From: a virus | IMG/VR virus record: IMGVR_UViG_3300017779_004709 | Location: 27,361-91,360 of that record | Length of the DNA: 64,000 bases | Strand: one strand, 5' to 3' | Shown here: positions 1 to 64,000 of the stretch, one piece after another | How the letters are laid out: each line of letters opens with the position of its first letter | Numbering within the stretch: the first letter of the stretch is position 1 | Made by a program: the position numbers and the translations under genes | The notes under the pieces: generated by a model | Told to the model about the DNA's origin: nothing | Databases searched by the model: none | The model's input: only the letters and a program-made list of their open reading frames with translations

Positions 1-1
1 C

Positions 2-625
2 AGAGATTTAGGACATCATTCAAAAGGTGGTGCAGATTCAGATGATGAATACTTGGAATTCATACAAGAGTTTTGTAGTTCACTTGGAGATAAATCACCA
101 ATCGTAATATACGAACCTGATTGTATTCCACACATGGAACAAATGGGTGTGGTTGATGGGTTGGATAGGATGAGGTTGATTAAGGCAAGTATTGAGTTGT
201 TAAGTAGGACAAATGCATCAGTTTATATAGACATAGGACACCCAAAATGGTTAAGTGTTCCTAAGGCAGTAAGTTATTTAGGATTATGTGATATTCACAA
301 GGTAAAAGGATTTGCACTAAACACGAGTAACTATTATGCCACTACAACTTGTTATGAATATGGAAAGAAGATTTCAAAACGACTTAATAATACTCATTTT
401 GTAATAGACACCTCAAGAAATGGTAATGGAGCTAATTCAGAACATTTCAATCCGTTTGGTCGTTCAATTGGTGAATATCCAACCACACAAACTTGTGATG
501 AAATAGTAGATGCTTACTTGTGGGTAAAGGTGCCTGGTGAAAGTGATGGAAGGGTTAATGGAGGTCCTAAGGCTGGGAGATTTAGTCATGGATTGGCATT
601 AGACTTGATACATAATAAGAAATGA
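2..625 (+). CDS. Glycoside hydrolase family 6 (cellulase)-like protein, left end cut off
   Basis: The reading frame is open at the left edge, so the start lies outside; 207 residues are visible. GH6 enzymes cut beta-1,4-glucan with inversion. Family landmarks appear in the correct order: RDL near the edge (position of the catalytic-acid RDC motif), IVIYEPDCIPHM, VYIDIGHPKWL, GFALNTSNY, FVIDTSRNGNG and, near the end, VDAYLWVKVPGESDG followed by NGGPKAGRFSH. The aspartates of DTSRNG and ESDG are kept. No secretion signal can be judged because the N-terminus is missing. The next gene overlaps its stop by four bases (ATGA), so it belongs to the same transcript. GH6 is unusual in a phage. The family call is confident; the natural substrate is not known. 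Confidence 0.85.
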   Translation, partial: RDLGHHSKGGADSDDEYLEFIQEFCSSLGDKSPIVIYEPDCIPHMEQMGVVDGLDRMRLIKASIELLSRTNASVYIDIGHPKWLSVPKAVSYLGLCDIHKVKGFALNTSNYYATTTCYEYGKKISKRLNNTHFVIDTSRNGNGANSEHFNPFGRSIGEYPTTQTCDEIVDAYLWVKVPGESDGRVNGGPKAGRFSHGLALDLIHNKK

Positions 626-1308
626 AACAAGGTTATGAAATAGTAAATGATTTTCTTACAGAAGAAGAACATAAACATTATTTAAGTGTATCGGAACAAC
701 GATATATAGATTCCCAAAAAAATGATAGTGAATATTACTCTTGGAATGGAAAAAATAATTTAAATAAAATTGAGGGTGCATGTAACTTTGAACCAGAGTT
801 TTTAAAATTAGCATCCCATCCCACATTAGTAAATAAGGCAAGAGAATTATTAAATACAGAGGATAGTATTGATGTTTATATTAGTAAATTCTTTCCGATG
901 ATTCCAAGAGTAGGAAAATCTACATTTATGCATCAAGATAATTATTACTTTAATGGTAATCCAAAAAAGATAGTAAGTTGCGCAGTTTACCTACAAGATA
1001 CCACGAAAGAAAATGGTTGTTTACGAGTAGTTGAAGATTCACACAATCAAGGTATATTTCCACATGATTTAGAAAGTGAAATACCATATGTGAAGTGGAT
1101 TGATAAAAAATTGTTAAAGGATTACAATATAATTGATTTGGAGTTAAAATCACCATATGCAGTATTTTTTAATATCAATATGGTACATGGTTGTTATAAA
1201 AATAAATCAAATGATACACGATTTAGTTTGGCATGGGAGTATATTGAAACATCAAATCGAGATGTTCAAATGTCTGATGAATTGTGGTGTGATAGGAATA
1301 CCATATGA
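622..1308 (+). CDS. PhyH-type Fe(II)/2-oxoglutarate dioxygenase
   Basis: 228 residues resembling the phytanoyl-CoA dioxygenase family, which hydroxylate small molecules using Fe(II), oxygen and 2-oxoglutarate. The metal triad is visible: H104 and D106 in MHQDNYYF and H189 in MVHGCYK; R200 in DTRFSLAW is the expected 2-oxoglutarate-binding arginine. The stretch CAVYLQDTTKENGCLRVV matches the family core. Start and stop overlap the neighbours by four bases, so it is translationally coupled to the GH6-like gene before and the methyltransferase after. The substrate cannot be read; the context suggests sugar or cell-surface metabolism (inference). Confidence 0.8.
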   Translation: MKQGYEIVNDFLTEEEHKHYLSVSEQRYIDSQKNDSEYYSWNGKNNLNKIEGACNFEPEFLKLASHPTLVNKARELLNTEDSIDVYISKFFPMIPRVGKSTFMHQDNYYFNGNPKKIVSCAVYLQDTTKENGCLRVVEDSHNQGIFPHDLESEIPYVKWIDKKLLKDYNIIDLELKSPYAVFFNINMVHGCYKNKSNDTRFSLAWEYIETSNRDVQMSDELWCDRNTI

Positions 1309-1913
1309 AAAATTTATACACACAGAGATTTAATCCAGATCCTAAATGGTGGATGGATGGATACCACGATTACAATAAATATTTTGTTGGATTTATTCAT
1401 ATGCTAAACGACCTATGGGGAGATTGGAATACCTACGCAGATAAAAAGAAGTGGAATATGATTGAAATCGGTAGTTATATGGGAGAATCAATTCTATTGT
1501 TTAATTCTATTGGTATCTTTAACGAGATACATTCGATAGAACCATTTGAAGGACACGAACAGCACATGGTAGATTATGGATATGATTGGGATTTTGTTAA
1601 AGAAGAATTTAAAACCAATACAAGATTATGTAAGAATATTATCCAATATGAAGATTATAGTTATAATGTTGTTGATAATTTTGAAGATAATTCAATTGAT
1701 TTTATTTATATAGATGGTGACCATTCATATGCGGGTGTGAAACGAGATGTAGAATTATTTATACCAAAGGTTAAAAATGGTGGTTTTATTGGAGGTCATG
1801 ATTATGACCATCAAGAATGGATGGGTGTGTGTGATGGTGTAGATGATGCATTACTTGGTAAACCAACTAAAACCTATCTCGACACGAGTTGGATTAAAAA
1901 AATAGTTAAATAA
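1305..1913 (+). CDS. Class I SAM-dependent methyltransferase (Methyltransf_24-like)
   Basis: 202 residues. The SAM-binding first strand and loop read as NMIEIGSYMGESILLF, the acidic second strand ends in IEPFEGHE, and the typical IDFIYIDGDHSYAGVKRD plus FIPKVKNGGFIGGHDYD block follows. These are hallmarks of a class I methyltransferase group often found next to glycosyltransferases and sugar-modifying genes. The start codon overlaps the dioxygenase stop by four bases. It is the last gene before a new promoter, so it probably ends this operon, although no clear hairpin terminator is seen after it. The methyl acceptor is unknown. Confidence 0.75.
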   Translation: MKNLYTQRFNPDPKWWMDGYHDYNKYFVGFIHMLNDLWGDWNTYADKKKWNMIEIGSYMGESILLFNSIGIFNEIHSIEPFEGHEQHMVDYGYDWDFVKEEFKTNTRLCKNIIQYEDYSYNVVDNFEDNSIDFIYIDGDHSYAGVKRDVELFIPKVKNGGFIGGHDYDHQEWMGVCDGVDDALLGKPTKTYLDTSWIKKIVK

Positions 1914-1925
1914 TTAAAAAAACAC

Positions 1926-1955
1926 TTGACTTGTATAGGTTTTTCGTGTTAAGAT
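1926..1955 (+). promoter_or_regulatory. Sigma70-like promoter, copy 1 of a repeated family
   Basis: -35 TTGACT at 1926-1931, an 18-base spacer, -10 TAAGAT at 1950-1955, then CAAGT and an ATG at 1961. An A-rich tract lies just upstream. The block TAAGATCAAGTATG is shared with the promoter at 2458-2486 and, in variant form, with those at 4912, 5085, 18157 and 56699. Confidence 0.8.
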
Positions 1956-1960
1956 CAAGT

Positions 1961-2461
1961 ATGAAAAAGAAACCACAGCATATTGAATTGATTCCATCTC
2001 GTGGTGTTAAAATAAATAAGAAAAAATATGGTCGAAGAATTCAACAACTCGAACATATACTTAATGATAAGACATATATTACAGAAGATAATTACAACTC
2101 ATATCACGAGTTTATTCGTAGTATGCATGGGGCATTAGTAAAGGGTAGAAAGATTACATATAAAATGGAATCAGCAATTACCAAGATTGTTAAAACTTAC
2201 TCAAAACACATCAAACCAGAATATCAAATAAAACGATTAGAATATATTGAGAAAACTCTAAAGAAGGTACAATCAATTCGTGTTCTTTTAGATAAATGTA
2301 ACTATTTACCTGATTATAGGTATGGAAAGGATATGTTCTTGGATTCCATAGAGAATCAAGTCAAAAGAAGAGCGTATTTAAGTAAAAAACAAAGGGTATA
2401 TCTAAATAAATTTCATCAACAATTTACAAAAAAAGTTAAAAAAAATGAAAAAAAGACTTGA
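1961..2461 (+). CDS. Unknown basic protein, 166 aa
   Basis: Starts at the ATG five bases after the -10 box of the preceding promoter, with no ribosome binding site; upstream codons in frame lie inside the promoter and are unlikely to be translated. If transcription starts about six bases past the -10, this message would be leaderless. The protein is lysine-rich, predicted helical, without cysteine clusters apart from one Cys, and has no motif I recognise. Its last codons and stop contain the -35 box of the next promoter. Likely an early-expressed phage protein (inference from the promoter type only). Confidence 0.7.
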   Translation: MKKKPQHIELIPSRGVKINKKKYGRRIQQLEHILNDKTYITEDNYNSYHEFIRSMHGALVKGRKITYKMESAITKIVKTYSKHIKPEYQIKRLEYIEKTLKKVQSIRVLLDKCNYLPDYRYGKDMFLDSIENQVKRRAYLSKKQRVYLNKFHQQFTKKVKKNEKKT

Positions 2462-2486
2462 CTTTAACGCAAATTCTTCGTAAGAT
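2458..2486 (+). promoter_or_regulatory. Sigma70-like promoter, copy 2
   Basis: -35 TTGACT at 2458-2463 overlaps the stop codon of the gene before; 17-base spacer; -10 TAAGAT at 2481-2486; then CAAGTATG. Preceded by an A-rich tract. Drives the vWA protein gene. Confidence 0.8.
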
Positions 2487-2491
2487 CAAGT

Positions 2492-4705
2492 ATGAATGAG
2501 AGAGAAAATATGAACAAAATCAAACACTTTAATCCAATGGCACTTCGTGAGAAGTATTCTGTTGGTAATCTTAATAAGAAGAACAATTATAGTTCTTTTT
2601 GGTTAGGTAATGATTGGGATACCACATCAACTTTTGATGATGAGGATAATAAACCCAAAGGTCCTGACCTAATTCAATTAGCGTCTTACAGACGAGCAAT
2701 CGCTAACTTTGTTAATATCGTAACGAGTCAAGATGTTCCTGTTACTTTCAACGCGACAGGAGATAGTTATACTGATGGTAAAAAAGTAGTTATCTCATCT
2801 AAGTTAGATGACAAACTATTTGATTCAACCGTAGGTTTAGCACTTCACGAAGGAAGTCATATCAAACTTTCTGATTTTGATTTCTTAAAGAATTTAGAAA
2901 ATAACATCCCACAAGAATACTTTATTCGTAGTAAGAAAAAAGGTTATTCTAAAAATGATGTTATGTCTTATGTTAAAAATTTACTTAACTATGTAGAAGA
3001 TAGGAGAATTGATTTTCATATCTTTTCTAACGCTCCAGGATATAAGGGGTATTATCATTCTATGTATGACAAGTATTTTTACTCAAAAGTAATTGATAAA
3101 GCACTTGGTACTGATGAGTACACCGAAGAAAATATGGATTCTTATATGTTCCGTATTATCAACCTTACTAATAAAAATACTGATTTATCTAAACTTAATG
3201 GTTTAAGAGATGTTTGGAAAGTTCTTGATATTAAGAATGTTTCTCGACTAACCAATACTGAATCAGCTTTCAATACCGCACTTGATATTTACAATGTTAT
3301 TCTTAACAACCTTCCTGATGGTGTTGAGAAAACTGATGACAATGGTAATACATCATATGATAGACAAGATGGAAGTGGTAATTCAGAAGAATCTACTGAG
3401 GGTAGTGGTTCATCACCTAAGAGTGGTGGTCAAGAAGAATCTCGTGAGATTACTGATACAGAATTTGAATCACTTCTTGATTCTATCGAGAAAGGTGAAT
3501 CAGAAGAAAGTCAAAGTGGTGGTTCCGCAGTTGATACAAGTGGTATGGATTTACCTGAGTCTAAGAAGAAAGAAAGTAATTCCAAACCAACTTCTCTAAA
3601 TACTCTATCAGACGCACAGAAGAAAACTCTTGAAAACGCAATCAAGAAACAAAAGAAATTTATGGATGGAGATATCCAAAAGAACAAACTTTCTAAGAAA
3701 GACAAACAAGCTATTGATTCTATTGACCAAAGTGGAATGTCTTATAAGGAAGTTGGTAAAGACCTCAAGAAAGATTCTGAGTATGGTAGAAGTGTAAAGT
3801 CTACCAAGTGTATCTTGGTTAAGAATTTCAATAAAGCATTGGTTGATTCTGATACTATTGGAATGATTAGTACTTCTCGTTGGTATAGAGAAGATACAGA
3901 AGAAGCAGTAAAAGAAGGTTTAAGACTTGGACAAGTTCTTGGTAGAAAACTTTCCGTTAGAACTGAATCAAGAGATACCAAGTATACAAGAAAGAACACA
4001 GGAAGAATCGACAAGAGATTAATTTCTGAGTTAGGTTTTGGAAATACTGATGTATTCCAACAGACTTTTGTTGATACTTTTCCAGACGCTTTCCTTCACA
4101 TCTCAGTAGACGCGAGTGGTTCTATGGGTGGTTCAAAGTGGACTAACACAATGAAGTCTGTAACCGCTATGGTAAAAGCAATTGATATGATTGAAGGTGT
4201 AGATGTGGTTGTGAGTTTCCGTTCCACACAAAATAGTGGTGGTCATACTCGTAGAAGTTCTACTTACAGACCAATTATGTTAATCGCCTATGATTCTCGT
4301 AAGGATAGTTTGGTTAAAGTAAAAACTCTTTTCAAGTATCTACAACCAAGTGGAACTACTCCTGAAGGTTTATGTTACGAAGCAGTTATGGATGAAATGG
4401 TTGAAGGTATGAAAGATAGAGAATCATACTTCCTAAATTTTTCCGATGGGATGCCGATGTTTCAAAATGATGACTTAGATTATTATCACGGAACAGCTAC
4501 CAACCATACCAAGAAAATGGTTAAGGAACTTCGTAATCGTGGAATCAAAGTTTTGAGTTATTTCGTTGGAGATTCAGATTATGACAGAGATAGAAGTATG
4601 AGTGATTTCAAAAAAATGTATGGTAAGGATTCTCAATACATCGATATAACTTCTGTAACAGCAGTTTCAAGAACTATGAACAAGAAATTCTTGGAAAAGA
4701 ATTAA
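2492..4705 (+). CDS. vWA-domain protein with HExxH-like motif (CobT-like partner of MoxR ATPase)
   Basis: 737 residues from ATG 2492; an in-frame ATG at 2510, behind GAGAGA, is an equally good start (731 aa). Order of parts: an N-terminal region with LALHEGSHIKL (H119-E-G-S-H123, a zinc-protease-like HExxH motif) and VEDRRID downstream; a long acidic, Ser/Gly-rich linker around residues 285-370; then a C-terminal von Willebrand A domain with the MIDAS motif DASGSMG starting at D540 and SDGMP further on. Such proteins pair with MoxR-type AAA+ ATPases; the partner is encoded at 5166. In marine T4-like phages this pair is often labelled CobT/CobS, but nothing here shows cobalt chelation. A chaperone or remodelling role is more cautious. 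Confidence 0.8.
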   Translation: MNERENMNKIKHFNPMALREKYSVGNLNKKNNYSSFWLGNDWDTTSTFDDEDNKPKGPDLIQLASYRRAIANFVNIVTSQDVPVTFNATGDSYTDGKKVVISSKLDDKLFDSTVGLALHEGSHIKLSDFDFLKNLENNIPQEYFIRSKKKGYSKNDVMSYVKNLLNYVEDRRIDFHIFSNAPGYKGYYHSMYDKYFYSKVIDKALGTDEYTEENMDSYMFRIINLTNKNTDLSKLNGLRDVWKVLDIKNVSRLTNTESAFNTALDIYNVILNNLPDGVEKTDDNGNTSYDRQDGSGNSEESTEGSGSSPKSGGQEESREITDTEFESLLDSIEKGESEESQSGGSAVDTSGMDLPESKKKESNSKPTSLNTLSDAQKKTLENAIKKQKKFMDGDIQKNKLSKKDKQAIDSIDQSGMSYKEVGKDLKKDSEYGRSVKSTKCILVKNFNKALVDSDTIGMISTSRWYREDTEEAVKEGLRLGQVLGRKLSVRTESRDTKYTRKNTGRIDKRLISELGFGNTDVFQQTFVDTFPDAFLHISVDASGSMGGSKWTNTMKSVTAMVKAIDMIEGVDVVVSFRSTQNSGGHTRRSSTYRPIMLIAYDSRKDSLVKVKTLFKYLQPSGTTPEGLCYEAVMDEMVEGMKDRESYFLNFSDGMPMFQNDDLDYYHGTATNHTKKMVKELRNRGIKVLSYFVGDSDYDRDRSMSDFKKMYGKDSQYIDITSVTAVSRTMNKKFLEKN

Positions 4706-4881
4706 TGATTAAATGGTTTCTCTCAAAGTGGTATAAACATAGTCCGACCTGTAATTGTGGTTGGACTATGAAACCCACACAAGTAAGACGAGAGGAATAT
4801 AGTTGGATATGTATATGGAAAAAATGTGGATGGGAAACCTACCAATCGAGTAATGGTAGATTACATTGGTATAGAAGATGA
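4705..4881 (+). CDS. Small putative zinc-ribbon protein, 58 aa
   Basis: The start overlaps the vWA stop by one base (TAATG), implying coupled translation. Cysteines occur as CNCGW near residue 16 and CIWKKCGW near residue 36, a plausible four-Cys metal site flanked by repeated CGW motifs. Rich in Trp, Tyr and Lys. No function can be named. Confidence 0.5.
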   Translation: MIKWFLSKWYKHSPTCNCGWTMKPTQVRREEYSWICIWKKCGWETYQSSNGRLHWYRR

Positions 4882-4911
4882 AAAAAAACTTAAAAAAAGT
4901 GAAAAAAACAC

Positions 4912-4940
4912 TTGACTTTTACAAAAATTATTCGTAAGAT
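4912..4940 (+). promoter_or_regulatory. Sigma70-like promoter, copy 3
   Basis: -35 TTGACT at 4912-4917, 17-base spacer, -10 TAAGAT at 4935-4940, followed by CAAATATAA, so here the downstream ATG of the family is lost. An A-rich tract lies upstream. It precedes the 30-residue membrane peptide gene at 4964. Confidence 0.78.
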
Positions 4941-4963
4941 CAAATATAATCAAAGGGAATTAA

Positions 4964-5056
4964 ATGAAAAACTTACTTTATACAATAGCAGAATTTTTAA
5001 CAATGGTTTGGATATTCTTTGTATTCGGATTATTAATGGTATTGGGAAATATTTAA
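4964..5056 (+). CDS. Small single-span membrane peptide, 30 aa
   Basis: ATG 4964 follows AAAGGG at a good ribosome-binding distance and sits directly behind its own promoter, so a product is likely despite its size. Residues from about 5 to 28 are almost all hydrophobic (core FLTMVWIFFVFGLLMVLG), which predicts one transmembrane helix. Phages use such peptides as membrane effectors, but no specific role can be read. Confidence 0.55.
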   Translation: MKNLLYTIAEFLTMVWIFFVFGLLMVLGNI

Positions 5057-5084
5057 ATTATTTTGAAAATAATGAAAAAAAGAC

Positions 5085-5114
5085 TTGACTTATATACACT
5101 TTTTGTTGTAAGAT
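5085..5114 (+). promoter_or_regulatory. Sigma70-like promoter, copy 4
   Basis: -35 TTGACT at 5085-5090, 18-base spacer, -10 TAAGAT at 5109-5114, then CAGGTATGA. A-rich tract upstream. It drives the MoxR ATPase gene with a 5' leader containing a short frame. Confidence 0.78.
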
Positions 5115-5119
5115 CAGGT

Positions 5120-5173
5120 ATGAGAAATGAGAGATTAACTAACTTAATAAAGGGAAAAAAAAGTTATGAATAA
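5120..5173 (+). CDS. Possible 17-residue leader peptide overlapping the MoxR start
   Basis: A frame opens at the ATG of the conserved promoter block (5120), reads MRNERLTNLIKGKKSYE and stops at 5171-5173, so its end overlaps the start codon of the ATPase gene (5166) by eight bases. It could couple translation, or be chance. No ribosome binding site precedes its ATG, so it would need leaderless initiation. Confidence 0.3.
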   Translation: MRNERLTNLIKGKKSYE

Positions 5174-6323
5174 TACAATAGTAAAAATAGAGATGTCGGG
5201 TAACCGATATAACGCTTGGGATATTGATGGTAATAAACTTACCTCAGAAATCTCAACTTCCACAAGGAAATCAGCTTATGAAGCTGGTATGTGTTTGGAA
5301 AAACGAAGTGGAAAAAATGATAGGACTTATTGGTGGAAAGTTCCAATGAGTAAATTTGACGAGATGTCAGCTCCTGTCATTGATGTTTCATCAGTTGATG
5401 TTCCATCAGACCACGCTGAAATGTTGAATTTCATTCATAGTTCTTATCAACTTAAACCTAAAGGTTTGGTTATGAAAGAACTGAATTGGAAATATTTGGT
5501 TAGAGGAGCGGTTCGTGGAAAGAATCTTCTGATGACAGGACCCGCTGGTTGTGGTAAAACAATGGCAGCTAAGTCATTGGTAAACGCTTTGGATAGACCT
5601 GACTTCTACTTTAACTTAGGAGCGACTCAAGATCCTCGTTCAACTTTAATTGGTAATACTCACTTTGATAAGAAGAAAGGAACTTACTTTTCTGAATCAT
5701 TGTTTGTTACCGCAATCAAGACACCAAACGCTGTGATTCTACTTGATGAGTTATCAAGAGCTCATCCAGACGCTTGGAATATTCTGATGACCGTTTTAGA
5801 TAGTGGTCAAAGATATTTGAGAATTGATGAATCAGATGGTTCTGAAACCGTACCTGTCGCTGAAGGTGTTACATTCGTCGCGACCGCTAATATCGGTAAC
5901 GAATACACTTCTACTCGTGTTATGGATAAAGCACTTATGGATAGATTCACTATCGTAGAAATGGATGTTCTTTCTGATGAAGAAGAATATGGTCTTTTGA
6001 CTTATATGTTTCCTCATGTCGATCCTGACTTACTAAAGTCTGTTTCAGAAATCGCCCATCAAACTCGTTCCGAGTCTAAGAACGATAGTGGTAGAATCTC
6101 CAATGGAATCTCCACGAGAACTTCTGTGGAAATCGCAGGATTACTCTATGATGGTTTTGGTTTAGATGAAGCCGCTGAAGTTACGGTTTACCCTCAGTTT
6201 TCTGAGGATGGTGGAATGGAGTCCGAGAGAACTTATGTGAAACAGCTCGTTCAGAAGTATGTTTCCGATGGAAGTTCTGATGACTTATTCAATGAAGAAG
6301 AAATCGAAAACGCTAATCTCTAA
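5166..6323 (+). CDS. MoxR/CobS-type AAA+ ATPase
   Basis: 385 residues. Walker A GPAGCGKT at 125-132, Walker B AVILLDELSRAH near 189-200, sensor 1 VTFVATANIGNEYTS, and an arginine-finger region DKALMDRFTIVEMD, all in MoxR/CobS style. The first 80 residues form a separate small domain of unknown fold. It is the likely partner of the vWA protein at 2492, whose MIDAS domain would recruit clients while the ATPase remodels them. Both have their own copy of the same promoter type, so they are probably co-regulated. The CobS name is traditional in phages; actual cobaltochelatase activity is unsupported. Confidence 0.88.
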   Translation: MNNTIVKIEMSGNRYNAWDIDGNKLTSEISTSTRKSAYEAGMCLEKRSGKNDRTYWWKVPMSKFDEMSAPVIDVSSVDVPSDHAEMLNFIHSSYQLKPKGLVMKELNWKYLVRGAVRGKNLLMTGPAGCGKTMAAKSLVNALDRPDFYFNLGATQDPRSTLIGNTHFDKKKGTYFSESLFVTAIKTPNAVILLDELSRAHPDAWNILMTVLDSGQRYLRIDESDGSETVPVAEGVTFVATANIGNEYTSTRVMDKALMDRFTIVEMDVLSDEEEYGLLTYMFPHVDPDLLKSVSEIAHQTRSESKNDSGRISNGISTRTSVEIAGLLYDGFGLDEAAEVTVYPQFSEDGGMESERTYVKQLVQKYVSDGSSDDLFNEEEIENANL

Positions 6324-6335
6324 GATTAGTATCAA

Positions 6336-6367
6336 AGAAGAAACCGCTTTAAATAGTGGTTTCTTCT
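6336..6367 (+). terminator. Perfect 10-bp hairpin after the MoxR gene
   Basis: AGAAGAAACC (6336-6345) pairs with GGTTTCTTCT (6358-6367) across a 12-base loop. There is no long T tract after it, so it may be a weak terminator or an mRNA-protecting hairpin. Confidence 0.5.
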
Positions 6368-6379
6368 ATATCATTTAAC

Positions 6380-6387
6380 TACTTATT
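6380..6387 (+). promoter_or_regulatory. TACTTATT box, variant of a recurrent intergenic motif
   Basis: Lies 16 bases upstream of the gene at 6404 and just after a hairpin. Similar ATACTTAT boxes occur in at least five other intergenic gaps (9198, 15079, 53525, 58364, 59254). It may be the -10-like element of a second phage promoter class. Confidence 0.35.
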
Positions 6388-6403
6388 ATAAGGATAATAA
6401 ATA

Positions 6404-6613
6404 ATGGATAAAACCCTAAAAAAGAAATTGGACAAACTTACAGATCAAGATTTGTTTATGAACGAAGATGTAAGATTGACTTATATTGAAAATGTTGTAA
6501 GGAAACTAAAACAAGGTGTGTATCCTACATCCAATTTAAAGCGTCTTGACTATTTGATTAAACGACATAATCGAATTAAAGAGATGAAAAAAGATTTGAA
6601 AAAAAGAGGTTAG
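6404..6613 (+). CDS. Small charged protein of unknown function, 69 aa
   Basis: Starts at ATG 6404 behind AAGGATAATAA. The product is highly basic and predicted to be helical, with no cysteines and no recognised motif. It stands alone between a hairpin upstream and a terminator-like hairpin downstream, so it may be a monocistronic message. Confidence 0.6.
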   Translation: MDKTLKKKLDKLTDQDLFMNEDVRLTYIENVVRKLKQGVYPTSNLKRLDYLIKRHNRIKEMKKDLKKRG

Positions 6614-6683
6614 TTCCTCTCTCTCAGAGGTGGTATCATTCCCCTTTATTGGTATCACCTCGCATTTTTAGGAAAGGGAACTA
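6611..6683 (+). terminator. Nested hairpin, terminator-like, between 6613 and 6705
   Basis: GAGGTGGTATC (6627-6637) pairs with GGTATCACCTC (6651-6661), eleven pairs with two G-T wobbles, followed by GCATTTTT. An outer stem TAGTTCC (6611-6617) with GGAACTA (6677-6683) encloses it. The inner part looks like an intrinsic terminator; the outer stem would form only when that fails, so this may be an attenuator ahead of the gene at 6705. Confidence 0.55.
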
Positions 6684-6704
6684 ACACAAACTATGGGAGT
6701 GCAT

Positions 6705-7169
6705 ATGAAAAGGATAATAGAAGGTGTGTTAGAAGATTTAGTTGGTAGTGAATTAAATTTTGAATCAAAAACTGCAAGAGATACAATTACAAAATTAGTA
6801 ACATCAGCATTAAGAAGTGAAGGTACTTATATTAAAAATAATGAAATAAAATCAACACCAAATGATTTAAAACTTGGTGGTAAAGTACGAGAACTTAGTA
6901 ATCAAATTTACAGAGAAATGACAGCAGATGGATTACCAATTGGTGGAGATGTAGAGGCAGTATTGGAATCACAGAGGTTAGCAGAAGAAATAGTAAATGG
7001 GAAAAATGACGATTGGATATATGAATCACCAGATGGTGGAGAAACTGTATTCAGAAGAAAATTCGAGGATTATAATCCTGAAAATAAGGAACATATAGAT
7101 TGGGAAACCAAAGAACCAACGGGCAAAACTTTTTTAGAGTATCCGTGGCACAAGAAAGATGAAAGATAA
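6705..7169 (+). CDS. Unknown protein, 154 aa
   Basis: The ATG at 6705 is preferred because GGGAG lies five bases before it; an in-frame ATG at 6693 lacks such a site. The sequence is acidic and soluble, begins MKRIIEGVLEDLVGSEL, has no cysteine, and shows no motif I recognise. It follows a structured leader. The next gene overlaps its 3' end by eleven bases. Confidence 0.65.
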   Translation: MKRIIEGVLEDLVGSELNFESKTARDTITKLVTSALRSEGTYIKNNEIKSTPNDLKLGGKVRELSNQIYREMTADGLPIGGDVEAVLESQRLAEEIVNGKNDDWIYESPDGGETVFRRKFEDYNPENKEHIDWETKEPTGKTFLEYPWHKKDER

Positions 7170-7344
7170 ATGTGTAACTTGTGGAGTTGATAGTATCTTT
7201 GATTTGAAAGAACACATAAAATTTAGAATAGGTTATATTCGAGGAGTAGGTCAATTGTGTTTGGGGTGTTATGATGAAATTTATTTTAAATCAAAAACCG
7301 AAAAGGAAATGAAAAATGAAAATGGAACAATGGTCAGGCTTTGA
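7159..7344 (+). CDS. Small zinc-finger-like protein, 61 aa
   Basis: Two Cys pairs, KCVTCG near the N-terminus and LCLGCYDE about 27 residues later, form a probable zinc ribbon. It overlaps the genes on both sides, consistent with coupled translation. Function unknown. Confidence 0.55.
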   Translation: MKDKCVTCGVDSIFDLKEHIKFRIGYIRGVGQLCLGCYDEIYFKSKTEKEMKNENGTMVRL

Positions 7345-7624
7345 TAAGTACTGCGTAATGTTAAACGGAGAAGGTTCTACTGCAAAGGGAGCAAGAATGG
7401 GATATCAGGCATACTTAGACTTTAAAAGAGTAAAAGAAGCTTTACATCAGATATCAAAGTCAGATAGTGGTTATTCTTATGATGGTAATATTTATAGTAA
7501 GAGTATTACATCCTCAAGGGCCACACAAATTTTAATGAAATTAGAAGAAGCCAAATGGGATGATGATATAATTATAGTAGCTAAACAAATAGGTGCTGAC
7601 AGCATGTTATCACCGAGACGATAG
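7316..7624 (+). CDS. Unknown small protein, 102 aa
   Basis: ATG 7316 has AAAAGG nine bases upstream; a second in-frame ATG is at 7322. The protein contains MNGEGSTAKGARMGYQAYLD and ends in a basic tail. No known motif recognised. It overlaps the zinc-finger-like gene by 29 bases. Confidence 0.6.
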   Translation: MKMEQWSGFDKYCVMLNGEGSTAKGARMGYQAYLDFKRVKEALHQISKSDSGYSYDGNIYSKSITSSRATQILMKLEEAKWDDDIIIVAKQIGADSMLSPRR

Positions 7625-7662
7625 GGGAAACTTATTTCTCTTATCGGTATAGGAGAAATAAA

Positions 7663-8148
7663 ATGGCAAAGAAACCAGCGTCGTTTGAGTATAACGGCAC
7701 ACTTGTTAAAGTTTTAGATGGAGATACAATCGATTGTTATATTGATTTGGGTTTCGATTTAAAAATTAAAAAAAGAATTAGATATATGGGTATTGATACT
7801 TGGGAAAGTAGAACTCGTGATTTAGATGAAAAGAAAAAAGGACTAGCAGCCAAAGCTCGTAACAAAGAGTTATTAGAGGCTGGTACTTTCAAGATAGTTT
7901 CACATGGAACTGGTAAGTTCGGTAGAGTATTGGGTGAGATATTTGTTTCACCAGATGCAGTAGGACACGAAGTATCAGAAAATGTTGATAAATCATCTGA
8001 TGGATTGGTTAGTATTAATGATATACTGATCAATGAAGGACACGCTTACGAGTACGATGGTGGTAAGAAAAAGAAATTTGTCGCTGAAATACAAACAGAA
8101 AAGGCAGCTAAGAAAGAAGATTTAGTTGATAAACCAGCAGAGGAATAA
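7663..8148 (+). CDS. Thermonuclease (SNase-like nuclease)
   Basis: 161 residues of the staphylococcal nuclease fold, a Ca-dependent endonuclease family. Visible landmarks: VKVLDGDTIDCYID (Asp-containing calcium loop), RIRYMGIDTWESR with the catalytic Arg and Glu, GKFGRVLGEIF with the second catalytic Arg, and NDILINEGHAYEYDGG near the end. AGGAGAAATAAA precedes the ATG. No signal peptide, so it acts in the cytoplasm, plausibly on host DNA or RNA (inference). A short basic and acidic tail follows the core. Confidence 0.88.
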   Translation: MAKKPASFEYNGTLVKVLDGDTIDCYIDLGFDLKIKKRIRYMGIDTWESRTRDLDEKKKGLAAKARNKELLEAGTFKIVSHGTGKFGRVLGEIFVSPDAVGHEVSENVDKSSDGLVSINDILINEGHAYEYDGGKKKKFVAEIQTEKAAKKEDLVDKPAEE

Positions 8149-8149
8149 A

Positions 8150-8227
8150 ATGACATACGAAATAGTAGTAAGTTACTCTACTGAAAACACTACCCAGCTA
8201 TACAAGTATTATTACTGGGAAGAATAA
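8150..8227 (+). CDS. Very small putative protein, 25 aa
   Basis: ATG directly follows the thermonuclease stop (TAAAATG spacing). Reads MTYEIVVSYSTENTTQL and ends YKYYYWEE. Only its place in a tight run of small genes supports it; AGGAATAA upstream may serve as the binding site. Confidence 0.35.
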   Translation: MTYEIVVSYSTENTTQLYKYYYWEE

Positions 8228-8229
8228 AA

Positions 8230-8376
8230 ATGAATAAGTGGGATAGAGTAGAGAAGAAACCAAAAAGAATTAAGTATACCAAACAAGATGAACTTTTTGA
8301 TTATCTAAAAATGGGATTAATTATTTTGGTGGGATATCTATTCTTCCACTTTATAATAATGGGATGGACATTATGA
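8230..8376 (+). CDS. Small membrane protein, 48 aa
   Basis: A basic N-terminal half (VEKKPKRIKYTK) followed by a hydrophobic stretch MGLIILVGYLFFHFIIMGW, predicting one membrane helix with the N-terminus inside. GGGAAGAATAAAA lies just upstream. The next gene overlaps by four bases. Function unknown. Confidence 0.55.
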   Translation: MNKWDRVEKKPKRIKYTKQDELFDYLKMGLIILVGYLFFHFIIMGWTL

Positions 8377-8540
8377 AATATAAGGTTATAAAAGACTATC
8401 CAACAGCAAATGGTATTCTTTATAAAGATGAGTTAGTTAATGAAGCAGGTAACTCTACTTTAAAGGGGCATATCAGAGTTAAGGATAATATGGGCCGAAT
8501 TTGGTTCGTACCGAAACAAACAATAAAAAAAATAAAATAG
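8373..8540 (+). CDS. Small protein, 55 aa
   Basis: Coupled to the membrane protein by an ATGA overlap. Beta-rich sequence (KGHIRVKDNMGRIWFVPKQT) that resembles a small SH3-like barrel by pattern only. Last gene before the structured RNA region. Confidence 0.5.
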   Translation: MKYKVIKDYPTANGILYKDELVNEAGNSTLKGHIRVKDNMGRIWFVPKQTIKKIK

Positions 8541-8557
8541 CATAAAAAACCTATCGT

Positions 8558-8586
8558 TTGGGATTTTTTGTGTATATATATATTAT
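8558..8586 (+). promoter_or_regulatory. Candidate promoter for the structured RNA
   Basis: TTGGGA (8558-8563), a 17-base spacer and TATTAT (8581-8586) make a sigma70-like arrangement. It differs from the TTGACT/TAAGAT family. Transcription would begin near 8593, just before the folded region. Confidence 0.45.
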
Positions 8587-8592
8587 GTCTTT

Positions 8593-9163
8593 CGGGACAA
8601 AAGTTTTTTGACAAATTGAAAATGGAAAGTAGAGAGACTAATTATCTCTCTATGGGATTGACCGAACAATGAGTGACTTCGAAGCTCATAAGGTAATCCG
8701 CTCTTAGACTCGTGGTGAGTTGGTATTCGGGTAAATGTTCAAAATACCTTGCGACAGCATTAAGAGAATGTACTTTCAGATAAAATTAAGAACGCGATTC
8801 TTAGACCTTGTTATGGGTAAGGGTAAAACCGAAATCCCATCTTGTGACCGAATAAACTAAACTCAGAGAGTTAAGGTAATGGCACAGAGGTTGTACTCAC
8901 TTTGACGATGACTAACCATCATTGAGGAGAACCAAAGTAACTTTTGGGTGTTAGGTACAAGGTAAAAAAAATCTGAGTCTGAAAGTTGTAGGTATTCGCA
9001 AATCCTACATCCCCAAATTTTCATTTTTGGAAGGTATCTTTACAGATTGAAAAGATGAGAAGGGTGTTATTGTATTCCCTAACTTTCCATTTATTTAGGT
9101 GGTGAGGCTTTCTTACATATACCCGATAATTTTAATTATCTAAAACTCACCACCTTTTTTTTT
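8593..9163 (+). ncRNA. Large structured non-coding RNA, about 570 nt, no recognised family
   Basis: No credible gene fits between 8541 and 9272, yet + strand helices are dense. A closing helix pairs 8613-8623 with 9017-9027 (10 of 11 pairs). Inside, in order: TAGAGAGA/TCTCTCTA (8630-8652, eight pairs); GGATT/AATCC (8654-8699) enclosing ATGAG/CTCAT; CTCTTA/TAAGAG enclosing ACTC/GAGT and GGTATT/AATACC; TAAGAA/TTCTTA; ACCTT/AAGGT enclosing ATGGG/CCCAT and AACTC/GAGTT; TTGTAC/GTACAA enclosing CTCA/TGAG, GATG/CATC and ACCAAA/TTTGGGT-type pairs; TGTAGG/CCTACA. Two smaller hairpins (ATCTTT/AAAGAT, AGGG/CCCT) and a terminator follow. Hand count of 8641-8760 gives 51 of 120 G or C, higher than the neighbouring AT-rich genes. 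It may be a free RNA or a leader for the gp32-type gene. Confidence 0.75.
9097..9163 (+). terminator. Intrinsic terminator of the structured RNA
   Basis: AGGTGGTGAG (9097-9106) pairs with CTCACCACCT (9146-9155), ten perfect pairs, followed directly by a run of T (9155-9163). The loop holds a second hairpin GATAATT/AATTATC. This is the clearest terminator in the window. Confidence 0.85.
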
Positions 9164-9197
9164 AGCAAAAAATTTGTGTTGTTTTTAAAACAAACCA

Positions 9198-9205
9198 ATA
9201 CTTAT
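9198..9205 (+). promoter_or_regulatory. ATACTTAT box upstream of the gp32-type gene
   Basis: Exact ATACTTAT, 67 bases before ATG 9273 and 35 bases after the terminator. It is the only promoter-like element between that terminator and the ssDNA-binding protein gene. Confidence 0.4.
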
Positions 9206-9272
9206 AGTTGTACAGAAAAATATGTACAATTACAAAATAACAAATAAACATAAACAAATAAGGAGATAACAA

Positions 9273-10043
9273 ATGGATATTGAAGCCGTAAGAAAGCGAC
9301 TAAACCAGTTACAAACCTCAACTACAAGAACAACAAACTTGTGGAAACCTCAACCAGGAAAGACACAAATCCGTCTTTTACCTTACAAACTAAATCAAGA
9401 AGTTCCTTTTATCGAACTATTCTTTCATTATGATTTAGGTGGAAAGTCTTATCTTTCACCAATCTCATTTGGTAGACCAGATCCGATTGAAGAATTTGCT
9501 GAAAAACTAAAGTCAAGTGGAAATCGTGAAGATTGGAGACTTGGTAAGAAGTTAGAAGCAAAACTCAGAACTTTTGCACCAGTTTGTGTTCGTGGTGAAG
9601 AAAACCAAGGCTCTAAGTTTTGGGGATTTGGTAAAACCGTATATCAAGAACTACTATCAATTATAGCAGATCCTGATTATGGTGATATTAGTGATCCAGT
9701 TAATGGACGCGATGTAGTGGTTGAATTCCTAACAGCTGAAGAAACAGGAGCGTCGTTTCTTAAGACTAACATCCGTGTTAAACCAAACCAAACACCAGTT
9801 ACAGAAGATAAAGCAGTTTTATCTACATTACTTGATGACCAAAAAGATATCCGTGAGGTATATAATGAGTTAAGTTATGATGAACTTGCAGAAGCTTTAC
9901 AAGATTGGTTAAACCCAAGTGAAGATGGTGAAGATAAAGGCTCAGACAATTCCGTACCAGCATCAACAACAAAGAAATTAGAAAGTGCAGTAACAAACAC
10001 TTCTAATGTTAGTGATGCTTTTGATGACCTGTTTAATAAATAG
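9273..10043 (+). CDS. 32: Single-stranded DNA-binding protein (T4 gp32 type)
   Basis: 256 residues. Coats single-stranded DNA in replication and recombination. The N-terminal block KTQIRLLPYK, the OB-fold region with FWGFGKTVYQELLSIIADPDYGDISD, and an acidic C-terminal tail ending DAFDDLFNK follow the pattern of marine T4-like gp32; the tail is the usual site for contacting other replication proteins. T4 gp32 carries a zinc site that is not present here (a single Cys). AAGGAG lies six bases before the ATG. It is followed after 14 bases by uvsX. The structured RNA and its terminator lie just upstream, which recalls T4 gp32's control by its own mRNA leader, although the structures are different. 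Confidence 0.85.
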   Translation: MDIEAVRKRLNQLQTSTTRTTNLWKPQPGKTQIRLLPYKLNQEVPFIELFFHYDLGGKSYLSPISFGRPDPIEEFAEKLKSSGNREDWRLGKKLEAKLRTFAPVCVRGEENQGSKFWGFGKTVYQELLSIIADPDYGDISDPVNGRDVVVEFLTAEETGASFLKTNIRVKPNQTPVTEDKAVLSTLLDDQKDIREVYNELSYDELAEALQDWLNPSEDGEDKGSDNSVPASTTKKLESAVTNTSNVSDAFDDLFNK

Positions 10044-10057
10044 AAAAGGAGACATAT

Positions 10058-11164
10058 ATGTCTATATCAGCAAAAGATGAACTTGCACAAGTTCTTGCCG
10101 ATAACCTTAATAAGCAGTTCAAGGATACGAAAGTAGCCTATTTCTTAGATGGTTCAAATGCTACACCAACAGATGTAAAGGAATTTATATCAACTGGTTC
10201 ATCAATTTTAGATCTAGCAATCTCCAATCGTCCTAATGGTGGAATAGCCGTAGGACGAATTACGGAGATAAATGGTTTAGAATCAAGTGGTAAATCTCTA
10301 ATAGGAACTCACATTCTTTCAGAAACTCAGAAGAAAGGTGGTATAGCAGTTTATATCGATACCGAAACTTCTGTTAGTAGAGAATGGTTAGAAACTATTG
10401 GTGTTAATGTTCAAGACTTGTTATATCTTCATGTCGAAACCGTAGAAGATATATTTCAATGTATTGAAAACATTGTTACCAAGATTAGGGAATCAGATAG
10501 AGATAGGTTAGTTACAATCCTCGTGGATAGTTTAGCAGGGGCATCGACCAAAGTAGAGATGGAAGCCGATTTCGAGAAAGATGGATGGGCAACAAGTAAA
10601 GCAATTATCGTTTCTAAAGCGATGAGGAAGGTTACACAAATGATTGGTAGAGAAAGAATAGCTCTTGTCTTTACTAATCAACTCAGACAGAAACTCGGAG
10701 TAATGTTCGGTGATCCTTGGACAACAAGTGGTGGTAAGGCATTACCATTTCACTCATCAACTCGTATTCGTTTAAAGAATATGGGACAAATCAAAGATAC
10801 AGCAAAAAATGTATTGGGTATGAAAACTCGATGTCAGATTATCAAGAATCGTTTAGGCCCACCATTACGACATGCCGATTTCAATTTATACTTCGATAGT
10901 GGTATAGATGATATGGGAAGTTGGTTAACGGTCCTGAAAGAACACAAACTCTTGAAAGTTGCTGGAGCTTGGTACACTTTAGAATATAAAGGTAAGGATA
11001 TCAAATTTCAATCTAAAGACTTTGATAAGAAGTTGAAAGAAACTGATGGACTACAAGAACACCTTTATGATTTAATCTGTGAAGCATCCATACTGAAATA
11101 CCAATCAAAAGATTTAGGTATTGATGATGTGGTTTACACAGATGAAGTGATTGGTGATGAATAA
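10058..11164 (+). CDS. uvsX: UvsX/RecA-like recombinase
   Basis: 368 residues. Catalyses strand exchange on gp32-coated DNA in recombination-dependent replication. Walker A GLESSGKS at 73-80, the GGIAVGRITEI lead-in, IAVYIDTETSVSREWLE, a Walker B region TILVDSLAG, and ALVFTNQLRQK with the Gln of loop L2 context are all visible. AAAGGAG precedes the ATG. Length is close to T4 UvsX (about 390). The 5'-nuclease gene overlaps its 3' end by eight bases. Confidence 0.92.
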   Translation: MSISAKDELAQVLADNLNKQFKDTKVAYFLDGSNATPTDVKEFISTGSSILDLAISNRPNGGIAVGRITEINGLESSGKSLIGTHILSETQKKGGIAVYIDTETSVSREWLETIGVNVQDLLYLHVETVEDIFQCIENIVTKIRESDRDRLVTILVDSLAGASTKVEMEADFEKDGWATSKAIIVSKAMRKVTQMIGRERIALVFTNQLRQKLGVMFGDPWTTSGGKALPFHSSTRIRLKNMGQIKDTAKNVLGMKTRCQIIKNRLGPPLRHADFNLYFDSGIDDMGSWLTVLKEHKLLKVAGAWYTLEYKGKDIKFQSKDFDKKLKETDGLQEHLYDLICEASILKYQSKDLGIDDVVYTDEVIGDE

Positions 11165-12215
11165 TGGCAAATACCTTTCTATTCTTGACGAAATAAAGAA
11201 GCACGGCGGTGAAACTAACACATCAAATCCCAATGAAAAAGTACTGATAATAGATGGCTTAAATACCTTTATTAGAGTATTCTCAGTTATACCAACTACT
11301 AATGATGATGGAATTCACATTGGTGGAATAGTTGGTTTTCTTAAATCAGTTGGTTACGCAATTAAGATGTTAGCTCCTACCCGCACTATCATTACTTTTG
11401 ATGGTAAAGGTGGGAGTAACCGCCGCCGTAAACTTTATCCTGAATATAAAGCGAAACGAAGAACAGGCAAAATTAGACTCAATCGTGTAAACGATTTTGA
11501 AAATATCGAAGATGAACGACACTCAATGATGATGCAATTATCTCGTTGTGTGGAATACTTAGAGAAGTTACCTGTAAGTATAATGTCTATTGATGGTATT
11601 GAGGCAGATGACGCTATAGGATATGTATCAAAGCAAATATTACCAAATAGTAATGTTGTTATCATGTCCACCGATAAAGATTTCTTACAATTAGTAAATG
11701 ACAGAATTTCAGTTTGGTCACCTACTAAGAAGAAGTTGTATAATCCTGAAATGGTATTAGAGGAATATAATGTAACATCAGAAAATCTATTATTGAGTAG
11801 AGTTTTTGAAGGTGATACTTCCGATAATATAAAAGGGGTAAAAGGTATTGGTGCTAAAACCTTACTAAAACACTTTCCTGATTTAGGCACAGAAGGAAAG
11901 GTTATGTCGTATGATGATGTAATCAAAGAGGCACAGAAACATCAAGGAGAGAGATTTTACAATCTAATACTTGATAACCAAGACACCATAGATATTAATC
12001 ACAGATTGATGCAATTATCAGATGTGGATATTAGTGGTGGTGCTAAATTAAAGATTAACCGAATAGTAAATGGTAAGATACCTGAACTGAATAAAGTAAT
12101 CTTTCAGAAGATGTTTATTGAGGATAGAATGTTTGGTGCCTTACCAAATATGGATAGTTGGATAATGCAAACTTGGACTCAACTCAATAGGTTTGCTAAA
12201 ATAAACAATGGGTAG
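11157..12215 (+). CDS. rnh: 5'-3' exonuclease / RNase H (FEN family)
   Basis: 352 residues from ATG 11157, which overlaps the uvsX stop; TTG 11151 is a less likely start. Removes RNA primers and flaps during lagging-strand synthesis. Landmarks: VLIIDGLNTFIRVF (first metal Asp), TIITFDGKGGSNRRRKLYP, IEADDAIGYVS and VIMSTDKDF (acidic metal cluster), and the helix-hairpin-helix region GDTSDNIKGVKGIGAKTLLK. Somewhat longer than T4 RNase H (305). The position between uvsX and helicase fits a replication operon. Confidence 0.88.
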   Translation: MNNGKYLSILDEIKKHGGETNTSNPNEKVLIIDGLNTFIRVFSVIPTTNDDGIHIGGIVGFLKSVGYAIKMLAPTRTIITFDGKGGSNRRRKLYPEYKAKRRTGKIRLNRVNDFENIEDERHSMMMQLSRCVEYLEKLPVSIMSIDGIEADDAIGYVSKQILPNSNVVIMSTDKDFLQLVNDRISVWSPTKKKLYNPEMVLEEYNVTSENLLLSRVFEGDTSDNIKGVKGIGAKTLLKHFPDLGTEGKVMSYDDVIKEAQKHQGERFYNLILDNQDTIDINHRLMQLSDVDISGGAKLKINRIVNGKIPELNKVIFQKMFIEDRMFGALPNMDSWIMQTWTQLNRFAKINNG

Positions 12216-12390
12216 AAAAAAGAAATATTATACCGAAAAGGAAAAACTCGAAGCCCAACGAAAGTGGCAGATGGATCACTATGAGCGCAATAAAGAGAGG
12301 ATTCTAAAAAAGGCTAAAGAAAGGTATAGATTGAAAAAACTCGAAGAACGAAGAAGGGAAAAAAGGAGAAAAATGTATGGCGACCAGTAA
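12208..12390 (+). CDS. Small highly basic helical protein, 60 aa
   Basis: Almost entirely Lys, Arg and Glu, with heptad-like spacing (ERNKERILKKAKERYRLKK), suggesting a single charged helix or coiled coil that could bind nucleic acid. Overlaps the nuclease before by eight bases and the methyltransferase after by 14. Function unknown. Confidence 0.6.
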   Translation: MGRKKKYYTEKEKLEAQRKWQMDHYERNKERILKKAKERYRLKKLEERRREKRRKMYGDQ

Positions 12391-13693
12391 AACAATCAAT
12401 GGGGATTGTTTAGAGGAACTAAAGAAACTCGATGATAATTCAATAGATTTACTTTGTACAGATCCACCATACGGATATGGATTTATGGGGAAACATTGGG
12501 ATACATTTCAAGAAAAACAATCTACCAAATCCCAAACCGTAGGTTGGATGAGTCCTGGTATGAAGAAATCCACATATGGGATGAAAGAGTTTTTTGTTCC
12601 TATTTGGGAAGAAGCATTACGAGTACTAAAACCTGGTTCATTTTCATTCGTGATGAGTGCACCAAGAAGTGATGTTCAGATGGTTATGTTACAGACATTA
12701 CAAGAGGCAGGATTTGATGTTAGTTTCACACCAATCTATTGGACATATGCTACAGGTTTTCCAAAGGCTATGAATGTTGGTAAGAAAACCGAAAAGGAAA
12801 ATCTTGAAGGAAGTTACGCTGGATACCAACCAAAACCCGCTGTAGAAATCGTCATAGTCGCAATGAAACCATTAGACCAAAAAACTTATGTAGGTCAGGC
12901 ACTTAATAATCAAAAAGGTGTAACTTGGTTAGATGATTGTAGAATACCATTCGGTGATATGAACGATAAAGAACAATTTGATAAAGACAATGTGGCTGGA
13001 CAAGTGAACTTCGATGGTAGATACGAAAAGGATAGTGGTAAAATGTATGAAGGTGGTTGGGATAAACCTATGAGAAAAACCACCAAGAGAAAACCAAGAG
13101 AAGAAAATACGGTATTCAAGACAAGTGGATTTAAGAGTGAAGATAATGATACAGCGGAAGCATCACCATTTGGTAGATTTGCAGCAAACCTATTAATAAG
13201 TGATGATATATTAGAAAAAGATTTTAGTAGATTTTATAGTTTAGATTCGTGGTGGGAAGATAGATTGACTAAATTACCAGATGAAATTAAAAGAACATTT
13301 CCATTTTTAGCAGTTCCAAAACCAAGTAAATCAGAAAAGAATAATGGGTTGGGTAGATTTGAAAAACAAGAAAAAATATTTAATGGTCAAAGTGATAAAC
13401 CGAGTAAAGATATGAAAGGTGTGGAACAGAAATTCACAACACAACCATCAGCAAATAATCATCCAACCGTAAAACCAACAACCTTAATGAGCTACTTAAT
13501 TACACTTGGTAGTCGTAAAGGTGATGTCGTATTAGATCCATTCGCAGGTAGTGGAACAACAGCAATTAGTTGTGTGTTTTCAGAGCGAAATTACCTACTT
13601 ATTGAAAGAGAAAAAGAGTATTATAAAATACTAAAAGCTCGAATTAAGAAGGCAGAAAATCCTGCAGGAATCGTACAACATGAGTGGTTTTAA
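12377..13693 (+). CDS. DNA methyltransferase (N4/N6 amino-methyltransferase, beta-type order)
   Basis: 438 residues. Catalytic motif IV LLCTDPPYGYG is near the N-terminus and the SAM-binding motif I VLDPFAGSGTTAIS near the C-terminus, with HPTVKP just before it; this order defines the beta group of DNA amino-methyltransferases. The long middle part (about residues 90-340) would hold target recognition. AAGGAG lies eight bases before the ATG. No restriction enzyme gene is adjacent, so it is probably a solitary methylase protecting or marking phage DNA. DPPY suits N6-adenine methylation, but the base cannot be proven from sequence. Confidence 0.88.
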   Translation: MATSKTINGDCLEELKKLDDNSIDLLCTDPPYGYGFMGKHWDTFQEKQSTKSQTVGWMSPGMKKSTYGMKEFFVPIWEEALRVLKPGSFSFVMSAPRSDVQMVMLQTLQEAGFDVSFTPIYWTYATGFPKAMNVGKKTEKENLEGSYAGYQPKPAVEIVIVAMKPLDQKTYVGQALNNQKGVTWLDDCRIPFGDMNDKEQFDKDNVAGQVNFDGRYEKDSGKMYEGGWDKPMRKTTKRKPREENTVFKTSGFKSEDNDTAEASPFGRFAANLLISDDILEKDFSRFYSLDSWWEDRLTKLPDEIKRTFPFLAVPKPSKSEKNNGLGRFEKQEKIFNGQSDKPSKDMKGVEQKFTTQPSANNHPTVKPTTLMSYLITLGSRKGDVVLDPFAGSGTTAISCVFSERNYLLIEREKEYYKILKARIKKAENPAGIVQHEWF

Positions 13694-13695
13694 AA

Positions 13696-15063
13696 ATGAG
13701 TGATAAATCAACTTTATCCCAATTCGGTCATGTCTTTCAATCAAAGACAATATCATCTTTATTATCAGATAAGAAATTTATACAAACTATATCAGACATA
13801 CTTGAACCAGAGTATTTTGATAGTGATGCCAACAAATGGATATGTAAGGAAATAAGAGATTATTTCTTTGAGTATAAAACTCCACCAACACTTGAAGTGA
13901 TGAAAGTTAAGATTGATGATATGGAGAATGAGGTTTTACAAGTTTCAGTAGTGGAGAATCTCAAGGAAGCTTGGAGAAATGTAAAATCAACTGATTTAAA
14001 ATTTGTTCAAGAACAAACATTAGAGTTTTGTAAAAATCAAGTTATGAAACAGGCTATTATGAATAGTGTGGATTTGATTGAGGTTGGTCAATATGACCAA
14101 ATCAAAAAACTCGTGGATAATGCTATGAAGGCTGGTTCTGATAGAGATTTAGGACATGATTATATTATTGGAATAGAAGAAAGATTAACTCAATCATCAA
14201 GGGTTACGGTAAAAACAGGTTGGGATCCGATAGATGAGGTTATGGATGGTGGATTGGGTGCAGGAGAACTTGGAGTTGTAGTGGCACCAGCTGGTATTGG
14301 TAAGTCTTGGTGTTTACAAACAATTGGTTCTGCAGCAGTTAAAGAAGGATTGAATGTAGTTCATTATACTTTGGAGTTGAATGAGAATTATGTTGGACTT
14401 CGTTATGATACGGTTTTTAGTGGAGTTACCACATCAGATATACAATTTTATCAAGAGGATGTCAAGAAAAAAATAGACTCACTCAAGGGAACATTACTGA
14501 TTAAGTATTTCCCCACAAAAAGTGCTTCAGTTCAAACCTTAACTTCACATCTAAGTCAGATAGAAATTCAGAATCAAAAACCTGATTTAATATTAGTTGA
14601 TTATGCAGATATTCTTAAAGGTGTGGGTAGTGAGAAACGGCATGTATTAGAAAATATCTACGAGGATTTAAGAGGATTAGCAGGTGAATTAGATTGTCCA
14701 ATATGGACAGCCTCACAGGCAAATCGTAGTTCATTGGAAGAAGAAGTGATTGACGCTACAAAGGTCGCAGAAGCTTATAGTAAAGTAATGATAGCAGATT
14801 TTGTAGTATCGGTTAGTAGAAAAGTAGAGGATAAAATAGCAAACACAGGTAGGTTTCATGTAATAAAAAATAGATTCGGTCCTGATGGAATTACGTTTCC
14901 ATCAAGTATTAATACTAATATTGGTAAGATAGATGTTTATGAAGCCAATACACAAGATGGTCAAAGTACTCAAGGAAAAATGGATAACAGCCAAGAGTAT
15001 TTGAGAAAAACTTTAGCAAACAAATATAACAATTCTCAGAAAGATACCGATGGCTTCGAATAA
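13696..15063 (+). CDS. 41: Replicative DNA helicase (DnaB/gp41 type)
   Basis: 455 residues from ATG 13696; an in-frame GTG at 13684 is an alternative. Hexameric 5'-3' helicase at the fork. Walker A APAGIGKS at 197-204, Walker B DLILVDYADILKG, and IWTASQANRSS with the sensor Gln match the RecA-like core of DnaB/gp41. The N-terminal 150 residues are the expected helical primase-interacting domain. Length is near T4 gp41 (475). No gp61-type primase was recognised in this window. Confidence 0.88.
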   Translation: MSDKSTLSQFGHVFQSKTISSLLSDKKFIQTISDILEPEYFDSDANKWICKEIRDYFFEYKTPPTLEVMKVKIDDMENEVLQVSVVENLKEAWRNVKSTDLKFVQEQTLEFCKNQVMKQAIMNSVDLIEVGQYDQIKKLVDNAMKAGSDRDLGHDYIIGIEERLTQSSRVTVKTGWDPIDEVMDGGLGAGELGVVVAPAGIGKSWCLQTIGSAAVKEGLNVVHYTLELNENYVGLRYDTVFSGVTTSDIQFYQEDVKKKIDSLKGTLLIKYFPTKSASVQTLTSHLSQIEIQNQKPDLILVDYADILKGVGSEKRHVLENIYEDLRGLAGELDCPIWTASQANRSSLEEEVIDATKVAEAYSKVMIADFVVSVSRKVEDKIANTGRFHVIKNRFGPDGITFPSSINTNIGKIDVYEANTQDGQSTQGKMDNSQEYLRKTLANKYNNSQKDTDGFE

Positions 15064-15078
15064 AAATCTATATATATC

Positions 15079-15086
15079 ATACTTAT
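15079..15086 (+). promoter_or_regulatory. ATACTTAT box upstream of the ribonucleotide reductase gene
   Basis: Exact ATACTTAT within an AT-rich gap (TATATATATCATACTTATATGA), the motif starting 40 bases before ATG 15119 and 21 before the short frame at 15100. Confidence 0.4.
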
Positions 15087-15099
15087 ATGAGGTAAAGTT

Positions 15100-15150
15100 A
15101 TGGAAAGCAAATTAAAAAATGGGAGAAATCGTGAAGATGGAAAAGTTTAA
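15100..15150 (+). CDS. Possible 16-residue leader peptide overlapping the reductase start
   Basis: ATG 15100 has a better ribosome binding site (GAGG, seven bases away) than the reductase start itself. The frame reads MESKLKNGRNREDGKV and stops at 15148-15150, overlapping the first 32 bases of the reductase. It could couple translation onto the large gene, like the frame at 5120. It may also be chance. Confidence 0.35.
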   Translation: MESKLKNGRNREDGKV

Positions 15151-17152
15151 GTTATCAGAAAATTTTATTAATAAGTACAAAAGAAGAAAAGCTCCCTTTG
15201 GTTTTAACGGATTAGGTGAGTTAGTTTATATGAGAACCTATTCTCGAATCAAAGAGGATGGTAAAAATGAGAGATGGTGGGAAACCGTTCAACGAGTTGT
15301 TGAAGGTACTTACACTATGCAAAAAAATTGGATTGATTCACATCAATTAGGGTGGAATCCGTGGCAAGCTCAAGCGTCCGCACAGGATATGTATGAGCGA
15401 ATATTCACTATGAAATTCTTGCCACCCGGCCGAGGTCTTTGGGCAATGGGAACAGCCGTTACCGAAGAAAAAGGTTTGTACGCCGCCCTAAACAATTGTG
15501 CATTTGTATCAACTAAAACACTAAAAGAAGATTACTCGAAACCATTTTGTTTCCTTATGGATGCAAGTATGTTAGGAGTGGGTGTTGGATTTGATACAAA
15601 GGGTGCTGGAGAAATAGTAGTTAAAGGAGTGGACAAGGATAGAGATGTACAGACATTTGAAATACCTGATACTCGTGAGGGTTGGGTAGAATCTTTAAAA
15701 CTACTATTAGAAGCTTACTTTCATGGTCAAGCGCCAATCGAGTTTGACTATTCAAAAGTCAGACCAGCTGGAGTACCAATCAAAGGTTTTGGTGGAGTTA
15801 GTTCAGGTCCTGAACCATTAGAAGAAGTTCATGTGGATATCAAAGGGGTATTAGAAAAGAATAGTGGAGAACCAATTACCGTAACAACGATTGTAGACAT
15901 AATGAACCTTATTGGTAAATGTGTCGTGGCAGGTAATGTAAGACGAACAGCAGAGATTGTATTTGGTGATCCTTATGATGAGGAATACTTAGATTTAAAG
16001 AATTATAAAGTAAATCCACATCGTGACCAATATGGTTGGACTTCTAATAATTCAATATTCGCAGAACTTGGTATGGATTATACGGAAGCATCTGAAAGAA
16101 TTAATGACAACGGAGAACCAGGATTTGCATGGTTAGAAAACATGAGAAAATATTCTCGTATGAAAAATGGTGGAGATGATAAAGACCATAGAGTTATGGG
16201 TGGTAATCCTTGTTTGGAACAATCATTAGAAAGTTATGAATTATGTTGTTTAGTAGAGACATTTCCAAATAACCACGATTCATTAGAGGACTATCAAAGA
16301 ACACTTAAATATGCTTATCTGTATGCCAAATCAGTAACATTAGGTAAGACACATTGGAGTGATACCAATCGAGTTATGTTGAGAAACAGAAGAATTGGAT
16401 GTAGTGTGAGTGGAGTTGCTCAGTTTATTACTCAACGAGGATTACACGAATTAAAAAATTGGTTAGAGGAAGGATACGACACAATACAAGAATGGGATAA
16501 GATGTATTCTGATTGGTTCGCAATTCCAAAGTCAATTAAAACCACAAGTGTAAAACCAAGTGGAACGGTTTCGTTATTAGCAGGAGCAACACCAGGATTA
16601 CACTATCCTGAATCAAGATTCTATATCAGAAGAATTAGGGTTTCAAAACATTCAGAATTATTAGAACCTATGAAAAAGGCTGGATATAAAGTTGAACCAG
16701 CTTTCGGTTCAGAGGACACAACAATGGTTGTTGAAGTTCCTGTTGATGTGGGAGAAGGAATTAGAACCGTGGGTGAGTTATCCATATGGGAACAATTCAG
16801 TTTAGCTGCATTTATGCAAAGACATTGGGCTGATAATCAAGTTAGTTGTACCGTAACATTCAATCCTGAAACAGAGGGTGAAATGATACCACAAGTATTA
16901 AACTATTTCCAATATCATCTAAAAGGTATAAGTTTATTACCACGACATGAATTGGGTGCATATAAACAAATGCCATATGAGTCGATTGACGAAAAGGAAT
17001 ATAAGAAGCAAGTTAAAAAACTTGGTAAGTTATCTTTTGGGGTTATACATAAAGAAGAAGCCAATATAGAAAAGTTTTGTGATGGTGATTTTTGTGATGT
17101 AGAAATAATACCCACAACAGGAGATAATGACGACCAAGAATATGCAAATTAA
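15119..17152 (+). CDS. nrdJ: Adenosylcobalamin-dependent (class II) ribonucleotide reductase, monomeric RTPR type
   Basis: 677 residues from ATG 15119 (ATG 15137, behind GGGAGA, is possible). Reduces ribonucleoside triphosphates to deoxy forms with vitamin B12 radical chemistry. The key cysteines of the Lactobacillus leichmannii type enzyme can be matched: C127 in NNCAF and C376 in ELCC (reducing pair), C365 in NPCLE with E367 (radical Cys and Glu, same 11-residue spacing to C376), and a C-terminal shuttle pair FCDGDFC with the same C-x4-C spacing. Oxygen-independent, so suited to low-oxygen or variable settings. It needs host-derived B12. Glutamine synthetase follows after 11 bases. Confidence 0.92.
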   Translation: MGEIVKMEKFKLSENFINKYKRRKAPFGFNGLGELVYMRTYSRIKEDGKNERWWETVQRVVEGTYTMQKNWIDSHQLGWNPWQAQASAQDMYERIFTMKFLPPGRGLWAMGTAVTEEKGLYAALNNCAFVSTKTLKEDYSKPFCFLMDASMLGVGVGFDTKGAGEIVVKGVDKDRDVQTFEIPDTREGWVESLKLLLEAYFHGQAPIEFDYSKVRPAGVPIKGFGGVSSGPEPLEEVHVDIKGVLEKNSGEPITVTTIVDIMNLIGKCVVAGNVRRTAEIVFGDPYDEEYLDLKNYKVNPHRDQYGWTSNNSIFAELGMDYTEASERINDNGEPGFAWLENMRKYSRMKNGGDDKDHRVMGGNPCLEQSLESYELCCLVETFPNNHDSLEDYQRTLKYAYLYAKSVTLGKTHWSDTNRVMLRNRRIGCSVSGVAQFITQRGLHELKNWLEEGYDTIQEWDKMYSDWFAIPKSIKTTSVKPSGTVSLLAGATPGLHYPESRFYIRRIRVSKHSELLEPMKKAGYKVEPAFGSEDTTMVVEVPVDVGEGIRTVGELSIWEQFSLAAFMQRHWADNQVSCTVTFNPETEGEMIPQVLNYFQYHLKGISLLPRHELGAYKQMPYESIDEKEYKKQVKKLGKLSFGVIHKEEANIEKFCDGDFCDVEIIPTTGDNDDQEYAN

Positions 17153-17163
17153 GGAGTAAGGTT

Positions 17164-18150
17164 ATGTATAAATTGGAATATCTATGGTTGGATGGATGTA
17201 CACCAACTCAAATTAGGTATAAAACAAAAGTTGTAAAAGAACCATTAAAAGTACCTGAATGGGGATTCGATCCTATTTGGGGATTTGATGGTAGTTCTAC
17301 TGAACAGGCAGATGGTGGTAGTTCTGATTGTCAATTAAAACCAGTAAGGGTTTATCCAAATCCATTAGAAGAAGATAGTTCTATCGTATTGTGTGAAGTC
17401 TATAATGTAGACGATACACCACACAAATCTAATACGAGAAGATTATTAGAAGAAACTATACCTGATGGTATTGATGAATGGGTTGGCTTTGAACAAGAAT
17501 ACACATTATTTAAAAATGATAGACCATTAGGTTGGCCAGGACATGGTGAACCAGCTCCACAAGGAGATTATTATTGTGGTAGAAATATCGGTGAAAATAT
17601 TTCAAGAGAACATTTAAATGCTTGTATCAAAGCTGGTATTAGTATTTGTGGAACAAACGCAGAGGTAATGTTAGGACAATGGGAATATCAGATTGGTGCA
17701 GGTGGTTCAATCAATATGAGTGATGACTTATGGGTTGCTCGTTGGTTATTAGAAAGAATCTGTGAGAAGAATGGAGTTTCAGTATCACTACATCCAAAAC
17801 CAATTGAAGGTGATTGGAATGGTGCAGGATGTCATACCAATTTTTCTACGAAATATATGAGAGATGAAGGTGGATATATAGAAATTATAAATGCCTGTGA
17901 AAAGTTATCAAAAAATCCACAAGAACATATTGATGTGTATGGTCAAGATAATGACAAAAGACTTACAGGAGAACATGAAACTTGTTCTATTGAAGAATTT
18001 CGTTATGGTGTTTCAGATAGAGGAGCATCTATCCGTATTCCGTGGCAGGTGGAAAGGGACGGTAAAGGTTATTTAGAAGATAGACGACCATCTTCAAATT
18101 GTGATCCATATGTGGTTTCACAAAAACTAATTCAAACAATTTGTAGCTAA
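17164..18150 (+). CDS. glnA: Glutamine synthetase, type II
   Basis: 328 residues. Makes glutamine from glutamate, ammonia and ATP. Type II (eukaryote-like) motifs: WGFDGSSTEQADGGSSDC near residue 39, EVMLGQWEYQIG, GAGCHTNFST (ATP site), NDKRLTGEHETCSIEEFRYG and RRPSSNCDPYVV. It is a little shorter than cellular type II enzymes (about 350-370) but has all motifs, so it looks active. AAGGAG precedes it. In a phage this would supply nitrogen for nucleotide synthesis, matching the reductase gene beside it (inference). Confidence 0.92.
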   Translation: MYKLEYLWLDGCTPTQIRYKTKVVKEPLKVPEWGFDPIWGFDGSSTEQADGGSSDCQLKPVRVYPNPLEEDSSIVLCEVYNVDDTPHKSNTRRLLEETIPDGIDEWVGFEQEYTLFKNDRPLGWPGHGEPAPQGDYYCGRNIGENISREHLNACIKAGISICGTNAEVMLGQWEYQIGAGGSINMSDDLWVARWLLERICEKNGVSVSLHPKPIEGDWNGAGCHTNFSTKYMRDEGGYIEIINACEKLSKNPQEHIDVYGQDNDKRLTGEHETCSIEEFRYGVSDRGASIRIPWQVERDGKGYLEDRRPSSNCDPYVVSQKLIQTICS

Positions 18151-18156
18151 AAAGTA

Positions 18157-18186
18157 TTAGGAATTATCAAATATTATTAGTAAGAT
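18157..18186 (+). promoter_or_regulatory. Sigma70-like promoter before DNA polymerase, copy 5
   Basis: -10 TAAGAT at 18181-18186 followed by CAAGTATA, the same block as at 1950 and 2481, but the -35 is degenerate (TTAGGA at 18157-18162, 18-base spacer). Likely weaker than the other copies. Confidence 0.65.
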
Positions 18187-18209
18187 CAAGTATAAATTAA
18201 GAGGTTATA

Positions 18210-20717
18210 TTGTACCAAAACATATATTACGAAAGTCGTAAGAATAAAGTACATATATGGGATGACAAGAGTGGTCATGTAATCGTGCCTTACAAAAGGT
18301 ATGCTTATATAAAAGACGGATACGGAACTCATGTTTCCCTATATGGTGATAGGTTAAAAAAGACATATAAGTGGGATAAATCCGTAGAAGGATTACACGA
18401 AAGTGATATTAATCCTGAAACGAGAACTCTCATTGATATGTATACTAATAGTGATGAACCATCAGTAGGTCATCGTATTATGATAATCGATATAGAGGTA
18501 GAAGTAACCGAAGGTTTCCCAAGTCCACAAAAGGCAGAAAACAAGATTACTTCCATCGCGATTCACGATAGTGAAACCGACCATTATTGGTGTTTTGTTC
18601 TTGATGAACAAGAAAAACTGATACCAGATGAATGGGGTAAAAATGTAACCGTAGAAACTTTCAAAAAAGAGTACGAGTTACTACAAAGGTTTTACGCTAA
18701 ATATTTAGAAATGCGACCAACCATTATAACAGGTTGGAACATAGATGGTTTTGATATTCCCTACCTTTACAATCGTTCAGCTCAGATAGTCGGTAAGAAT
18801 GTTGCAGATTGTCTTTCTCCAATATCCAATGTCTATTGGAATAAATACAGAGAACGATTTATGATAGCAGGTGTGAGTTGCTTAGATTACTTAGCCCTAT
18901 ATAAAAACTTTACATTTAGTTCAAAACCATCATATCGATTGGACGATATCGGTGCCTCAGAGGTTGGAACAAATAAAATTTCATACGAAGGAACACTAAA
19001 TGACCTATACGAGAATCACTTAAATGACTTTGTGAAATATAACATTCACGATGTTAGGATTGTTAAGAAGTTAGATGATAAGTTAGACTTTATTGATGTC
19101 GCTCGAGGGATTTGTCATGTAGGTCATGTTCCATATGAAGATATACAATATGACTCTCGATTTTTGGAAGGGGCTATATTGGTGTACCTGAAAAAACTCG
19201 GAGTTGTAGCTCCAAACAAGACACCACGAGATGATGTGAAGAAAGATGGTAAATTCACAGGAGCTTATGTACAGGACCCACAAAAAGGAAAACACGATTG
19301 GGTTTATGATTTGGATATTACGAGTATGTATCCGTCAATCATTATGAGTTTAAATATATCACCTGAAACTAAGATTGGTAAAATCGAAGGGTGGAGTCCA
19401 AAGGAGTTTATTGCTGGTAGAAATAAAACCTACTCTATTATTATGAATGGTAAGAAAAAAGGACAATTTACCGAAACAGAATTAAAAGATTTCTTTGATA
19501 AGAATCAAGTATCTGTATCTAACAATGGTATCATATACAGAACAGATAAACAAGGATTAATTCCAACTCTATTATCAGAGTGGTTTGATAAACGAAAAGA
19601 GTTTAGAAAACTAGCAAAGAAGTTCGGTGATGCTGGAGATGACGACCAATATGGATACTTCAATAGACGACAACACATTCAGAAGATTGTGTTGAACTCC
19701 ATGTATGGTGTTTTGGGTTTACCTGTATTTAGGTTTTACGATTTGGATAACGCTGAAGCCACCACAAAGACAGGCCAAGAGTTAATTAAATTCACAAAGA
19801 AAATTGGTAATCATTTCTACAATAAAGAGTTGGGAACAGAAAAGGACTATTGTATCTATATTGATACAGATTCAGTTTTCTATTCAGCAGTTCCTTTAAT
19901 TGAACATAGATTTCCAAATCAAGAGTTAAGTGATGTTATGAAAACTCAACGGATTAATGAGATAGCTACAGAAGTACAGAAATATCTAAACGATAGTTAT
20001 CATTACTTCGCCAAGAAGTTCTGTAATCTTGATGTTCATAGATTTGAGATTAAACAAGAAATTGTAGCTAAGGCTGGTTTGTTCATTGTGAAGAAAAGAT
20101 ATGGTATGAAGATTATATCGGATAATGGTGTTCAAGTTAATAAAACTATGGTAAAGGGTTTGGATACGGTTCGTAGTAACTTCGCCCCATTGTTCAGAAA
20201 ACTATTGTCTGATGTGTTGGATGATATTCTGGCAAGTGTTCCAAAGGATAAAATAGATCATAGGATAACAAGATTTAAGAAGAATATGAAATACAACGAA
20301 CTCGATGATATCTCATCACCAACAGGTGTCAAGGGAATATGGAAGTATATGGAAAAGAAGGACAAGGAAAATAGTTCAGTATTTACCACATTCAAAAAAG
20401 GGTGTCCTGTTCATGTAAAAGCAGCAATAGCATATAATGATTTGGTTAGGTATTTTAAACAAGATAAGAAATATCAATTCATCAATAATGGTGATAAGAT
20501 TCGTTGGGTGTATTTGAAGAACAATACATTAGGATTAAATGCAGTTGCTTACAAAGGACACGAGGACCCACCTGAAATAATGGAATTTATAAATAAAAAT
20601 ATTAACCATGATAAGATATATGGACAGGCACTAACCAAAAAGTTACAAATGTTCTATGATTGTTTGGATTGGGGAAAGCCAGTAGATGAAGAACAGAGTA
20701 TCGAAAGGTTTTTTTAG
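18210..20717 (+). CDS. 43: DNA polymerase, family B (T4 gp43 type)
   Basis: 835 residues from a TTG start with AAGAGG five bases upstream. 3'-5' exonuclease motif IMIIDIEVEV near residue 90 and ITGWNIDGFDIPYL; polymerase motif A DLDITSMYPSII near residue 367, motif B KIVLNSMYGVLG, motif C IDTDSVFY near residue 551, and the KKRYGMK motif. Length is slightly below T4 gp43 (898). No intein or intron interrupts it. The rare TTG start and degenerate promoter may keep its level low (inference). Confidence 0.95.
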   Translation: MYQNIYYESRKNKVHIWDDKSGHVIVPYKRYAYIKDGYGTHVSLYGDRLKKTYKWDKSVEGLHESDINPETRTLIDMYTNSDEPSVGHRIMIIDIEVEVTEGFPSPQKAENKITSIAIHDSETDHYWCFVLDEQEKLIPDEWGKNVTVETFKKEYELLQRFYAKYLEMRPTIITGWNIDGFDIPYLYNRSAQIVGKNVADCLSPISNVYWNKYRERFMIAGVSCLDYLALYKNFTFSSKPSYRLDDIGASEVGTNKISYEGTLNDLYENHLNDFVKYNIHDVRIVKKLDDKLDFIDVARGICHVGHVPYEDIQYDSRFLEGAILVYLKKLGVVAPNKTPRDDVKKDGKFTGAYVQDPQKGKHDWVYDLDITSMYPSIIMSLNISPETKIGKIEGWSPKEFIAGRNKTYSIIMNGKKKGQFTETELKDFFDKNQVSVSNNGIIYRTDKQGLIPTLLSEWFDKRKEFRKLAKKFGDAGDDDQYGYFNRRQHIQKIVLNSMYGVLGLPVFRFYDLDNAEATTKTGQELIKFTKKIGNHFYNKELGTEKDYCIYIDTDSVFYSAVPLIEHRFPNQELSDVMKTQRINEIATEVQKYLNDSYHYFAKKFCNLDVHRFEIKQEIVAKAGLFIVKKRYGMKIISDNGVQVNKTMVKGLDTVRSNFAPLFRKLLSDVLDDILASVPKDKIDHRITRFKKNMKYNELDDISSPTGVKGIWKYMEKKDKENSSVFTTFKKGCPVHVKAAIAYNDLVRYFKQDKKYQFINNGDKIRWVYLKNNTLGLNAVAYKGHEDPPEIMEFINKNINHDKIYGQALTKKLQMFYDCLDWGKPVDEEQSIERFF

Positions 20718-21427
20718 TGAACACGGAAGAAATAAAAAAATTAGTAAAAACTCATGTGGATATTACTGATAAAGAATTAGATGATTTAGATAGGGAAACT
20801 AATTTCGAGGGGGTTTTAACTAAAAGAAAACCTAAGACAATTATTACCAAATACAATACCACAGATAATATTAATGAATACGGATATAGGTCAGATTCAT
20901 TTGATGATGATACAGATGGTTTTATGTTTTTGGGATGTTCGCTAACAGCAGGAGTTGGATTAGAGGAACACGAAACATGGCCTTGGATGGTGGGAAAACA
21001 TTTTGATGTGAGGGTTTGGAATCTATCCCAAAATGGTAGGGGAGATGATTTATGTTTTATGAATGCTGTTAGGTGGATTCCAAAATTAAAACCTAAAGTT
21101 GTTAGTGTTCTACTTCCAACAGCAGGTAGATTTCAATTCTTCGACTATGATAACGATAAATTATCTAACGAATTTTATATATACAATTTACCCAAGAAAC
21201 CTAAGTTCCCTTGGCTGTATAATTCTAAGCATTTATATCTATCAGTATTAAAAAATGTCATGGGAATTAAATTGATTTGTGATGAATATAATATACCTTT
21301 TATAGTAGAATCTTCTACTGAAATTTTGGATTGGCCAGATAAAGCAAGAGATGACTCACATCCAGGCCCTAAGTGGCAAAAAATAGTATCTAATTTATAT
21401 ATAGAAAGTATAGAAAGGTTCTTCTAA
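20717..21427 (+). CDS. SGNH-hydrolase-like protein, copy 1
   Basis: 236 residues from GTG 20717, overlapping the polymerase stop by one base. The block GFMFLGCSLTAGVGLEEHETWP (GCS at 73-75) corresponds to the GDS nucleophile block of SGNH/GDSL hydrolases, and DSHPGPKWQ near the end to the DxxH block. The usual Asp before Ser is replaced by Cys. SGNH enzymes act on esters, often acetyl groups on glycans. Three relatives are at 21429, 28929 and 43674. Activity is inferred. Confidence 0.65.
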   Translation: MNTEEIKKLVKTHVDITDKELDDLDRETNFEGVLTKRKPKTIITKYNTTDNINEYGYRSDSFDDDTDGFMFLGCSLTAGVGLEEHETWPWMVGKHFDVRVWNLSQNGRGDDLCFMNAVRWIPKLKPKVVSVLLPTAGRFQFFDYDNDKLSNEFYIYNLPKKPKFPWLYNSKHLYLSVLKNVMGIKLICDEYNIPFIVESSTEILDWPDKARDDSHPGPKWQKIVSNLYIESIERFF

Positions 21428-21428
21428 A

Positions 21429-22223
21429 ATGTTTAAACTTGCCTATTTAAATGGTTGTAGTTTTGTGGATGGATTTAAAGGACTTGATGATTCAATTGTT
21501 AAAACAGAACTTGATATTAAAAAAATTATTAATAATGCTTCACATGGATGTGGTAATGATAAAATCAGAAGGACAACGATAGATTTTCTTTTAAAGAATA
21601 AAAATTTGTGGGAAGATTTATTGGTTGTGATTGGTTGGACTCAATTTACACGATTTGAATTGTGGGATGAGTTTAAAAACAAGAATGGGAAAGAATCATC
21701 AAGTTTTATACAGTTGAATTCTAAATTAGTACACAATAAAAAAAAGAGTACTGATTTTTTAGAACGAATGGATTCATCTCAAGCTTTTCCTTCTCCAGAA
21801 AAGTCACTAATTAGATTTGGTCTGAAAAAAGATATTCATGGTAATGATATGTCAGATAAGTTTTGGAAGTGGTTTATGGTAAGACATTACAATGTTAGAG
21901 ACAGATATGATAAATATTTAGATAACATTTTGTATTTACAGATGTTTTTAAAGACTAATAATATTAAGTATGTGATGTTTGATAGTTTATGGAGTATAAA
22001 CGAAACTAAGTTATCAGATAAGTACAAATTTAAATATAATGAAATAGATTTTGATAGATGGGTGTGGGGTGATGATAAAACGAGTTGGTCAGAATACCTA
22101 ACTGATATAGATCCATCTCATACCGAAACAAGAATCAGTAATACTGATGACCATCCAAACGAAAATGGTCAAAAAATATGGCTTAAAATTATATCTAATA
22201 AGGTAAAAGAATTATATGAATAA
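21429..22223 (+). CDS. SGNH-hydrolase-like protein, copy 2
   Basis: 264 residues. N-terminal LAYLNGCSFVDGF matches the nucleophile block with G-C-S in place of G-D-S; NASHGCGNDKIRR is the second block; LLVVIGWTQFTRFE follows as in the copies at 28929 and 43674; DDHPNENGQKIW holds the C-terminal catalytic His. One base separates it from copy 1, so the two are co-transcribed. The substrate is unknown. Confidence 0.65.
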   Translation: MFKLAYLNGCSFVDGFKGLDDSIVKTELDIKKIINNASHGCGNDKIRRTTIDFLLKNKNLWEDLLVVIGWTQFTRFELWDEFKNKNGKESSSFIQLNSKLVHNKKKSTDFLERMDSSQAFPSPEKSLIRFGLKKDIHGNDMSDKFWKWFMVRHYNVRDRYDKYLDNILYLQMFLKTNNIKYVMFDSLWSINETKLSDKYKFKYNEIDFDRWVWGDDKTSWSEYLTDIDPSHTETRISNTDDHPNENGQKIWLKIISNKVKELYE

Positions 22224-22261
22224 TAATGTCAAAGATTTTTTTGATTTTGAGAAATAAGTTT

Positions 22262-22279
22262 GATATATATGTATATATC
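22262..22279 (+). promoter_or_regulatory. AT-rich inverted repeat before the sliding clamp gene
   Basis: GATATATA and TATATATC are perfect inverted arms with a two-base centre (TG). It lies 26 bases before ATG 22305. A similar TATATATGTATATA stretch lies before the gene at 59286, so it may be a promoter core or protein-binding site. Confidence 0.35.
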
Positions 22280-22304
22280 ATATTAACATAAGGAGAAATG
22301 ATAA

Positions 22305-23024
22305 ATGAATAAATACAAATTAACTCGATTCATTGACAAGTACCATTTAGGTGGTAATGTTAATGCAGTAGTTATCAACAGCAAGAGTGATAAATTATCT
22401 ACTCGATTCATTACTGGTGATAAAGCACTACTCGGAGAATTGAAGATGAATAATTGGACATTCGAGGATTCCGAATTGGGAGTTTATGATACAGAACAAC
22501 TTAGTAGATTACTTGGTGTTTTGGATGATGATGTAACCCTTAATTTGACTCAGGCGGGTGATAAGGCAATCGCCGTTGAGATTTCTGATGCACTATCCAA
22601 AGTCAACTTTATGTTGTCGGATAAATCAGTTATCAATCAACCACCGCCACTAAAACAACTTCCTGAATTTCAGGTAGAGATTAAAGTGGATTCCAATTTC
22701 ATTAATAGATTCATTAGTGGTAAATCTGCATTACCAGATACAGATACCTTTACGGTAATAGCTGATGATGATGGAGTGAAACTTGTAATAGGTTATTCTT
22801 CAATCAACACAAACAGAGTTACAATTCCTGTTGAGACTACAGCAACATCTAAAATAGAAAATGTATCTTTTAACGCAAATCTATTTAAGGATGTTCTTAC
22901 AGCAAATAAAGAATGTGAAAGTGCAACACTATATGTTAGTGAACAAGGGTTATCAAAAATCAACTTCAAGGTTGATGATTATGATGCTACTTACTTTCTT
23001 GTAGCCGTTCAAGACGTTGATTGA
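22305..23024 (+). CDS. 45: Sliding clamp (T4 gp45 type)
   Basis: 239 residues, close to T4 gp45 (228). Forms a trimeric ring that tethers polymerase and, in T4, activates late transcription. Features read: FIDKYHLGGNVNAVVI at the start, WTFEDSELGVYDTEQLSRLLGVL typical of gp45-like clamps, and a C-terminal YDATYFLVAVQDVD. AAGGAG precedes the ATG. In T4 this gene directly neighbours the clamp loader; here that lies 16 kb away. Confidence 0.75.
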   Translation: MNKYKLTRFIDKYHLGGNVNAVVINSKSDKLSTRFITGDKALLGELKMNNWTFEDSELGVYDTEQLSRLLGVLDDDVTLNLTQAGDKAIAVEISDALSKVNFMLSDKSVINQPPPLKQLPEFQVEIKVDSNFINRFISGKSALPDTDTFTVIADDDGVKLVIGYSSINTNRVTIPVETTATSKIENVSFNANLFKDVLTANKECESATLYVSEQGLSKINFKVDDYDATYFLVAVQDVD

Positions 23025-23991
23025 TTTTGACAACTTCCCAACTTTTAGTGAAGAACATTTTAATACTTGGATAAACGAATTAACACCAATAGAGGAACAT
23101 AATGGTTACTTGGTTAAACGAGACGACCTTTTCAATCTTGGTGGTGTTAGTGGTGGAAAAGTTAGACAATGTTCTAAACTTGTCTATGATAATTTAGACC
23201 ATATACTCAACGAGTGTAATGGTGGAATACTTACAGCTGCTGGAATACCATCTCCACAGAGTTGTATAACTTCGGCAGTTGCAAAGTATTTTGGGTTGAA
23301 ATGTTTGGTTACAATACCACATTATCCCGACCATATCAAAGATAGTTATAGAGTAAATGCTTCACTATCTCAAAAGTTTGGTGCCAAAATGTATGGGGTG
23401 GGAAACCCTAATATATCGGGTCCCGAACTTGATGCCAAAAAACTCGTTGGTGAAACAGGTTATTTCCAAATAAAATTTGGAATGAATGGAAAACAAGTGA
23501 TGGAAACCATTGCCCAACAAGTGAAAAATATTCCTGACTGTGTAGAGACTGTCGTGGGAATAGCTGGGAGTGGATTATCTATGCTAGGTGTAGCATTAGG
23601 GTGTAAGTTGTATAACAAAAATGTTAAAGTTATACATCCTGTAGCATTAAGTGGATATGTGTATAAAAATAAGAAAACTTGGTATGATCGTCTCCTTCCC
23701 AAAGACCAATTTGACGGAGAATTTCATGTGGTACAATCTGATTATCCATATCAACACAAACTTAAATTAGATGAATCATTACCGCTTGACCAAACATACG
23801 AAGCTAAGGCTTGGGATTGGATGACCAAAAATCTAAAACCATCTGAAAAGGTGTTGTTTTGGGATGTTGGTATTAAAGAATATGACTTGGATTACATTGA
23901 ACCTATCAAGTGGCACAAATCAGAATATGAAATGATTATCGATAGAGAACTGAGAAGGAAACATGAGCAAGTCAAACACGACTTTTTCTAA
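23017..23991 (+). CDS. PLP-dependent enzyme, ACC deaminase / D-cysteine desulfhydrase-like
   Basis: 324 residues from TTG 23017, overlapping the clamp stop by eight bases. Fold-type II PLP family: YLVKRDDLFNLGGVSGGKVRQ holds the PLP lysine (K48); GGILTAAGIPSPQSCITSAVAKYFGLKC and VVGIAGSGLSMLGVALG (phosphate-binding loop) are typical. Relatives deaminate ACC or release sulfide from D-cysteine; sequence by eye cannot separate these. Rare in phages. It begins cargo island A. Confidence 0.8.
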   Translation: MIDFDNFPTFSEEHFNTWINELTPIEEHNGYLVKRDDLFNLGGVSGGKVRQCSKLVYDNLDHILNECNGGILTAAGIPSPQSCITSAVAKYFGLKCLVTIPHYPDHIKDSYRVNASLSQKFGAKMYGVGNPNISGPELDAKKLVGETGYFQIKFGMNGKQVMETIAQQVKNIPDCVETVVGIAGSGLSMLGVALGCKLYNKNVKVIHPVALSGYVYKNKKTWYDRLLPKDQFDGEFHVVQSDYPYQHKLKLDESLPLDQTYEAKAWDWMTKNLKPSEKVLFWDVGIKEYDLDYIEPIKWHKSEYEMIIDRELRRKHEQVKHDFF

Positions 23992-24511
23992 GGCCTGGTT
24001 AGAAAAGAAAATAATGTGTGGGTTATGTAACTTTGGTTGCTGTAACCACAATTCTTTTCATGTAGAGATTACTGAGGAAGAACAAGAAAAATACAAAAAA
24101 CAATTTGGACTTGATTTAGAATTGGAATGGCCACAAGATGGTTGTTGTGATTTACTAAGTAAGGATGGAACGGGTTGTAGTTTGGGTGATGAACGACCTG
24201 TATTCTGTAAAACATATCCATTAGTGGAGAACAAAACAGGTCGTGTGGTGATTAATAATTGGGCATATTTACATTGTCCAAAGCCTGAGAATTACGAGTT
24301 AGATAGAGAAGTGGATGGTAAGTATCATTACAAGTTGAAAAAGAAACATAAGAACAAACGAGATGAATTGATATTAGATGATAAGATAGAAAATGTAGTT
24401 AAACAAATATGGTTACAATCCAAAGAGGCACTTGTCGAAACATACGGACAAGAGTTTTACGAAAAGATAAAAATAGAAATGAAACAAACAATTAAACACG
24501 GATTCTTTTAA
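23963..24511 (+). CDS. Cysteine-cluster protein (YkgJ/CxxCxxCC-like)
   Basis: 182 residues. The motif CGLCNFGCC near residue 19, DGCCDLLSKDGTGCSLGDERPVFCKTYPL and a later LHCPKPE form the cysteine pattern of the YkgJ family, thought to bind zinc or an iron-sulfur cluster. AAGGAA precedes the ATG, which lies 29 bases inside the PLP gene. The C-terminal third is charged. The biochemical role of the family is not established. Confidence 0.7.
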   Translation: MSKSNTTFSKAWLEKKIMCGLCNFGCCNHNSFHVEITEEEQEKYKKQFGLDLELEWPQDGCCDLLSKDGTGCSLGDERPVFCKTYPLVENKTGRVVINNWAYLHCPKPENYELDREVDGKYHYKLKKKHKNKRDELILDDKIENVVKQIWLQSKEALVETYGQEFYEKIKIEMKQTIKHGFF

Positions 24512-25731
24512 TGTATATAGATTACTTTGATAAATTTTACAATATGAAACCCTATCTCGAAATTGATGAAAAGGATTGGGAGTACATTAAAGAAACATTT
24601 GATAAAGATGATGTTAAGGAAAGTCTTGCAAAAGTAGCAATGACATACCCACTTCCATATCCTGATTTAACCGAAAAGAGAGCATACAAGGATTTCCAAA
24701 AACTCAAGGGTATGAAATGGAATGAAATTATGGTAGAGGGTGAGTGGTATGCTAGAGAAGGAACAGAATATACCTATAATTTAAATTATGATAAAAAACA
24801 ATTATATTTTAGAAGATTAAATGCTGGTAATGAGGCAAGTAACTACTTTCAGATAGAAAATCGTTGGTCAGTTGATGGTTCGGTTTCACCAGGTCCTAAA
24901 CGAACTTGGGGAAGTCATAAGTTTATGACCACACTTATGGGAAGTGCTTACTCGTTGAAGATGCCCAAGATAAACAAGAACATATTGAGAACTATGATTG
25001 GGTTGAGAAAATATATTTGTTCTCAGTTCAAACCAAATGTGGCAAAGATAATTTACGATATGTTTAAGTCAGAAAACATATTAGACTTTTCGATGGGGTG
25101 GGGTGATAGGTTGGCTGGATTTTACGCAAGTGAATATGGTAAACACTATGTTGGTTTAGATCCAAGAGGAGAGAATCACCCTATCTACAAGGAACAATCT
25201 GAATTCTATGAAAAACATTTGGGATTCTTTGAACACGATAGAAAGTCTGAGTTTCATTGTAGTCCAGCAGAAGATTTTGACTTCGCCCCGTACAACGAAC
25301 ATTTTGACATGGTATTTACAAGTCCACCATACTTTAGCGTGGAGCGTTATAGTTACGATGATACACAAAGTTGGGTTAGATACAAAGATATAAACGATTG
25401 GAATAAGGATTTTCTACAATCGACCTTGGGTAACTTATGGGGAAGTATAAAAAAAGGTGGATATTTATTAGTGAATATATCAGATGTCTATACAAATTCA
25501 AAATGGTCAACCGAAAGAGGTTGGTTGGAGATTTGTAATCCTATGAATGACTACTTATCCAAGATGGGAGAGTATCAAGGTTGTATTGGAATGGAGATGG
25601 CCAAACGACCTAATAGTGGTGGAGCTGGAACGGCTAAAAGTTACGAGGGTTCTGTGTGGACGGAGAAATCATTAGAGAACAAACAGGATAAGAAGTTTGG
25701 AGAACCAATATGGGTATGGAAAAAGTTGTAA
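24511..25731 (+). CDS. DNA methyltransferase-like protein with TSPPYF motif, copy 1
   Basis: 406 residues. SAM-binding motif ILDFSMGWGDRLAGFYAS comes first, then HYVGLDPRGEN and the catalytic MVFTSPPYFSVERYSYDDTQS, then GGYLLVNISDV. SPPY is the hallmark of N4-cytosine (or N6-adenine) amino-methyltransferases. The N-terminal 180 residues may be a recognition domain. A paralogue with the same order is at 54999. Overlaps the neighbours by 1 and 22 bases. It could modify DNA, or another amino substrate. Confidence 0.75.
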   Translation: MYIDYFDKFYNMKPYLEIDEKDWEYIKETFDKDDVKESLAKVAMTYPLPYPDLTEKRAYKDFQKLKGMKWNEIMVEGEWYAREGTEYTYNLNYDKKQLYFRRLNAGNEASNYFQIENRWSVDGSVSPGPKRTWGSHKFMTTLMGSAYSLKMPKINKNILRTMIGLRKYICSQFKPNVAKIIYDMFKSENILDFSMGWGDRLAGFYASEYGKHYVGLDPRGENHPIYKEQSEFYEKHLGFFEHDRKSEFHCSPAEDFDFAPYNEHFDMVFTSPPYFSVERYSYDDTQSWVRYKDINDWNKDFLQSTLGNLWGSIKKGGYLLVNISDVYTNSKWSTERGWLEICNPMNDYLSKMGEYQGCIGMEMAKRPNSGGAGTAKSYEGSVWTEKSLENKQDKKFGEPIWVWKKL

Positions 25732-26738
25732 GTAGTAATAATGAATGGGATACCTTAAAAGAAGTTTATGTTGGTATTATAGATAATCCAAATAATCCTG
25801 ACCACGATGTAGACTTACATTGTATAAATTATGCCGATAGGGATGAGATGTTAGGTGTGGAGGAAGGATTATATCCCAAACAAGTAATTGAAGAAACTCA
25901 AGAAGATTTAGAAGGATTGGTTTCTATTCTTAAATCACTTGGTGTAAAGGTAAAACGACCTCAACCACAGGATAACCAATCACATTTTGCAACACTTGAT
26001 TGGTGTACAAATGGATATTACAATTATTGTCCACGAGATAGTGTGGTGGTTGTAGGAGATACAATTATAGAATCACCTATGACTTTAAGGTCAAGGTACT
26101 TTGAAACATTTTCATTTCGTGATGATTTCATTGATTATATGAAAAAGGGTGCAAGGTGGGTTTCAGCACCAAAACCAAGATTAAGAGATGATTGTTATCA
26201 AAGAGACGATTTAGATAAATTAACATTAACAGAAGTAGAACCCATATTTGATGCAGCAAATATTCTTAGATGTAACGATGATATATTATATTTGGTTTCA
26301 AACACGGGCAACAAGTTAGGTGCACAATGGTTACAGAATTTTCTTGGAAGTAAATATAAGGTACATACTTTAGAAAATATGTATAGTTATGTTCATTTAG
26401 ATTCGACTATATCCCTATTAAGAGAAGGATTGTGTTTGTTAAATCCTGAAAGGGTGAATGAAGATAATATACCCGAACCATTAAAATCTTGGGATAAGAT
26501 TTGGTGTCCTGATATGGTGGATATAGGACATTATCCTAATTACAATCACGCTTCAGTTTGGATTGGTATTAATTTATTGTCTCTGAATGAAAATTTGGTT
26601 ATATGTGATGAAAATCAAACAGAGTTACATAAGGAACTATATAAAAATAATATAGAAGTCATTCCTATGAAATTAAGACATGCAAGAACACTTGGTGGTA
26701 GTTTTCATTGCACTACTTTGGATATTTGTCGTGGATAA
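25710..26738 (+). CDS. Amidinotransferase-family enzyme (GATM/StrB-like)
   Basis: 342 residues from ATG 25710 (GGAG seven bases upstream). The family moves an amidino group from arginine to an amine such as glycine or an aminocyclitol. Conserved points: YNYCPRDSVVVVGD near residue 105, EVEPIFDAANILRC, SYVHLDSTISLL with the catalytic His, and GGSFHCTTLDI near the end with the nucleophile C334. All catalytic positions seem present. The acceptor is unknown; neighbouring sugar genes suggest guanidinylation of a glycan or cyclitol (inference). Confidence 0.82.
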   Translation: MGMEKVVSSNNEWDTLKEVYVGIIDNPNNPDHDVDLHCINYADRDEMLGVEEGLYPKQVIEETQEDLEGLVSILKSLGVKVKRPQPQDNQSHFATLDWCTNGYYNYCPRDSVVVVGDTIIESPMTLRSRYFETFSFRDDFIDYMKKGARWVSAPKPRLRDDCYQRDDLDKLTLTEVEPIFDAANILRCNDDILYLVSNTGNKLGAQWLQNFLGSKYKVHTLENMYSYVHLDSTISLLREGLCLLNPERVNEDNIPEPLKSWDKIWCPDMVDIGHYPNYNHASVWIGINLLSLNENLVICDENQTELHKELYKNNIEVIPMKLRHARTLGGSFHCTTLDICRG

Positions 26739-27522
26739 ATCATATGTAAAGTTTGTAAATTTTAAAAAAAATGCAGGACTTTGGCATCACACATATAATC
26801 TAAAAGTAATTTTAAAATATGCATATCACAATAATAAAATACCAATAATCCCTATGTTTGAATTTGGAGAACCAGAGGGATTAGGATCAGAAAGAATATT
26901 TGATACAAATTTAAGTCAGTACTATGATTATTCTAAATTAAAAATCGATGGAAAACCATATGAAGTTGTATTAGATAATGAGTTCGAAAATAGTAGGACA
27001 GAAGTTTTTGATTTCTATAAAACACATTTAGGAAAACAAGGTAAATATGTTGGTTATTTTCCTGATATTGAAGAATTAATGGTTGATGGAAATGTTGATA
27101 TTGAATTACCATTTCATCAACATTTAGTAGACATTTCTTCTAATGTAATAAATCATTTGGGTAAATATGTATGTGTTCATGTGAGACGAGGAGATGTTTT
27201 AAGTCAATATTCAGATACAGATGAGGCCACTCAATCAGAAAATATTTTGAAGGTTTTGGACGAGTTAGTTGATGATTCTTATAAGGTTTATATTATGACG
27301 AATGAGGAAGATTTAACCTTATTTGATAAGATAACTCAAAAATATGATACTTATTTTTGGATAGACTTTGATGTATTGACGGAGTGGTATAATAAAGACA
27401 ATTATTTATTATTTTGTATAGAGTTATTAATAATGAAAAGTGCAAATAAAAAAGTTTCAACTTTTGAAAGAAATTATATACACAATATTAACCAATGTGA
27501 TAGGTGGTTATATGAAAGTTAA
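26731..27522 (+). CDS. Fucosyltransferase-like (GT11-like) glycosyltransferase, copy 1
   Basis: 263 residues from GTG 26731; further upstream codons lie within the amidinotransferase and look like readthrough of another frame. KNAGLWHHTYNLKVILKYA resembles the N-terminal nucleotide-binding start, and CVHVRRGDVLSQ near residue 150 is the HxRRxD motif of alpha-1,2/alpha-1,6 fucosyltransferases, which binds GDP-fucose. YIMTNEEDLT and KKVSTFERNY fit the C-terminal part. A distant relative is at 53998. The donor is inferred from the family only. Confidence 0.7.
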   Translation: MDKSYVKFVNFKKNAGLWHHTYNLKVILKYAYHNNKIPIIPMFEFGEPEGLGSERIFDTNLSQYYDYSKLKIDGKPYEVVLDNEFENSRTEVFDFYKTHLGKQGKYVGYFPDIEELMVDGNVDIELPFHQHLVDISSNVINHLGKYVCVHVRRGDVLSQYSDTDEATQSENILKVLDELVDDSYKVYIMTNEEDLTLFDKITQKYDTYFWIDFDVLTEWYNKDNYLLFCIELLIMKSANKKVSTFERNYIHNINQCDRWLYES

Positions 27523-28132
27523 TGGATTTTGGATTGGTGAGTTGGGTGAGATACAATATGAATGTATCAATTCTTGGGAAAAGAATGGTTATGAATTTAA
27601 GTTATGGAATGAAAAAGATTATCACGAGATAGTTGACTCTGATGAATATTTTACATATCAACACGGACATTCAAAAGGTACACCGATTGCATTTTCAAAT
27701 CTGTTTAGATCAGAATTGTTATATCAACGAGGTGGGTTGTATGTTGATTTGGATATGTTATGTTTGAAACCATATGAGTTCAATAGACGATTTGTATTTT
27801 CAGAGCAGATAGATAGTGGTTGGGATTATCATGTTGCAACTTGTATTATATATAGTGAGAGTAGTGGGGAACAAATTTTTAAAGATTGGGCAAATCGTAT
27901 ACGAAAGATTGGTGAGAATTCTACACACGGAGATTTAGGACCTAATTTAATCACACCATTGGTTGAGCAATATGGTTATGAAGATTATGTATTACCTAAA
28001 AAGTATTTTTGTTCAGTAGATTGGCAATCATATGAAGATGTTTTTACATATGATGGTGATTCGTATGGAATACATTTGTTTACGAGTCTATGGAATGAAG
28101 AAGATTATAAAAATATAAATAAATTAAAATGA
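27512..28132 (+). CDS. DXD glycosyltransferase (GT32/capsular sugar-transferase-like)
   Basis: 206 residues from ATG 27512, with AGGTGG upstream; the open frame before it overlaps the previous gene. Begins MKVNGFWIGELGEIQYEC, then FSNLFRSELLYQRGGLYVDLDMLCLKP, where the DLD is the metal-binding DXD motif and the RxELLYQRGG run is typical of the Gly_transf_sug family. A late His (YGIHLFTSLWN) may complete the site. Likely adds one sugar to a glycan. Coupled to both neighbours by overlaps. Confidence 0.78.
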   Translation: MKVNGFWIGELGEIQYECINSWEKNGYEFKLWNEKDYHEIVDSDEYFTYQHGHSKGTPIAFSNLFRSELLYQRGGLYVDLDMLCLKPYEFNRRFVFSEQIDSGWDYHVATCIIYSESSGEQIFKDWANRIRKIGENSTHGDLGPNLITPLVEQYGYEDYVLPKKYFCSVDWQSYEDVFTYDGDSYGIHLFTSLWNEEDYKNINKLK

Positions 28133-28932
28133 GAATAGAACAGGCATATATTTCACCATCGTTATCACATTTCAAAAATGAATTTTTGGAATGTTGGAAT
28201 TTAAAAGATTATGATAATTCAGAAGAACCTGCACTATTTTGGGGATTATATCCTGATTGGGATGGAGAGTTAGAATGTGAGAAAAATTCTTCATCAGATG
28301 TAGATGTCTATAACAATCACATCGGTTTTAAAGTTTTAATTCCTGGTGGGGTTGAATGGACACGAGGTATGTTTGATCTAATAGATACTGAAAATATTAA
28401 TTTGGTAGCTGTTGATGAGATTGAAATCGATTTAAATAAAAAGTATAATCTTCCACATAAATTTTTAAAAATCCCATACTTTGATTTTGAGAAATACGAA
28501 CCTACGATTTTGGGTGATAAGATATATTCTCATATACCACTAAGAGAAAATAGTGGAGATTGGGGAAAAAATTTTGAAAAAATGTTTCATTATGATAAAT
28601 TGATGAATTTATTTGGAGAGGATAGGTTTTGTTTTCCCAAAGAATGGGTAACGCCACAAGAATGTATTAAATATTTTAATCAGAGTTTTGTTAACATAAA
28701 ACCACATCTAATTAGAGGATTTAATACATCTTGGAAGTTGGGAAGTATGGGTAGAAATACAATTACTACCAATATAACGAGTGCACCAAATTATTTACAT
28801 TATGATTCTGATGATGAATTAAAAAGATTAGTAGATGAAGAATCAAAAAAGATTGGAACTATACAAGAGAATAAATTGTGGGATTACTTTCATCAATCCG
28901 ATGATTGGTTAAACGAGGAGTATTGGAAATGA
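28129..28932 (+). CDS. Unknown protein, possibly GT-B glycosyltransferase-like, 267 aa
   Basis: Not confidently recognised. Residues SMGRNTITTNITSAPNYLHYDSDDELKRLV near the C-terminus have the pattern seen in GT-B glycosyltransferases where a sugar-nucleotide loop is followed by a helix. The N-terminal part is rich in Trp and Asp (LFWGLYPDWDGELEC). Its position inside a run of glycosyltransferases, with four-base overlaps on both sides, supports a related role. Confidence 0.6.
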   Translation: MRIEQAYISPSLSHFKNEFLECWNLKDYDNSEEPALFWGLYPDWDGELECEKNSSSDVDVYNNHIGFKVLIPGGVEWTRGMFDLIDTENINLVAVDEIEIDLNKKYNLPHKFLKIPYFDFEKYEPTILGDKIYSHIPLRENSGDWGKNFEKMFHYDKLMNLFGEDRFCFPKEWVTPQECIKYFNQSFVNIKPHLIRGFNTSWKLGSMGRNTITTNITSAPNYLHYDSDDELKRLVDEESKKIGTIQENKLWDYFHQSDDWLNEEYWK

Positions 28933-29657
28933 AATTATACACTAATGGATGTAGTTTTGTTTGGGGAGACGAATTAAAGGATAGAGAAAACGAAGCTTTT
29001 CCATTTTTATTACAAAAGAGGTTAGGATGTGAATTGTTACAAGAATCATCTTGTGGTTCAAACAACCAACGAATACTTAGGAGTACAATAGGATTACCAG
29101 ATCATAGGGCACGTGAAGAAAGTGATAGAGATTATAAACTTCACGAGAAATTTACAAAGGATGATTTTGTGATAATCGGTTGGAGTTCAATATATAGATA
29201 TGAATATTATTCAGATGAGTTATGGAATGAAGTTATACCATTTAATGGTGAGAAATTTAAAGTTATAAAGTATTTTAAGGAAGAATGGTTTATTGTAAAT
29301 TTTCTCAATCAAGTTTTAGCATTACAGAATTATTTAAAATATCATAATATTCCATTCTTCTTTTTTCTATCTTTTGCAGGTGCACCTGTTTATGGTGTAA
29401 AAGATTATGGGTATGATGAAAGAAATGCAGTTTTTCCTGATAAACCAATAGTGGATTGGGTGGATTATTATAGTGAGTTTTTTGAATTGGTAGACAGAGA
29501 AACATTTCCAAGTCTATTTAATAATGATTTGGTTTTTAGGGATTATTGTTTTGGACACGGAGAAGAAATGGTATCTGGACTCGATGGACACCCTACAAAA
29601 GAATCACATAAATTATGGGCAGATTATTTATATGAAAATAGCGGCATCGCAAAGTAA
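28929..29657 (+). CDS. SGNH-hydrolase-like protein, copy 3
   Basis: 242 residues from ATG 28929 with GAGGAG upstream. MKLYTNGCSFVWGDE opens the protein with the G-C-S variant of the nucleophile block; ESSCGSNNQRILRS is block II; DDFVIIGWSSIYRYEYY follows; DGHPTKESHKLWADYLY carries the final catalytic His. Closest in layout to the copies at 21429 and 43674. May remove acyl groups from glycans made by its neighbours (inference). Confidence 0.65.
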   Translation: MKLYTNGCSFVWGDELKDRENEAFPFLLQKRLGCELLQESSCGSNNQRILRSTIGLPDHRAREESDRDYKLHEKFTKDDFVIIGWSSIYRYEYYSDELWNEVIPFNGEKFKVIKYFKEEWFIVNFLNQVLALQNYLKYHNIPFFFFLSFAGAPVYGVKDYGYDERNAVFPDKPIVDWVDYYSEFFELVDRETFPSLFNNDLVFRDYCFGHGEEMVSGLDGHPTKESHKLWADYLYENSGIAK

Positions 29658-30258
29658 TTATTTACCTTGGACAGGAATGTTCGAGCTAATCAACTCAGTT
29701 GATAAGTTTGTATTTTTTGATACATTACAATTTACAAAGAAGGATTGGAGAACAAGAAATCTAATAAAGTCTACTCATGGCGAAATGTGGTTGAATGTAC
29801 CAGTTCATAAAGAAAATATAAATACTAATATTATAGACATAAAAATAGATAATGGACAGAAATGGCGTGAAAAACATTATAAGAGTTTTTACAATTTTTA
29901 TTCTCGGTCTAAGTATTTTAGTGAGTATAAGTATTTATTAGATTATTTAAAAATGGATTGGAAATTTTTATATGACTTAAATAGATATACTATGGAATCA
30001 ATTTGTGATGCACTTGAAATAAAAACAGAGATATATTATTCAGAGAAAATTAATTTAAAATCCAATGATAAAAATGGTAGAATATTGGAAGTGGTAAAGG
30101 AACTTGATGGGGATCATTATATAACAGGACCAAAGGCAAAAAATTATATTGATGAGGGATTATTTGGTAATGTTGAATTAGAATATATGAAATATAAAAC
30201 AAAAAACAATTTTACAGTATTAGATAATATTTTTAATAATGGAGTAAATATATTATGA
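29632..30258 (+). CDS. WbqC-like protein
   Basis: 208 residues from ATG 29632. The opening MKIAASQSNYLPWTGMFELI and the block KFVFFDTLQFTKKDWRTRN match the WbqC family, named after a gene of O-antigen clusters and often found with glycosyltransferases and aminotransferases. The biochemical activity of the family is uncertain. The gene overlaps the SGNH gene by 26 bases and the aminotransferase-like gene by four, so all belong to one cassette. Confidence 0.75.
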   Translation: MKIAASQSNYLPWTGMFELINSVDKFVFFDTLQFTKKDWRTRNLIKSTHGEMWLNVPVHKENINTNIIDIKIDNGQKWREKHYKSFYNFYSRSKYFSEYKYLLDYLKMDWKFLYDLNRYTMESICDALEIKTEIYYSEKINLKSNDKNGRILEVVKELDGDHYITGPKAKNYIDEGLFGNVELEYMKYKTKNNFTVLDNIFNNGVNIL

Positions 30259-30848
30259 ATCCGTATGAAGCAGTAAGAGAGTTCGAATCTCAATTAAGTG
30301 ATTACACAGGTGCACCTTATGTGGTTTGTGTGGATAGTTCAACTGATGCATTATTTCTATGTTGTTACAGATTGAAAGTTGATGTTGTTACAATTCCTAA
30401 ACACACATATTTATCTGTTCCTATGTCAGTTATTCATTCGGGTGGTCAAGTAGAGTTTGAGGATTTAGAGTGGAGTGGTATTTACCAACTTAAACCATAT
30501 CCAATATGGGATTCTGCCAAAAGAATGAAAAGGAATATGTATGTTAAAGGTAGTTATATGACATTATCTTTTCATATACAAAAACATATTCCTATTGGAA
30601 AGGGTGGGGCGATTCTATGTGATAATAAGGATGATTATGAATGGTTTAAGAAGGCACGATATGAAGGTAGAAGTGAAGTCTCATATCACGAAGATGATAT
30701 AGAATTTTGTGGTTGGAATATGTACATGACACCACAAGAGGCAGTTCGTGGTATGGAATTACTTCGAGGTCTGCCCGATGATAGTGACGATTTGGTAGAA
30801 AATCCACCATATAGGGATTTGACCACATTCAAGGTTTTTAAAAAATGA
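30255..30848 (+). CDS. Shortened DegT/DnrJ-type sugar aminotransferase
   Basis: 197 residues, about half the usual length (roughly 370). The N-terminal half of the fold is complete: YVVCVDSSTDALFLCC (PLP phosphate site), WDSAKRMKR with D86, and TLSFHIQKHIPIGKGGAI with the PLP lysine K110. The C-terminal domain is missing and the frame ends cleanly in a four-base overlap with the next gene, so this looks like a reduced gene, not a frameshift. It may retain PLP binding or be a remnant. Confidence 0.75.
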   Translation: MNPYEAVREFESQLSDYTGAPYVVCVDSSTDALFLCCYRLKVDVVTIPKHTYLSVPMSVIHSGGQVEFEDLEWSGIYQLKPYPIWDSAKRMKRNMYVKGSYMTLSFHIQKHIPIGKGGAILCDNKDDYEWFKKARYEGRSEVSYHEDDIEFCGWNMYMTPQEAVRGMELLRGLPDDSDDLVENPPYRDLTTFKVFKK

Positions 30849-31831
30849 TAATACTACATAGAGACAATAATATTTATGATGTACCGAAAGGGTGGTTGGT
30901 AGACAATCGATACAATTGGGATTTATGTGGATTTTATCACGAAAAATTTGAAGCATATTTTGCAAACGCTAACATTGATTATAGATTATCTTATTACGAA
31001 GATTATCCAAATGTAGATGGTTCACATTTTATTGGTAGGTTTGCACATGAACGAGGTGATAAAGAATTACATCAAAAATATTATTATGAATTGGAAAAGA
31101 GATTTGATAACATCTGGCCCAATTTCATGACATATAGATTGTATGATGATAAACCAAGAGAAATGGAATATTTGGATTCTATCGGATACTCAAAGTATAC
31201 TGATTATAAAGTTGTAAATAATATAGATGAGTTGTGTGATGTTGTTCAAGTTGGAGATATCGTAAAATCACATACAGGTGCAAGTAGTGATAATGTATTT
31301 TGTGTTACAGAAAAGAAATATTGTGAGTATGGTGAGTTGGTAAATATATTAAACGATACATACTCTAAAGTTGATAATTTTTTTCCAGCCATTATTCAAC
31401 CTTATTTTGAAGGCCTAATGTATAAAATTCATTTGACTAATTATGGGATACATTCGAAAGTATTTGATTATGAACAAGATTTATCACATCCATTAAATTT
31501 TGGTGTTGGTAATCCAAAAGTAGATTGGAAATCACGATATAATTATAGTTCTGAAAGATGTTATTGTATATCTGAAAGTAGATTAAAAAATATGGATATT
31601 ATTTTTGATTTACTCGAAATAAAAAAAATTATGAATACACCTAATATAACATTCGATGTTATTGATAATAAAATATTAGAATTCACTTATCTGTGGTCAC
31701 CAAGTTTACCACATAAAAATGAGTATGGTTTTTATAATCTCGATACTCGTAAGTTTGAAACAATAGAAGAAGAACAATATTTTCTCGGTCATGAACAAGT
31801 TAATTCTGTAATCAAGGAGTTTAATTTATGA
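30845..31831 (+). CDS. Unknown protein, possible ATP-grasp-like, 328 aa
   Basis: Not firmly recognised. VVQVGDIVKSHTGASSDNVFCV, then IIQPYFEGLMYKIHLTNYGIHSKVF, and NTPNITFDVIDNKILEFTYLW resemble, in order, the ATP-binding lysine loop, central strand and metal-binding end of ATP-grasp enzymes, but this is a pattern impression. Such enzymes ligate or phosphorylate small acids. It is coupled by four-base overlaps to the genes on both sides. Confidence 0.6.
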   Translation: MIILHRDNNIYDVPKGWLVDNRYNWDLCGFYHEKFEAYFANANIDYRLSYYEDYPNVDGSHFIGRFAHERGDKELHQKYYYELEKRFDNIWPNFMTYRLYDDKPREMEYLDSIGYSKYTDYKVVNNIDELCDVVQVGDIVKSHTGASSDNVFCVTEKKYCEYGELVNILNDTYSKVDNFFPAIIQPYFEGLMYKIHLTNYGIHSKVFDYEQDLSHPLNFGVGNPKVDWKSRYNYSSERCYCISESRLKNMDIIFDLLEIKKIMNTPNITFDVIDNKILEFTYLWSPSLPHKNEYGFYNLDTRKFETIEEEQYFLGHEQVNSVIKEFNL

Positions 31832-32988
31832 TAGGTCAAAGATACTACATTGCTGAAATATCATATTCAAAAATAAAAGAACAACAAGAGAAATATAATA
31901 TAACAGAATTAAATATATTTTGGGAAAAGGGTAATCCAACAAATATGAGATTTTTTGAAATATATGACAAGGGTGAGTTGGTTTCGTTCTTTAGACTCAG
32001 AAATAAACATGGTATTACTATGGTTGGAAATGTGTTTACCTTTCCACAACATAGAAGAAAGGGTTATTCAAAAATACTGCATTATATTATTATAAAAATT
32101 GTTAAAGATTTGTACCCTAAGACCGAAATCTTAGCCACACAAACAGAAACGGATAATATTAATAATATAACAGCAACGAGAATTTGGGGTGAAGAAAATC
32201 GTAGAGAGGAAACCAACGAACCTAACAGATTTGGTATTATTGATTGGGCATATGAACCACCGAAAGGATTTGTGGATTACATTTACTATGATGATTTATC
32301 AAACATATATAATCGTAATGTAGACGATATAACAGAGTTATGGGATGAATTACCATTAGATAACTTGGTTAAACTGGCTTTAAATCCAATTCCGAGGTTA
32401 CAACACGAAAATGCACCAAAAGATGTAGAACAAGAATTAATAAAAAAATATGGTATTCAACAATATGGATATGGAACTGTCCCTGCAAAAGTTTTAGATA
32501 TTTTCTTTTTGAAACTCCTTATTACTAAAGATGATGTTTTTTACGATTTGGGTTCTGGATCTGGACTCGTATTAATTCATTTTTCACAAAATACACAGGC
32601 CAAAGGAATTGGAATTGAGATAGTACCTGATAGAGTTGTAGAATCCAATAAACATAAGGATAGGTTAAAATTAGAAAATATTTATTTTAAACAAGGAAAT
32701 GTTTTGGATTATGATATTTCTGATGGTAATATTTTTTTTATGTTTAATCCATTTACAATTGAAATTCTAAAAAAGGTAAATGAAAAGTTAAAGAAAATTT
32801 CAAAACAAAAATTTATTAAACTTGCGGTTTTTGGAACTCCTTGTGTAGATTTTTTTAAAAGTCAAGATTGGTTAGAAACAACTTTTCGTACAGAAACTAA
32901 TTGTGTTGGAAATACAGAACCTATATTTATATTTGAATCTCTTACATATTTTACAAAATCAGAATATAAAAAAAAGTACAGAAAATGA
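31828..32988 (+). CDS. GNAT acetyltransferase fused to DOT1-like methyltransferase
   Basis: 386 residues with two domains. The N-terminal ~120 residues are GNAT-like: VGNVFTFPQHRRKGYSKILHYI holds the acetyl-CoA pyrophosphate loop. The C-terminal part from about 200 carries VFYDLGSGSGLVLIHF and GIGIEIVPDRVVESNKHK, followed by IFFMFNPF, a class I methyltransferase with the DLGSG and GIEI pattern seen in DOT1/KMT4-like enzymes. The joined frame has no internal stop or clear restart, so it is a real fusion. Substrates are unknown; both domains would act on amino groups. Confidence 0.7.
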   Translation: MIGQRYYIAEISYSKIKEQQEKYNITELNIFWEKGNPTNMRFFEIYDKGELVSFFRLRNKHGITMVGNVFTFPQHRRKGYSKILHYIIIKIVKDLYPKTEILATQTETDNINNITATRIWGEENRREETNEPNRFGIIDWAYEPPKGFVDYIYYDDLSNIYNRNVDDITELWDELPLDNLVKLALNPIPRLQHENAPKDVEQELIKKYGIQQYGYGTVPAKVLDIFFLKLLITKDDVFYDLGSGSGLVLIHFSQNTQAKGIGIEIVPDRVVESNKHKDRLKLENIYFKQGNVLDYDISDGNIFFMFNPFTIEILKKVNEKLKKISKQKFIKLAVFGTPCVDFFKSQDWLETTFRTETNCVGNTEPIFIFESLTYFTKSEYKKKYRK

Positions 32989-33617
32989 AATATTTATTCG
33001 TAATTTATACTGATTTAGAGTATAATAAACATTTAGACAATTTTAAAACCCAAGAGTTTTATAAACAAATTTGTGATGATCCGAATATAGAGGTTATGGA
33101 GTGGGGTTCAGATTTTCATACAGATTATAAAGATTTACCATCCAAAACTCAAAAAATGATGAAGTGGTGTAGTGAAAATAAGGAATATGATTATTTGATA
33201 AAATGTGATGATACCATTTTTGAAGATAAGTGGAATTTCTATGAACCTAAACTTACATATGAGAATATTTTTGTTAATGGTAGGGATGGTAATTCTTATT
33301 CATGTCCCTCATATGGACATGATGGTGGAGAGTGGATAGTTGTTGGTAAAGATACTAATAAAGATTATTGGGGTATTAATTGTTTACAATTAGGAGAGAA
33401 AGATTGGAAAAACTATGTAAAATCTCATGATGATATTGAAAAATTAGATTTTGGTTTTATTAAAAATGACATTCCATTTTTTGAGGGAAAATTTTATGTA
33501 GTTTCAAAAGATTTTAGTATATTTATAGGTGGACAGGAAAGTTTCGCGAAAGAATATCAAAAGAACATGCCCGGTATTGAGGATTTTATGGTGGGTTATT
33601 TAGCAGAGTTATTTTAA
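32985..33617 (+). CDS. Glycosyltransferase, GT31-like
   Basis: 210 residues. EYDYLIKCDDTIFE is the DDx donor-site motif with the hydrophobic lead-in of beta-1,3-galactosyltransferase-type enzymes; FYVVSKDFSIFIG and IEDFMVGYLAELF match the later acceptor and catalytic blocks (YxxS, EDxxxG). Small but complete for this fold. Overlaps neighbours by four and one bases within the glycosyltransferase cassette. Confidence 0.65.
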   Translation: MKYLFVIYTDLEYNKHLDNFKTQEFYKQICDDPNIEVMEWGSDFHTDYKDLPSKTQKMMKWCSENKEYDYLIKCDDTIFEDKWNFYEPKLTYENIFVNGRDGNSYSCPSYGHDGGEWIVVGKDTNKDYWGINCLQLGEKDWKNYVKSHDDIEKLDFGFIKNDIPFFEGKFYVVSKDFSIFIGGQESFAKEYQKNMPGIEDFMVGYLAELF

Positions 33618-34411
33618 TGAAAAAGGTTTTTGTAGCATTAGCAGATAAAAAATTTATAGAACACACTAAGAGTTTGTTTCATAGTGCCAAAGTAGATGGT
33701 GAGTGGGATGGTGATTTTGTGCTGATTGTTCCTGAAGAAGATAGAGGTACATTTGATGAAAAAGAATTTACGGACAAGGGAGTAGAAATTTTTTTTGGTA
33801 AAAACTTACCTGGTAATCCAAGTGCACATTATTACAAATATTATTTGTGGACAGAGTATTTTAAAAAATGGGATTGGATTTTCTATTGTGATGTAGATGT
33901 ATTATTTTTTAATAAGATAAATTTTGATTTAACTAATAGAAAAAAAGATATTTTATATACCAACGATTGTAATGGAACTAAACTTAATGAACAATTTAAA
34001 AAAGATGAGATGACCGATAAGTGGTCAGATTTACCATCCTTTCAGAGTTGTTTTATGTTATTTCATAAGAATCTAATACAAGATAATATATTTGATAACT
34101 TATTAAAATTACATTATGAATATTATGTTTATTATGATTTAATATTGGATGGGTTGACCGAAGAACAATCTATTTTAAATGTAGGATTTTTAGATAAATG
34201 GGAAGAGCTTGGGGGTGAGTTTTTAAATGCTTATCCAAGAGCACAAGAAGTGAAATGGGAAACAGAGAAAATGAAAACTCCCTATCAAGACACGAGAGAT
34301 TATAAATCTGAAGGTGTTACTGCATTACATTTTTATCAATTTTTTCAACCTTGGTCGGAACATAATTTAAGATTTAATCCGATATGGAAAAAGTATAATG
34401 AACAATTTTGA
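33617..34411 (+). CDS. Glycosyltransferase, GT8-like (DXD)
   Basis: 264 residues. WDWIFYCDVDVLFFNKI contains the DVD metal-binding motif in the context seen in GT8 or nucleotide-sugar GT-A enzymes; FQSCFMLFHKNLIQDNIFD and ALHFYQFFQPWSEH with a possible metal His follow. Probably transfers a hexose from a nucleotide sugar. It overlaps the MORN-like repeat gene by 14 bases. Confidence 0.7.
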   Translation: MKKVFVALADKKFIEHTKSLFHSAKVDGEWDGDFVLIVPEEDRGTFDEKEFTDKGVEIFFGKNLPGNPSAHYYKYYLWTEYFKKWDWIFYCDVDVLFFNKINFDLTNRKKDILYTNDCNGTKLNEQFKKDEMTDKWSDLPSFQSCFMLFHKNLIQDNIFDNLLKLHYEYYVYYDLILDGLTEEQSILNVGFLDKWEELGGEFLNAYPRAQEVKWETEKMKTPYQDTRDYKSEGVTALHFYQFFQPWSEHNLRFNPIWKKYNEQF

Positions 34412-36101
34412 TAATCATATCATAAGTTTAGAGAGTCGTGATCACGAGTATTATCATCCAAATGGTGAAGTGTGGCAAAAATATTCAGTTATAAATGGTG
34501 TTTTAGAAGGAGAATATTCAGAATTCCATGCTAATGGTAATATAATGAAAAATGGTATTTATGAGAATGGTAAAAAACAAAGAAGATGGACTTGTTGGCA
34601 CGACAACGGAAAGATTTGGTATATAAATTCGTATTTAGATGGTATATTACATGGAGAGTGTAGTTCATATAGAGGTGATGGTGGGATAGAGTTTAAAGGT
34701 GAATACAATAACGGAATAAAATGTGGAGAATGGGAAATAAATCACGATAATGGTAATAGAGATGAACATGGAAGTTTTAAAGACGGATTAAAAGATGGGG
34801 TATGGCATAGATATCACTATGAAACAGGTAACAAATACTACGAATCAGAATTTGTAAAGGATAAAGAAATAGGACTGAAAACAGAGTATTACTTGGGTGG
34901 AGAATTAAGAAGGAAGTTTTATATAGAAGATTCTATAAAAAATGGGGAATACATTGAGTATGATAAAACAAGTGGTAAGGTTTGTCAAGAGGGATTTTAC
35001 AAAAACGATAAAATAAGCGGTGAATGGAAAGTTTATTATTCACACAATAATATTTGTTCCATACAAAATTATACTGAAGGTATTTTGAATGGAGACTCAA
35101 CTGAATTTTATGAAACAGGTGAAAAGAGACTTGAATCATTTTATGTGTTTGGAAAGTTAACTAATGATTGGATTCACTTTTATGAAAGTGGTGCAATTAG
35201 AGAAAAGACTACTTATAAAAATAATAAGATTCACGGAGATTATATATCTTTCCACGAAAATCGTGCTGAATGGCAAAAAACGAAATATGAAAATGGAAAA
35301 ATTGTAGGTCAGTATTTGGAGTTTTTTCCAAATGGGGTTTTAAATGCAGAGGGAAATTATCATAATGGGCGGAAAACAGGTGAATGGACTTTTCATTATG
35401 ACGATGGTGATGTTCAAAGTATAAGTAATTATGAAGATAACAAAAGGAATGGATTGACAACAAATTATCATCGAGACTCAAAGAAATCATCTGAGGGTGA
35501 GTATAAAAATGGTAAAAAGGTAGGAGAGTGGGAATACATATCTTGGGATGATGAGGTTGATACTAAAAATTATGTTAATGGAATACAGGTAGGTAAATGG
35601 AGAAGTTTAGATAGTGATGGAAAATTATTGTTTTCAGGTTTGTTAGATTCGGATGGGGTAGAGTTAGAGAAAACCACATATCATTTACACAACCAACAAG
35701 TTCACATACAAGAAAAGAAAAAACGAATTAACAAGTCAGGAAAAAGTAAGTTGGTAATGAGAGAAGAATATAATTCAACTGGAGTTAGAACAGAATTATT
35801 AAAGGTTGATTTGAAAACCGATACATCAAATCATAAATCTTGGTTTAATCACGGAGTACTAAAAAAAGAACACAAAATAAAAAACGGTAAATATATAGGT
35901 AACTATTTAGAAAAATTTGCTAACGATACTACCAGAGGAAAGGGTGTTATGAAAGATGGAGAAATGGATGGTAAATGGACATTTTGGCACCACAATGGAC
36001 AAAAAGAGTGTGAGGTTATCTGTAAAAATGGAGAACTTATTAAGGGCACAGTTTGGGACGATGATGGGAATGTGAAAGAAGGCACAAGGTTTAATTTCTA
36101 A
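34398..36101 (+). CDS. Giant MORN_2/YwqK-like repeat protein, copy 1
   Basis: 567 residues made almost wholly of repeats of about 22-23 residues with the pattern G-E-W-x-x-Y-x-x-N-G ... Y-x-N-G-K. Examples are GIKCGEWEINHDNG, GRKTGEWTFHYDDG and GEMDGKWTFWHHNG. By eye there are around 20 units. MORN_2 repeats form an elongated beta sheet; the bacterial YwqK label as an antitoxin is not well founded. No signal peptide is seen. The long rod could be a binding scaffold or a virion fibre part (inference). A shorter relative follows after one base. Confidence 0.78.
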   Translation: MNNFDNHIISLESRDHEYYHPNGEVWQKYSVINGVLEGEYSEFHANGNIMKNGIYENGKKQRRWTCWHDNGKIWYINSYLDGILHGECSSYRGDGGIEFKGEYNNGIKCGEWEINHDNGNRDEHGSFKDGLKDGVWHRYHYETGNKYYESEFVKDKEIGLKTEYYLGGELRRKFYIEDSIKNGEYIEYDKTSGKVCQEGFYKNDKISGEWKVYYSHNNICSIQNYTEGILNGDSTEFYETGEKRLESFYVFGKLTNDWIHFYESGAIREKTTYKNNKIHGDYISFHENRAEWQKTKYENGKIVGQYLEFFPNGVLNAEGNYHNGRKTGEWTFHYDDGDVQSISNYEDNKRNGLTTNYHRDSKKSSEGEYKNGKKVGEWEYISWDDEVDTKNYVNGIQVGKWRSLDSDGKLLFSGLLDSDGVELEKTTYHLHNQQVHIQEKKKRINKSGKSKLVMREEYNSTGVRTELLKVDLKTDTSNHKSWFNHGVLKKEHKIKNGKYIGNYLEKFANDTTRGKGVMKDGEMDGKWTFWHHNGQKECEVICKNGELIKGTVWDDDGNVKEGTRFNF

Positions 36102-36102
36102 A

Positions 36103-37353
36103 ATGAATTATAAAAAAATTCCTGATAACGATAATGCTATAATGATAGATGGAAAAGTCGTGATGTCATTTGATCCACGATACAAAGAATATCTGAAATG
36201 GAAAAATGATAATCCAGAACTTGAAGAGCAATTAGTTGATGAATTAGATTTAAAGATAGGTATAGCTAAACGATATAATAATGGTGCACCACATAAAGAG
36301 GATTCACCATTACAAAAGTTATTTTCTCATAGTGTTCAAGTTTGGACTTGGTATGACAAGGGTGGTAATTTAATTTTAAAGTCTGAAATGCAAAGGGATG
36401 TAAATCATGGAAAGCAATATGCATATTTCTCCAATGGTAATCTTAAATCTGAAATAGAATACATCGAAGGTAAGAAGAATGGTAAGTTTATCGAATGGAA
36501 TTCTGAAAAAGTAAAAATTATGGAAGGGGAATATAAAAATGAAAAACGAGTGGGTGAGTGGTTGTTTAATTATGACTCTGGTAAGCCAAAATGGATAGGT
36601 CAGTATAAAAATGATGTTATAGTTGAGGAATTGATACAATATGAAGAAAGTGGTAATATCCTATCGGTAGAAAATTTTAAAGATGGTAAACTTAATGGAC
36701 CTTTTGAATATTTTCAGAACGGAAAACTCCGTGAGGTAGGTCATATGGTGGATAACAAAAAAAATGGAGAAGTTAAAGCATATTGGGTAAATCAAAATTT
36801 AAAAAGAATTGAAAATTTTAAAATGGGTATAGCAGAAGGGGAATTTAAAGAGTTCTTTATTGGTGGAACTTTGATGAGTTCTGGTAAAACTAAGTTAGGA
36901 TTACCGAGAGGAACTTGGCAGTGGTATTATGAAAATGAAAAACTAAAAAGAGAAATGGTTTATACAGATGGAGTTCGTACAAAAAGCAGTGAATGGGATA
37001 AGAAGGGTAATATGTTATACGAACAAGAATGGAAAGGTAACATTCAACATGGTTCGTGTAAATATTGGAATATTCACGGATTGTTAGTTAAAAATTATAA
37101 TTATAGAAATGGTAAACTACATGGTAAGTTTACTGATTATTATCAAACAGGAGTTAATAGGTCAAGTGGTAATATGAAATATGATATGATGCAAGGAGAT
37201 TGGACTTTTTGGTTTCATAACGGAAAAAAGGAAGTAAGTTGTACCTTTAATCTTGGTACACCAACTGGAACTGCTAAAATATGGCACGATAATGGTACTC
37301 TTAAAAAAGTAATTAATGAAGAATGGTCACAATGGGATTCACACAAGTTATGA
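36103..37353 (+). CDS. MORN_2/YwqK-like repeat protein, copy 2
   Basis: 416 residues. The first 80 residues differ (FDPRYKEYLKWKNDNPELEEQ), then repeats such as GKQYAYFSNGNLKSEIEYI, EKRVGEWLFNYDSG and MMQGDWTFWFHNGKKE run to the end. Likely arose by duplication with the gene before it, then diverged. The stop overlaps the next glycosyltransferase start by four bases, tying the repeat proteins to the glycan cassette. Confidence 0.76.
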   Translation: MNYKKIPDNDNAIMIDGKVVMSFDPRYKEYLKWKNDNPELEEQLVDELDLKIGIAKRYNNGAPHKEDSPLQKLFSHSVQVWTWYDKGGNLILKSEMQRDVNHGKQYAYFSNGNLKSEIEYIEGKKNGKFIEWNSEKVKIMEGEYKNEKRVGEWLFNYDSGKPKWIGQYKNDVIVEELIQYEESGNILSVENFKDGKLNGPFEYFQNGKLREVGHMVDNKKNGEVKAYWVNQNLKRIENFKMGIAEGEFKEFFIGGTLMSSGKTKLGLPRGTWQWYYENEKLKREMVYTDGVRTKSSEWDKKGNMLYEQEWKGNIQHGSCKYWNIHGLLVKNYNYRNGKLHGKFTDYYQTGVNRSSGNMKYDMMQGDWTFWFHNGKKEVSCTFNLGTPTGTAKIWHDNGTLKKVINEEWSQWDSHKL

Positions 37354-38090
37354 AATCATATGTAATATATTTACCTAAGTTGAAATTGAGTAAAGATTCT
37401 GCACTAAATGTAATTAAAGTTGCAAAAGAAGTTGGTGGAATTGATGTAAATTTATGGGAAGGGGTAGATAAATTTAACTCTGAGGATTTACTTGATAAAT
37501 ATGATTATAATCCTGATATGAATAGATTTGTATCGTTTAGTAATTTTGAATCAGCTCTTGGATGTTTCTTTTCACACCACTCGTTATGGGAAGAATCGGT
37601 TAGGACTAATGAGAGAATAATGATATTAGAACACGACGCGATATTTTACAAAAAATTTGTTGATTGTGAATTTGAGGGTGTTTTAAATATTGGAAGTCCG
37701 TTATGGGGAAAGAGAGATTGGAAACAAACTTCTGATGGACTACACGAGAGAAATTGTAAAAATGAACACGACTTGTTTCATTCTGGTCATCCAGATTTCT
37801 GTCAATGTGATACACAATTTCTACATGGTGCACATGCATATATAGTTACACCTAAAGTATCTAAAATGTTATTAGAAAAGGCAAATATGGAAATAGTACC
37901 AGCAGATTGTTTTATAGAATCACATAAAGATGCAAATATCAGTATACCTGTGGCAGATTATTTACCACATTGTGTAAAACAAGTTCAAGAGTTTTCATTG
38001 ATACAAAATGAAATGGAAATACATTGGTGGTGGAAGATTAGAGATAAATTTTTACACGGAGAAAAAGCTTGGAGAAATTATGAAAGATAA
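37350..38090 (+). CDS. Glycosyltransferase, GT25-like
   Basis: 246 residues from ATG 37350. GCFFSHHSLWEESVRTNERIMILEHDAIF is the core GT25 (LPS/collagen-type) pattern: a G-C-x-x-S-H block followed by the ExD donor motif. FLHGAHAYIVTPKVSKMLLEKA matches the later family block. GT25 enzymes add galactose or related sugars to lipopolysaccharide or protein. The next gene starts within its last 11 bases. Confidence 0.78.
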   Translation: MKSYVIYLPKLKLSKDSALNVIKVAKEVGGIDVNLWEGVDKFNSEDLLDKYDYNPDMNRFVSFSNFESALGCFFSHHSLWEESVRTNERIMILEHDAIFYKKFVDCEFEGVLNIGSPLWGKRDWKQTSDGLHERNCKNEHDLFHSGHPDFCQCDTQFLHGAHAYIVTPKVSKMLLEKANMEIVPADCFIESHKDANISIPVADYLPHCVKQVQEFSLIQNEMEIHWWWKIRDKFLHGEKAWRNYER

Positions 38091-39006
38091 AATGATAAGT
38101 TTTATTGTACCTTTTTTTACGATAGAAAAAGATAAACATTTAAACTTAAACGAAAAAGAAGATATGTGGCCAGAAAATAATTCATCAAATATTATTTTTT
38201 CTACCATTAAAACTATTAAGAATATAAACACACTAAAGTGTAAAAAAGAAATTATAATAGTTGATAATAGTCATACATTTCCTGATTTAAAGTTACCTAA
38301 TGTCAGAGTAATAAAAGGATGGCAGGCACTACAACTTAAAGAACTTGAAAAAATACCTGAGTTCATGAATCATAGAGATATACAATTGAGTTTGGATAAT
38401 TTTGGTTGTCAAACTATGTGGGCGTCAATGGCATTTCATTTAGGTATACATGAGTCGAAGGGAGATTATATTGTACTACAACATAACGATACATTTTATC
38501 ATAGGGATTGTATTGATGAAATGATTGCACAACTCGATGAAGAAGAACTTGAATATATAGCAGTTGATAATAAGAAGATATGGTTGTCTACTTATTTATT
38601 AAATAAAGAATTTTTAAATAAATATATTCAAGAATATGAAGATCAAAAAATGGTTATAAAGCCCGAAAGTGGTGGATATGTGAGAACAGAGAAAATAGGT
38701 TTTGCAGATGCGTATTTTTTCCTATGTAAGAGAAAGTTCTTTGATAATTATAATGTAGATTGGTATTACGGTGATACAAATCATGGTGCTACTATCTATT
38801 GTCTTTATAACAATTTAAAGTATCTACACTTAGGACCATTTTATGATAATCCTAATTTCAAAACATTGGATACCTTACACACATATGATTACAAAGACAA
38901 ACCATTTTTAACTCACCTAAAAGGTGGATTTTCAGAGAATAAAATGTCATCTAAGGATTTTGAAGATGAATTTAATAGTTACTTAAAGGAATTAAAAAAT
39001 GCATAA
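38080..39006 (+). CDS. Glycosyltransferase, GT2-like
   Basis: 308 residues from ATG 38080 (GGAG five bases upstream; ATG 38092 is possible). ISFIVPFFTIEKDKH opens like GT2 enzymes; KKEIIIVDNSH, SKGDYIVLQHNDTFYHRDCIDEMI (with ND in place of DD/DXD) and YFFLCKRKFFDNY complete the pattern. The weaker donor motif leaves activity open. Last gene of the glycosyltransferase run in cargo island A. Confidence 0.68.
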   Translation: MKDKMISFIVPFFTIEKDKHLNLNEKEDMWPENNSSNIIFSTIKTIKNINTLKCKKEIIIVDNSHTFPDLKLPNVRVIKGWQALQLKELEKIPEFMNHRDIQLSLDNFGCQTMWASMAFHLGIHESKGDYIVLQHNDTFYHRDCIDEMIAQLDEEELEYIAVDNKKIWLSTYLLNKEFLNKYIQEYEDQKMVIKPESGGYVRTEKIGFADAYFFLCKRKFFDNYNVDWYYGDTNHGATIYCLYNNLKYLHLGPFYDNPNFKTLDTLHTYDYKDKPFLTHLKGGFSENKMSSKDFEDEFNSYLKELKNA

Positions 39007-39919
39007 TGAACATACCCTATGGGTAGAAAAGTATCGGCCTTCAACACTCGACACTTATATTGGTAATGACCAATTAAAAAGTAAAGTCGCAGTGTATTTG
39101 GAGAGTGGAGACTTACCACATCTTTTACTATATGGAAAGGCTGGTACAGGTAAGACCACTCTCGCAAAACTACTCGTTAATAATATAGATTGTGATTATC
39201 TTTATATTAACGCGTCAGATGAGAACAATGTAGAAACCGTAAGAACAAAGGTTAAGAGTTTCGCCTCCACTATGGGATTCAAGGATTACAAGGTTATAAT
39301 CTTGGATGAGTGTGATTACATCACACCAAACGCCCAAGCCGCACTTCGTAACCTAATGGAAACATTTAGTAAACATTGTAGATTCATCTTGACTTGTAAT
39401 TTTGTCGAGAGAATTATTGATCCGATTCAATCTCGGTGTCAGGCATTTCAAGTAATTCCACCAAACAAACAAGATGTAGCGAAACATCTACATAATATTT
39501 TGACACAAGAGAACATAAATTATGAAAGAGAAGATTTAGGTTTATTAGTCAATAGTGGTTATCCCGATATAAGACGAGTTATCAATGGTGCCCAAAGACA
39601 ATCAGTTGAAGGTATACTAACGATTGATAAACAGAGTATTGTGGAGAACGATTATAAATTAAAATTATTAAAGATTTTAGAAACCCAAGATAAAAAGAGT
39701 GCATTCAACAACATTCGTCAGTTGGTTGCCGACTCAAAGGTTACGGATTTTGCTGATTTATTTCGACTTCTATATGATGAAGTTGATACTTATGGTAAAG
39801 GACATATTGCCGCCTGTATCTTGGTTATTGCAAAATATGAATTAAGTGATGCACAAGTGGTTGATAAGGAAATCAACGCGATGGCAATGTTAATAGAGTT
39901 ATTAGGAATCATAAAATAA
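38999..39919 (+). CDS. 44: Clamp loader ATPase (T4 gp44 / RFC small subunit type)
   Basis: 306 residues (T4 gp44 has 319). Opens and loads the gp45 ring. LWVEKYRPSTLDTYIGN at the N-terminus, Walker A GKAGTGKTTLAK, Walker B VIILDECDYITPNAQAALRNLME, sensor 1 FILTCNFVERII and the SRC motif IQSRCQAF are all present. It overlaps a glycosyltransferase by eight bases, so a replication gene is embedded in cargo. Partner clamp at 22305, probable small subunit at 53537. Confidence 0.93.
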   Translation: MHNEHTLWVEKYRPSTLDTYIGNDQLKSKVAVYLESGDLPHLLLYGKAGTGKTTLAKLLVNNIDCDYLYINASDENNVETVRTKVKSFASTMGFKDYKVIILDECDYITPNAQAALRNLMETFSKHCRFILTCNFVERIIDPIQSRCQAFQVIPPNKQDVAKHLHNILTQENINYEREDLGLLVNSGYPDIRRVINGAQRQSVEGILTIDKQSIVENDYKLKLLKILETQDKKSAFNNIRQLVADSKVTDFADLFRLLYDEVDTYGKGHIAACILVIAKYELSDAQVVDKEINAMAMLIELLGIIK

Positions 39920-39930
39920 AAGGAGTCGTA

Positions 39931-40143
39931 ATGTATTACGAAGCACAAGTTGTATTTACTGAAGAAATAGACACTAAAAATGGAGTTAAGGAAAAGAAAG
40001 TCCGACGCAACTATTTAGTAGAATGTGATTCAGTATCAGTAGCAGAAGCAAGAGTAACTGAATTTTTAAAAGATTCAGCATTTTTCTTCGAGGTAAAGGT
40101 AGCGAAAGAATCTAAGATAGTAGACGTAGTGGAAGCATCATGA
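39931..40143 (+). CDS. Small protein, DUF4494-like, 70 aa
   Basis: Opens MYYEAQVVFTEEIDTKNG and continues KKVRRNYLVECDSVSVAEARVTEFL, a pattern I associate with DUF4494, a small protein family common in Bacteroidota and their phages. GGAG upstream. Function unknown. Overlaps the ClpP gene by four bases. Confidence 0.55.
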   Translation: MYYEAQVVFTEEIDTKNGVKEKKVRRNYLVECDSVSVAEARVTEFLKDSAFFFEVKVAKESKIVDVVEAS

Positions 40144-40742
40144 ACGGAAAATATTGGGGTGAAAAGAAAACGCCAGTCCGTACGGCAACACAAAATGGTA
40201 ATACCGACAAGCACATTTCGGTTCAAGAAAATAAAATCTATTACTACTCAAGTGTAAACAGAGATAGTGCAGTAGAACTAAACAAGAAGATTGCAGAATT
40301 AGAATCTAAGAGTTTATCCTTATCAAATAGTTTAGATATTGATGCTCCTCCTGTAAAAATAATGATAAATTCAGGTGGTGGTTCTATTGTGGCAGGTATA
40401 TCATCTATGGACACCATAATAAGAAGTAAAGTTCCAATTCATACTTATGTGGATGGATTTGCAGCAAGTGCAGCAACATTCTTATCGGTAGTTGGAACTC
40501 ACAGACTTATGAGTAGAAATTCTTATATGTTAATCCACCAACTCTCAAGTAGTTTTTGGGGAACATATGCTAACTTTGAAGATGAAAAACAAAATCTCGA
40601 CTTGATGATGAAAACCATAAAGGATGTGTATAAGAAGTATACTAAAGTTCCTATGAAAGAACTAAATAGTATACTGAAACACGATTTACTATGGGACGCT
40701 CAAAAATGTTTAGATATGGGAATGATTGATCAGATAATATAA
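40140..40742 (+). CDS. clpP: ClpP-like serine protease, copy 1
   Basis: 200 residues. Catalytic triad visible: S110 in DGFAASAATF, H133 in YMLIHQLSS and D182 in KHDLLWDA; INSGGGSIVAGISSMDTI is the substrate-binding glycine strand. No ClpX/ClpA is encoded in the window, so it would use a host unfoldase or act alone. In many phages ClpP-like enzymes serve as capsid proteases, but no structural genes surround it. A second, divergent ClpP is at 56094. Confidence 0.87.
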   Translation: MNGKYWGEKKTPVRTATQNGNTDKHISVQENKIYYYSSVNRDSAVELNKKIAELESKSLSLSNSLDIDAPPVKIMINSGGGSIVAGISSMDTIIRSKVPIHTYVDGFAASAATFLSVVGTHRLMSRNSYMLIHQLSSSFWGTYANFEDEKQNLDLMMKTIKDVYKKYTKVPMKELNSILKHDLLWDAQKCLDMGMIDQII

Positions 40743-41815
40743 TGAAACCACTTTTATCACAATGTTTGATTGGTTATAAGTTTGGTAGAGTGAATGTAGA
40801 TAAAGATTATTTTCTTTGTTGTAGAATTCCACCGATAGGCAATTTTAATGAAGATGGTACTTATAAAGAATTTTGGAATTCTAAAAAATATAATGATTTA
40901 CGGAAAAAATTAAAATATAATTTAGAGAAACAGTCTGCTGAGTGGGATAACCTTTGTTATGAGTGTCCACATTATGTGGAAAATAAAATGTTATCTGAGA
41001 GTGGAGAAATTGTAGATGATTTACCAAAAACAGGACCAAAGACGTTTGATATTGAGGTAGGAAATCCTTGTAATCATAGATGTAATTTTTGTTGGTTTTG
41101 GTCTTATGATATGTTAGAAAATGATGGTCAATGGGATGGTTGGAAAGATTGGGCAAAAAAACAACTTGATTTAGAAACTTATATTTCGATAGTTGATGAT
41201 CTAAAAGAACTCGGTGGGTGTGAAGAAATTTCCATAAGTGGTGGTGGAGAACCATTTATTGTAAAAGATATTATGAAAATGATTGAACACACAAAGAAGT
41301 TAGGGTTTAAAGTTAAAATATTTACTAATTTCTCACGAGTCAATCATGACGATATTGATAATTTTATAAAATGGGGAGTAGATAGATTTGAAGTTAATAT
41401 TTCCGCTGGTACTGAAGAAACTTATTGTAAAACAAGAAAATTAAAATCTAAGGATTGGAATTTACTTATTGATAATCTTACTTATTTAAATGAAAAGAGA
41501 AAAGAATTAAATTTCACATCACCCATTAAATATGTGGTTATCGTAACTAAAGAAAATATAGAAGAAATAGATGAAATTTTTGAATTGGCAATTAAACTTG
41601 GATGTTATTTTATTGATTTTAGAGATTTAGTTTCTAACGGAGTTCATAACGGACAAGAGTTATTACCAAGTGAAAAGCAGGTGGAAGTTTTTAATAAAAA
41701 GTTTTTAATAAATGTAAAAAAGTATAATTTAAAGGAAGTTACTGATGAATATTATTATTATTCAAAGGAAAGAGATTTAGGAGTGTTCAATGAAAGTATT
41801 AGTTATAGGAGATAG
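40742..41815 (+). CDS. Radical SAM enzyme with N-terminal SPASM-like domain, copy 1
   Basis: 357 residues. The radical SAM cluster motif CNHRCNFC is at C110, C114, C117, unusually late, followed by ISISGGGEPFIVKD (SAM-binding GGE). Before it, residues 1-80 look like a SPASM auxiliary-cluster domain: C8, the CC pair at 26-27 in FLCCRIPPIGNF, FWNSKKYNDLRKKL, and LCYECPHY (C72, C75). SPASM domains normally follow the radical SAM core; here it precedes it. Such enzymes modify peptides or sugars. A paralogue with the same order is at 50075. The substrate is unknown. Confidence 0.82.
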   Translation: MKPLLSQCLIGYKFGRVNVDKDYFLCCRIPPIGNFNEDGTYKEFWNSKKYNDLRKKLKYNLEKQSAEWDNLCYECPHYVENKMLSESGEIVDDLPKTGPKTFDIEVGNPCNHRCNFCWFWSYDMLENDGQWDGWKDWAKKQLDLETYISIVDDLKELGGCEEISISGGGEPFIVKDIMKMIEHTKKLGFKVKIFTNFSRVNHDDIDNFIKWGVDRFEVNISAGTEETYCKTRKLKSKDWNLLIDNLTYLNEKRKELNFTSPIKYVVIVTKENIEEIDEIFELAIKLGCYFIDFRDLVSNGVHNGQELLPSEKQVEVFNKKFLINVKKYNLKEVTDEYYYYSKERDLGVFNESISYRR

Positions 41816-42578
41816 TTGTAAAGATGTATTTGTGTATGGTGATATTACACGAATAAGTCCAGAGGCACCAGTACCCGTATTTGTTCCAACAGATACAGAA
41901 AAAAATGATGGTATGGCTCGTAATGTTTCACATAATGTAGAGGCATTAGAAATGCACATTTCTACCATTACAAATAAAAATGGTATTGTCAAAAAACGAT
42001 ATGTGGATAATCGTAGTGGTCAAATGGTATTGAGAGTTGATGAACATGATTATTGTGATAGAATAGATAGAAAAGTTTTAGAAGGTATACGAGATAATAA
42101 ATGTACACCACACTTTGGTTCTGAGACAAATGTTGATGCGATTATCATATCAGATTATTGTAAGGGATTTTTAGAAGAAGAAGATATTCAATTTATTTGT
42201 AATAATAATAAAAATGTTTTTGTTGATACTAAGAAACAACTCGGTGATTTTATTTTAAATGCAGATTTTATTAAAATAAATGAGTTAGAGTATCAAAAAA
42301 ATCACGATGTGTTATCCGATGAAGAATTCAAAGATAAACTAATAGTTACTTTAGGTAGTAAGGGATGTAGATATAGAAATACAGTATATTCTGTTCCCGA
42401 AGTACCAGTTAGGGATGTAAGTGGTGCAGGTGATACATTTCTTGCTGGTTTGGTTCGTGGGTATTTAGATACGGGTAGCATAGTTGAGGGAATAAGATTT
42501 GCACAAAAATGTACTACAATAGTGGTACAGAAACACGGAGTTGCAACCGTAGAATTAAAGGAGTTACAAAATGGCTAA
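41790..42578 (+). CDS. PfkB-family sugar kinase (HldE/RfaE kinase-like)
   Basis: 262 residues, shorter than usual (about 310). VLVIGDSCKDVFVYGDITRISPEAPVPVF matches the start of the heptose-7-phosphate kinase domain; DAIIISDYCKGFL and the C-terminal DVSGAGDTFLAGLVRG with catalytic Asp are typical PfkB. The HldE-like start suggests ADP-heptose or similar LPS sugar precursor synthesis, in keeping with the glycosyltransferases nearby. It overlaps the radical SAM gene by 26 bases. Confidence 0.8.
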   Translation: MKVLVIGDSCKDVFVYGDITRISPEAPVPVFVPTDTEKNDGMARNVSHNVEALEMHISTITNKNGIVKKRYVDNRSGQMVLRVDEHDYCDRIDRKVLEGIRDNKCTPHFGSETNVDAIIISDYCKGFLEEEDIQFICNNNKNVFVDTKKQLGDFILNADFIKINELEYQKNHDVLSDEEFKDKLIVTLGSKGCRYRNTVYSVPEVPVRDVSGAGDTFLAGLVRGYLDTGSIVEGIRFAQKCTTIVVQKHGVATVELKELQNG

Positions 42579-42870
42579 AAGAAAATTACCACCACAAGGT
42601 TCACAACCACAACATCAAGTTGATTTATCAAAGGCAGAAACTTTAAAGTGTGAGGCCTGTGGAAATTATCTTTTCATCACATCAAACGTGATTAAGAGAA
42701 TTTCTGCAATAATGTCACCAACAGGACAAGAGGCAATGGTTCCTGTTCAAGTATATAGTTGTGGAAATTGTGGAAAAGTTCCAAAGATTTTTATGCAAGG
42801 TGCTGGTCTTGATACGATAGAAGAACAACCCAAAGAGGATTCGCTATCTCGACCTGACCTTATGGGATAA
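42571..42870 (+). CDS. Small zinc-ribbon protein, 99 aa
   Basis: Two cysteine knuckles, LKCEACGNYLF and YSCGNCGKVPK about 34 residues apart, make a classic zinc ribbon; a Pro/Gln-rich N-terminus precedes it. Overlaps the kinase by eight bases and the next gene by one. Possibly a nucleic-acid or protein adaptor; function unknown. Confidence 0.65.
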   Translation: MAKRKLPPQGSQPQHQVDLSKAETLKCEACGNYLFITSNVIKRISAIMSPTGQEAMVPVQVYSCGNCGKVPKIFMQGAGLDTIEEQPKEDSLSRPDLMG

Positions 42871-43103
42871 TGTCTTTAAATTTACTTGGACATTATATTT
42901 GGAAAAGAATCCAAAAAGATAATACAGATAACAGAAACATTAAACATAAACCGAGAGAAAGTATGACAGGACTTTATATAGGACCATCTGATATTCAAAG
43001 GTATGTAAATGATTACCTCAACTATGGTATTGATTATACAGGAGATGATAATATATCTGCTGAAGATAGAATAGAAAAGTATTGGGATGATTCCGATGGT
43101 TAA
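42870..43103 (+). CDS. Unknown small protein, 77 aa
   Basis: Acidic C-terminal half (YTGDDNISAEDRIEKYWDDSDG), basic N-terminal half. No recognised motif. Start overlaps the zinc-ribbon stop by one base (TAATG). Confidence 0.55.
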   Translation: MSLNLLGHYIWKRIQKDNTDNRNIKHKPRESMTGLYIGPSDIQRYVNDYLNYGIDYTGDDNISAEDRIEKYWDDSDG

Positions 43104-43677
43104 AATAGAGGATTTATCATTAGAGATTGCAAATTATTGGACATCATCTAAGATGTTTCAAGAAAACAATACTAATTGTGGGGCTCTGATAGCCTTTGAC
43201 TGGCATGGTGATTGTTTATCTGAAATAAATACTAATATTGATTTACATGATTTAGAAATTGATAATTTTAAATTTCATTCTTTGATATATTTTATTGCTG
43301 AAAATAATTTCAATTATATATTGGGGTTGAGAAATGTTAGATATAAGAATAATCCATCAGAGTCTTGGACTAATAAATTAAAAGAACATTTAAATACAAA
43401 TAGTTTAGATTACGATGAGTATGTGGTTCAACCATGGCCTACATCTATTCCTGAGTTCGATGTTCCTGATAATATTTTTATTTTAAGGTATTCATTTAAT
43501 CCAGATAATAAAATTGATGATTTAGCTGCAAATAATACATTATTCAAAAATTGGATTTTAAAGAGTGATTGGGAAGATAAGTTTATTGAAGAAAGTCCAG
43601 AACTTGAAAAAAAACGAGTTATAGTTTTAGTTAGTGATATTGAAAATTTAGTATTACATAGTGGATATGTCAAATGA
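43096..43677 (+). CDS. Unknown protein, 193 aa
   Basis: ATG 43096 overlaps the previous gene by eight bases; an in-frame ATG at 43087 is possible. Soluble, acidic, with YILGLRNVRYKNNPSESW and a C-terminal RVIVLVSDIENLVLHSGYVK. No known motif recognised. Coupled to the SGNH gene after it by a four-base overlap, so it may work with it. Confidence 0.6.
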   Translation: MVKIEDLSLEIANYWTSSKMFQENNTNCGALIAFDWHGDCLSEINTNIDLHDLEIDNFKFHSLIYFIAENNFNYILGLRNVRYKNNPSESWTNKLKEHLNTNSLDYDEYVVQPWPTSIPEFDVPDNIFILRYSFNPDNKIDDLAANNTLFKNWILKSDWEDKFIEESPELEKKRVIVLVSDIENLVLHSGYVK

Positions 43678-44354
43678 TACTTTATACCATAGGAGATAGT
43701 TGGACATATGGATATGATTTAGAAAATCCAAAAACAGAATGTTATCCATACCTTTTATCACAAAAATTAGGATGTGATTTAATAAACGAGGGTTTACCTG
43801 CAGCATCAAATGATTGGATGTTTAGAAAATCAATCGAGTGGATATTGAAGAATGATATTTCGAAATTAGAATTATTTATAGTTGGATGGTCTTTTCCTTG
43901 GCGACGAGAGGAGAATTTTAGTTTTTATCATGGTGGTGATCCTAAATCTGAAAGGAAAAATTATGGAAATGGACCTGACGGTGAACCTATTTCCAAGTGG
44001 ATTAGTGAGAATTTATTTGATATGAGATTATCATACATAAAAACCTTTACTTATATCTATACATTACAGGAAATATTAAAAAGTAAAAAAATTAATTATT
44101 TGTTCTATTACCCATTAGATAATTTTTTTATTCAAGATGATATGTACGAAAAAACCATCAAATCTGATGTTCATGATATTTATTTACAGATAGATATGGA
44201 TAGATGTGTGGGTCCTGATTTTGATGGTAATCATGTTATTCCATATGAAGAATTGGCTTGGGGTGGAGGTCCACGTAGACATCCAAATAAAAAAGAAACT
44301 GAGTGGTTGGCAGACCAACTATATAAGTTTATAAAGGAAAATTATGGAATTTAA
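43674..44354 (+). CDS. SGNH-hydrolase-like protein, copy 4
   Basis: 226 residues. MILYTIGDSWTYGYDLE keeps the canonical G-D-S nucleophile block, unlike copies 1-3. ECYPYLLSQKLGCDLINEGLPAASNDWMF matches copy 3 closely in layout; LFIVGWSFPWRREE follows; RRHPNKKETEWLADQLY has the final His. Likely esterase or acyl hydrolase; substrate unknown. Confidence 0.68.
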   Translation: MILYTIGDSWTYGYDLENPKTECYPYLLSQKLGCDLINEGLPAASNDWMFRKSIEWILKNDISKLELFIVGWSFPWRREENFSFYHGGDPKSERKNYGNGPDGEPISKWISENLFDMRLSYIKTFTYIYTLQEILKSKKINYLFYYPLDNFFIQDDMYEKTIKSDVHDIYLQIDMDRCVGPDFDGNHVIPYEELAWGGGPRRHPNKKETEWLADQLYKFIKENYGI

Positions 44355-44757
44355 AATTTATGATACTACAAGATTCGACACGAGTGGTTCACTTGATGAT
44401 GTGGTGTTTTTTGTTAGATATGGGTTTGAAGAAAGTGGTTCATCTACAAAAAGTGGAATGTTCAATGAAAACCAACAATTATATTTTAAAGAATTAGATC
44501 CTGTTGATTCAGATAATTTTGTAAACCATAGTAGTGTACACGAATCAGTAGTAAAAGGGTGGATTCAGAATTCTTATGGTAGTAATTGGGGTTCGCTTAC
44601 TTCAAGTATTCAGACCACGATGACGAATGATTTAAATTCAAGGTCATCTTTAAAGCCAACAACCGTTATCTGGTTTTCCACAGGTTCACAGAATTTAAAT
44701 ACTGAATTATTAGAAAGTGGGAGTACGATTCATACATATAATGATCCTTCAATTTAG
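44344..44757 (+). CDS. Unknown protein, 137 aa
   Basis: Ser/Thr-rich, beta-rich sequence with HESVVKGWIQNSYGSNWGSL and PTTVIWFSTGSQNL. No cysteines, no signal peptide. Composition resembles a phage structural or chaperone-like protein, but nothing specific is recognised. Overlaps the SGNH gene by 11 bases. Confidence 0.55.
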   Translation: MEFKIYDTTRFDTSGSLDDVVFFVRYGFEESGSSTKSGMFNENQQLYFKELDPVDSDNFVNHSSVHESVVKGWIQNSYGSNWGSLTSSIQTTMTNDLNSRSSLKPTTVIWFSTGSQNLNTELLESGSTIHTYNDPSI

Positions 44758-44771
44758 AGGCTTTAAATAAT

Positions 44772-45938
44772 ATGGTTAAATTTTACTTTGACTTGAATGG
44801 TTATAGTAAACATAGGGTTTCAGACAAGATAAACAAAATAAAGGTTATTGACCGAAAGAAATTACAAGACGGAATAGATACATTTCAGAAAGAATTAGAT
44901 TGGCCACATATGTGGTCAGTTGATGATGCACAAAAACGATTAGATGATGGTTGGTGGTTTTATGTAATAGAGATAAATGATAAATATGTCGGATGGTCTT
45001 GGTTTGATATTAATACAAAAAAATTTTGTAATTTGTATGTTCATAAAGATTTAAGAGATGGTGGTTTAGGTAAAGATTTAGTTTATGTAAGATTAAACGA
45101 ATGTAAGAATCAAGGTGTTGAAAAAGTTTGGATGGAAGTCGATGAATGGAATGTACCTATTCAAAAAATTGGACAAGAACTTGGTTGGACACCAAAGATA
45201 CATTACACTTTTTGGACAGGTGGTTTTGATTCAACCTATTTAATATGCAAATTATTAATAGATAACAAAATTGTTCAACCTATTTATATTGATGATGGAG
45301 TAAATCATGGTGGATACCATTCAAATCCATTATCGGTACAACGAGGTGATAATTCTTATCCAAGACAATCAACCGATATAGAAAAGGATAGGATAGATTG
45401 GTTAGAAAACAAGATACATGAAATCATACCAAATTCTAAAGATTTGTTATTACCATTGATGATTGTAGATAATCCTATAAAAGAGGATAACCACATAAGT
45501 GATGTTATAAAAAAATACAATGAATGGATACCTGAACCATTATTTAAGGATAAAAATGGTAATCCACATTGGTTAGAAGTTCAGGCAGACATACTAACGA
45601 GATTCCAAAAGGAATTTGGTATGGAAGTTTATTACTCTAACGACCACATTGATGGAGAGGTTTGGGAAGCTTTAGATGACGCCATAGAGGATGGAAAGTT
45701 AGATGTGGATAAGTTATCGGATGAGTATAAAGAATTTGAAATATTTAGTGGATTCAATCAACCATTGAGAACCACCAATAAAGAAGAAATGTTAGAGGAT
45801 TCAAAACTACATGGATTTGATGAGTTGTTGTATTACACTTGGACTTGTTGGTATCCAAAAGATGATGAACCTTGTAATGAATGTAAAATGTGTAAGGAGA
45901 GAATAATAGAATGTCGGAACATTGGGGATACCATTTAG
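44772..45938 (+). CDS. GNAT acetyltransferase fused to QueC-like PP-loop ATPase
   Basis: 388 residues in two domains. Residues 1-~140 are GNAT-like (FCNLYVHKDLRDGGLGKDLVYV is the acetyl-CoA loop). From about 144 a PP-loop ATPase begins: YTFWTGGFDSTYLICKLL (TGGFDS at 149-154, equivalent to SGGxDS). The C-terminal CNECKMCKER with an earlier Cys (TCWYP) matches the zinc site of QueC, the enzyme that makes 7-cyano-7-deazaguanine. Other queuosine-pathway genes were not recognised here, so DNA deazapurine modification is only a possibility. The fusion is unusual. Confidence 0.72.
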   Translation: MVKFYFDLNGYSKHRVSDKINKIKVIDRKKLQDGIDTFQKELDWPHMWSVDDAQKRLDDGWWFYVIEINDKYVGWSWFDINTKKFCNLYVHKDLRDGGLGKDLVYVRLNECKNQGVEKVWMEVDEWNVPIQKIGQELGWTPKIHYTFWTGGFDSTYLICKLLIDNKIVQPIYIDDGVNHGGYHSNPLSVQRGDNSYPRQSTDIEKDRIDWLENKIHEIIPNSKDLLLPLMIVDNPIKEDNHISDVIKKYNEWIPEPLFKDKNGNPHWLEVQADILTRFQKEFGMEVYYSNDHIDGEVWEALDDAIEDGKLDVDKLSDEYKEFEIFSGFNQPLRTTNKEEMLEDSKLHGFDELLYYTWTCWYPKDDEPCNECKMCKERIIECRNIGDTI

Positions 45939-46276
45939 TACTTGATTGTAAAAATGGAAGAAAATTAAACGAAGATTCTGAAGAAGATATAAGAGTTTTC
46001 ATTAAAGAACTTGTGGATAAAATTGATATGGTGGCTTATGGTGAACCAAATATAGCTTATCTACCAACACCAAGTAGACCTGAGTGTTCAGGATGGTCGG
46101 TGGTTCAGTTAATCTATACGAGTAGTATTACCTGTCATTTCGCCGATGATAGTGGAGATTTTTATTTAGATGTTTTTTCGTGTAAAAAATTTGAAAAAGA
46201 CATAGTTATAGAATATGTGAAGCAATATTTTTCACCTTTTAGGGTGAAAGAGAAATACTTATTAAGACAATCGTAA
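45911..46276 (+). CDS. S-adenosylmethionine decarboxylase-like protein (phage SpeD type)
   Basis: 121 residues. HWGYHLVLDCKNG, IDMVAYGEP and YLDVFSCKKFEKDIVIEYVKQYFSPFRVKEKYL follow the small AdoMet decarboxylase pattern known in marine T4-like phages. These enzymes self-cleave before a Ser to form a pyruvoyl group; here the site reads YTSSITCHF (S71/S72), without the Glu of the bacterial ESH motif. Activity is therefore uncertain, but the family call is good. Would feed polyamine synthesis. Overlaps the QueC-like gene by 28 bases. Confidence 0.75.
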   Translation: MSEHWGYHLVLDCKNGRKLNEDSEEDIRVFIKELVDKIDMVAYGEPNIAYLPTPSRPECSGWSVVQLIYTSSITCHFADDSGDFYLDVFSCKKFEKDIVIEYVKQYFSPFRVKEKYLLRQS

Positions 46277-46297
46277 AGAAACAAAGGAGATACGAAA

Positions 46298-47170
46298 ATG
46301 AAAAGGTTATTATTGATATTAGGAATGGTTTCAGTTCTAACAGCTCAAACGGCAACAATCAAAAATAGTATAATTGGATATACCACTATTAATGAGAAAT
46401 ATGATCCAGAAGGTAGTGATGATAGAAATGGTGATGAATATGACACTGCTATTTCTTTTGACAAACCATATCTTTGGTCATTCATTAAAAGTGATGATTC
46501 AAAATGGATGGCATCCATCTTCGTAGACGCACCTTGGGCAAGAGGTAGTGTTTATGTTGAGGAGTTATTCTATAAACCATATAGTGATAAGTTCACAGTT
46601 GGTTTAGGACGACAAGCAATTCCATTTGGTTCTAATGTTCCATACTTGGATTTAACAAGGGGTGATAAATTTACCTATCAAACACCAACACCTAACGATG
46701 TTGGTTTGTTATATTTCGGAGATGGTATTAGTGTTTATGGTGGAGTTGGTAATTGGTTTATCGAAACCTATCACGGAAACGATATAGAAAATGGATTCGA
46801 GGAATACACAGCAGGTCGTGTGAGTTACGAGTTTGGTGACCACTTTGTTGGTGTATCAGCCGATAACGAAAACAGACAGGCACTTGATATAAGTGGATAT
46901 AGTGAGTTCGTGGATTATGTTACAGAATTTAGAGAAGATTACCAATGGGGAAGAGCCGTTGTTAGACTACCTAATATGTGGCATCTAAAAGGTTTAGGAC
47001 TAATTGGTGGTTTGGAAAGAACCGAAGATGAAACACAGGCACTTTATGGTGTTGTGTATCAGTATGGAGAACCCAATCAATTTGTTTCCGCTGAATTAAG
47101 TGGAGAAGGTGATTTGAGGGTTAAGTTGTATTATGGTTTTAACTTAAAGATAGGAAATAAAAATGACTAA
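46298..47170 (+). CDS. Outer-membrane beta-barrel (porin-like) protein
   Basis: 290 residues. A Sec signal peptide is clear: MKR, hydrophobic LLLILGMVSVLTA, then QTAT. The rest alternates polar and aromatic residues in strands (FVGVSADNENRQALDISGYSE, GKLYYGF-like endings) and finishes with YYGFNLKIG, typical of barrel proteins. It appears to be a host-type outer-membrane protein carried by the phage. It could alter permeability or block superinfection (inference). AAAGGAG precedes the ATG. Followed by a membrane transporter with eight bases overlap. Confidence 0.72.
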   Translation: MKRLLLILGMVSVLTAQTATIKNSIIGYTTINEKYDPEGSDDRNGDEYDTAISFDKPYLWSFIKSDDSKWMASIFVDAPWARGSVYVEELFYKPYSDKFTVGLGRQAIPFGSNVPYLDLTRGDKFTYQTPTPNDVGLLYFGDGISVYGGVGNWFIETYHGNDIENGFEEYTAGRVSYEFGDHFVGVSADNENRQALDISGYSEFVDYVTEFREDYQWGRAVVRLPNMWHLKGLGLIGGLERTEDETQALYGVVYQYGEPNQFVSAELSGEGDLRVKLYYGFNLKIGNKND

Positions 47171-48071
47171 ATTTTTAAAAGGATTTTTAGCAATAACAGC
47201 TGCAGTATTCGCTTGGTCAACCCTTGAGGTTACTGGTAGTTTTATATTCGCTGAAGGAGCAGGACCCGTATCGGTATTGTCGGTTAGATTTCTAATTGCC
47301 ACATTATTGTTTGCTGGGGTAATGTTATGGAAAAAACAAACAACAGGTGAAAATCTATTCGCCGTGGAAAAGGAAGATAGGAAGAAATTTCTATTAAATG
47401 GTGTAATATTGGCAGCACACTTGTTAGTGTATTGGTTCGCTTGGGAACTACTCGACCCGAACCTACCTGTAATTTACGCACTATTCTATATATATCCATT
47501 TATATTGTGTTTGATTTCCATATTTTACTATGGAGAGAAGTTCAGTAAAAATAGAAAACTCGCATTAGGATTGGGAACTCTTGGTTGTGCGTTCGCTATT
47601 GAACTGATACCAGCATTCTCACTTGAAGCCCTAAACACCAAAGGTGTATTATTGGGTGTGGCAGCTGGATTATCTTGGGTAGCATACTTGTTAGTAGGAC
47701 AGGATATAATGAGAAAATATAAACCACTTACGATTGTATTTTATGACTTTCTACAAGTGTTTGTTTATGTTTCATTATTCCAATCACCCATGACAACACT
47801 TTCAGAGGTAACATTTAACGGATTACTGGCAATCGCTTACATTTCAGTAGTGGCAAGTTTTATTGCTTATCTATGTTATTGGATAGCAGTTAAGAATATT
47901 GGAGCAACCAATACAGGAATTGCTGAATTGGGAACACCGATATTTGGAGTAACACTCGGTTATTTTTTCTTAGCTATGTCACCATCATTGTGGCAGATAG
48001 CTGGACTTGTGATGATTTCAAGTGGATTGTACCTAATCTACAATGAAAAACAAGTCGTATATGATCAATGA
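47163..48071 (+). CDS. EamA/DMT-family inner-membrane transporter
   Basis: 302 residues with about ten hydrophobic helices. AVFAWSTLEVTGSFIF, ALFYIYPFILCLISIF, AAGLSWVAYLLVG and ASFIAYLCYWIAVKNIGATNTGIAELGTPIFGV are the two EamA repeats (the internal duplication of the family). These carriers export metabolites or take up small solutes. Complete, so probably functional. A transporter is rare in phages. With the barrel protein before it, it forms an envelope pair that may move the same compound (inference). Confidence 0.88.
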   Translation: MTKFLKGFLAITAAVFAWSTLEVTGSFIFAEGAGPVSVLSVRFLIATLLFAGVMLWKKQTTGENLFAVEKEDRKKFLLNGVILAAHLLVYWFAWELLDPNLPVIYALFYIYPFILCLISIFYYGEKFSKNRKLALGLGTLGCAFAIELIPAFSLEALNTKGVLLGVAAGLSWVAYLLVGQDIMRKYKPLTIVFYDFLQVFVYVSLFQSPMTTLSEVTFNGLLAIAYISVVASFIAYLCYWIAVKNIGATNTGIAELGTPIFGVTLGYFFLAMSPSLWQIAGLVMISSGLYLIYNEKQVVYDQ

Positions 48072-48777
48072 TGATCTTCTAATTGATTTAGATGATTATT
48101 TAGACTTATCTAACTTTAGTTTATGTACTAAAGATTTTAAAGATAAGTTTCATTTAATACCTGATGAATCTAAAAGTGTTGGTTATTTTACACCAGATTC
48201 ATCTATTGAAGATCCTGTTGATTCCAAAACTATAATGTTAAGGGTTTTAAAGGATAAAGATGATTGGAAAGATTGGGGGCTAATTGATAAAGAAGAAAAG
48301 TGGAAAGATGGCCCCCTCTATGAGTTATTCCCAAATATCAAAAAATTTATTTCCACACTACCATTTAAATCTATTGGTAGGGTGTTCATCAGTTTTACCC
48401 AAAATAAAACTAATATAGCACCACACGCTGGATTCATACCAAATCATCCAAAAACACCACCTTGGAGACAAGAATATCTTTGGTTTAGTCTTATTGGTGG
48501 AAAAAGGATGTGGGTGACAGATTGGGAAAGTACTTTAGAATTTTATAAAAATGGTTTTGTGGTAGAAGATAGATTTCCTATGATTTATTCTAAAGAAATA
48601 TCTTGTAGATTTAATCCAGTTATGTTACATGGTGTAGAGTGTGGAGAAGATTTTTCTGCAAGTCTTAGAGTGGATGGGGAATATACTGAAGATTTTAGAG
48701 AAATTGTTCTTGGAGATAGAGAATGGAAAACTACATTTGAGTTTGTAGATGAGGTAGGATATTTTGATGGATTCTGA
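48061..48777 (+). CDS. Aspartyl/asparaginyl hydroxylase-like protein, copy 1 (metal Asp missing)
   Basis: 238 residues from ATG 48061, chosen by alignment with the paralogue at 51707. Double-stranded beta-helix pattern: IAPHAGFIPN (H122, but G124 where Asp or Glu binds iron), WRQEYLWFSLIGGKRMW, MLHGVECGE (H190) and SLRVDGEY (R203, 2-oxoglutarate arginine). The copy at 51707 keeps H-x-D. Family members with H-x-G are known to bind iron with two His only, so activity is not excluded. Overlaps neighbours by 11 bases each. Confidence 0.65.
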   Translation: MINDDLLIDLDDYLDLSNFSLCTKDFKDKFHLIPDESKSVGYFTPDSSIEDPVDSKTIMLRVLKDKDDWKDWGLIDKEEKWKDGPLYELFPNIKKFISTLPFKSIGRVFISFTQNKTNIAPHAGFIPNHPKTPPWRQEYLWFSLIGGKRMWVTDWESTLEFYKNGFVVEDRFPMIYSKEISCRFNPVMLHGVECGEDFSASLRVDGEYTEDFREIVLGDREWKTTFEFVDEVGYFDGF

Positions 48778-49267
48778 TGTAAAATATATCTTAGATTGGT
48801 ATAAAAATAAGATATGGTCAAAACCATCCTTATCTAAAATATGTGATGGAATTGGAATGGTTGCCATTCGTGATATACCAAAAGGAACAAGTATATTCGA
48901 TTTGGCAGACAGAAGTGTTTATGGTTGGATACCTTGGAGTGAGGCAAAATCAATTCCAAGAGAGGTCTTGGAATGGGTATTGGAATGTCAACCACAAGTT
49001 GGTGACCAAGTTATTGATGTTCCAAAATTACACGAAGAATTTTTCAACGACAAACACGAATCTATGTTTGGATATACACAACAAGGAATGAATTGGCAAA
49101 CAACTTGGTATTATGTCAATCATTCATCAGATAAACCTAATGTAGCAGCACATTCTACTGGTCATCCAAGAGTTCAAAAGTATATTACCCTTAGAGATAT
49201 TTATAAAGGGGAAGAAATATTAGAGGATTATAATGGATACACAAAAGAATGGAAATTAGATATTTAG
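48767..49267 (+). CDS. SET-domain protein (lysine methyltransferase-like)
   Basis: 166 residues from ATG 48767 with AGGAT upstream. GIGMVAIRDIPKGTSIFDL is the SET-N start, WYYVNHSSDKPNVAAHS holds the NHS motif (118-120) that lines the SAM site, and YITLRDIYKGEEILEDYNGY ends the core with the EDYN (EExxxDY) motif. Length suits a minimal SET domain without pre- or post-SET. SET enzymes methylate protein lysines. Very unusual for a phage; target unknown. Confidence 0.82.
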   Translation: MDSDVKYILDWYKNKIWSKPSLSKICDGIGMVAIRDIPKGTSIFDLADRSVYGWIPWSEAKSIPREVLEWVLECQPQVGDQVIDVPKLHEEFFNDKHESMFGYTQQGMNWQTTWYYVNHSSDKPNVAAHSTGHPRVQKYITLRDIYKGEEILEDYNGYTKEWKLDI

Positions 49268-50088
49268 ATTTAGGTTCAGTTTCACCTGAAATATACACAT
49301 CTCTTTGGGAATACGATAATGTCGTTGAGATCAAAGAACCCACCTTAATAAAATTTTCAACAAATAGAACCTTAATTCAATTTTGGCAAGGCCCTTATTG
49401 GGATGAAGTTGCTCAGACTTGGAAAAACGACCATACGGATTTGAGTAACTTTTATAATGCCAAGATATTAGAAGGAATTCCAAAGTGTAGGTGTTACATA
49501 CCTATCGAAATCAATTATAGTGCTGAGATAGCATATTATATAGCAAGTAAACACGGAACTGATTTTATCTTATATCTACCCGATATGGATGTACTTTCTG
49601 AAAAACATAAACGACAGGAAATAGATGCTATATTTCAAAATATTATGGTTGAGGTTTTATCAGATAGAAGTATTGATTCTAAAATTGATGGTAATGATGT
49701 ATTGTATAAACACAACAATAAGTACAAAAAGTTTTCAGGTTCATTATATAGACCTGCTCTAAATGGGTTTGGTTATATTGATAATGGTATAACCTACAAG
49801 TTTGATTCTGAACTGGCTAACAAGTTAAGGGGTATTACTAATGATGTGGATATTAAGAAATTTGATGTCAAGGATGTTTCTGATGTTGTAGGTGGATTGT
49901 GGGAAATTGATTCTACCATAGATAAGAATGATTTGGATTTTGAAGTAATTGATAGGTTGTGTTATAAATTGGGATATACTTTACGACATGACAATTTTGA
50001 TGAAGAAGATTTATTATTTGAGAGAGGACATAAGAGAATGACAGATAAAGACTGGTATTTGTATGGAAATAATGATGGATTTACCTAA
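49249..50088 (+). CDS. Lipoate-protein ligase-like protein (weak call)
   Basis: 279 residues. NDVLYKHNNKYKKFSGSLYRPALNG then YIDNGITYKFDSELANKLRG resembles the lysine-binding and C-terminal strands of LplA-type ligases (DIxxxGKKxxG...), and TLIQFWQGPYWDEV may correspond to the N-terminal ligand loop. The match is by pattern only. If right, it would attach lipoate or biotin-like acids to a protein. Overlaps the SET gene by 19 bases. Confidence 0.5.
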   Translation: MEIRYLDLGSVSPEIYTSLWEYDNVVEIKEPTLIKFSTNRTLIQFWQGPYWDEVAQTWKNDHTDLSNFYNAKILEGIPKCRCYIPIEINYSAEIAYYIASKHGTDFILYLPDMDVLSEKHKRQEIDAIFQNIMVEVLSDRSIDSKIDGNDVLYKHNNKYKKFSGSLYRPALNGFGYIDNGITYKFDSELANKLRGITNDVDIKKFDVKDVSDVVGGLWEIDSTIDKNDLDFEVIDRLCYKLGYTLRHDNFDEEDLLFERGHKRMTDKDWYLYGNNDGFT

Positions 50089-51130
50089 GAGTTGTAATTT
50101 TGGTCGTGTTTATGGTAGACTAACTACTGATGGTGAGTATAAAATTTGCTGTGGTAATGTGCCATCATCTGGTAATTATCACACGGATGGTAAATTTGTA
50201 GATTATTGGAAATCAGACAAATTAAATAATTTACTTATTCGATTACGAGATAATCTTGACGAGATGAATGAGACTTGGGCAGGGAGTAGTTGTAATCATT
50301 GTCCTCATTCTGTAATTAATGAAAAACTTCATAATGGTGAAATGACCATTCCAAACTCACCAATTACTTTCAACATAGATGTTATTAATATGTGTGACCA
50401 TAGATGTAACTTTTGTTGGCATTGGTCATACGATATGATAGACGATAAGGCACAATTCGATGGGTGGAAAGATTGGGCTAAAGAGAAAATAGATTTTCAA
50501 ATATTCAGGGATACCGTAGATGGTTTAGTAGAACTTGGTAATTGTGAGGAGATTCAAATTGGTGGTGGTGGAGAACCATTACTACATCCGAATATACACG
50601 AGATGATTGGATATGTCAAGGAAAATAATCTCTCCTGTAAATTAATCACCAATTTTTGTCAGATAACAGAAGAACAACTTGATAATTTAATTGAAGTAGG
50701 ACTTGATGATATCTTAATTAATATATCGGCTGGAACACGAGAGACCTACTGTGAGACAAGACGTGTACAGTCAAAAGTATGGGATAAATTGATGTCTAAC
50801 ATAGAGCATATAATTAAAAATAGAACAACAGATGTTCCAAGAGTTACTTTAAAGAGTGTAATTAATAGCGAAAATATTCACGAAGTCAGTCACATGATAG
50901 ATTTGGGAGTGACACTTGAAGTTGATGTCGTGGCTCTGAGATTCTTTCAAGAAGATGGTGTATATAAATCCAATAATAAAATTGTTAGTGGGGAGCAACA
51001 AATACAATTTAATAGAGTACTTAAAGAAAAGATATCTGAATATGGATATGAAGAATTCAACGATGATACTGCATTCAAATATAATTACAAATCACCGAAT
51101 GTCAAAACACTATTACTTGGGGATGTTTGA
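50075..51130 (+). CDS. Radical SAM enzyme with N-terminal SPASM-like domain, copy 2
   Basis: 351 residues from ATG 50075, placed by comparison with the copy at 40742 (alternatives ATG 50072 and 50063). SPASM-like part: C7, CC at 25-26 in YKICCGNVPSSGNY, YWKSDKLNNLLIRL, and SSCNHCPHS (C73, C76). Radical SAM core: CDHRCNFCWHWSYD (C107, C111, C114) and IQIGGGGEPLLHPN. The two copies share WSYD and the KDWAK stretch but have diverged throughout, so the duplication is old. Substrate unknown. Confidence 0.82.
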   Translation: MDLPKSCNFGRVYGRLTTDGEYKICCGNVPSSGNYHTDGKFVDYWKSDKLNNLLIRLRDNLDEMNETWAGSSCNHCPHSVINEKLHNGEMTIPNSPITFNIDVINMCDHRCNFCWHWSYDMIDDKAQFDGWKDWAKEKIDFQIFRDTVDGLVELGNCEEIQIGGGGEPLLHPNIHEMIGYVKENNLSCKLITNFCQITEEQLDNLIEVGLDDILINISAGTRETYCETRRVQSKVWDKLMSNIEHIIKNRTTDVPRVTLKSVINSENIHEVSHMIDLGVTLEVDVVALRFFQEDGVYKSNNKIVSGEQQIQFNRVLKEKISEYGYEEFNDDTAFKYNYKSPNVKTLLLGDV

Positions 51131-51720
51131 TGAAAATATTTGAAATAGGTGTTGCTAAAACAGGAACAACTTCACTTGGTAGGGCATATGAGATTTTAGG
51201 ATTTAAACACAAGGATGAGGATCCAGATTTATATTTAAAATTTATTGAGAATTATGATTATGAAGTATTGTTTGAGGAGATTGACAAGTATGATGCATTC
51301 CAAGATGGTCCTTGGCACAACAAGGATGTGGATTATAGAGTACTTGATGAAAAATATCCTAATAGTAAATTTATAATTTTAGAAAGAGATGATGAGAGTT
51401 GGATAGGGAGTAACGAAAGATTCTATTCACCAAAATATCATAAGGATTGGACACCAGATCCAATAAGGGAATATTCATTTTTAATAGATGAAAGATGGAT
51501 ACACGATAGGGAGAATATTATCAATGAAAAATTAGACTATAAGCACTCTAAATATCACGAAATAAATACCTATTTTAAAAACAGACCAAATGATTTATTG
51601 GTAATGAATATATGTGAAGGAGATGGATGGGAAGTGTTGTGTCCGTTTTTAGGTAAAGGTATACCTGATGTTCCGTTTCCAAAATTAAATGTATATGGAG
51701 AGAATGATGAGTCTAATTGA
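51130..51720 (+). CDS. Sulfotransferase-family protein
   Basis: 196 residues from ATG 51130. MKIFEIGVAKTGTTSLGRAYEILG contains the 5'-phosphosulfate loop (KTGTTS), and KYPNSKFIILERDDESW the 3'-phosphate region (R..SW). These match the Sulfotransfer_4/5 group that uses PAPS to sulfate sugars or amines. Small but with both PAPS motifs. Coupled to the radical SAM gene by a one-base overlap. Substrate unknown; a glycan is likely from context. Confidence 0.78.
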   Translation: MKIFEIGVAKTGTTSLGRAYEILGFKHKDEDPDLYLKFIENYDYEVLFEEIDKYDAFQDGPWHNKDVDYRVLDEKYPNSKFIILERDDESWIGSNERFYSPKYHKDWTPDPIREYSFLIDERWIHDRENIINEKLDYKHSKYHEINTYFKNRPNDLLVMNICEGDGWEVLCPFLGKGIPDVPFPKLNVYGENDESN

Positions 51721-52315
51721 ATTAGATGAATATTTAGATTTAGATATAGAACCACTTCATGAAGAATTTATGAAGGTGGTTGATACCATACCTAAAAAAT
51801 ATTGGAATATGTTTTATTCGAACGCGGATAAATTTGGTAATTTTGAAGAAGATTCACCTGAAGTTAAAACAATATATTTAACTGATTTAATTGAGGGAGT
51901 GGATATGAGTACTGATTATTTTTTGATAGACAAGGGTGAGTATTGGGTTGATTTACCAATATATGATGAGTTTCCCAAGATAAAAAAGATGGTTAATGAG
52001 TTACCATTCGAACATACAGGTAGAATAATGTTTATTTTTAGTAAAAATGGTGAGGAGATAGTAACACATTTCGACCACGATTGGGAAGAATGGCGTCAAG
52101 AAATGATTTGGATTAGATTCAACAATAATAAAAGAATTTTTGTAGACAATATTTATATAGAAGGAAACACTTGTTGGTTTGATAGTAAAAAACCACACGG
52201 AACTGAATCTGATGGGTATTCAATTAGTATGAGAGTTGATGGGAAGTTTAAATCAGATTTTAGAAATAAATTATTTGGGAATAATTCAAAATGGAAAACA
52301 GCACACATACCTTAG
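51707..52315 (+). CDS. Aspartyl/asparaginyl hydroxylase-like protein, copy 2
   Basis: 202 residues from ATG 51707 with GGAG six bases upstream. Full Fe(II)/2-oxoglutarate site: VTHFDHDWEEWRQE (H121, D123), KKPHGTES (H164) and ISMRVDGKF (R176). Shares its N-terminal LDEYLDLD and the WKTxxx ending with the copy at 48061. Probably hydroxylates an amino-acid residue or a small molecule. Overlaps the sulfotransferase by 14 bases and the next radical SAM gene by 25. Confidence 0.7.
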   Translation: MSLIELDEYLDLDIEPLHEEFMKVVDTIPKKYWNMFYSNADKFGNFEEDSPEVKTIYLTDLIEGVDMSTDYFLIDKGEYWVDLPIYDEFPKIKKMVNELPFEHTGRIMFIFSKNGEEIVTHFDHDWEEWRQEMIWIRFNNNKRIFVDNIYIEGNTCWFDSKKPHGTESDGYSISMRVDGKFKSDFRNKLFGNNSKWKTAHIP

Positions 52316-53493
52316 TAGATCCTGCAAAAATACGAAATAAATGGGTAAAGGTAGATGGTGTGCCTATGTCTATGTATGAAGAAAATACTCAAATGACAGA
52401 ACAGGTATATTGGGCATACAAAAGAGAATATTCGTTTAAACTTATGAATGTGGGAACACCTTGTAATACCAAGTGTTTTTATTGTTCACAATATTGGAAT
52501 CCGCCTGATTTGATAATAGCATATCCAAAATGGTTAACATTTGATGAGATTAAGCACTTTCTCACTTTTGTACCAGAAAAGACTATAACGGCTATTGGAT
52601 ATGGTCATCATGTTAGTAATGGTGAATTTTTTGCACATCCAAACGCTAAAGAAATATTACAACATCTTATTGACGAGAAATACACCGTAAGAGGAATTGA
52701 TACCAATGGTCATTTTGTAAACGAAGAACACATCAAGTTACTGAGTCTTTTAATGAAACATCGTTGGGGACGAAGTAGTCAAATTGATTACTTATGGAGT
52801 GGGATATATTTACACCTAACTAATTATGAAAAAACAGCACATACTTTTGAATTATTAGAGAAGTACGGACTTCCATATGCGGTAGTAATAGTACCATCAT
52901 TAACTGATTTAAATAATGGAACTACCGAAAGATGGATTAGATTACTGAATGAAAATCACAATCCAATCGAAATAGAAATCTCCCATCCAGCATATACTAA
53001 GTATGCTCCACCAAATGTTACAAAACATCTTGATTTTACTTGGGATGAGGGGTGGAAGCACATCAGAGAGTGGCGAAAATTATATCCAAGAATTAAAATA
53101 GATTCCGAAAATCAAGTCAATGCAAGTGCACTTGACCAATCGTTAAGTGATTTAATTGAATGGGACAATTATGAGCCTAATTCAAAAGTGTTATTCTTGG
53201 TATCGGAGTCGGTAGAGAAAGTATTCGAAAGTCATGTTAAAAAAATAACTCCATTCAATAATTACAAAATTCAAATGGTAAAGAATACAACATTCGGTGG
53301 TAACATAATCGTTGCTGGTTTATTGTTAGTTCAAGATTATATACCTGTAATTGAGAAAGTTTTATCTGAAGGTTATAAACCAGATGTAATTATTTTGCCT
53401 AAAGCTGGTTTTTTCTTTGATGAATTAGATTTAACAGGTGTTTCTGTTCATACCATTGAAGATAAATTTGGTATTGAAGTATGCTGGTGTTAG
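52291..53493 (+). CDS. Radical SAM protein with DUF512-like C-terminus
   Basis: 400 residues. Radical SAM motif CNTKCFYC at C58, C62, C65, then ITAIGYGHHVSNGEFFAHPN in place of the usual GGE loop. The last 110 residues, including TTFGGNIIVAGLLLVQDYI and VIILPKAGFFFDELDLTGVSVH, resemble DUF512, a domain usually paired with a PDZ and a diverged radical SAM domain. No PDZ is obvious here. The role of DUF512 proteins is not established. Ends cargo island B. Confidence 0.72.
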   Translation: MENSTHTLVDPAKIRNKWVKVDGVPMSMYEENTQMTEQVYWAYKREYSFKLMNVGTPCNTKCFYCSQYWNPPDLIIAYPKWLTFDEIKHFLTFVPEKTITAIGYGHHVSNGEFFAHPNAKEILQHLIDEKYTVRGIDTNGHFVNEEHIKLLSLLMKHRWGRSSQIDYLWSGIYLHLTNYEKTAHTFELLEKYGLPYAVVIVPSLTDLNNGTTERWIRLLNENHNPIEIEISHPAYTKYAPPNVTKHLDFTWDEGWKHIREWRKLYPRIKIDSENQVNASALDQSLSDLIEWDNYEPNSKVLFLVSESVEKVFESHVKKITPFNNYKIQMVKNTTFGGNIIVAGLLLVQDYIPVIEKVLSEGYKPDVIILPKAGFFFDELDLTGVSVHTIEDKFGIEVCWC

Positions 53494-53524
53494 CTAAAAT
53501 AATTGTATTTGAACATTTAATTAA

Positions 53525-53532
53525 ATACTTAT
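53525..53532 (+). promoter_or_regulatory. ATACTTAT box upstream of the gp62-like gene
   Basis: Exact ATACTTAT starting 12 bases before ATG 53537 in a 43-base gap. No ribosome binding site lies between it and the ATG, so initiation may be leaderless or weak. Confidence 0.4.
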
Positions 53533-53536
53533 AGAT

Positions 53537-53998
53537 ATGAAAAAGAAAAAGGTTATTAAGAACAAAGGTCTATTCGACCACATCACGCACATCACACAAA
53601 AACAAACTAAAGGGTATTGGGATTCTCTAAATGAAACGGAGAAGAAGCAGTGGTCTAATTATATGATACACAGATTCATATCTATGAAGATGGAGTATGT
53701 TGAGGTAGCTAATGAATTTCAAAAATATAAATTAAAACCTAAAGAACTATACAAGTTATATAGTAATGTACTGCCCAAGAAAAGGGAATGGTTAAAATAT
53801 ACAAAAGGAAAAAAAGATATGAAATATGAAAAATGGGTAATTGAGATAGTGGCAAAACATTATGAATCAAGTCTATCAGAAGCAAAAGAATATTTAGAAG
53901 TATTCTATTCAACTGAACAAAACAAGGCAAATCTAAAAACCATATTACAAAAATATGGAGTTGAACCAAAAGAAATAAAGAAACTAAATCTGCCCTAA
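53537..53998 (+). CDS. 62: Probable clamp loader small subunit (T4 gp62-like)
   Basis: 153 residues (T4 gp62 has 187). GLFDHITHITQKQTKGYWDSLNETEKKQWSNYMIHRFISM, LKPKELYKLYSNVLPKK and the C-terminal ILQKYGVEPKEIKKL are, as I recall the family, typical of gp62-type clamp loader proteins in T4-like phages. Gp62 assembles with four gp44 subunits. Here it is far from gp44 (38999) and preceded by an ATACTTAT box. The assignment rests on pattern memory. Confidence 0.6.
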   Translation: MKKKKVIKNKGLFDHITHITQKQTKGYWDSLNETEKKQWSNYMIHRFISMKMEYVEVANEFQKYKLKPKELYKLYSNVLPKKREWLKYTKGKKDMKYEKWVIEIVAKHYESSLSEAKEYLEVFYSTEQNKANLKTILQKYGVEPKEIKKLNLP

Positions 53999-55011
53999 TG
54001 TATTTGAAAATTGGAGATGTTGGTTGGAGTATAGAAGATACAGGATTTGGAAATAGATTTCAACTTTGGGCAGCTGCTTATGAATTAAATAAATTTAATA
54101 ATTTCAAATTTACAATCCTTGTTGAAGATGAGATGTGGGGAGAGTTGAAATTTTTAGATTTCCCCTATACAGAAACTTCAACTGATAGATTTCACAATTT
54201 AGATTATTCCTCAACCATAGATTTAAGAACTAATTGGTTAAAGACTTTAGATGAAAATAAAAATTATTATCTTCTTTCACCTGATTTATTTGAAAAATGG
54301 CCACCTTATGAGATAGAAACAAGTTTTTGGGATAAGCTTGCAGATAAAATAGTTCTAAAAGATAAAAAATTAGATAGTAAAATAAAAGGATTGGTCAAAG
54401 ATAGAATTGGTATTCATATTAGACATTGGCCTATGCCTGACCAACCTAATAACTTCTACTTCCCAACAGAAGATGAGATAGAAAGATTTGATTATAAGAC
54501 CAAAATGAAACGAGTGAAATCTGAATTGAAAAAATTTGAAAAAGAAGGACCTCATAAATTTTATATAAGTTCAGATTGTACTTATGATGAGCCAGGTAAA
54601 GGTCCTTTACTTCCAAACTTTTCATTAAAACACCAATGGTTATCTGAAATTTATGATGAGTTTGATGTGATTGATTATAGAGATATTTTGGAATCTGATA
54701 ATGAAATGCAAAAATTTGTCGGTCATTATGAAGTAAGGGATAACAATAATTCGAATTGGATTAAGGATTTAAATATTGATGGAGAGGGTAGAATAAAGGT
54801 ATCGAGAGTTTATCCAGATAAAAATTCCAATGTAAATATTTTTTATGATGATTTAAATGGTGATTTATATAAATTAAAACTTAAAAGGGATGTAGTAGAC
54901 CTTTTTTCGTTAATTTATAGTAAAGAACTGATAGAATCTTTTAAAACTGGCCCCTTTTCAAGTTGGACAGATTATGTATTAAGTTATAGAGACAATATAT
55001 GTCAAGAGTAA
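53998..55011 (+). CDS. Fucosyltransferase-like glycosyltransferase, copy 2
   Basis: 337 residues. FGNRFQLWAAAYELNKFN matches the glycine-rich GLGNQ-type start of GT11-like enzymes, and GIHIRHWPMPDQP is a variant of the HxRRxD donor motif (HIRHWP). FYISSDCTYDEPG matches the later block. The variant motif makes the sugar donor uncertain. It overlaps the gp62-like gene by one base and the methyltransferase by 13. Confidence 0.66.
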   Translation: MYLKIGDVGWSIEDTGFGNRFQLWAAAYELNKFNNFKFTILVEDEMWGELKFLDFPYTETSTDRFHNLDYSSTIDLRTNWLKTLDENKNYYLLSPDLFEKWPPYEIETSFWDKLADKIVLKDKKLDSKIKGLVKDRIGIHIRHWPMPDQPNNFYFPTEDEIERFDYKTKMKRVKSELKKFEKEGPHKFYISSDCTYDEPGKGPLLPNFSLKHQWLSEIYDEFDVIDYRDILESDNEMQKFVGHYEVRDNNNSNWIKDLNIDGEGRIKVSRVYPDKNSNVNIFYDDLNGDLYKLKLKRDVVDLFSLIYSKELIESFKTGPFSSWTDYVLSYRDNICQE

Positions 55012-56093
55012 ATTATGAAACTCTCGGTAAGCTCATCGATGTTGATGAGAGAGACTTGGAGTTTGAAAGGGTTACAAATTCAATAGATGTGGTAGATATC
55101 GAATATGGTGTAGAAGTCATATTTGATTATTACAGACGACATGGATTTCCCCATTACACAATTCGTGAAGATGAAAAACACGACCACCTAAGAAAACTGA
55201 GAAAGTTTGATGTCGATACGATATTCAAGGATAATCAGATAGTCCAAACCATGCACGGATTAAGATTGTGTTGGACTTTCTTTCCACACTTTTGGGAAAT
55301 AGTTTGTGGTAGTGCTAAGAAATCACCTATGGATATATTTCACGATGATAAGATGTTTAAATCAACAATCCGTAAATGTTGGAAGTGGGAACAAAAACAT
55401 TACAAGGGTGAGGATCCAGATGGGGAGAGAAATGTATTTCACGAAAACAGACTACGACAATCCATTAAGATTTATAGTGGAACTCAATCCGTTAGTAATT
55501 TCAGACCGACAGCAGCAAAACTAATATATGAAAAGTTTGGTGGAGATGGAGTCATTCGAGATATGAGTTGTGGTTGGGGTGGTAGATTACTTGGATTTTT
55601 ATCTGCATCAAATACCAAACATTACATAGGTACAGAACCATCCACGAGGACTTATGAAGGTTTGTTGCAGATGAGCAAAGAATTTGATTATATTAACAAA
55701 AAAGTTGATATATATAAACAAGGAAGTGAGGACTTCGTTCCTGAAAAAGAATCAATCGATTTATGTTTTACTTCCCCACCCTATTTTGATACAGAGAAAT
55801 ACTCAGATGAGGAAACTCAAAGTTATATTAAATTCCCATCCAATGATGAATGGGTAAATGGATTTTTAAAAAAGACCATAGAGAATTGTTACTATGGTTT
55901 AAAAAATAATGGTTATATGTTAATGAATATTGCAAACACACCAAAGTACAAATTTATAGAAGAAGAAACCGTAAGGATTTCCAAAGAGTTGGGTTTTATC
56001 CAAGAGGAAACCTTACAATTAACATTATCAAGCGTGATGGGAGCAGGTTATAAATACGAACCCGTTTTTGTCTTTAAGAAAAAGGAAATGTAA
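54999..56093 (+). CDS. DNA methyltransferase-like protein with TSPPYF motif, copy 2
   Basis: 364 residues. FRPTAAKLIYEKFGGDGVIRDMSCGWGGRLLGFLSA holds the SAM site; HYIGTEPS follows; DLCFTSPPYFDTEKYSDEETQSYIKF is catalytic motif IV; GYMLMNIANT closes the core. The same order and even the DEETQS run are shared with the gene at 24511. The N-terminal 150 residues differ, as expected for target recognition. Predicted N4-cytosine or N6-adenine amino-methylation of DNA, without a restriction partner. Confidence 0.77.
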   Translation: MSRVNYETLGKLIDVDERDLEFERVTNSIDVVDIEYGVEVIFDYYRRHGFPHYTIREDEKHDHLRKLRKFDVDTIFKDNQIVQTMHGLRLCWTFFPHFWEIVCGSAKKSPMDIFHDDKMFKSTIRKCWKWEQKHYKGEDPDGERNVFHENRLRQSIKIYSGTQSVSNFRPTAAKLIYEKFGGDGVIRDMSCGWGGRLLGFLSASNTKHYIGTEPSTRTYEGLLQMSKEFDYINKKVDIYKQGSEDFVPEKESIDLCFTSPPYFDTEKYSDEETQSYIKFPSNDEWVNGFLKKTIENCYYGLKNNGYMLMNIANTPKYKFIEEETVRISKELGFIQEETLQLTLSSVMGAGYKYEPVFVFKKKEM

Positions 56094-56690
56094 GTGACAG
56101 ATTCAGCAGTTTTAAAAGTTAATTATGGAGATATGCCAGGTATGAACAGGAAAACACAATTACTATTTAAGAATTTAGAATGGGGTATAAATATAAAGTC
56201 TAACACTATGTATTTAACCTATGAGATAGAACAGGATACATTGTATGCAATCATGACGAGATTTGATAATTTTGTTCAACACAATGAAGGTGTGGATATA
56301 AATCTTAATATTGCCTCCTATGGTGGAGATGTGTATTCTATGTTGGGAATAATTGATTATTTCAAGACATTACCTGTTAAGGTAAACACACAATGTGTAG
56401 GAGCTTGTATGTCAGCAGCCGCAGTAATACTTGCGTGTGGAACTGGTAAAAGAACAATGACACAAAATTCTACGGTTATGGTTCACGAGGGTTCAGCATT
56501 TGAAGCAGGTAAAACATCAGATGTCCTCAAAGGAGCTGACCATCTAAAAAAATTACAAAATAATATAAATAGAATACTCGGAGAAGTTACAAGTAAAGAT
56601 CAAGAATTTTGGGAAAAGGTTTCACAACACGATACATATTTGACAGCAGAAGAATGTTTAGATTATGGTATCATAGATGAAATTATTTAA
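56094..56690 (+). CDS. clpP: ClpP-like serine protease, copy 2
   Basis: 198 residues from GTG 56094, directly after the previous stop. Triad: S107 in VGACMSAAAVIL, H131 in TVMVHEGS and D180 in QHDTYLTAEE; LNIASYGGDVYSMLGIID is the substrate strand and YGIIDEII the C-terminus. It differs widely from copy 1 at 40140, so the two may form mixed or separate rings. Followed by a strong-type promoter. Confidence 0.87.
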   Translation: MTDSAVLKVNYGDMPGMNRKTQLLFKNLEWGINIKSNTMYLTYEIEQDTLYAIMTRFDNFVQHNEGVDINLNIASYGGDVYSMLGIIDYFKTLPVKVNTQCVGACMSAAAVILACGTGKRTMTQNSTVMVHEGSAFEAGKTSDVLKGADHLKKLQNNINRILGEVTSKDQEFWEKVSQHDTYLTAEECLDYGIIDEII

Positions 56691-56698
56691 AAAAATAG

Positions 56699-56727
56699 TT
56701 GACTTTTATGTTAATTATGTGTAAATT
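56699..56727 (+). promoter_or_regulatory. Sigma70-like promoter, copy 6
   Basis: -35 TTGACT at 56699-56704, 17-base spacer, -10 TAAATT at 56722-56727, then CCAGTATGGA. It follows an A-rich stretch right after the ClpP stop. Same layout as the copies near 2 and 5 kb, including AGTATG after the -10. Confidence 0.72.
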
Positions 56728-56732
56728 CCAGT

Positions 56733-57143
56733 ATGGAAAGAGGAAATAATATGGCAGAAATGATAAGGGAATCTAAGAATAAAAAAGAAGTAAATTCTAA
56801 ATCAGCATCCATTATAAAACAGATGGAAAAAGAATGGCCAGAAATGACCAAAGAATTTAAAAGATTACAAAGGGAACAATACGAATTGTTCTTACACAAA
56901 CAACACGATTACGGTCCAGGTAACATAAGTGTTGGAACACAATTACAAACAGAAGAAGAAATACATTTATCACTTACAGGTTTGTGGTTTAGAATGAATG
57001 ATAAGATACAAAGGTTAAAAACTTTACTGATGACCAAAAGAGATAATGCAGTAGAAGGTGAACCTATGGAAGATGCTTATCTTGATGTTTCAAACTATGG
57101 AATAATGGCGACAATCGTTAAAAACGGAAAGTGGGGTAAATAA
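56733..57143 (+). CDS. DUF1599-like (nucleotide-modification-associated domain 1) protein
   Basis: 136 residues from ATG 56733, or 130 from ATG 56751 behind AGAGGAA. KQHDYGPGNIS, GLWFRMNDKIQRLKTLL and DAYLDVSNYGIMATIVKNGKW match DUF1599, a helical family proposed to act with modified nucleotides. Own promoter. May relate to the methyltransferases or the QueC-like protein of this phage (inference). Confidence 0.78.
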   Translation: MERGNNMAEMIRESKNKKEVNSKSASIIKQMEKEWPEMTKEFKRLQREQYELFLHKQHDYGPGNISVGTQLQTEEEIHLSLTGLWFRMNDKIQRLKTLLMTKRDNAVEGEPMEDAYLDVSNYGIMATIVKNGKWGK

Positions 57144-57262
57144 TGTATAGATATGATTGCAAAGTAGGATTCTACGAATCAGAATCATATGTCGGATTGA
57201 TGTGGGAAATATTAAAACATCGAACCTGGCATTTATTTACACACGGAAAATGGATGGATTAG
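57143..57262 (+). CDS. Very small protein, 39 aa
   Basis: Start overlaps the DUF1599 stop by one base (TAATG). Reads MYRYDCKVGFYESESYVGLM and ends FTHGKWMD; Trp- and His-rich. No motif. Position between two tightly spaced genes supports it. Confidence 0.45.
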   Translation: MYRYDCKVGFYESESYVGLMWEILKHRTWHLFTHGKWMD

Positions 57263-57271
57263 GAGATTAAA

Positions 57272-57520
57272 ATGAGAACAGCAAAATACTTTACAGCCAC
57301 TTGGTGTGGTCCTTGTAAAGCTTTCAAACCAGTTATGAATGAAGTATTGAATGAAGGTTATTCAGTTCAGATTCTTGATATAGACGCGAACGAGGCAATG
57401 GCAAGACAATATAATGTTAGGTCAGTTCCAACCACAATAATAGAACAAAATGGAGTAGAAGTAGATAGATTCGTAGGTGCATTACCTAAACAATCTGTTA
57501 TTCAAAAATTAAATGGCTAG
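57272..57520 (+). CDS. Thioredoxin / glutaredoxin-like protein
   Basis: 82 residues. FTATWCGPCKAFKP holds the redox motif W11-C-G-P-C15; the cis-proline block reads VRSVPTTIIEQNG, and VGALPKQSVIQKL ends the fold. Could reduce the C-terminal cysteine pair of the class II ribonucleotide reductase (inference). TAGGAG precedes the ATG. Overlaps the RecB-like nuclease gene by eight bases. Confidence 0.9.
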   Translation: MRTAKYFTATWCGPCKAFKPVMNEVLNEGYSVQILDIDANEAMARQYNVRSVPTTIIEQNGVEVDRFVGALPKQSVIQKLNG

Positions 57521-58364
57521 AAAAAAATCAATATCATATAGTCAGTTTTCACTATGGGAACAATGTCCCTATTCTTGGAAATTGACCTATGTAGATAAGG
57601 CAATACCATTCACAGATAATATCTATACAATGTTTGGTACGGCTATGCACGAGGTATTACAAGAATACCTAAGAGTTATGTATTCCGAAAGTATTGTAGA
57701 GGCTGATAAGTTACTTCTTAATGAAGAACTCGAAGATAGAATGAAGAAAATTTTTATGGAAATCAGACAGAAAAATGGTGGAGAAGAATTCTGTACTAAA
57801 AATGATATGTTAGAATTTTACAATGATGGGTTAAAGATAATTGATTACTTCAAGAAGAAACGAAATCAGTATTTCAGTAAAAGAGGTTATGAATTAGCAG
57901 GTATAGAAACACCACTTAGTTATGATTTACCTAACAATCTAAGATTTCGTGGGTTTATTGACTTGGTTATCAAGGATACGGTTAGAAATCGAATCAAGAT
58001 TATTGATATTAAAACATCAACATGGGGTTGGAATAAATACCAAAAAGCCGACAAGAATAAAACAGACCAATTATTATTGTATAAACAATTCTATTCGAAA
58101 GAATTTGATGTTCCAATGGATAGAATTGATGTAGAGTATTTTATAGTAAAGAGAAAGTTGTATGAGAATACAGACTTTCCTCAAAAGAGAATACAGACTT
58201 TTATACCAGCAAATGGAAAACCATCTATTAATAAAGTTAATAGAAGATTGGAAGCATTTATGAAAGAGTGTTATGATCCTGATGGAAACATAATTGAACA
58301 CAATTACGAGAAATGTTCACCTCAAAAGAAATGTAGATCATTTACTAAATGTAAGGATTTATAA
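57513..58364 (+). CDS. PD-(D/E)XK nuclease, RecB/Cas4-like
   Basis: 283 residues. SYSQFSLWEQCPYSWKLTYVD is the usual N-terminal motif of RecB-family nucleases, GTAMHEVLQEYL the next, FRGFIDLVIKD the catalytic Asp, and IKIIDIKTSTWGW the D-x-K motif. A Cys at EQC plus C-terminal CSPQKKCRSFTKC could bind an iron-sulfur cluster as in Cas4/AddB, though the spacing is not classical. Role in recombination or DNA processing. Confidence 0.85.
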   Translation: MARKKSISYSQFSLWEQCPYSWKLTYVDKAIPFTDNIYTMFGTAMHEVLQEYLRVMYSESIVEADKLLLNEELEDRMKKIFMEIRQKNGGEEFCTKNDMLEFYNDGLKIIDYFKKKRNQYFSKRGYELAGIETPLSYDLPNNLRFRGFIDLVIKDTVRNRIKIIDIKTSTWGWNKYQKADKNKTDQLLLYKQFYSKEFDVPMDRIDVEYFIVKRKLYENTDFPQKRIQTFIPANGKPSINKVNRRLEAFMKECYDPDGNIIEHNYEKCSPQKKCRSFTKCKDL

Positions 58365-58371
58365 TACTTAT
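58364..58371 (+). promoter_or_regulatory. ATACTTAT box before the gene at 58392
   Basis: Exact ATACTTAT, overlapping the end of the nuclease stop codon, 20 bases before the ATG of the next gene. Confidence 0.38.
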
Positions 58372-58391
58372 TATGAAGATGGAGAAATAAA

Positions 58392-58844
58392 ATGGCAACC
58401 ACAGGACAAATATATGCACTAAGACTTAAATTATCTGATTTTATTAATACAGAATTTGAGTCGTTAGTAATTGATAAAATTAATGAGGCAAACAAAACTC
58501 ATACATTTAAACTTCAGTTGTGGTATGATGAGGGAGAAGTAACTTCTAAAGACTTGAAATCATTTATGGAAAAGTATGAAAGTTTACTTCATTACAAAAC
58601 AACAATAAGACCAAACAGAGCTGTCGACCGCTCTCAGTTCACTTGGTACGATGTTAGTCATCGTGATGATATACAAGGTGATTTTCCGTATAGGTTTAGG
58701 TTTATTGGAAGTGAAGATAGGTTGACTTGTGTTTTTCAAGGGTTACAAAATTTTATAGAGTGCCTAACATTTATTACCTCTGATAAACCATCAAGACAAG
58801 AAAGACCAAAGAGAAAGCAAAAAAGAAACGATTACGAGGATTAG
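58392..58844 (+). CDS. Unknown protein with basic tail, 150 aa
   Basis: Alternating charged and hydrophobic strands (YALRLKLSDFIN, YRFRFIGSEDRLTCVFQGL) followed by a very basic C-terminal tail (RQERPKRKQKR), which suggests nucleic-acid binding. No motif recognised. GGAG before the ATG. The SLOG gene follows without gap. Confidence 0.6.
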   Translation: MATTGQIYALRLKLSDFINTEFESLVIDKINEANKTHTFKLQLWYDEGEVTSKDLKSFMEKYESLLHYKTTIRPNRAVDRSQFTWYDVSHRDDIQGDFPYRFRFIGSEDRLTCVFQGLQNFIECLTFITSDKPSRQERPKRKQKRNDYED

Positions 58845-59249
58845 ATGAAACGAATTGGTATAGTAGGGGCAAGAACTTATACTAATAAGAGAAAAGTAAA
58901 AGAATTTGTATTTAAATTAAAACAGAAATTTGGTGATGGTGTAGAAATAATAAGTGGTGGACAACCAAAAGGTGCAGATGGGTATGCTAAGAAATTTGCA
59001 TTAGAGTTTGATATGAAATATGTAGAATTTCCACCAAGACATTATCAATATAATCAACATTGTATTTTAGAACAAAATGATTATGGAAAAAAATATCACA
59101 TTACTAATTTTTTTGATAGAAACAAACAAATAGCAGAATATAGTGATTATATAGTTGCATTTATTCCAAGTGATTACAATTCAAATGGTACAATAGACAC
59201 GATAAGTCATGCACAAAAATTGAAAAAAAAAGTAGTTATTTTGGATTAA
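58845..59249 (+). CDS. SLOG-domain (DprA/Lsd-like) nucleotide-binding protein
   Basis: 134 residues. RIGIVGARTYTNKRKVKEFV, EIISGGQPKGADGYAKKFALEF, FPPRHYQYNQHCIL and RNKQIAEYSDYIVAFIP form the Rossmann-like SLOG pattern (GxR at the start, SGGxxGAD for nucleotide or sugar-phosphate binding). Similar proteins are common in T4-like phages. The ligand is not known; SLOG proteins can sense signalling nucleotides. Confidence 0.78.
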   Translation: MKRIGIVGARTYTNKRKVKEFVFKLKQKFGDGVEIISGGQPKGADGYAKKFALEFDMKYVEFPPRHYQYNQHCILEQNDYGKKYHITNFFDRNKQIAEYSDYIVAFIPSDYNSNGTIDTISHAQKLKKKVVILD

Positions 59250-59253
59250 TTTG

Positions 59254-59261
59254 ATACTTAT
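59254..59261 (+). promoter_or_regulatory. ATACTTAT box before the ribbon-helix-helix gene
   Basis: Exact ATACTTAT followed by ATATATGTATATATGG, in a 36-base gap after the SLOG gene. The sequence TATATATGTATATA is shared with the region before the sliding clamp. Confidence 0.42.
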
Positions 59262-59285
59262 ATATATGTATATATGGAGATTAAT

Positions 59286-59483
59286 ATGAAAAGTGAAACA
59301 AAGCTAACTTCGGTTAAAATAATAACTTCTTTATATAAGAAGTTTAAAGGAGTCGCTTTAAGTGAAGAATTCACATTGCAGAAGTTAGTAAATAGGTCTA
59401 TGGATAGGTATTTAAAAGAAGAAGAATATAAAAAATCTATCGTAGAATATGATAATTTACAGATTAGTGGTAGTAATTTTTAA
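59286..59483 (+). CDS. Ribbon-helix-helix DNA-binding protein, 65 aa
   Basis: ATG 59286 has GGAG six bases upstream (ATG 59274 lacks one). KLTSVKIITSLYKKFKGVAL is a ribbon strand plus first helix, and EEFTLQKLVNRSMDRYLKEE the second helix, in the Arc/MetJ style. Likely a small transcription regulator, perhaps of the phage's own promoters. Confidence 0.65.
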   Translation: MKSETKLTSVKIITSLYKKFKGVALSEEFTLQKLVNRSMDRYLKEEEYKKSIVEYDNLQISGSNF

Positions 59484-59497
59484 GATAAGGGAAGGTT

Positions 59498-60895
59498 ATG
59501 TCAAAGAAAAAAATAATGTTACTTTCAGACGATTTACGGATGTCAAGTGGTGTAGGTACGGTTTCTAAGAATTTCGTACTTGGAACACTCGACAAGTATG
59601 ATTGGGTTCAAGTTGCAGGAGCAATTAAACATCCTGAAAATGGAAAAGTGGTGGATATGAATGACTCGATACGAGAAGAAACTGGTATTGAGGATGCAAA
59701 ATTAACTATATATCCAACTAATGGGTATGGAAATCAAGAGTTAATTCGTAGTTTAATTAATATTGAAAAGCCTGATGCCATAATGCATTATACTGATCCA
59801 AGATTTTGGGTATGGTTGTATCAAATGGAACATGAAATCAGACAACACATTCCGATTTTCTATTATAACATTTGGGATGATTTACCTTATCCAAGGTACA
59901 ACGAGTTCTTTTATGAATCATCCGATTTAATTATGAACATATCAAAACAGACTGTAAACATTGTAAAAAATGTTGCAGTAAATAAACCAAGAACAGATTG
60001 GGATTGTACATATATTCCACACGGAATACCAGATGATAAATACTATCCAATTACGGAATTAGATGTTAAGAAGTGGGATAACCTAAAATCTTTTAGGGGT
60101 GAACTATTACATAATAAAGATAAAGATTTTATTATATTTTGGTGTAATAGAAACATTCGAAGAAAAGCTCCTGGTGATGTAATATTGGCTTATAAAACAT
60201 TCTGTGATGGATTATCAAAAGAACAGGCAGATAAATGTGTATTAGTAATGCACACTCAACCAGTAGACCAAAATGGAACTGATTTACCAGAAGTTGTCAA
60301 TAATATATGTCCTGATTATGAAGTTATTTTTTCAAATCAGAGACTTGATGATAAACAGATGAATTTTTTGTATAATATAGCAGATGTTCAAATCAATATG
60401 GCCTCTAACGAAGGATTTGGATTGGGAACTGCAGAAGCAGTAATGGCAGGAACACCAAGTATTGTAAATGTTACGGGTGGATTACAGGATCAATGTGGAT
60501 TTAAATTAAAAGGTAAGCATGTTACACATGAAGATTATTCAGAAATTCATTCATTCCACGATAGAGATAAGTGGGAAAACAATCCTGATTTAACTCACGG
60601 AGAATGGATAAAACCAGTTTGGCCAGCAAGTCGTTCATTGCAAGGTTCAGTTCCAACACCATATATTTTCGATGATAGATGCAGATGGGAAGATGTTGCA
60701 GTTAAAATTCGTGAATGGTATGATACACCAAAAGAAGAACGAAAAGAGGCAGGTTCAAAAGGTAGAGAATGGATGTTAAAAGAAGAAATTGGAATGTCCG
60801 CAAAACATATGTGTGATAGGTTCGTACACGATATGGAACGGGCATGGAAAAAATGGACACCAAGAAAACGATTTACTTTACACAAAGTAGTATAA
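59498..60895 (+). CDS. Glycosyltransferase, GT4-like (GT-B)
   Basis: 465 residues. GVGTVSKNFVLGTL is the glycine-rich N-terminal loop, IPIFYYNIWDDLPYPRYNEFF the acceptor side, IFWCNRNIRRKAPGDVILAY the donor domain start, and NEGFGLGTAEAVMAGTPSIVNVTGG the EGFGxxxxEA donor motif of GT4. Large and complete. Followed by a small basic gene and a second GT4, suggesting a pair acting in sequence. Confidence 0.86.
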   Translation: MSKKKIMLLSDDLRMSSGVGTVSKNFVLGTLDKYDWVQVAGAIKHPENGKVVDMNDSIREETGIEDAKLTIYPTNGYGNQELIRSLINIEKPDAIMHYTDPRFWVWLYQMEHEIRQHIPIFYYNIWDDLPYPRYNEFFYESSDLIMNISKQTVNIVKNVAVNKPRTDWDCTYIPHGIPDDKYYPITELDVKKWDNLKSFRGELLHNKDKDFIIFWCNRNIRRKAPGDVILAYKTFCDGLSKEQADKCVLVMHTQPVDQNGTDLPEVVNNICPDYEVIFSNQRLDDKQMNFLYNIADVQINMASNEGFGLGTAEAVMAGTPSIVNVTGGLQDQCGFKLKGKHVTHEDYSEIHSFHDRDKWENNPDLTHGEWIKPVWPASRSLQGSVPTPYIFDDRCRWEDVAVKIREWYDTPKEERKEAGSKGREWMLKEEIGMSAKHMCDRFVHDMERAWKKWTPRKRFTLHKVV

Positions 60896-60906
60896 GGAGA
60901 AATTAA

Positions 60907-61047
60907 ATGATAGGTTTAGAAAAATTTCTAAAGACCATAGATGATGTTACCAAGTTCATCTTGGGTGATAAGAGAGATGGTAAAGAAAGACGAGTAAAGA
61001 AAACAAAGAAAAAAGTTACTCGTAGAAAAACAATTCGTAGGAAATAA
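60907..61047 (+). CDS. Small basic protein, 46 aa
   Basis: AAGGAG precedes the ATG at a normal distance. MIGLEKFLKTIDDVTKFILG is amphipathic helix-like, then a Lys/Arg-rich tail (KKTKKKVTRRKTIRRK). Looks like a nucleic-acid-binding tail. Function unknown. Confidence 0.55.
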   Translation: MIGLEKFLKTIDDVTKFILGDKRDGKERRVKKTKKKVTRRKTIRRK

Positions 61048-61056
61048 GGATAAAAA

Positions 61057-62406
61057 ATGAGTTATAAACCATTAGTATTAGTTACGGCGCCTGTGGGTAC
61101 AAGAAGTGGATATGGAGCACATAGTAGGGATATATGTAGATCATTAATTGCAATGGATAAGTTTGATATTAAAATCTGGCCTGTTCGTTGGGGTTCTACA
61201 CCACAAGATGCCCTTAGTGAGGATAATGAACACGACAAACCTATAATAAAAAGGTTACTTTCAGATCCTAAAATGACAAAACAGCCAGATGTACATTTTC
61301 ATATCGTAGTACCGAATGAATTTAATCCTCTTGCTAAGTATAACATTGGTATTACTGCAGGATTAGAAACTACACTCACTCCACCTGAATGGATAGATGG
61401 GTTAAATCGTATGGACATGAACATAGTACCTGCTAATTTTGTAAAAACATCAATCGAAGAAACGGTTTGGGATAAACATGACCAACAAACTCAACAAAAA
61501 ATTGGAGTGGTTAAAGTTACAAAACCAACAGAAGTTCTATTTGAAGGTGCAGATACAAGAATATTCAAAACTACAAAGGAATTTTCAAAAGATTTGGTCG
61601 ATGAGTTTAAGGGTATTAATGAGGACTTTTGTTTTCTATTTGTAGGTCATTGGTTACAAGGTAAGCTTGGTCAAGACAGAAAAGATTTGGGTATGTTAGT
61701 TAAAACATTCTTAGAAACATTTAAGAATCAGAAAAAGAGTCCAGCATTAATATTAAAGACTTCAGGAGCTTCTCCATCTATTTTGGATAGAGAAGATATC
61801 TTAACAAAAGTAAAACAGATTAGGGCCACCGTAGATGGTGAACTACCAAACGTTTATGTATTACACGGCGATTTGAGAGATGAAGAAGTAAATGAATTAT
61901 ATAACCATCCAAAAGTAAAGGCTCATGTTTCATTTACTCACGGAGAAGGATTTGGTCGTCCACTACTTGAAGCCAGTTTATCAGAAAAACCTGTAATTGC
62001 TCCAAATTGGAGTGGTCATACAGATTTCTTATCAGATAAAGATGCAGTAATGTTACCTGGTAGTCTTAATGATGTCAAGAAAGAATCTCTTATGAAAGGT
62101 ATGGTAGTTGAAGGAACACAATGGTTTACGGTAAATTATGTATATGCATCTAAAGTATTAAAGGATGTGTTTGAGAATTATAGTAAATATGTAGTTAAGT
62201 CTAAGAAACTTTCAATAGTAAATAGCACTAAATTTTCACTTGATGCTATGACAAAGAGGTTTGAAGAAATACTTGATAAGTATCTTCCTAAATTTGAAGA
62301 TACATCGATGCAAGAAGTTAAGTTAAAATTACCAAAGTTAAAGAAAGTTGGTGGACTTAGTGAGGCTCCAAAAATTGAATTACCAAAATTAAAAAAGGTT
62401 AAATAG
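61057..62406 (+). CDS. Glycosyltransferase, GT4-like with repeat tail
   Basis: 449 residues. GTRSGYGAHSRDI is the N-terminal loop; NIGITAGLETTLTPPEWIDGLNRMD and CFLFVGHWLQGKLGQDRKDL mark the two lobes; SFTHGEGFGRPLLEASLSEKPVIAP is the donor-site EGFG block. The C-terminus carries a small repeat, KLPKLKKV and ELPKLKKV about 14 residues apart. Aligns in layout with the enzyme at 59498. AAGGAT precedes the ATG. Confidence 0.84.
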   Translation: MSYKPLVLVTAPVGTRSGYGAHSRDICRSLIAMDKFDIKIWPVRWGSTPQDALSEDNEHDKPIIKRLLSDPKMTKQPDVHFHIVVPNEFNPLAKYNIGITAGLETTLTPPEWIDGLNRMDMNIVPANFVKTSIEETVWDKHDQQTQQKIGVVKVTKPTEVLFEGADTRIFKTTKEFSKDLVDEFKGINEDFCFLFVGHWLQGKLGQDRKDLGMLVKTFLETFKNQKKSPALILKTSGASPSILDREDILTKVKQIRATVDGELPNVYVLHGDLRDEEVNELYNHPKVKAHVSFTHGEGFGRPLLEASLSEKPVIAPNWSGHTDFLSDKDAVMLPGSLNDVKKESLMKGMVVEGTQWFTVNYVYASKVLKDVFENYSKYVVKSKKLSIVNSTKFSLDAMTKRFEEILDKYLPKFEDTSMQEVKLKLPKLKKVGGLSEAPKIELPKLKKVK

Positions 62407-62407
62407 T

Positions 62408-62875
62408 ATGGAAAGAGTAATAGATTGTCCAATATGCTATGATAAAGATTCTTGTTTTGAAGATACACAAAAAGAGTTTAAATCTTATATGTGTTTCAAT
62501 TGTGGATTTATGAGTAGTACATATTACACAGAAGATAATACCGATAGAATAAAAGGTAGTGCAAAACTTGTTAAGGAATTAGAGTTTTATGATGAGGTAC
62601 GAAAAATATATTGGTATCCCTCAGTTGTTAATATGGGAGAGTTGGGTATAATATATCCATTCGGTGATAAACTGAATTGGTCTTGGAAGTTTGCAAGTGT
62701 CGTGAAGATAGATGAATCAGAAAAAGAAAAGTATCCAGTACTTGGAAAGGAAGGAGAATTCTATTCAGAAAGACTTGATGTAGACAACGCTATGGATTTT
62801 GGTCAATATGATTTTCTTTCGGCCTGTAAGTGTATGGGTATCGTGGGAAACAATCTAACTAACATGAAAAAATAA
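62408..62875 (+). CDS. Unknown zinc-ribbon protein, 155 aa
   Basis: N-terminal CPICYDKDSC and MCFNCGFM give four cysteines in a zinc-ribbon arrangement; the rest is Trp/Tyr-rich (YWYPSVVNMGELGIIYPFGDKLNWSWK). No further motif. One base after the GT4 gene, and overlaps the next gene by one base. Confidence 0.62.
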   Translation: MERVIDCPICYDKDSCFEDTQKEFKSYMCFNCGFMSSTYYTEDNTDRIKGSAKLVKELEFYDEVRKIYWYPSVVNMGELGIIYPFGDKLNWSWKFASVVKIDESEKEKYPVLGKEGEFYSERLDVDNAMDFGQYDFLSACKCMGIVGNNLTNMKK

Positions 62876-63354
62876 TGTACTTCGAACAACATCTTAATAA
62901 TATCATAAGAAGGGCTCCAACAACACCTCGACAGATTGAATCTGGTCCTATTTATGATATAAGGTATAATAGTGAAACAGCAACCAAGAAAAGATATTTG
63001 GTTATGGCACTTAACATATATCCATATACAGGTGGGGAAAGGGACAAAAAACTACATTGTCTTGATATGGATAATTTACCACCAAGAGATATGAAAATTA
63101 TTTTAAAAGAGGCAGGTGGTATACAGGATATGAAAGTTGGTAATCAGATATTTAAAGAACTTAAAATACCTGATGGTAGGGAGAATATTCAGTTTTATGA
63201 AAAGAGAATAGGAGCAATTACTCGACAGATTAAAGGTGTGTATAAAACACTTAGTTTAATTAAAATAAAACGAGTAGAGGTGTGTGAGTATAATTTTCTT
63301 AGGGTTGTTGATCCTACAACTGCAAGGAAATATGGGTTATTAAATGAAAATTAG
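62875..63354 (+). CDS. Unknown protein, 159 aa
   Basis: Begins MYFEQHLNNIIRRAPTTPRQ and has RYLVMALNIYPYTGG and IKGVYKTLSLIKIKRVEV. Mixed alpha/beta, no cysteine motif. I do not recognise the family. Coupled to genes on both sides by overlaps of 1 and 11 bases. Confidence 0.6.
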   Translation: MYFEQHLNNIIRRAPTTPRQIESGPIYDIRYNSETATKKRYLVMALNIYPYTGGERDKKLHCLDMDNLPPRDMKIILKEAGGIQDMKVGNQIFKELKIPDGRENIQFYEKRIGAITRQIKGVYKTLSLIKIKRVEVCEYNFLRVVDPTTARKYGLLNEN

Positions 63355-64000
63355 TTATGGTATTACAGTTCATAATGAAGCCGAAGAACTTTTCAGACTT
63401 ACAGATTTATTAATAAACAATATAGACAAGGAAGATGAGATAGTAATTTGTGTTGATGGTGATGATGAAAAGGTAAACCTTGTTTTACAAAATCTACAAA
63501 AAACTTATCAATGGAATAATAATATTATAATTTATAATAGAAAACTTGATGGTAATTTTGCAGACCATAAAAATTCAGTTATAGAAAAGTCTACTGGTGA
63601 TTATGTATTTCATATAGATGCTGATGAGTATCCTAATGAAATATTATTACAACAATTAAAACAAATATTAGAAATAAATAATGTTGATTTGGTTTGGATA
63701 CCAAGAGTCAACACTATCGATGGTATGAAGGAAGAACATATCAGAAAGTGGGGTTGGAGAGTTACAGAAAATCGTTGGGTAAATTATCCTGATTATCAAG
63801 CTCGTGTGTTTCGTAATGATGAAAAGATAAGGTGGACTCGACCATTACACGAATATATAGCAGGTTGTAAAACATACGCACATCTTCCACCACACGAAGA
63901 ACTATCTTTATACCATCCCAAAACAATAGAAAAACAAGAAAAACAAAATACTTTTTACAATGAAAATTTTAGTAAAGAATTAAATGTGAGGAAATCATGA
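63344..64000 (+). CDS. Glycosyltransferase, GT2-like, 218 aa
   Basis: ISYGITVHNEAEELFRLTDLL is the GT2 nucleotide-binding start; EIVICVDGDDEKV the middle; and STGDYVFHIDADEYPNEIL carries the DAD metal motif. RWTRPLHEYIAGC with the His that follows is typical of the acceptor side in this subgroup. It overlaps the previous gene by 11 bases, and its stop codon is the last three bases of the window, so it is complete. Confidence 0.82.
   Translation: MKISYGITVHNEAEELFRLTDLLINNIDKEDEIVICVDGDDEKVNLVLQNLQKTYQWNNNIIIYNRKLDGNFADHKNSVIEKSTGDYVFHIDADEYPNEILLQQLKQILEINNVDLVWIPRVNTIDGMKEEHIRKWGWRVTENRWVNYPDYQARVFRNDEKIRWTRPLHEYIAGCKTYAHLPPHEELSLYHPKTIEKQEKQNTFYNENFSKELNVRKS

Follow-up and report, generated by a model that had tools for sequence, protein, structure and literature searches.

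Two phage radical SAM proteins with a predicted twitch-like module ahead of the core

We find that a marine T4-type phage encodes two radical SAM proteins in which a cysteine module, predicted to be of the twitch-like, one-cluster type, precedes the catalytic core. Judged by sequence, the pair is a divergent phage branch of this N-terminal-twitch architecture and not the new class that the original prediction had proposed from the swapped order, as the same order is present in the curated family NF033640, in bacterial members of that family and in proteins of the cultured phage KVP40. SPASM and twitch domains are described in reviews as C-terminal extensions, and a literature search for an N-terminal SPASM domain found no mention of one. 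To our knowledge, none of the N-terminal-twitch enzymes has been characterized, and for this reason we regard the pair as being of moderate interest. It offers two compact test proteins with which to ask whether module order changes chemistry, and the N-terminal-twitch architecture is tied to phage and bacterial surface-glycan loci.

Results

The window, by which we mean the whole stretch of 64,000 nucleotides that was analyzed, contains a replication set made up of gp32, UvsX, a DnaB-type helicase, a family B polymerase and a clamp loader. Three radical SAM genes are found in the whole 91-kb record, the third being at 52291; the features of the other two and their neighbors are collected in Table 1. 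Proteins 1 and 2 share 37% identity across 344 residues (E=6e-84). The start of the protein 1 gene overlaps the ClpP stop codon, and its 3′-end runs 26 bp into the PfkB gene. The two genes were originally placed at 40742 and 50075. The first position was kept, but 50075 is an internal Met (the fifth codon) of a reading frame that opens at 50063, and translation could begin at 50063, 50072 or 50075. The 279-aa protein encoded ahead of protein 2 also precedes protein 2 homologues in related phages and is thus a conserved neighbor; its assignment as a lipoate-ligase type was rejected, as a PDB profile search gave no match.

Table 1. Positions of the two radical SAM genes, their motifs and their neighbors (window coordinates, except for the first line, which refers to the virus record).
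Feature	Position	Strand	Remarks
Virus record (91,360 bases)	window = bases 27361-91360		T4-type replication genes
ClpP-like protease gene	40140..40742	+	directly upstream of protein 1
Radical SAM protein 1, 357 aa	40742..41815	+	predicted N-terminal twitch-like module, then radical SAM core
Protein 1 predicted N-terminal twitch-like module, residues 8-75	40763..40966	+	C8-x17-C26C27...C72-x2-C75
Protein 1 CxxxCxxC SAM-cluster motif, residues 110-117	41069..41092	+	CNHRCNFC
PfkB-family kinase, heptose-7-phosphate-kinase-like	41790..42578	+	TIGR02198 E=2.9e-35
279-aa protein preceding protein 2	49249..50088	+	without convincing family or PDB match
Radical SAM protein 2, 355 aa	50063..51130	+	architecture as protein 1
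Protein 2 predicted N-terminal twitch-like module, residues 11-80	50093..50302	+	C11-x17-C29C30...C77-x2-C80; from alignment with protein 1 and homologues
Protein 2 CxxxCxxC SAM-cluster motif, residues 111-118	50393..50416	+	CDHRCNFC
Sulfotransferase-family protein	51127..51720	+	directly downstream of protein 2; PF17784 E=3.2e-25

The third radical SAM protein (52291-53493) has a C-terminal match to DUF512 (E=3.2e-8, above the cut-off), for which cobalamin binding has recently been proposed (PMC11659888), and has no relative among 50,697 phage records; the same phage also has a gene for a class II (B12-dependent) ribonucleotide reductase, at 15119. The EamA transporter at 47163-48071 shares 99% identity with the one on contig 3300032138_000524 (L030), and the genes around it are mostly 40-67% identical to their counterparts there (one is 86% identical), which, on the sequences compared, looks like a recent exchange of a single gene. 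Other genes of the window encode a protein with a GNAT acetyltransferase domain, a PP-loop/QueC-like domain and a CxxCxxC tail (44772-45938), a SET-domain protein (48764-49267, E=9e-10), a glutamine-synthetase-like protein (17164-18150) and two tandem proteins with MORN-like repeats seen in the translations (34398-37353). Two similar-looking ORFs are found at 48043-48777 and 51689-52315, the first with a weak match to aspartyl/asparaginyl hydroxylases.

By motif, profile and predicted fold, both proteins of the pair belong to the radical SAM superfamily, and they would be expected to cleave SAM. PF04055 matches protein 1 with 74.8 bits and protein 2 with 54.5 bits (gathering cut-off 29.5), as well as all 18 members of the phage family, in which the GGGEP motif is also present. 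The AF2 models have a pLDDT of 82.3 and a pTM of 0.85 for protein 1, and of 85.3 and 0.87 for protein 2, with low local confidence in the core loop of protein 1, where most of residues 111-124 fall under 50. Both models show the partial (beta/alpha)6 barrel, and Foldseek matched them to the radical SAM structures SkfB, PqqE, MoaA, BlsE and DesII. QueE-like and viperin-like assignments were set aside, their matches being limited to the generic core.

Five cysteines precede the core in each protein, namely 8, 26, 27, 72 and 75 in protein 1, where the core starts at C110, and 11, 29, 30, 77 and 80 in protein 2, where it starts at C111. In both proteins a W-x-S motif lies between C-x17-CC and C-x2-C, and the gap from the last module cysteine to the core is 34 residues in protein 1 and 30 in protein 2. 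The C...CC...C-x2-C region ahead of CxxxCxxC, with its W-x-S motif and its distance of about 35 residues, is thus much as originally described. Nine cysteines are invariant in an alignment of 18 phage homologues (five in the module, three in the core and one before GGGEP), and there is little or no variation in the WxS motif and in most of CNFCW. When the residues preceding each core were permuted 100,000 times, C-x17-C-x(30-55)-CxxC arose in 103 shuffles for protein 1 and 94 for protein 2. As this pattern, reached by about 0.1% of the shuffles, is conserved across homologues, we exclude chance as its origin. That the window comes from one metagenomic source is the sole reason to suspect that a frameshift, a misassembly or a wrong start has produced the swapped order. 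We consider the probability of this negligible, since it is refuted by 17 homologues besides the window pair, which lie on separate contigs and have module and core in this order within a single open reading frame; the cellular and KVP40 proteins described below do so too.

The N-terminal domain had been called SPASM-like. This holds as far as the profile goes: in protein 1, residues 8-76 score 23.9 bits with Pfam SPASM (E=5e-5; the gathering cut-off is 21.5), and half of the family (9/18) is matched at E<=0.01; protein 2 on its own gives no SPASM match. However, a SPASM domain has seven cysteines for two clusters, whereas the twitch domain is a truncated form with one cluster (PMC6231123). 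The seven-cysteine motif CX9-15GX4C-gap-CX2CX5CX3C-gap-C is not found in the window proteins, whose five pre-core cysteines end at the CxxC, and the module does not take the SPASM position C-terminal to the core (residues 8-75 against a core at 110). Because the cysteines are too few for SPASM, we read the front module as twitch-like and of the one-cluster type, with four ligand-type cysteines plus C27 and a predicted cluster.

The AF2 models of both proteins have the twitch order of a cysteine, a beta-hairpin, a cysteine, two helices and two cysteines. In the protein 1 model C8 is followed by a hairpin (strands 14-17 and 22-24), C26, two helices (41-45 and 48-59), C72 and C75, and the predicted order is the same in protein 2 (hairpin 17-27, helices 45-63). 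Cysteine-only ligand sets with CxxC can also bind zinc, and C27 is a further conserved cysteine, as might be expected if the front module were a structural zinc or disulfide knob outside catalysis. We find such a knob very unlikely, as the SPASM match above the cut-off, the twitch order of secondary structure and the SPASM-identical spacing favor an iron-sulfur site. The homology of the predicted twitch-like module to C-terminal modules rests on Pfam, NF033640 and spacing, because the other comparisons are weak: a profile-profile comparison with C-terminal modules gave P=0.0019 and a probability of 14%, an HMM of the phage module failed to tell genuine C-terminal modules apart from shuffled decoys, and the N-module profile had no meaningful match in the PDB.

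The swapped order is that of the curated NCBIfam family NF033640 (N_Twi_rSAM, twitch domain-containing radical SAM protein). This profile is collinear with protein 1 (residues 8-295 on profile positions 5-304), aligns to residues 86-286 alone of protein 2, and matches 17 of the 18 phage family members at E<=1e-6. The scores of 72.9 bits for protein 1 and 50.4 bits for protein 2 (70.6 and 44.2 bits when the genomes were searched) are under the curated cut-off of 170, which is why we do not file the window proteins as members.

Matches above the cut-off were found in two of the 398 genomes searched, G078 and G113. G113 has one such member; in G078 five match pieces correspond to four separate genes in a row (three matched over their full length and one in two pieces), located in a bacterial O-antigen cluster (L084:4238-11143, G078:C19), and one of these genes is joined to a Wzt ATPase, Wzt_C domain included, in one 854-residue reading frame. 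The members in both genomes have a C-x17-CC...CxxC module ahead of the core, with a cysteine spacing near-identical to that of the window proteins, and in one cellular member Pfam places SPASM at 432-500 and Radical_SAM at 553-705, i.e. the module first. The T4-like vibriophage KVP40 encodes three further module-first radical SAM proteins, KVP40.0260,.0261 and.0272 (L083, KVP40 135055-144496), annotated as moaA/nifB/pqqE family or with a heme biosynthesis domain. They score 114-131 bits to NF033640, under its cut-off of 170, and have roughly 31-35 residues between module and core, with much the same cysteine spacing as the window proteins. We suggest that the same module is found on either side of the core, since the opening 70-80 positions of the NF033640 profile also fit C-terminal modules in ordinary G001 proteins, and since the x17 spacing is common to the C-terminal modules of SPASM proteins (L075-L077), the cellular N-terminal modules and the window proteins.

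In the tree, proteins 1 and 2 fall in separate clades, the window proteins stand apart from NF033640, and the KVP40 branches are long. Both types occur together on another phage contig (3300030085_003924), with one gene each. These sequence comparisons support proteins 1 and 2 as old paralogues, in keeping with their having been described as related but ancient. A search of the phage GenBank collection gave no match for protein 1 and three weak matches, to the core only, for protein 2; in GTDB contigs the relatives are at core level only, and their modules are C-terminal.

The pairing of protein 1 with the PfkB gene, including a similar overlap, is kept in close protein 1 homologues, and more distant ones (L021, L022, L024-L026) have no kinase gene after them. 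The match of the kinase to heptose-7-phosphate kinase (TIGR02198) is under the cut-off of that model, and its homologue in the cyanophage P-SSM2 is part of a heptose cassette, where genes for phosphoheptose isomerase and nucleotidyltransferase are its neighbors. Glycosyltransferase-type genes are located within 3.5 kb upstream of protein 1, the G078 relatives lie among RmlC/RmlD, Wzm-like permease, WbsX and TylF genes, and in KVP40 one of the trio is two genes from a PF00534 match (glycosyltransferase family). In pelagimyophages, radical SAM cassettes and LPS genes have been reported in the host recognition cluster (PMC7029224). Given the kinase coupling and the cellular relatives in O-antigen clusters, the substrate is probably made in the phage surface-glycan region. 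That it is a sugar is our leading guess and not a result, because the 91-kb record, which may be a fragment, yielded neither a phosphoheptose (SIS) isomerase nor a nucleotidyltransferase, and because the distant homologues are without the kinase. The best family matches for the window proteins include peptide and cofactor maturases too.

Discussion

We favor, as fairly probable, the reading that the window proteins are N-terminal-twitch enzymes with an auxiliary [4Fe-4S] cluster in the front module, a redox role and a sugar substrate. The CxxxCxxC motif would hold the catalytic [4Fe-4S] cluster that cleaves SAM, and the front module would hold one auxiliary [4Fe-4S] cluster, with C8, C26, C72 and C75 as ligands in protein 1 and C11, C29, C77 and C80 in protein 2. 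The first cysteine of the CC pair is the likely ligand, as KVP40.0260 is without the second. The front module may sit beside barrel strand beta-1. In SkfB the twitch strand adjoins beta-1, with cysteines after the hairpin and after alpha-2' (PMC6231123), and the cysteine placement in the AF2 secondary structure of protein 1 agrees with this order. Because C-terminal twitch domains fold back beside beta-1, we infer that a module just before beta-1 can fill the same site, and the swap would then alter gene order and not enzyme layout.

In the proposed reaction the 5′-deoxyadenosyl radical would abstract a hydrogen atom from the substrate, perhaps a surface-sugar precursor from the phage surface-glycan region, and the substrate radical would then pass an electron to the auxiliary cluster, as in the oxidation by BtrN. 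Fully ligated auxiliary clusters have been proposed as electron acceptors in two-electron oxidations (PMC9012708), and full ligation as in BtrN, as opposed to the open three-cysteine site of MoaA, would fit the window proteins because the four module cysteines are invariant. Alternatively, the auxiliary cluster could bind the substrate through an open iron as in MoaA, with oxidation not required. MoaA is indeed among the best structural matches, but it uses three cysteines (PMC9012708), against four that are invariant in the phage family, and we regard an open iron as quite unlikely.

We also considered that the two proteins could be peptide or protein maturases in the style of SkfB, PqqE or the tungsten-oxidoreductase maturase, in which the front module would aid substrate binding and accept electrons. 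Such a function, which we judge somewhat unlikely, would agree with SkfB, PqqE and SuiB being the best solved-structure matches and with the best NCBIfam core match being to the maturase TIGR04317 (E=9.5e-24 and 1.4e-24). However, the maturase profile matches span the generic core only and are far under their cut-offs, and no RRE domain and, in a shallow search of short ORFs, no precursor-like small gene was recognized beside either gene. Going further than the N-terminal-twitch redox enzyme that we favor, the phage clade might be a functionally distinct lineage in which the permuted module makes an active site absent from C-terminal twitch enzymes and, together with the heptose kinase, yields an unusual oxidized sugar that remodels the host surface; this we hold to be unlikely.

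Among known systems, the auxiliary-cluster cysteines of LipA also precede its core. A LipA-type N-terminal auxiliary cluster was nevertheless rejected for the window proteins, since the CX4CX5C of LipA is not found before either core (the protein 1 cysteines being 8, 26, 27, 72 and 75). The front module resembles the first half of the SPASM domain of anSME, PqqE and SuiB, in line with the Pfam SPASM match, but these enzymes have seven cysteines and two clusters in a C-terminal domain, and the window proteins have too few cysteines. BtrN and SkfB have the four-cysteine, one-cluster module with a hairpin and two helices, and a radical SAM core, but their module comes after the core, and SkfB adds an RRE domain (PMC6231123). 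KVP40.0260,.0261 and.0272 have the swapped order and are likewise from a T4-like phage, although they are very divergent. NF033640, finally, has the twitch N-terminal to CxxxCxxC and the C-x17-CC and CxxC spacing in common with the window proteins, which differ from it in scoring below its cut-off and in forming a separate clade.

Follow-up and report, generated by a model that had tools for sequence, protein, structure and literature searches.

A GNAT–PP-loop fusion of the QueC superfamily in a marine phage and its relatives in bacterial polysaccharide clusters

Here we describe a phage gene that joins, in one reading frame, a GNAT domain to a PP-loop ATP-pyrophosphatase (PP) domain homologous to the QueC superfamily. 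The PP-loop, zinc and acetyl-CoA motifs are intact, the residues with which QueC holds CDG have been lost, and the bacterial family to which the PP domain belongs is often found in polysaccharide clusters. We predict, as an evenly poised judgement, that the fusion has two activities, N-acetylation and an ATP-dependent amidation or ligation, and tailors a glycan (or amino-sugar or amino-acid) building block; it is carried in a cargo island of the phage that is rich in sugar genes. Every test made here speaks against a role of the fusion as a queuosine enzyme.

Nucleobase synthesis and, more recently, anti-phage protein modification are the settings in which the QueC scaffold is known. If our reading is true, this scaffold reaches glycan chemistry through a branch that has no name but a clear signature, and many genes annotated merely as weak QueC matches gain a testable explanation. 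If it is wrong, the analysis is still a warning against labelling such genes queuosine genes. The gene lies in a window of 64,000 nucleotides (positions 27,361 to 91,360) of a 91,360-base viral contig from IMG/VR, which derives from a marine phage and is a fragment of a genome; coordinates are those of the window unless another contig is named.

The fusion gene and its viral relatives

The fusion gene (44772-45938, plus strand, as are all its features) is a single open reading frame of 388 amino acids with an ATG start. Its N-terminal half, a type-A GNAT domain (residues 1-140, 44772-45191), matches PF00583 at 1.2e-8 with 35.7 bits over a cut-off of 20.7, which places it in the GNAT superfamily, and has a stand-alone homologue at 4582-5217 of contig L020. 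The acetyl-CoA motif RxxGxG/A is present as RDGGLG (R95-G100, 45054-45071), with R95, G98 and G100 invariant in type-A GNATs. The PP domain (residues 144-388, 45201-45938) contains the PP-loop WTGGFDST (residues 148-155, 45213-45236) and the zinc motif C359(x)8C368xxC371xxC374 (45846-45893); TGGFDS and the four cysteines are conserved among relatives. The whole protein matches phrog_1550 at 3.3e-11 and PF06508 (QueC) at 1.7e-4, slightly below the cut-off, which the isolated domain passes (22.9 bits, cut-off 22). Profile match, PP-loop, C-terminal zinc site, hhalign comparison of the PP family with canonical QueC (98%, 1e-13) and fold together place the domain in the QueC superfamily. An earlier note on this DNA, made from the sequence alone, had recognised a GNAT-QueC-like fusion that keeps the PP-loop and the C-terminal zinc cysteines, and had allowed that a separate start codon might reveal two proteins; the fusion holds, and the frame is single and continuous in every relative.

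The same fusion, in one frame, occurs in 16 IMG/VR contigs, with PP domains about 56-93% identical to that of the window (one identical contig left aside). Both domains are under purifying selection, with dN/dS of 0.07-0.49 in every pair tested, and the fusion is therefore not due to chance. The N-terminal half that accompanies the PP domain comes in two divergent types, which hhalign relates to each other as distant homologues (96%, 30% identity, 79 columns): type A, found in the window, and type B, found in contigs L025, L026, L027, L029, L030 and L031. Type A retains the acetyl-CoA motif R95xxGxG; type B retains the arginine, with the glycines missing in several members, so acetylation may not be the common function of the N-terminal half. 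Both halves are found as adjacent stand-alone genes, with no PP gene, in L020. In type-A fusions the GNAT and PP domains differ in their history: dS between L013 and L015 is 0.25 in GNAT and 0.99 in PP, and between L015 and L018 the pattern is reversed (0.33 and 0.12), which points to recombination close to the GNAT/PP junction.

Other viral contigs carry the PP domain fused to a glycosyltransferase 2 domain (L117), joined to an ATP-grasp domain (L121) or as a stand-alone protein (L118). An 844-aa ORF at 6969-9503 of L119, a 190-kb viral contig, contains a region that shares 27% identity with the ATP-grasp half of L121, a PP domain and a further C-terminal domain; sequence support for this C-terminal part as a glycosyltransferase is absent, and we make no such claim. 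No relatives were found among INPHARED phages searched at 0.01 or among plasmids searched with a bacterial relative at 1e-5.

Directly or nearly directly upstream of the fusion in most relatives, and at 43087-43677 (plus strand) in the window, lies the gene of a 196-aa protein whose fold has no assignment. Its EINTN resembles the Mg motif of ATP-grasp enzymes, and its candidacy as an ATP-grasp fragment was dropped at an hhalign probability of 0.2%. A region related to this protein is found in L020 within a 590-aa ORF (5284-7056) that has Hint/intein-like domains (PT-HINT 1.7e-25). DUF6071 proteins are encoded at 43674-44354 (6.5e-9) and 28905-29657 (1.9e-11) and stand several in a row in relatives such as L019.

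Fold and active site of the PP domain

Structure prediction, which the earlier note had proposed, gave a confident AlphaFold2 model of the PP domain from a 41-sequence alignment (pLDDT 85.5, pTM 0.87); the full-length protein was modelled poorly (pLDDT 62.7), and that model was left out of the analysis. The solved fold nearest to the predicted one is Cap9 (Z 11.8, 154 aligned, 3.2 A), followed by QueC (Z 9.6), YcfA (9.5) and QatC (9.2), and then by PP-loop sulfur transferases and TilS at about 8. The A7 profile matches the QueC structures 2pg3 (5e-6) and 3bl5 (7e-6). With QueC and Cap9 first by both sequence and fold, an identity as asparagine synthetase, which had been named as a possible objection to the QueC assignment, is not supported.

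With QueC the domain shares the common PP-loop ATP-pyrophosphatase fold, the C(x)8CxxCxxC zinc site, E204 (the Glu of YxQxHxxE), K337 and TW-C, and the PP family retains the PP-loop and all of these residues. The QueC residues that contact CDG and ATP lie in YxQ, VPxRN and YPDC, and the CDG-motif residues Tyr35, Arg99, Tyr131 and Tyr189 are essential in the E. coli enzyme (PMC13329287). The family alignment holds no conserved counterparts of Tyr35, of the RN of VPxRN or of YPDC; from the canonical motifs YxQxHxxE, VPxRN and YPDC the Glu alone is retained, and the fusion protein scores 19.1 bits against the TIGR00364 equivalog, whose cut-off is 150. Because the CDG- and ATP-recognition motifs are missing, a substrate other than that of QueC is likely, and the branch, judged by these motifs, has probably changed substrate, as has QatC (PMC13279940). 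The earlier suggestion of a related adenylation on another substrate is thus upheld as regards the substrate, but its direction, towards a nucleobase or nitrile, is not supported, as the context described below points to glycans. Gat-QueC, known from phages such as 9g and from archaea, is likewise phage-borne and also combines an N-terminal transferase with a QueC-type domain, but the partner there is a glutamine amidotransferase of a deazaguanine DNA pathway (PMC6884629), whereas the window fusion has a GNAT.

Cap9 (type IV CBASS) and QatC (qatABCD), the closest solved folds, are repurposed QueC scaffolds; Cap9 conjugates CDG to protein (PMC13279940), and QatC, like the window PP domain, is without the CDG residues. 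These matches favour a protein modifier, in which the PP domain would adenylate a carboxylated small molecule and attach it to a partner protein, at a side chain or the N-terminus, perhaps in the service of counter-defence. We nevertheless think this unlikely. The top rank of Cap9 may partly reflect a minimal core, the CDG-holding Tyr/Asp of Cap9 are not conserved in the PP family, and the fusion does not have the QatC combination of Thr/Thr with a C(x)19CGxC zinc site, its own zinc spacing being C(x)8CxxCxxC. The PADLOC QueC match is only 0.022, none of the partners CD-NTase, QatB and TatD was seen, and the extra domain of the fusion is a GNAT. Cap9- and QatC-like operons would include a protein with an N-terminal Gly, but the adjacent ORFs of the window have no MG start, and the proteins inspected there have the N-termini MSEH, MIPM and MEFK in place of the glycine start MGGS or MGTS.

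The bacterial family and the glycan context

Searched with 15 phage PP domains, a genome set with one representative per species yielded 40 bacterial loci, whose proteins are stand-alone and about 240-310 aa long. The family signature is [FL]WTGG[FY]DST, VQPxY, RxS...E, GxQYxWLxRF, FP, TKxEM and TWFCxxPxxGxPCGxCxPC. PF06508 is matched by 38 of the 41 phage and bacterial members, which score 18-28 bits against TIGR00364 (cut-off 150); NCBIfam has no name for the family, and a literature search of incomplete coverage found no description of the branch. Its occurrence in bacteria is sporadic: full-length members are present, seed genomes counted, in 7 of 296 genomes (E < 1e-40) from the phylum of a Marinilabiliaceae member and in 5/398 and 4/398 genomes of two other phylum samples. 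A separate full-length canonical QueC is encoded in 5 of the 13 member-holding genomes and was not seen in the other 8, and the family is therefore a paralogue independent of the queuosine enzyme. As candidates for a bacterial GNAT-PP fusion, three phylum searches gave longer frames only in G604, G989 and G751, and these were rejected since they contain no recognisable extra domain.

Tandem copies (2-4) of the PP gene stand at 9 bacterial loci. Within two genes of the bacterial PP genes are found sugar-transfer ATP-grasp proteins (ATPgrasp_ST, 6 proteins), ATPgrasp_TupA, glycosyltransferases, bacterial sugar transferase, polysaccharide synthesis, deacetylase, epimerase and DegT aminotransferase, and GNAT genes lie nearby in L050, L056 and L064; this link to polysaccharide and GNAT genes is a descriptive one. 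Members outside obvious polysaccharide clusters occur as well (e.g. L055, L058, L065, L068 and L076). The island of the window phage encodes GT2, GT25, a weak GT8 match, a DegT aminotransferase fragment, a PfkB (sugar) kinase, a sulfotransferase and a GNAT-methyltransferase fusion. Taken descriptively, the bacterial neighbours, the viral fusions and the phage island suggest a glycan or amino-sugar substrate. In the GNAT-methyltransferase fusion, at 31828-32988, a methyltransferase domain (1.7e-7) comes after the GNAT match (PF00583 1.8e-4).

In the tailoring of a glycan building block that we favour, the N-terminal GNAT would acetylate an amine of the substrate, with acetyl-CoA as donor. The PP-loop domain at the C-terminus, stabilised by zinc, would convert ATP to AMP and PPi, adenylating a carboxylate or amide oxygen on this substrate or on a linked one; displacement of AMP by ammonia or an amine would then leave an amide or amidine. 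We infer the adenylation chemistry from the family precedents QueC and Cap9 and, by analogy, from NASAT; gene context suggests the glycan substrate, and the order of the steps and the product are likewise proposed. NASAT (WbpG, WbuX, LpNASAT) is also a zinc PP-loop enzyme, comes from surface polysaccharide clusters and amidates N-acetyl sugars in LPS (PMC10607449). It belongs to a separate family in which a tetracysteine CxxC...CxxC precedes the PP-loop; the fusion has no CXXCXn[GN]XCXXC before its PP-loop, all four of its zinc cysteines lying after it, so NASAT serves as an analogy and not as an orthologue. Its absence among the structural matches listed carries no weight.

More tentatively, and with rather less assurance than for the fusion itself, we suggest that this branch of the QueC superfamily may be an ATP-dependent module that forms amides or amidines in surface-glycan assembly of bacteria and phages. 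It would be deployed as tandem paralogues in bacteria and as GNAT, ATP-grasp and glycosyltransferase fusions in viruses, and the phage fusion would couple N-acetylation and acyl activation in one chain.

The downstream speD gene and further alternatives

The gene of a SpeD-family pyruvoyl-dependent decarboxylase (45911-46276, plus strand; 121 aa, ATG start; PF02675 4.9e-13, phrog_3125 1.6e-20) follows the fusion and overlaps its reading frame by 28 bases (45911-45938), exactly the overlap reported in the earlier note. AAGGAG at 45894-45899 stands 11 bases ahead of the speD ATG. The 28-base overlap is also present in 8 contigs (L012, L013, L014, L015, L018, L019, L025 and L026), but 6 contigs have the fusion without an adjoining speD, so the proposed coupling of the two genes applies to some relatives and not to others.

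Ser71 (pyruvoyl), His76 and Cys91 are invariant in SpeD homologues and shared by the class 1b phage enzymes (AdoMetDC, SpeDC ODC and SpeDA ADC), which places the protein in SpeD class 1b; self-processing in T. maritima needs S63, H68 and C83 (PMC10407285). The cleavage site had been described as altered, and YTSSI without a Glu was read correctly, but the site is not unusual. The residue at -1 to the pyruvoyl Ser is Thr in the window SpeD and also in pelagiphage SpeD homologues; it is Asp in phiN3 SpeD, a proven AdoMetDC (PMC9992855). With the catalytic residues intact, a broken cleavage site was rejected, and by its sequence the site is ordinary. Thr70, Phe77 and Tyr85 resemble residues of the ODC-type (SpeDC) signature (PMC10407285), but its Gln was not seen.

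A function linked to polyamines, in which the fusion would acetylate an amine made by SpeD (putrescine, agmatine or decarboxylated AdoMet) and ligate it to an acid, fits the overlap retained in 8 contigs, and phage SpeD homologues do have ODC, ADC or AdoMetDC activity while phages encode spermidine N-acetyltransferases (PMC9992855). We give it little credence, however: speD does not adjoin the fusion in the 6 contigs mentioned, no polyamine family is among the listed neighbours of the bacterial PP relatives, and spermidine synthase has no match in the 91-kb record. Next to speD, the interval 46298-48071 encodes an outer-membrane-barrel-like protein with a signal-peptide-like start and then an EamA transporter (8.5e-29); both genes stay downstream of speD in many relatives and come directly after the fusion in L030.

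Least probable, and in our view very improbable, is a QueC-like step in 7-deazaguanine biosynthesis for DNA or tRNA with host-made CDG, for which the superfamily homology, the canonical zinc motif and a radical SAM gene at 40742 with a weak QueE-like PHROG match (8.5e-7) can be cited, but against which stand the absence of the essential CDG motifs of E. coli QueC, the separate canonical QueC in 5/13 member genomes with none seen in 8/13, and the lack of a match to FolE, QueD or TGT/DpdA in the 91-kb fragment; the earlier note had likewise seen no other familiar queuosine-pathway member in the window. A canonical queuosine role was rejected on the motifs, the TIGR00364 score and the partners not found in the record. 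Radical SAM proteins are encoded at 40742-41815 and 50063-51130; the former has an N-terminal SPASM-like domain (PF13186 5e-5) preceding its radical SAM domain and matches PADLOC pVip at 1e-15, a match that may be merely generic.
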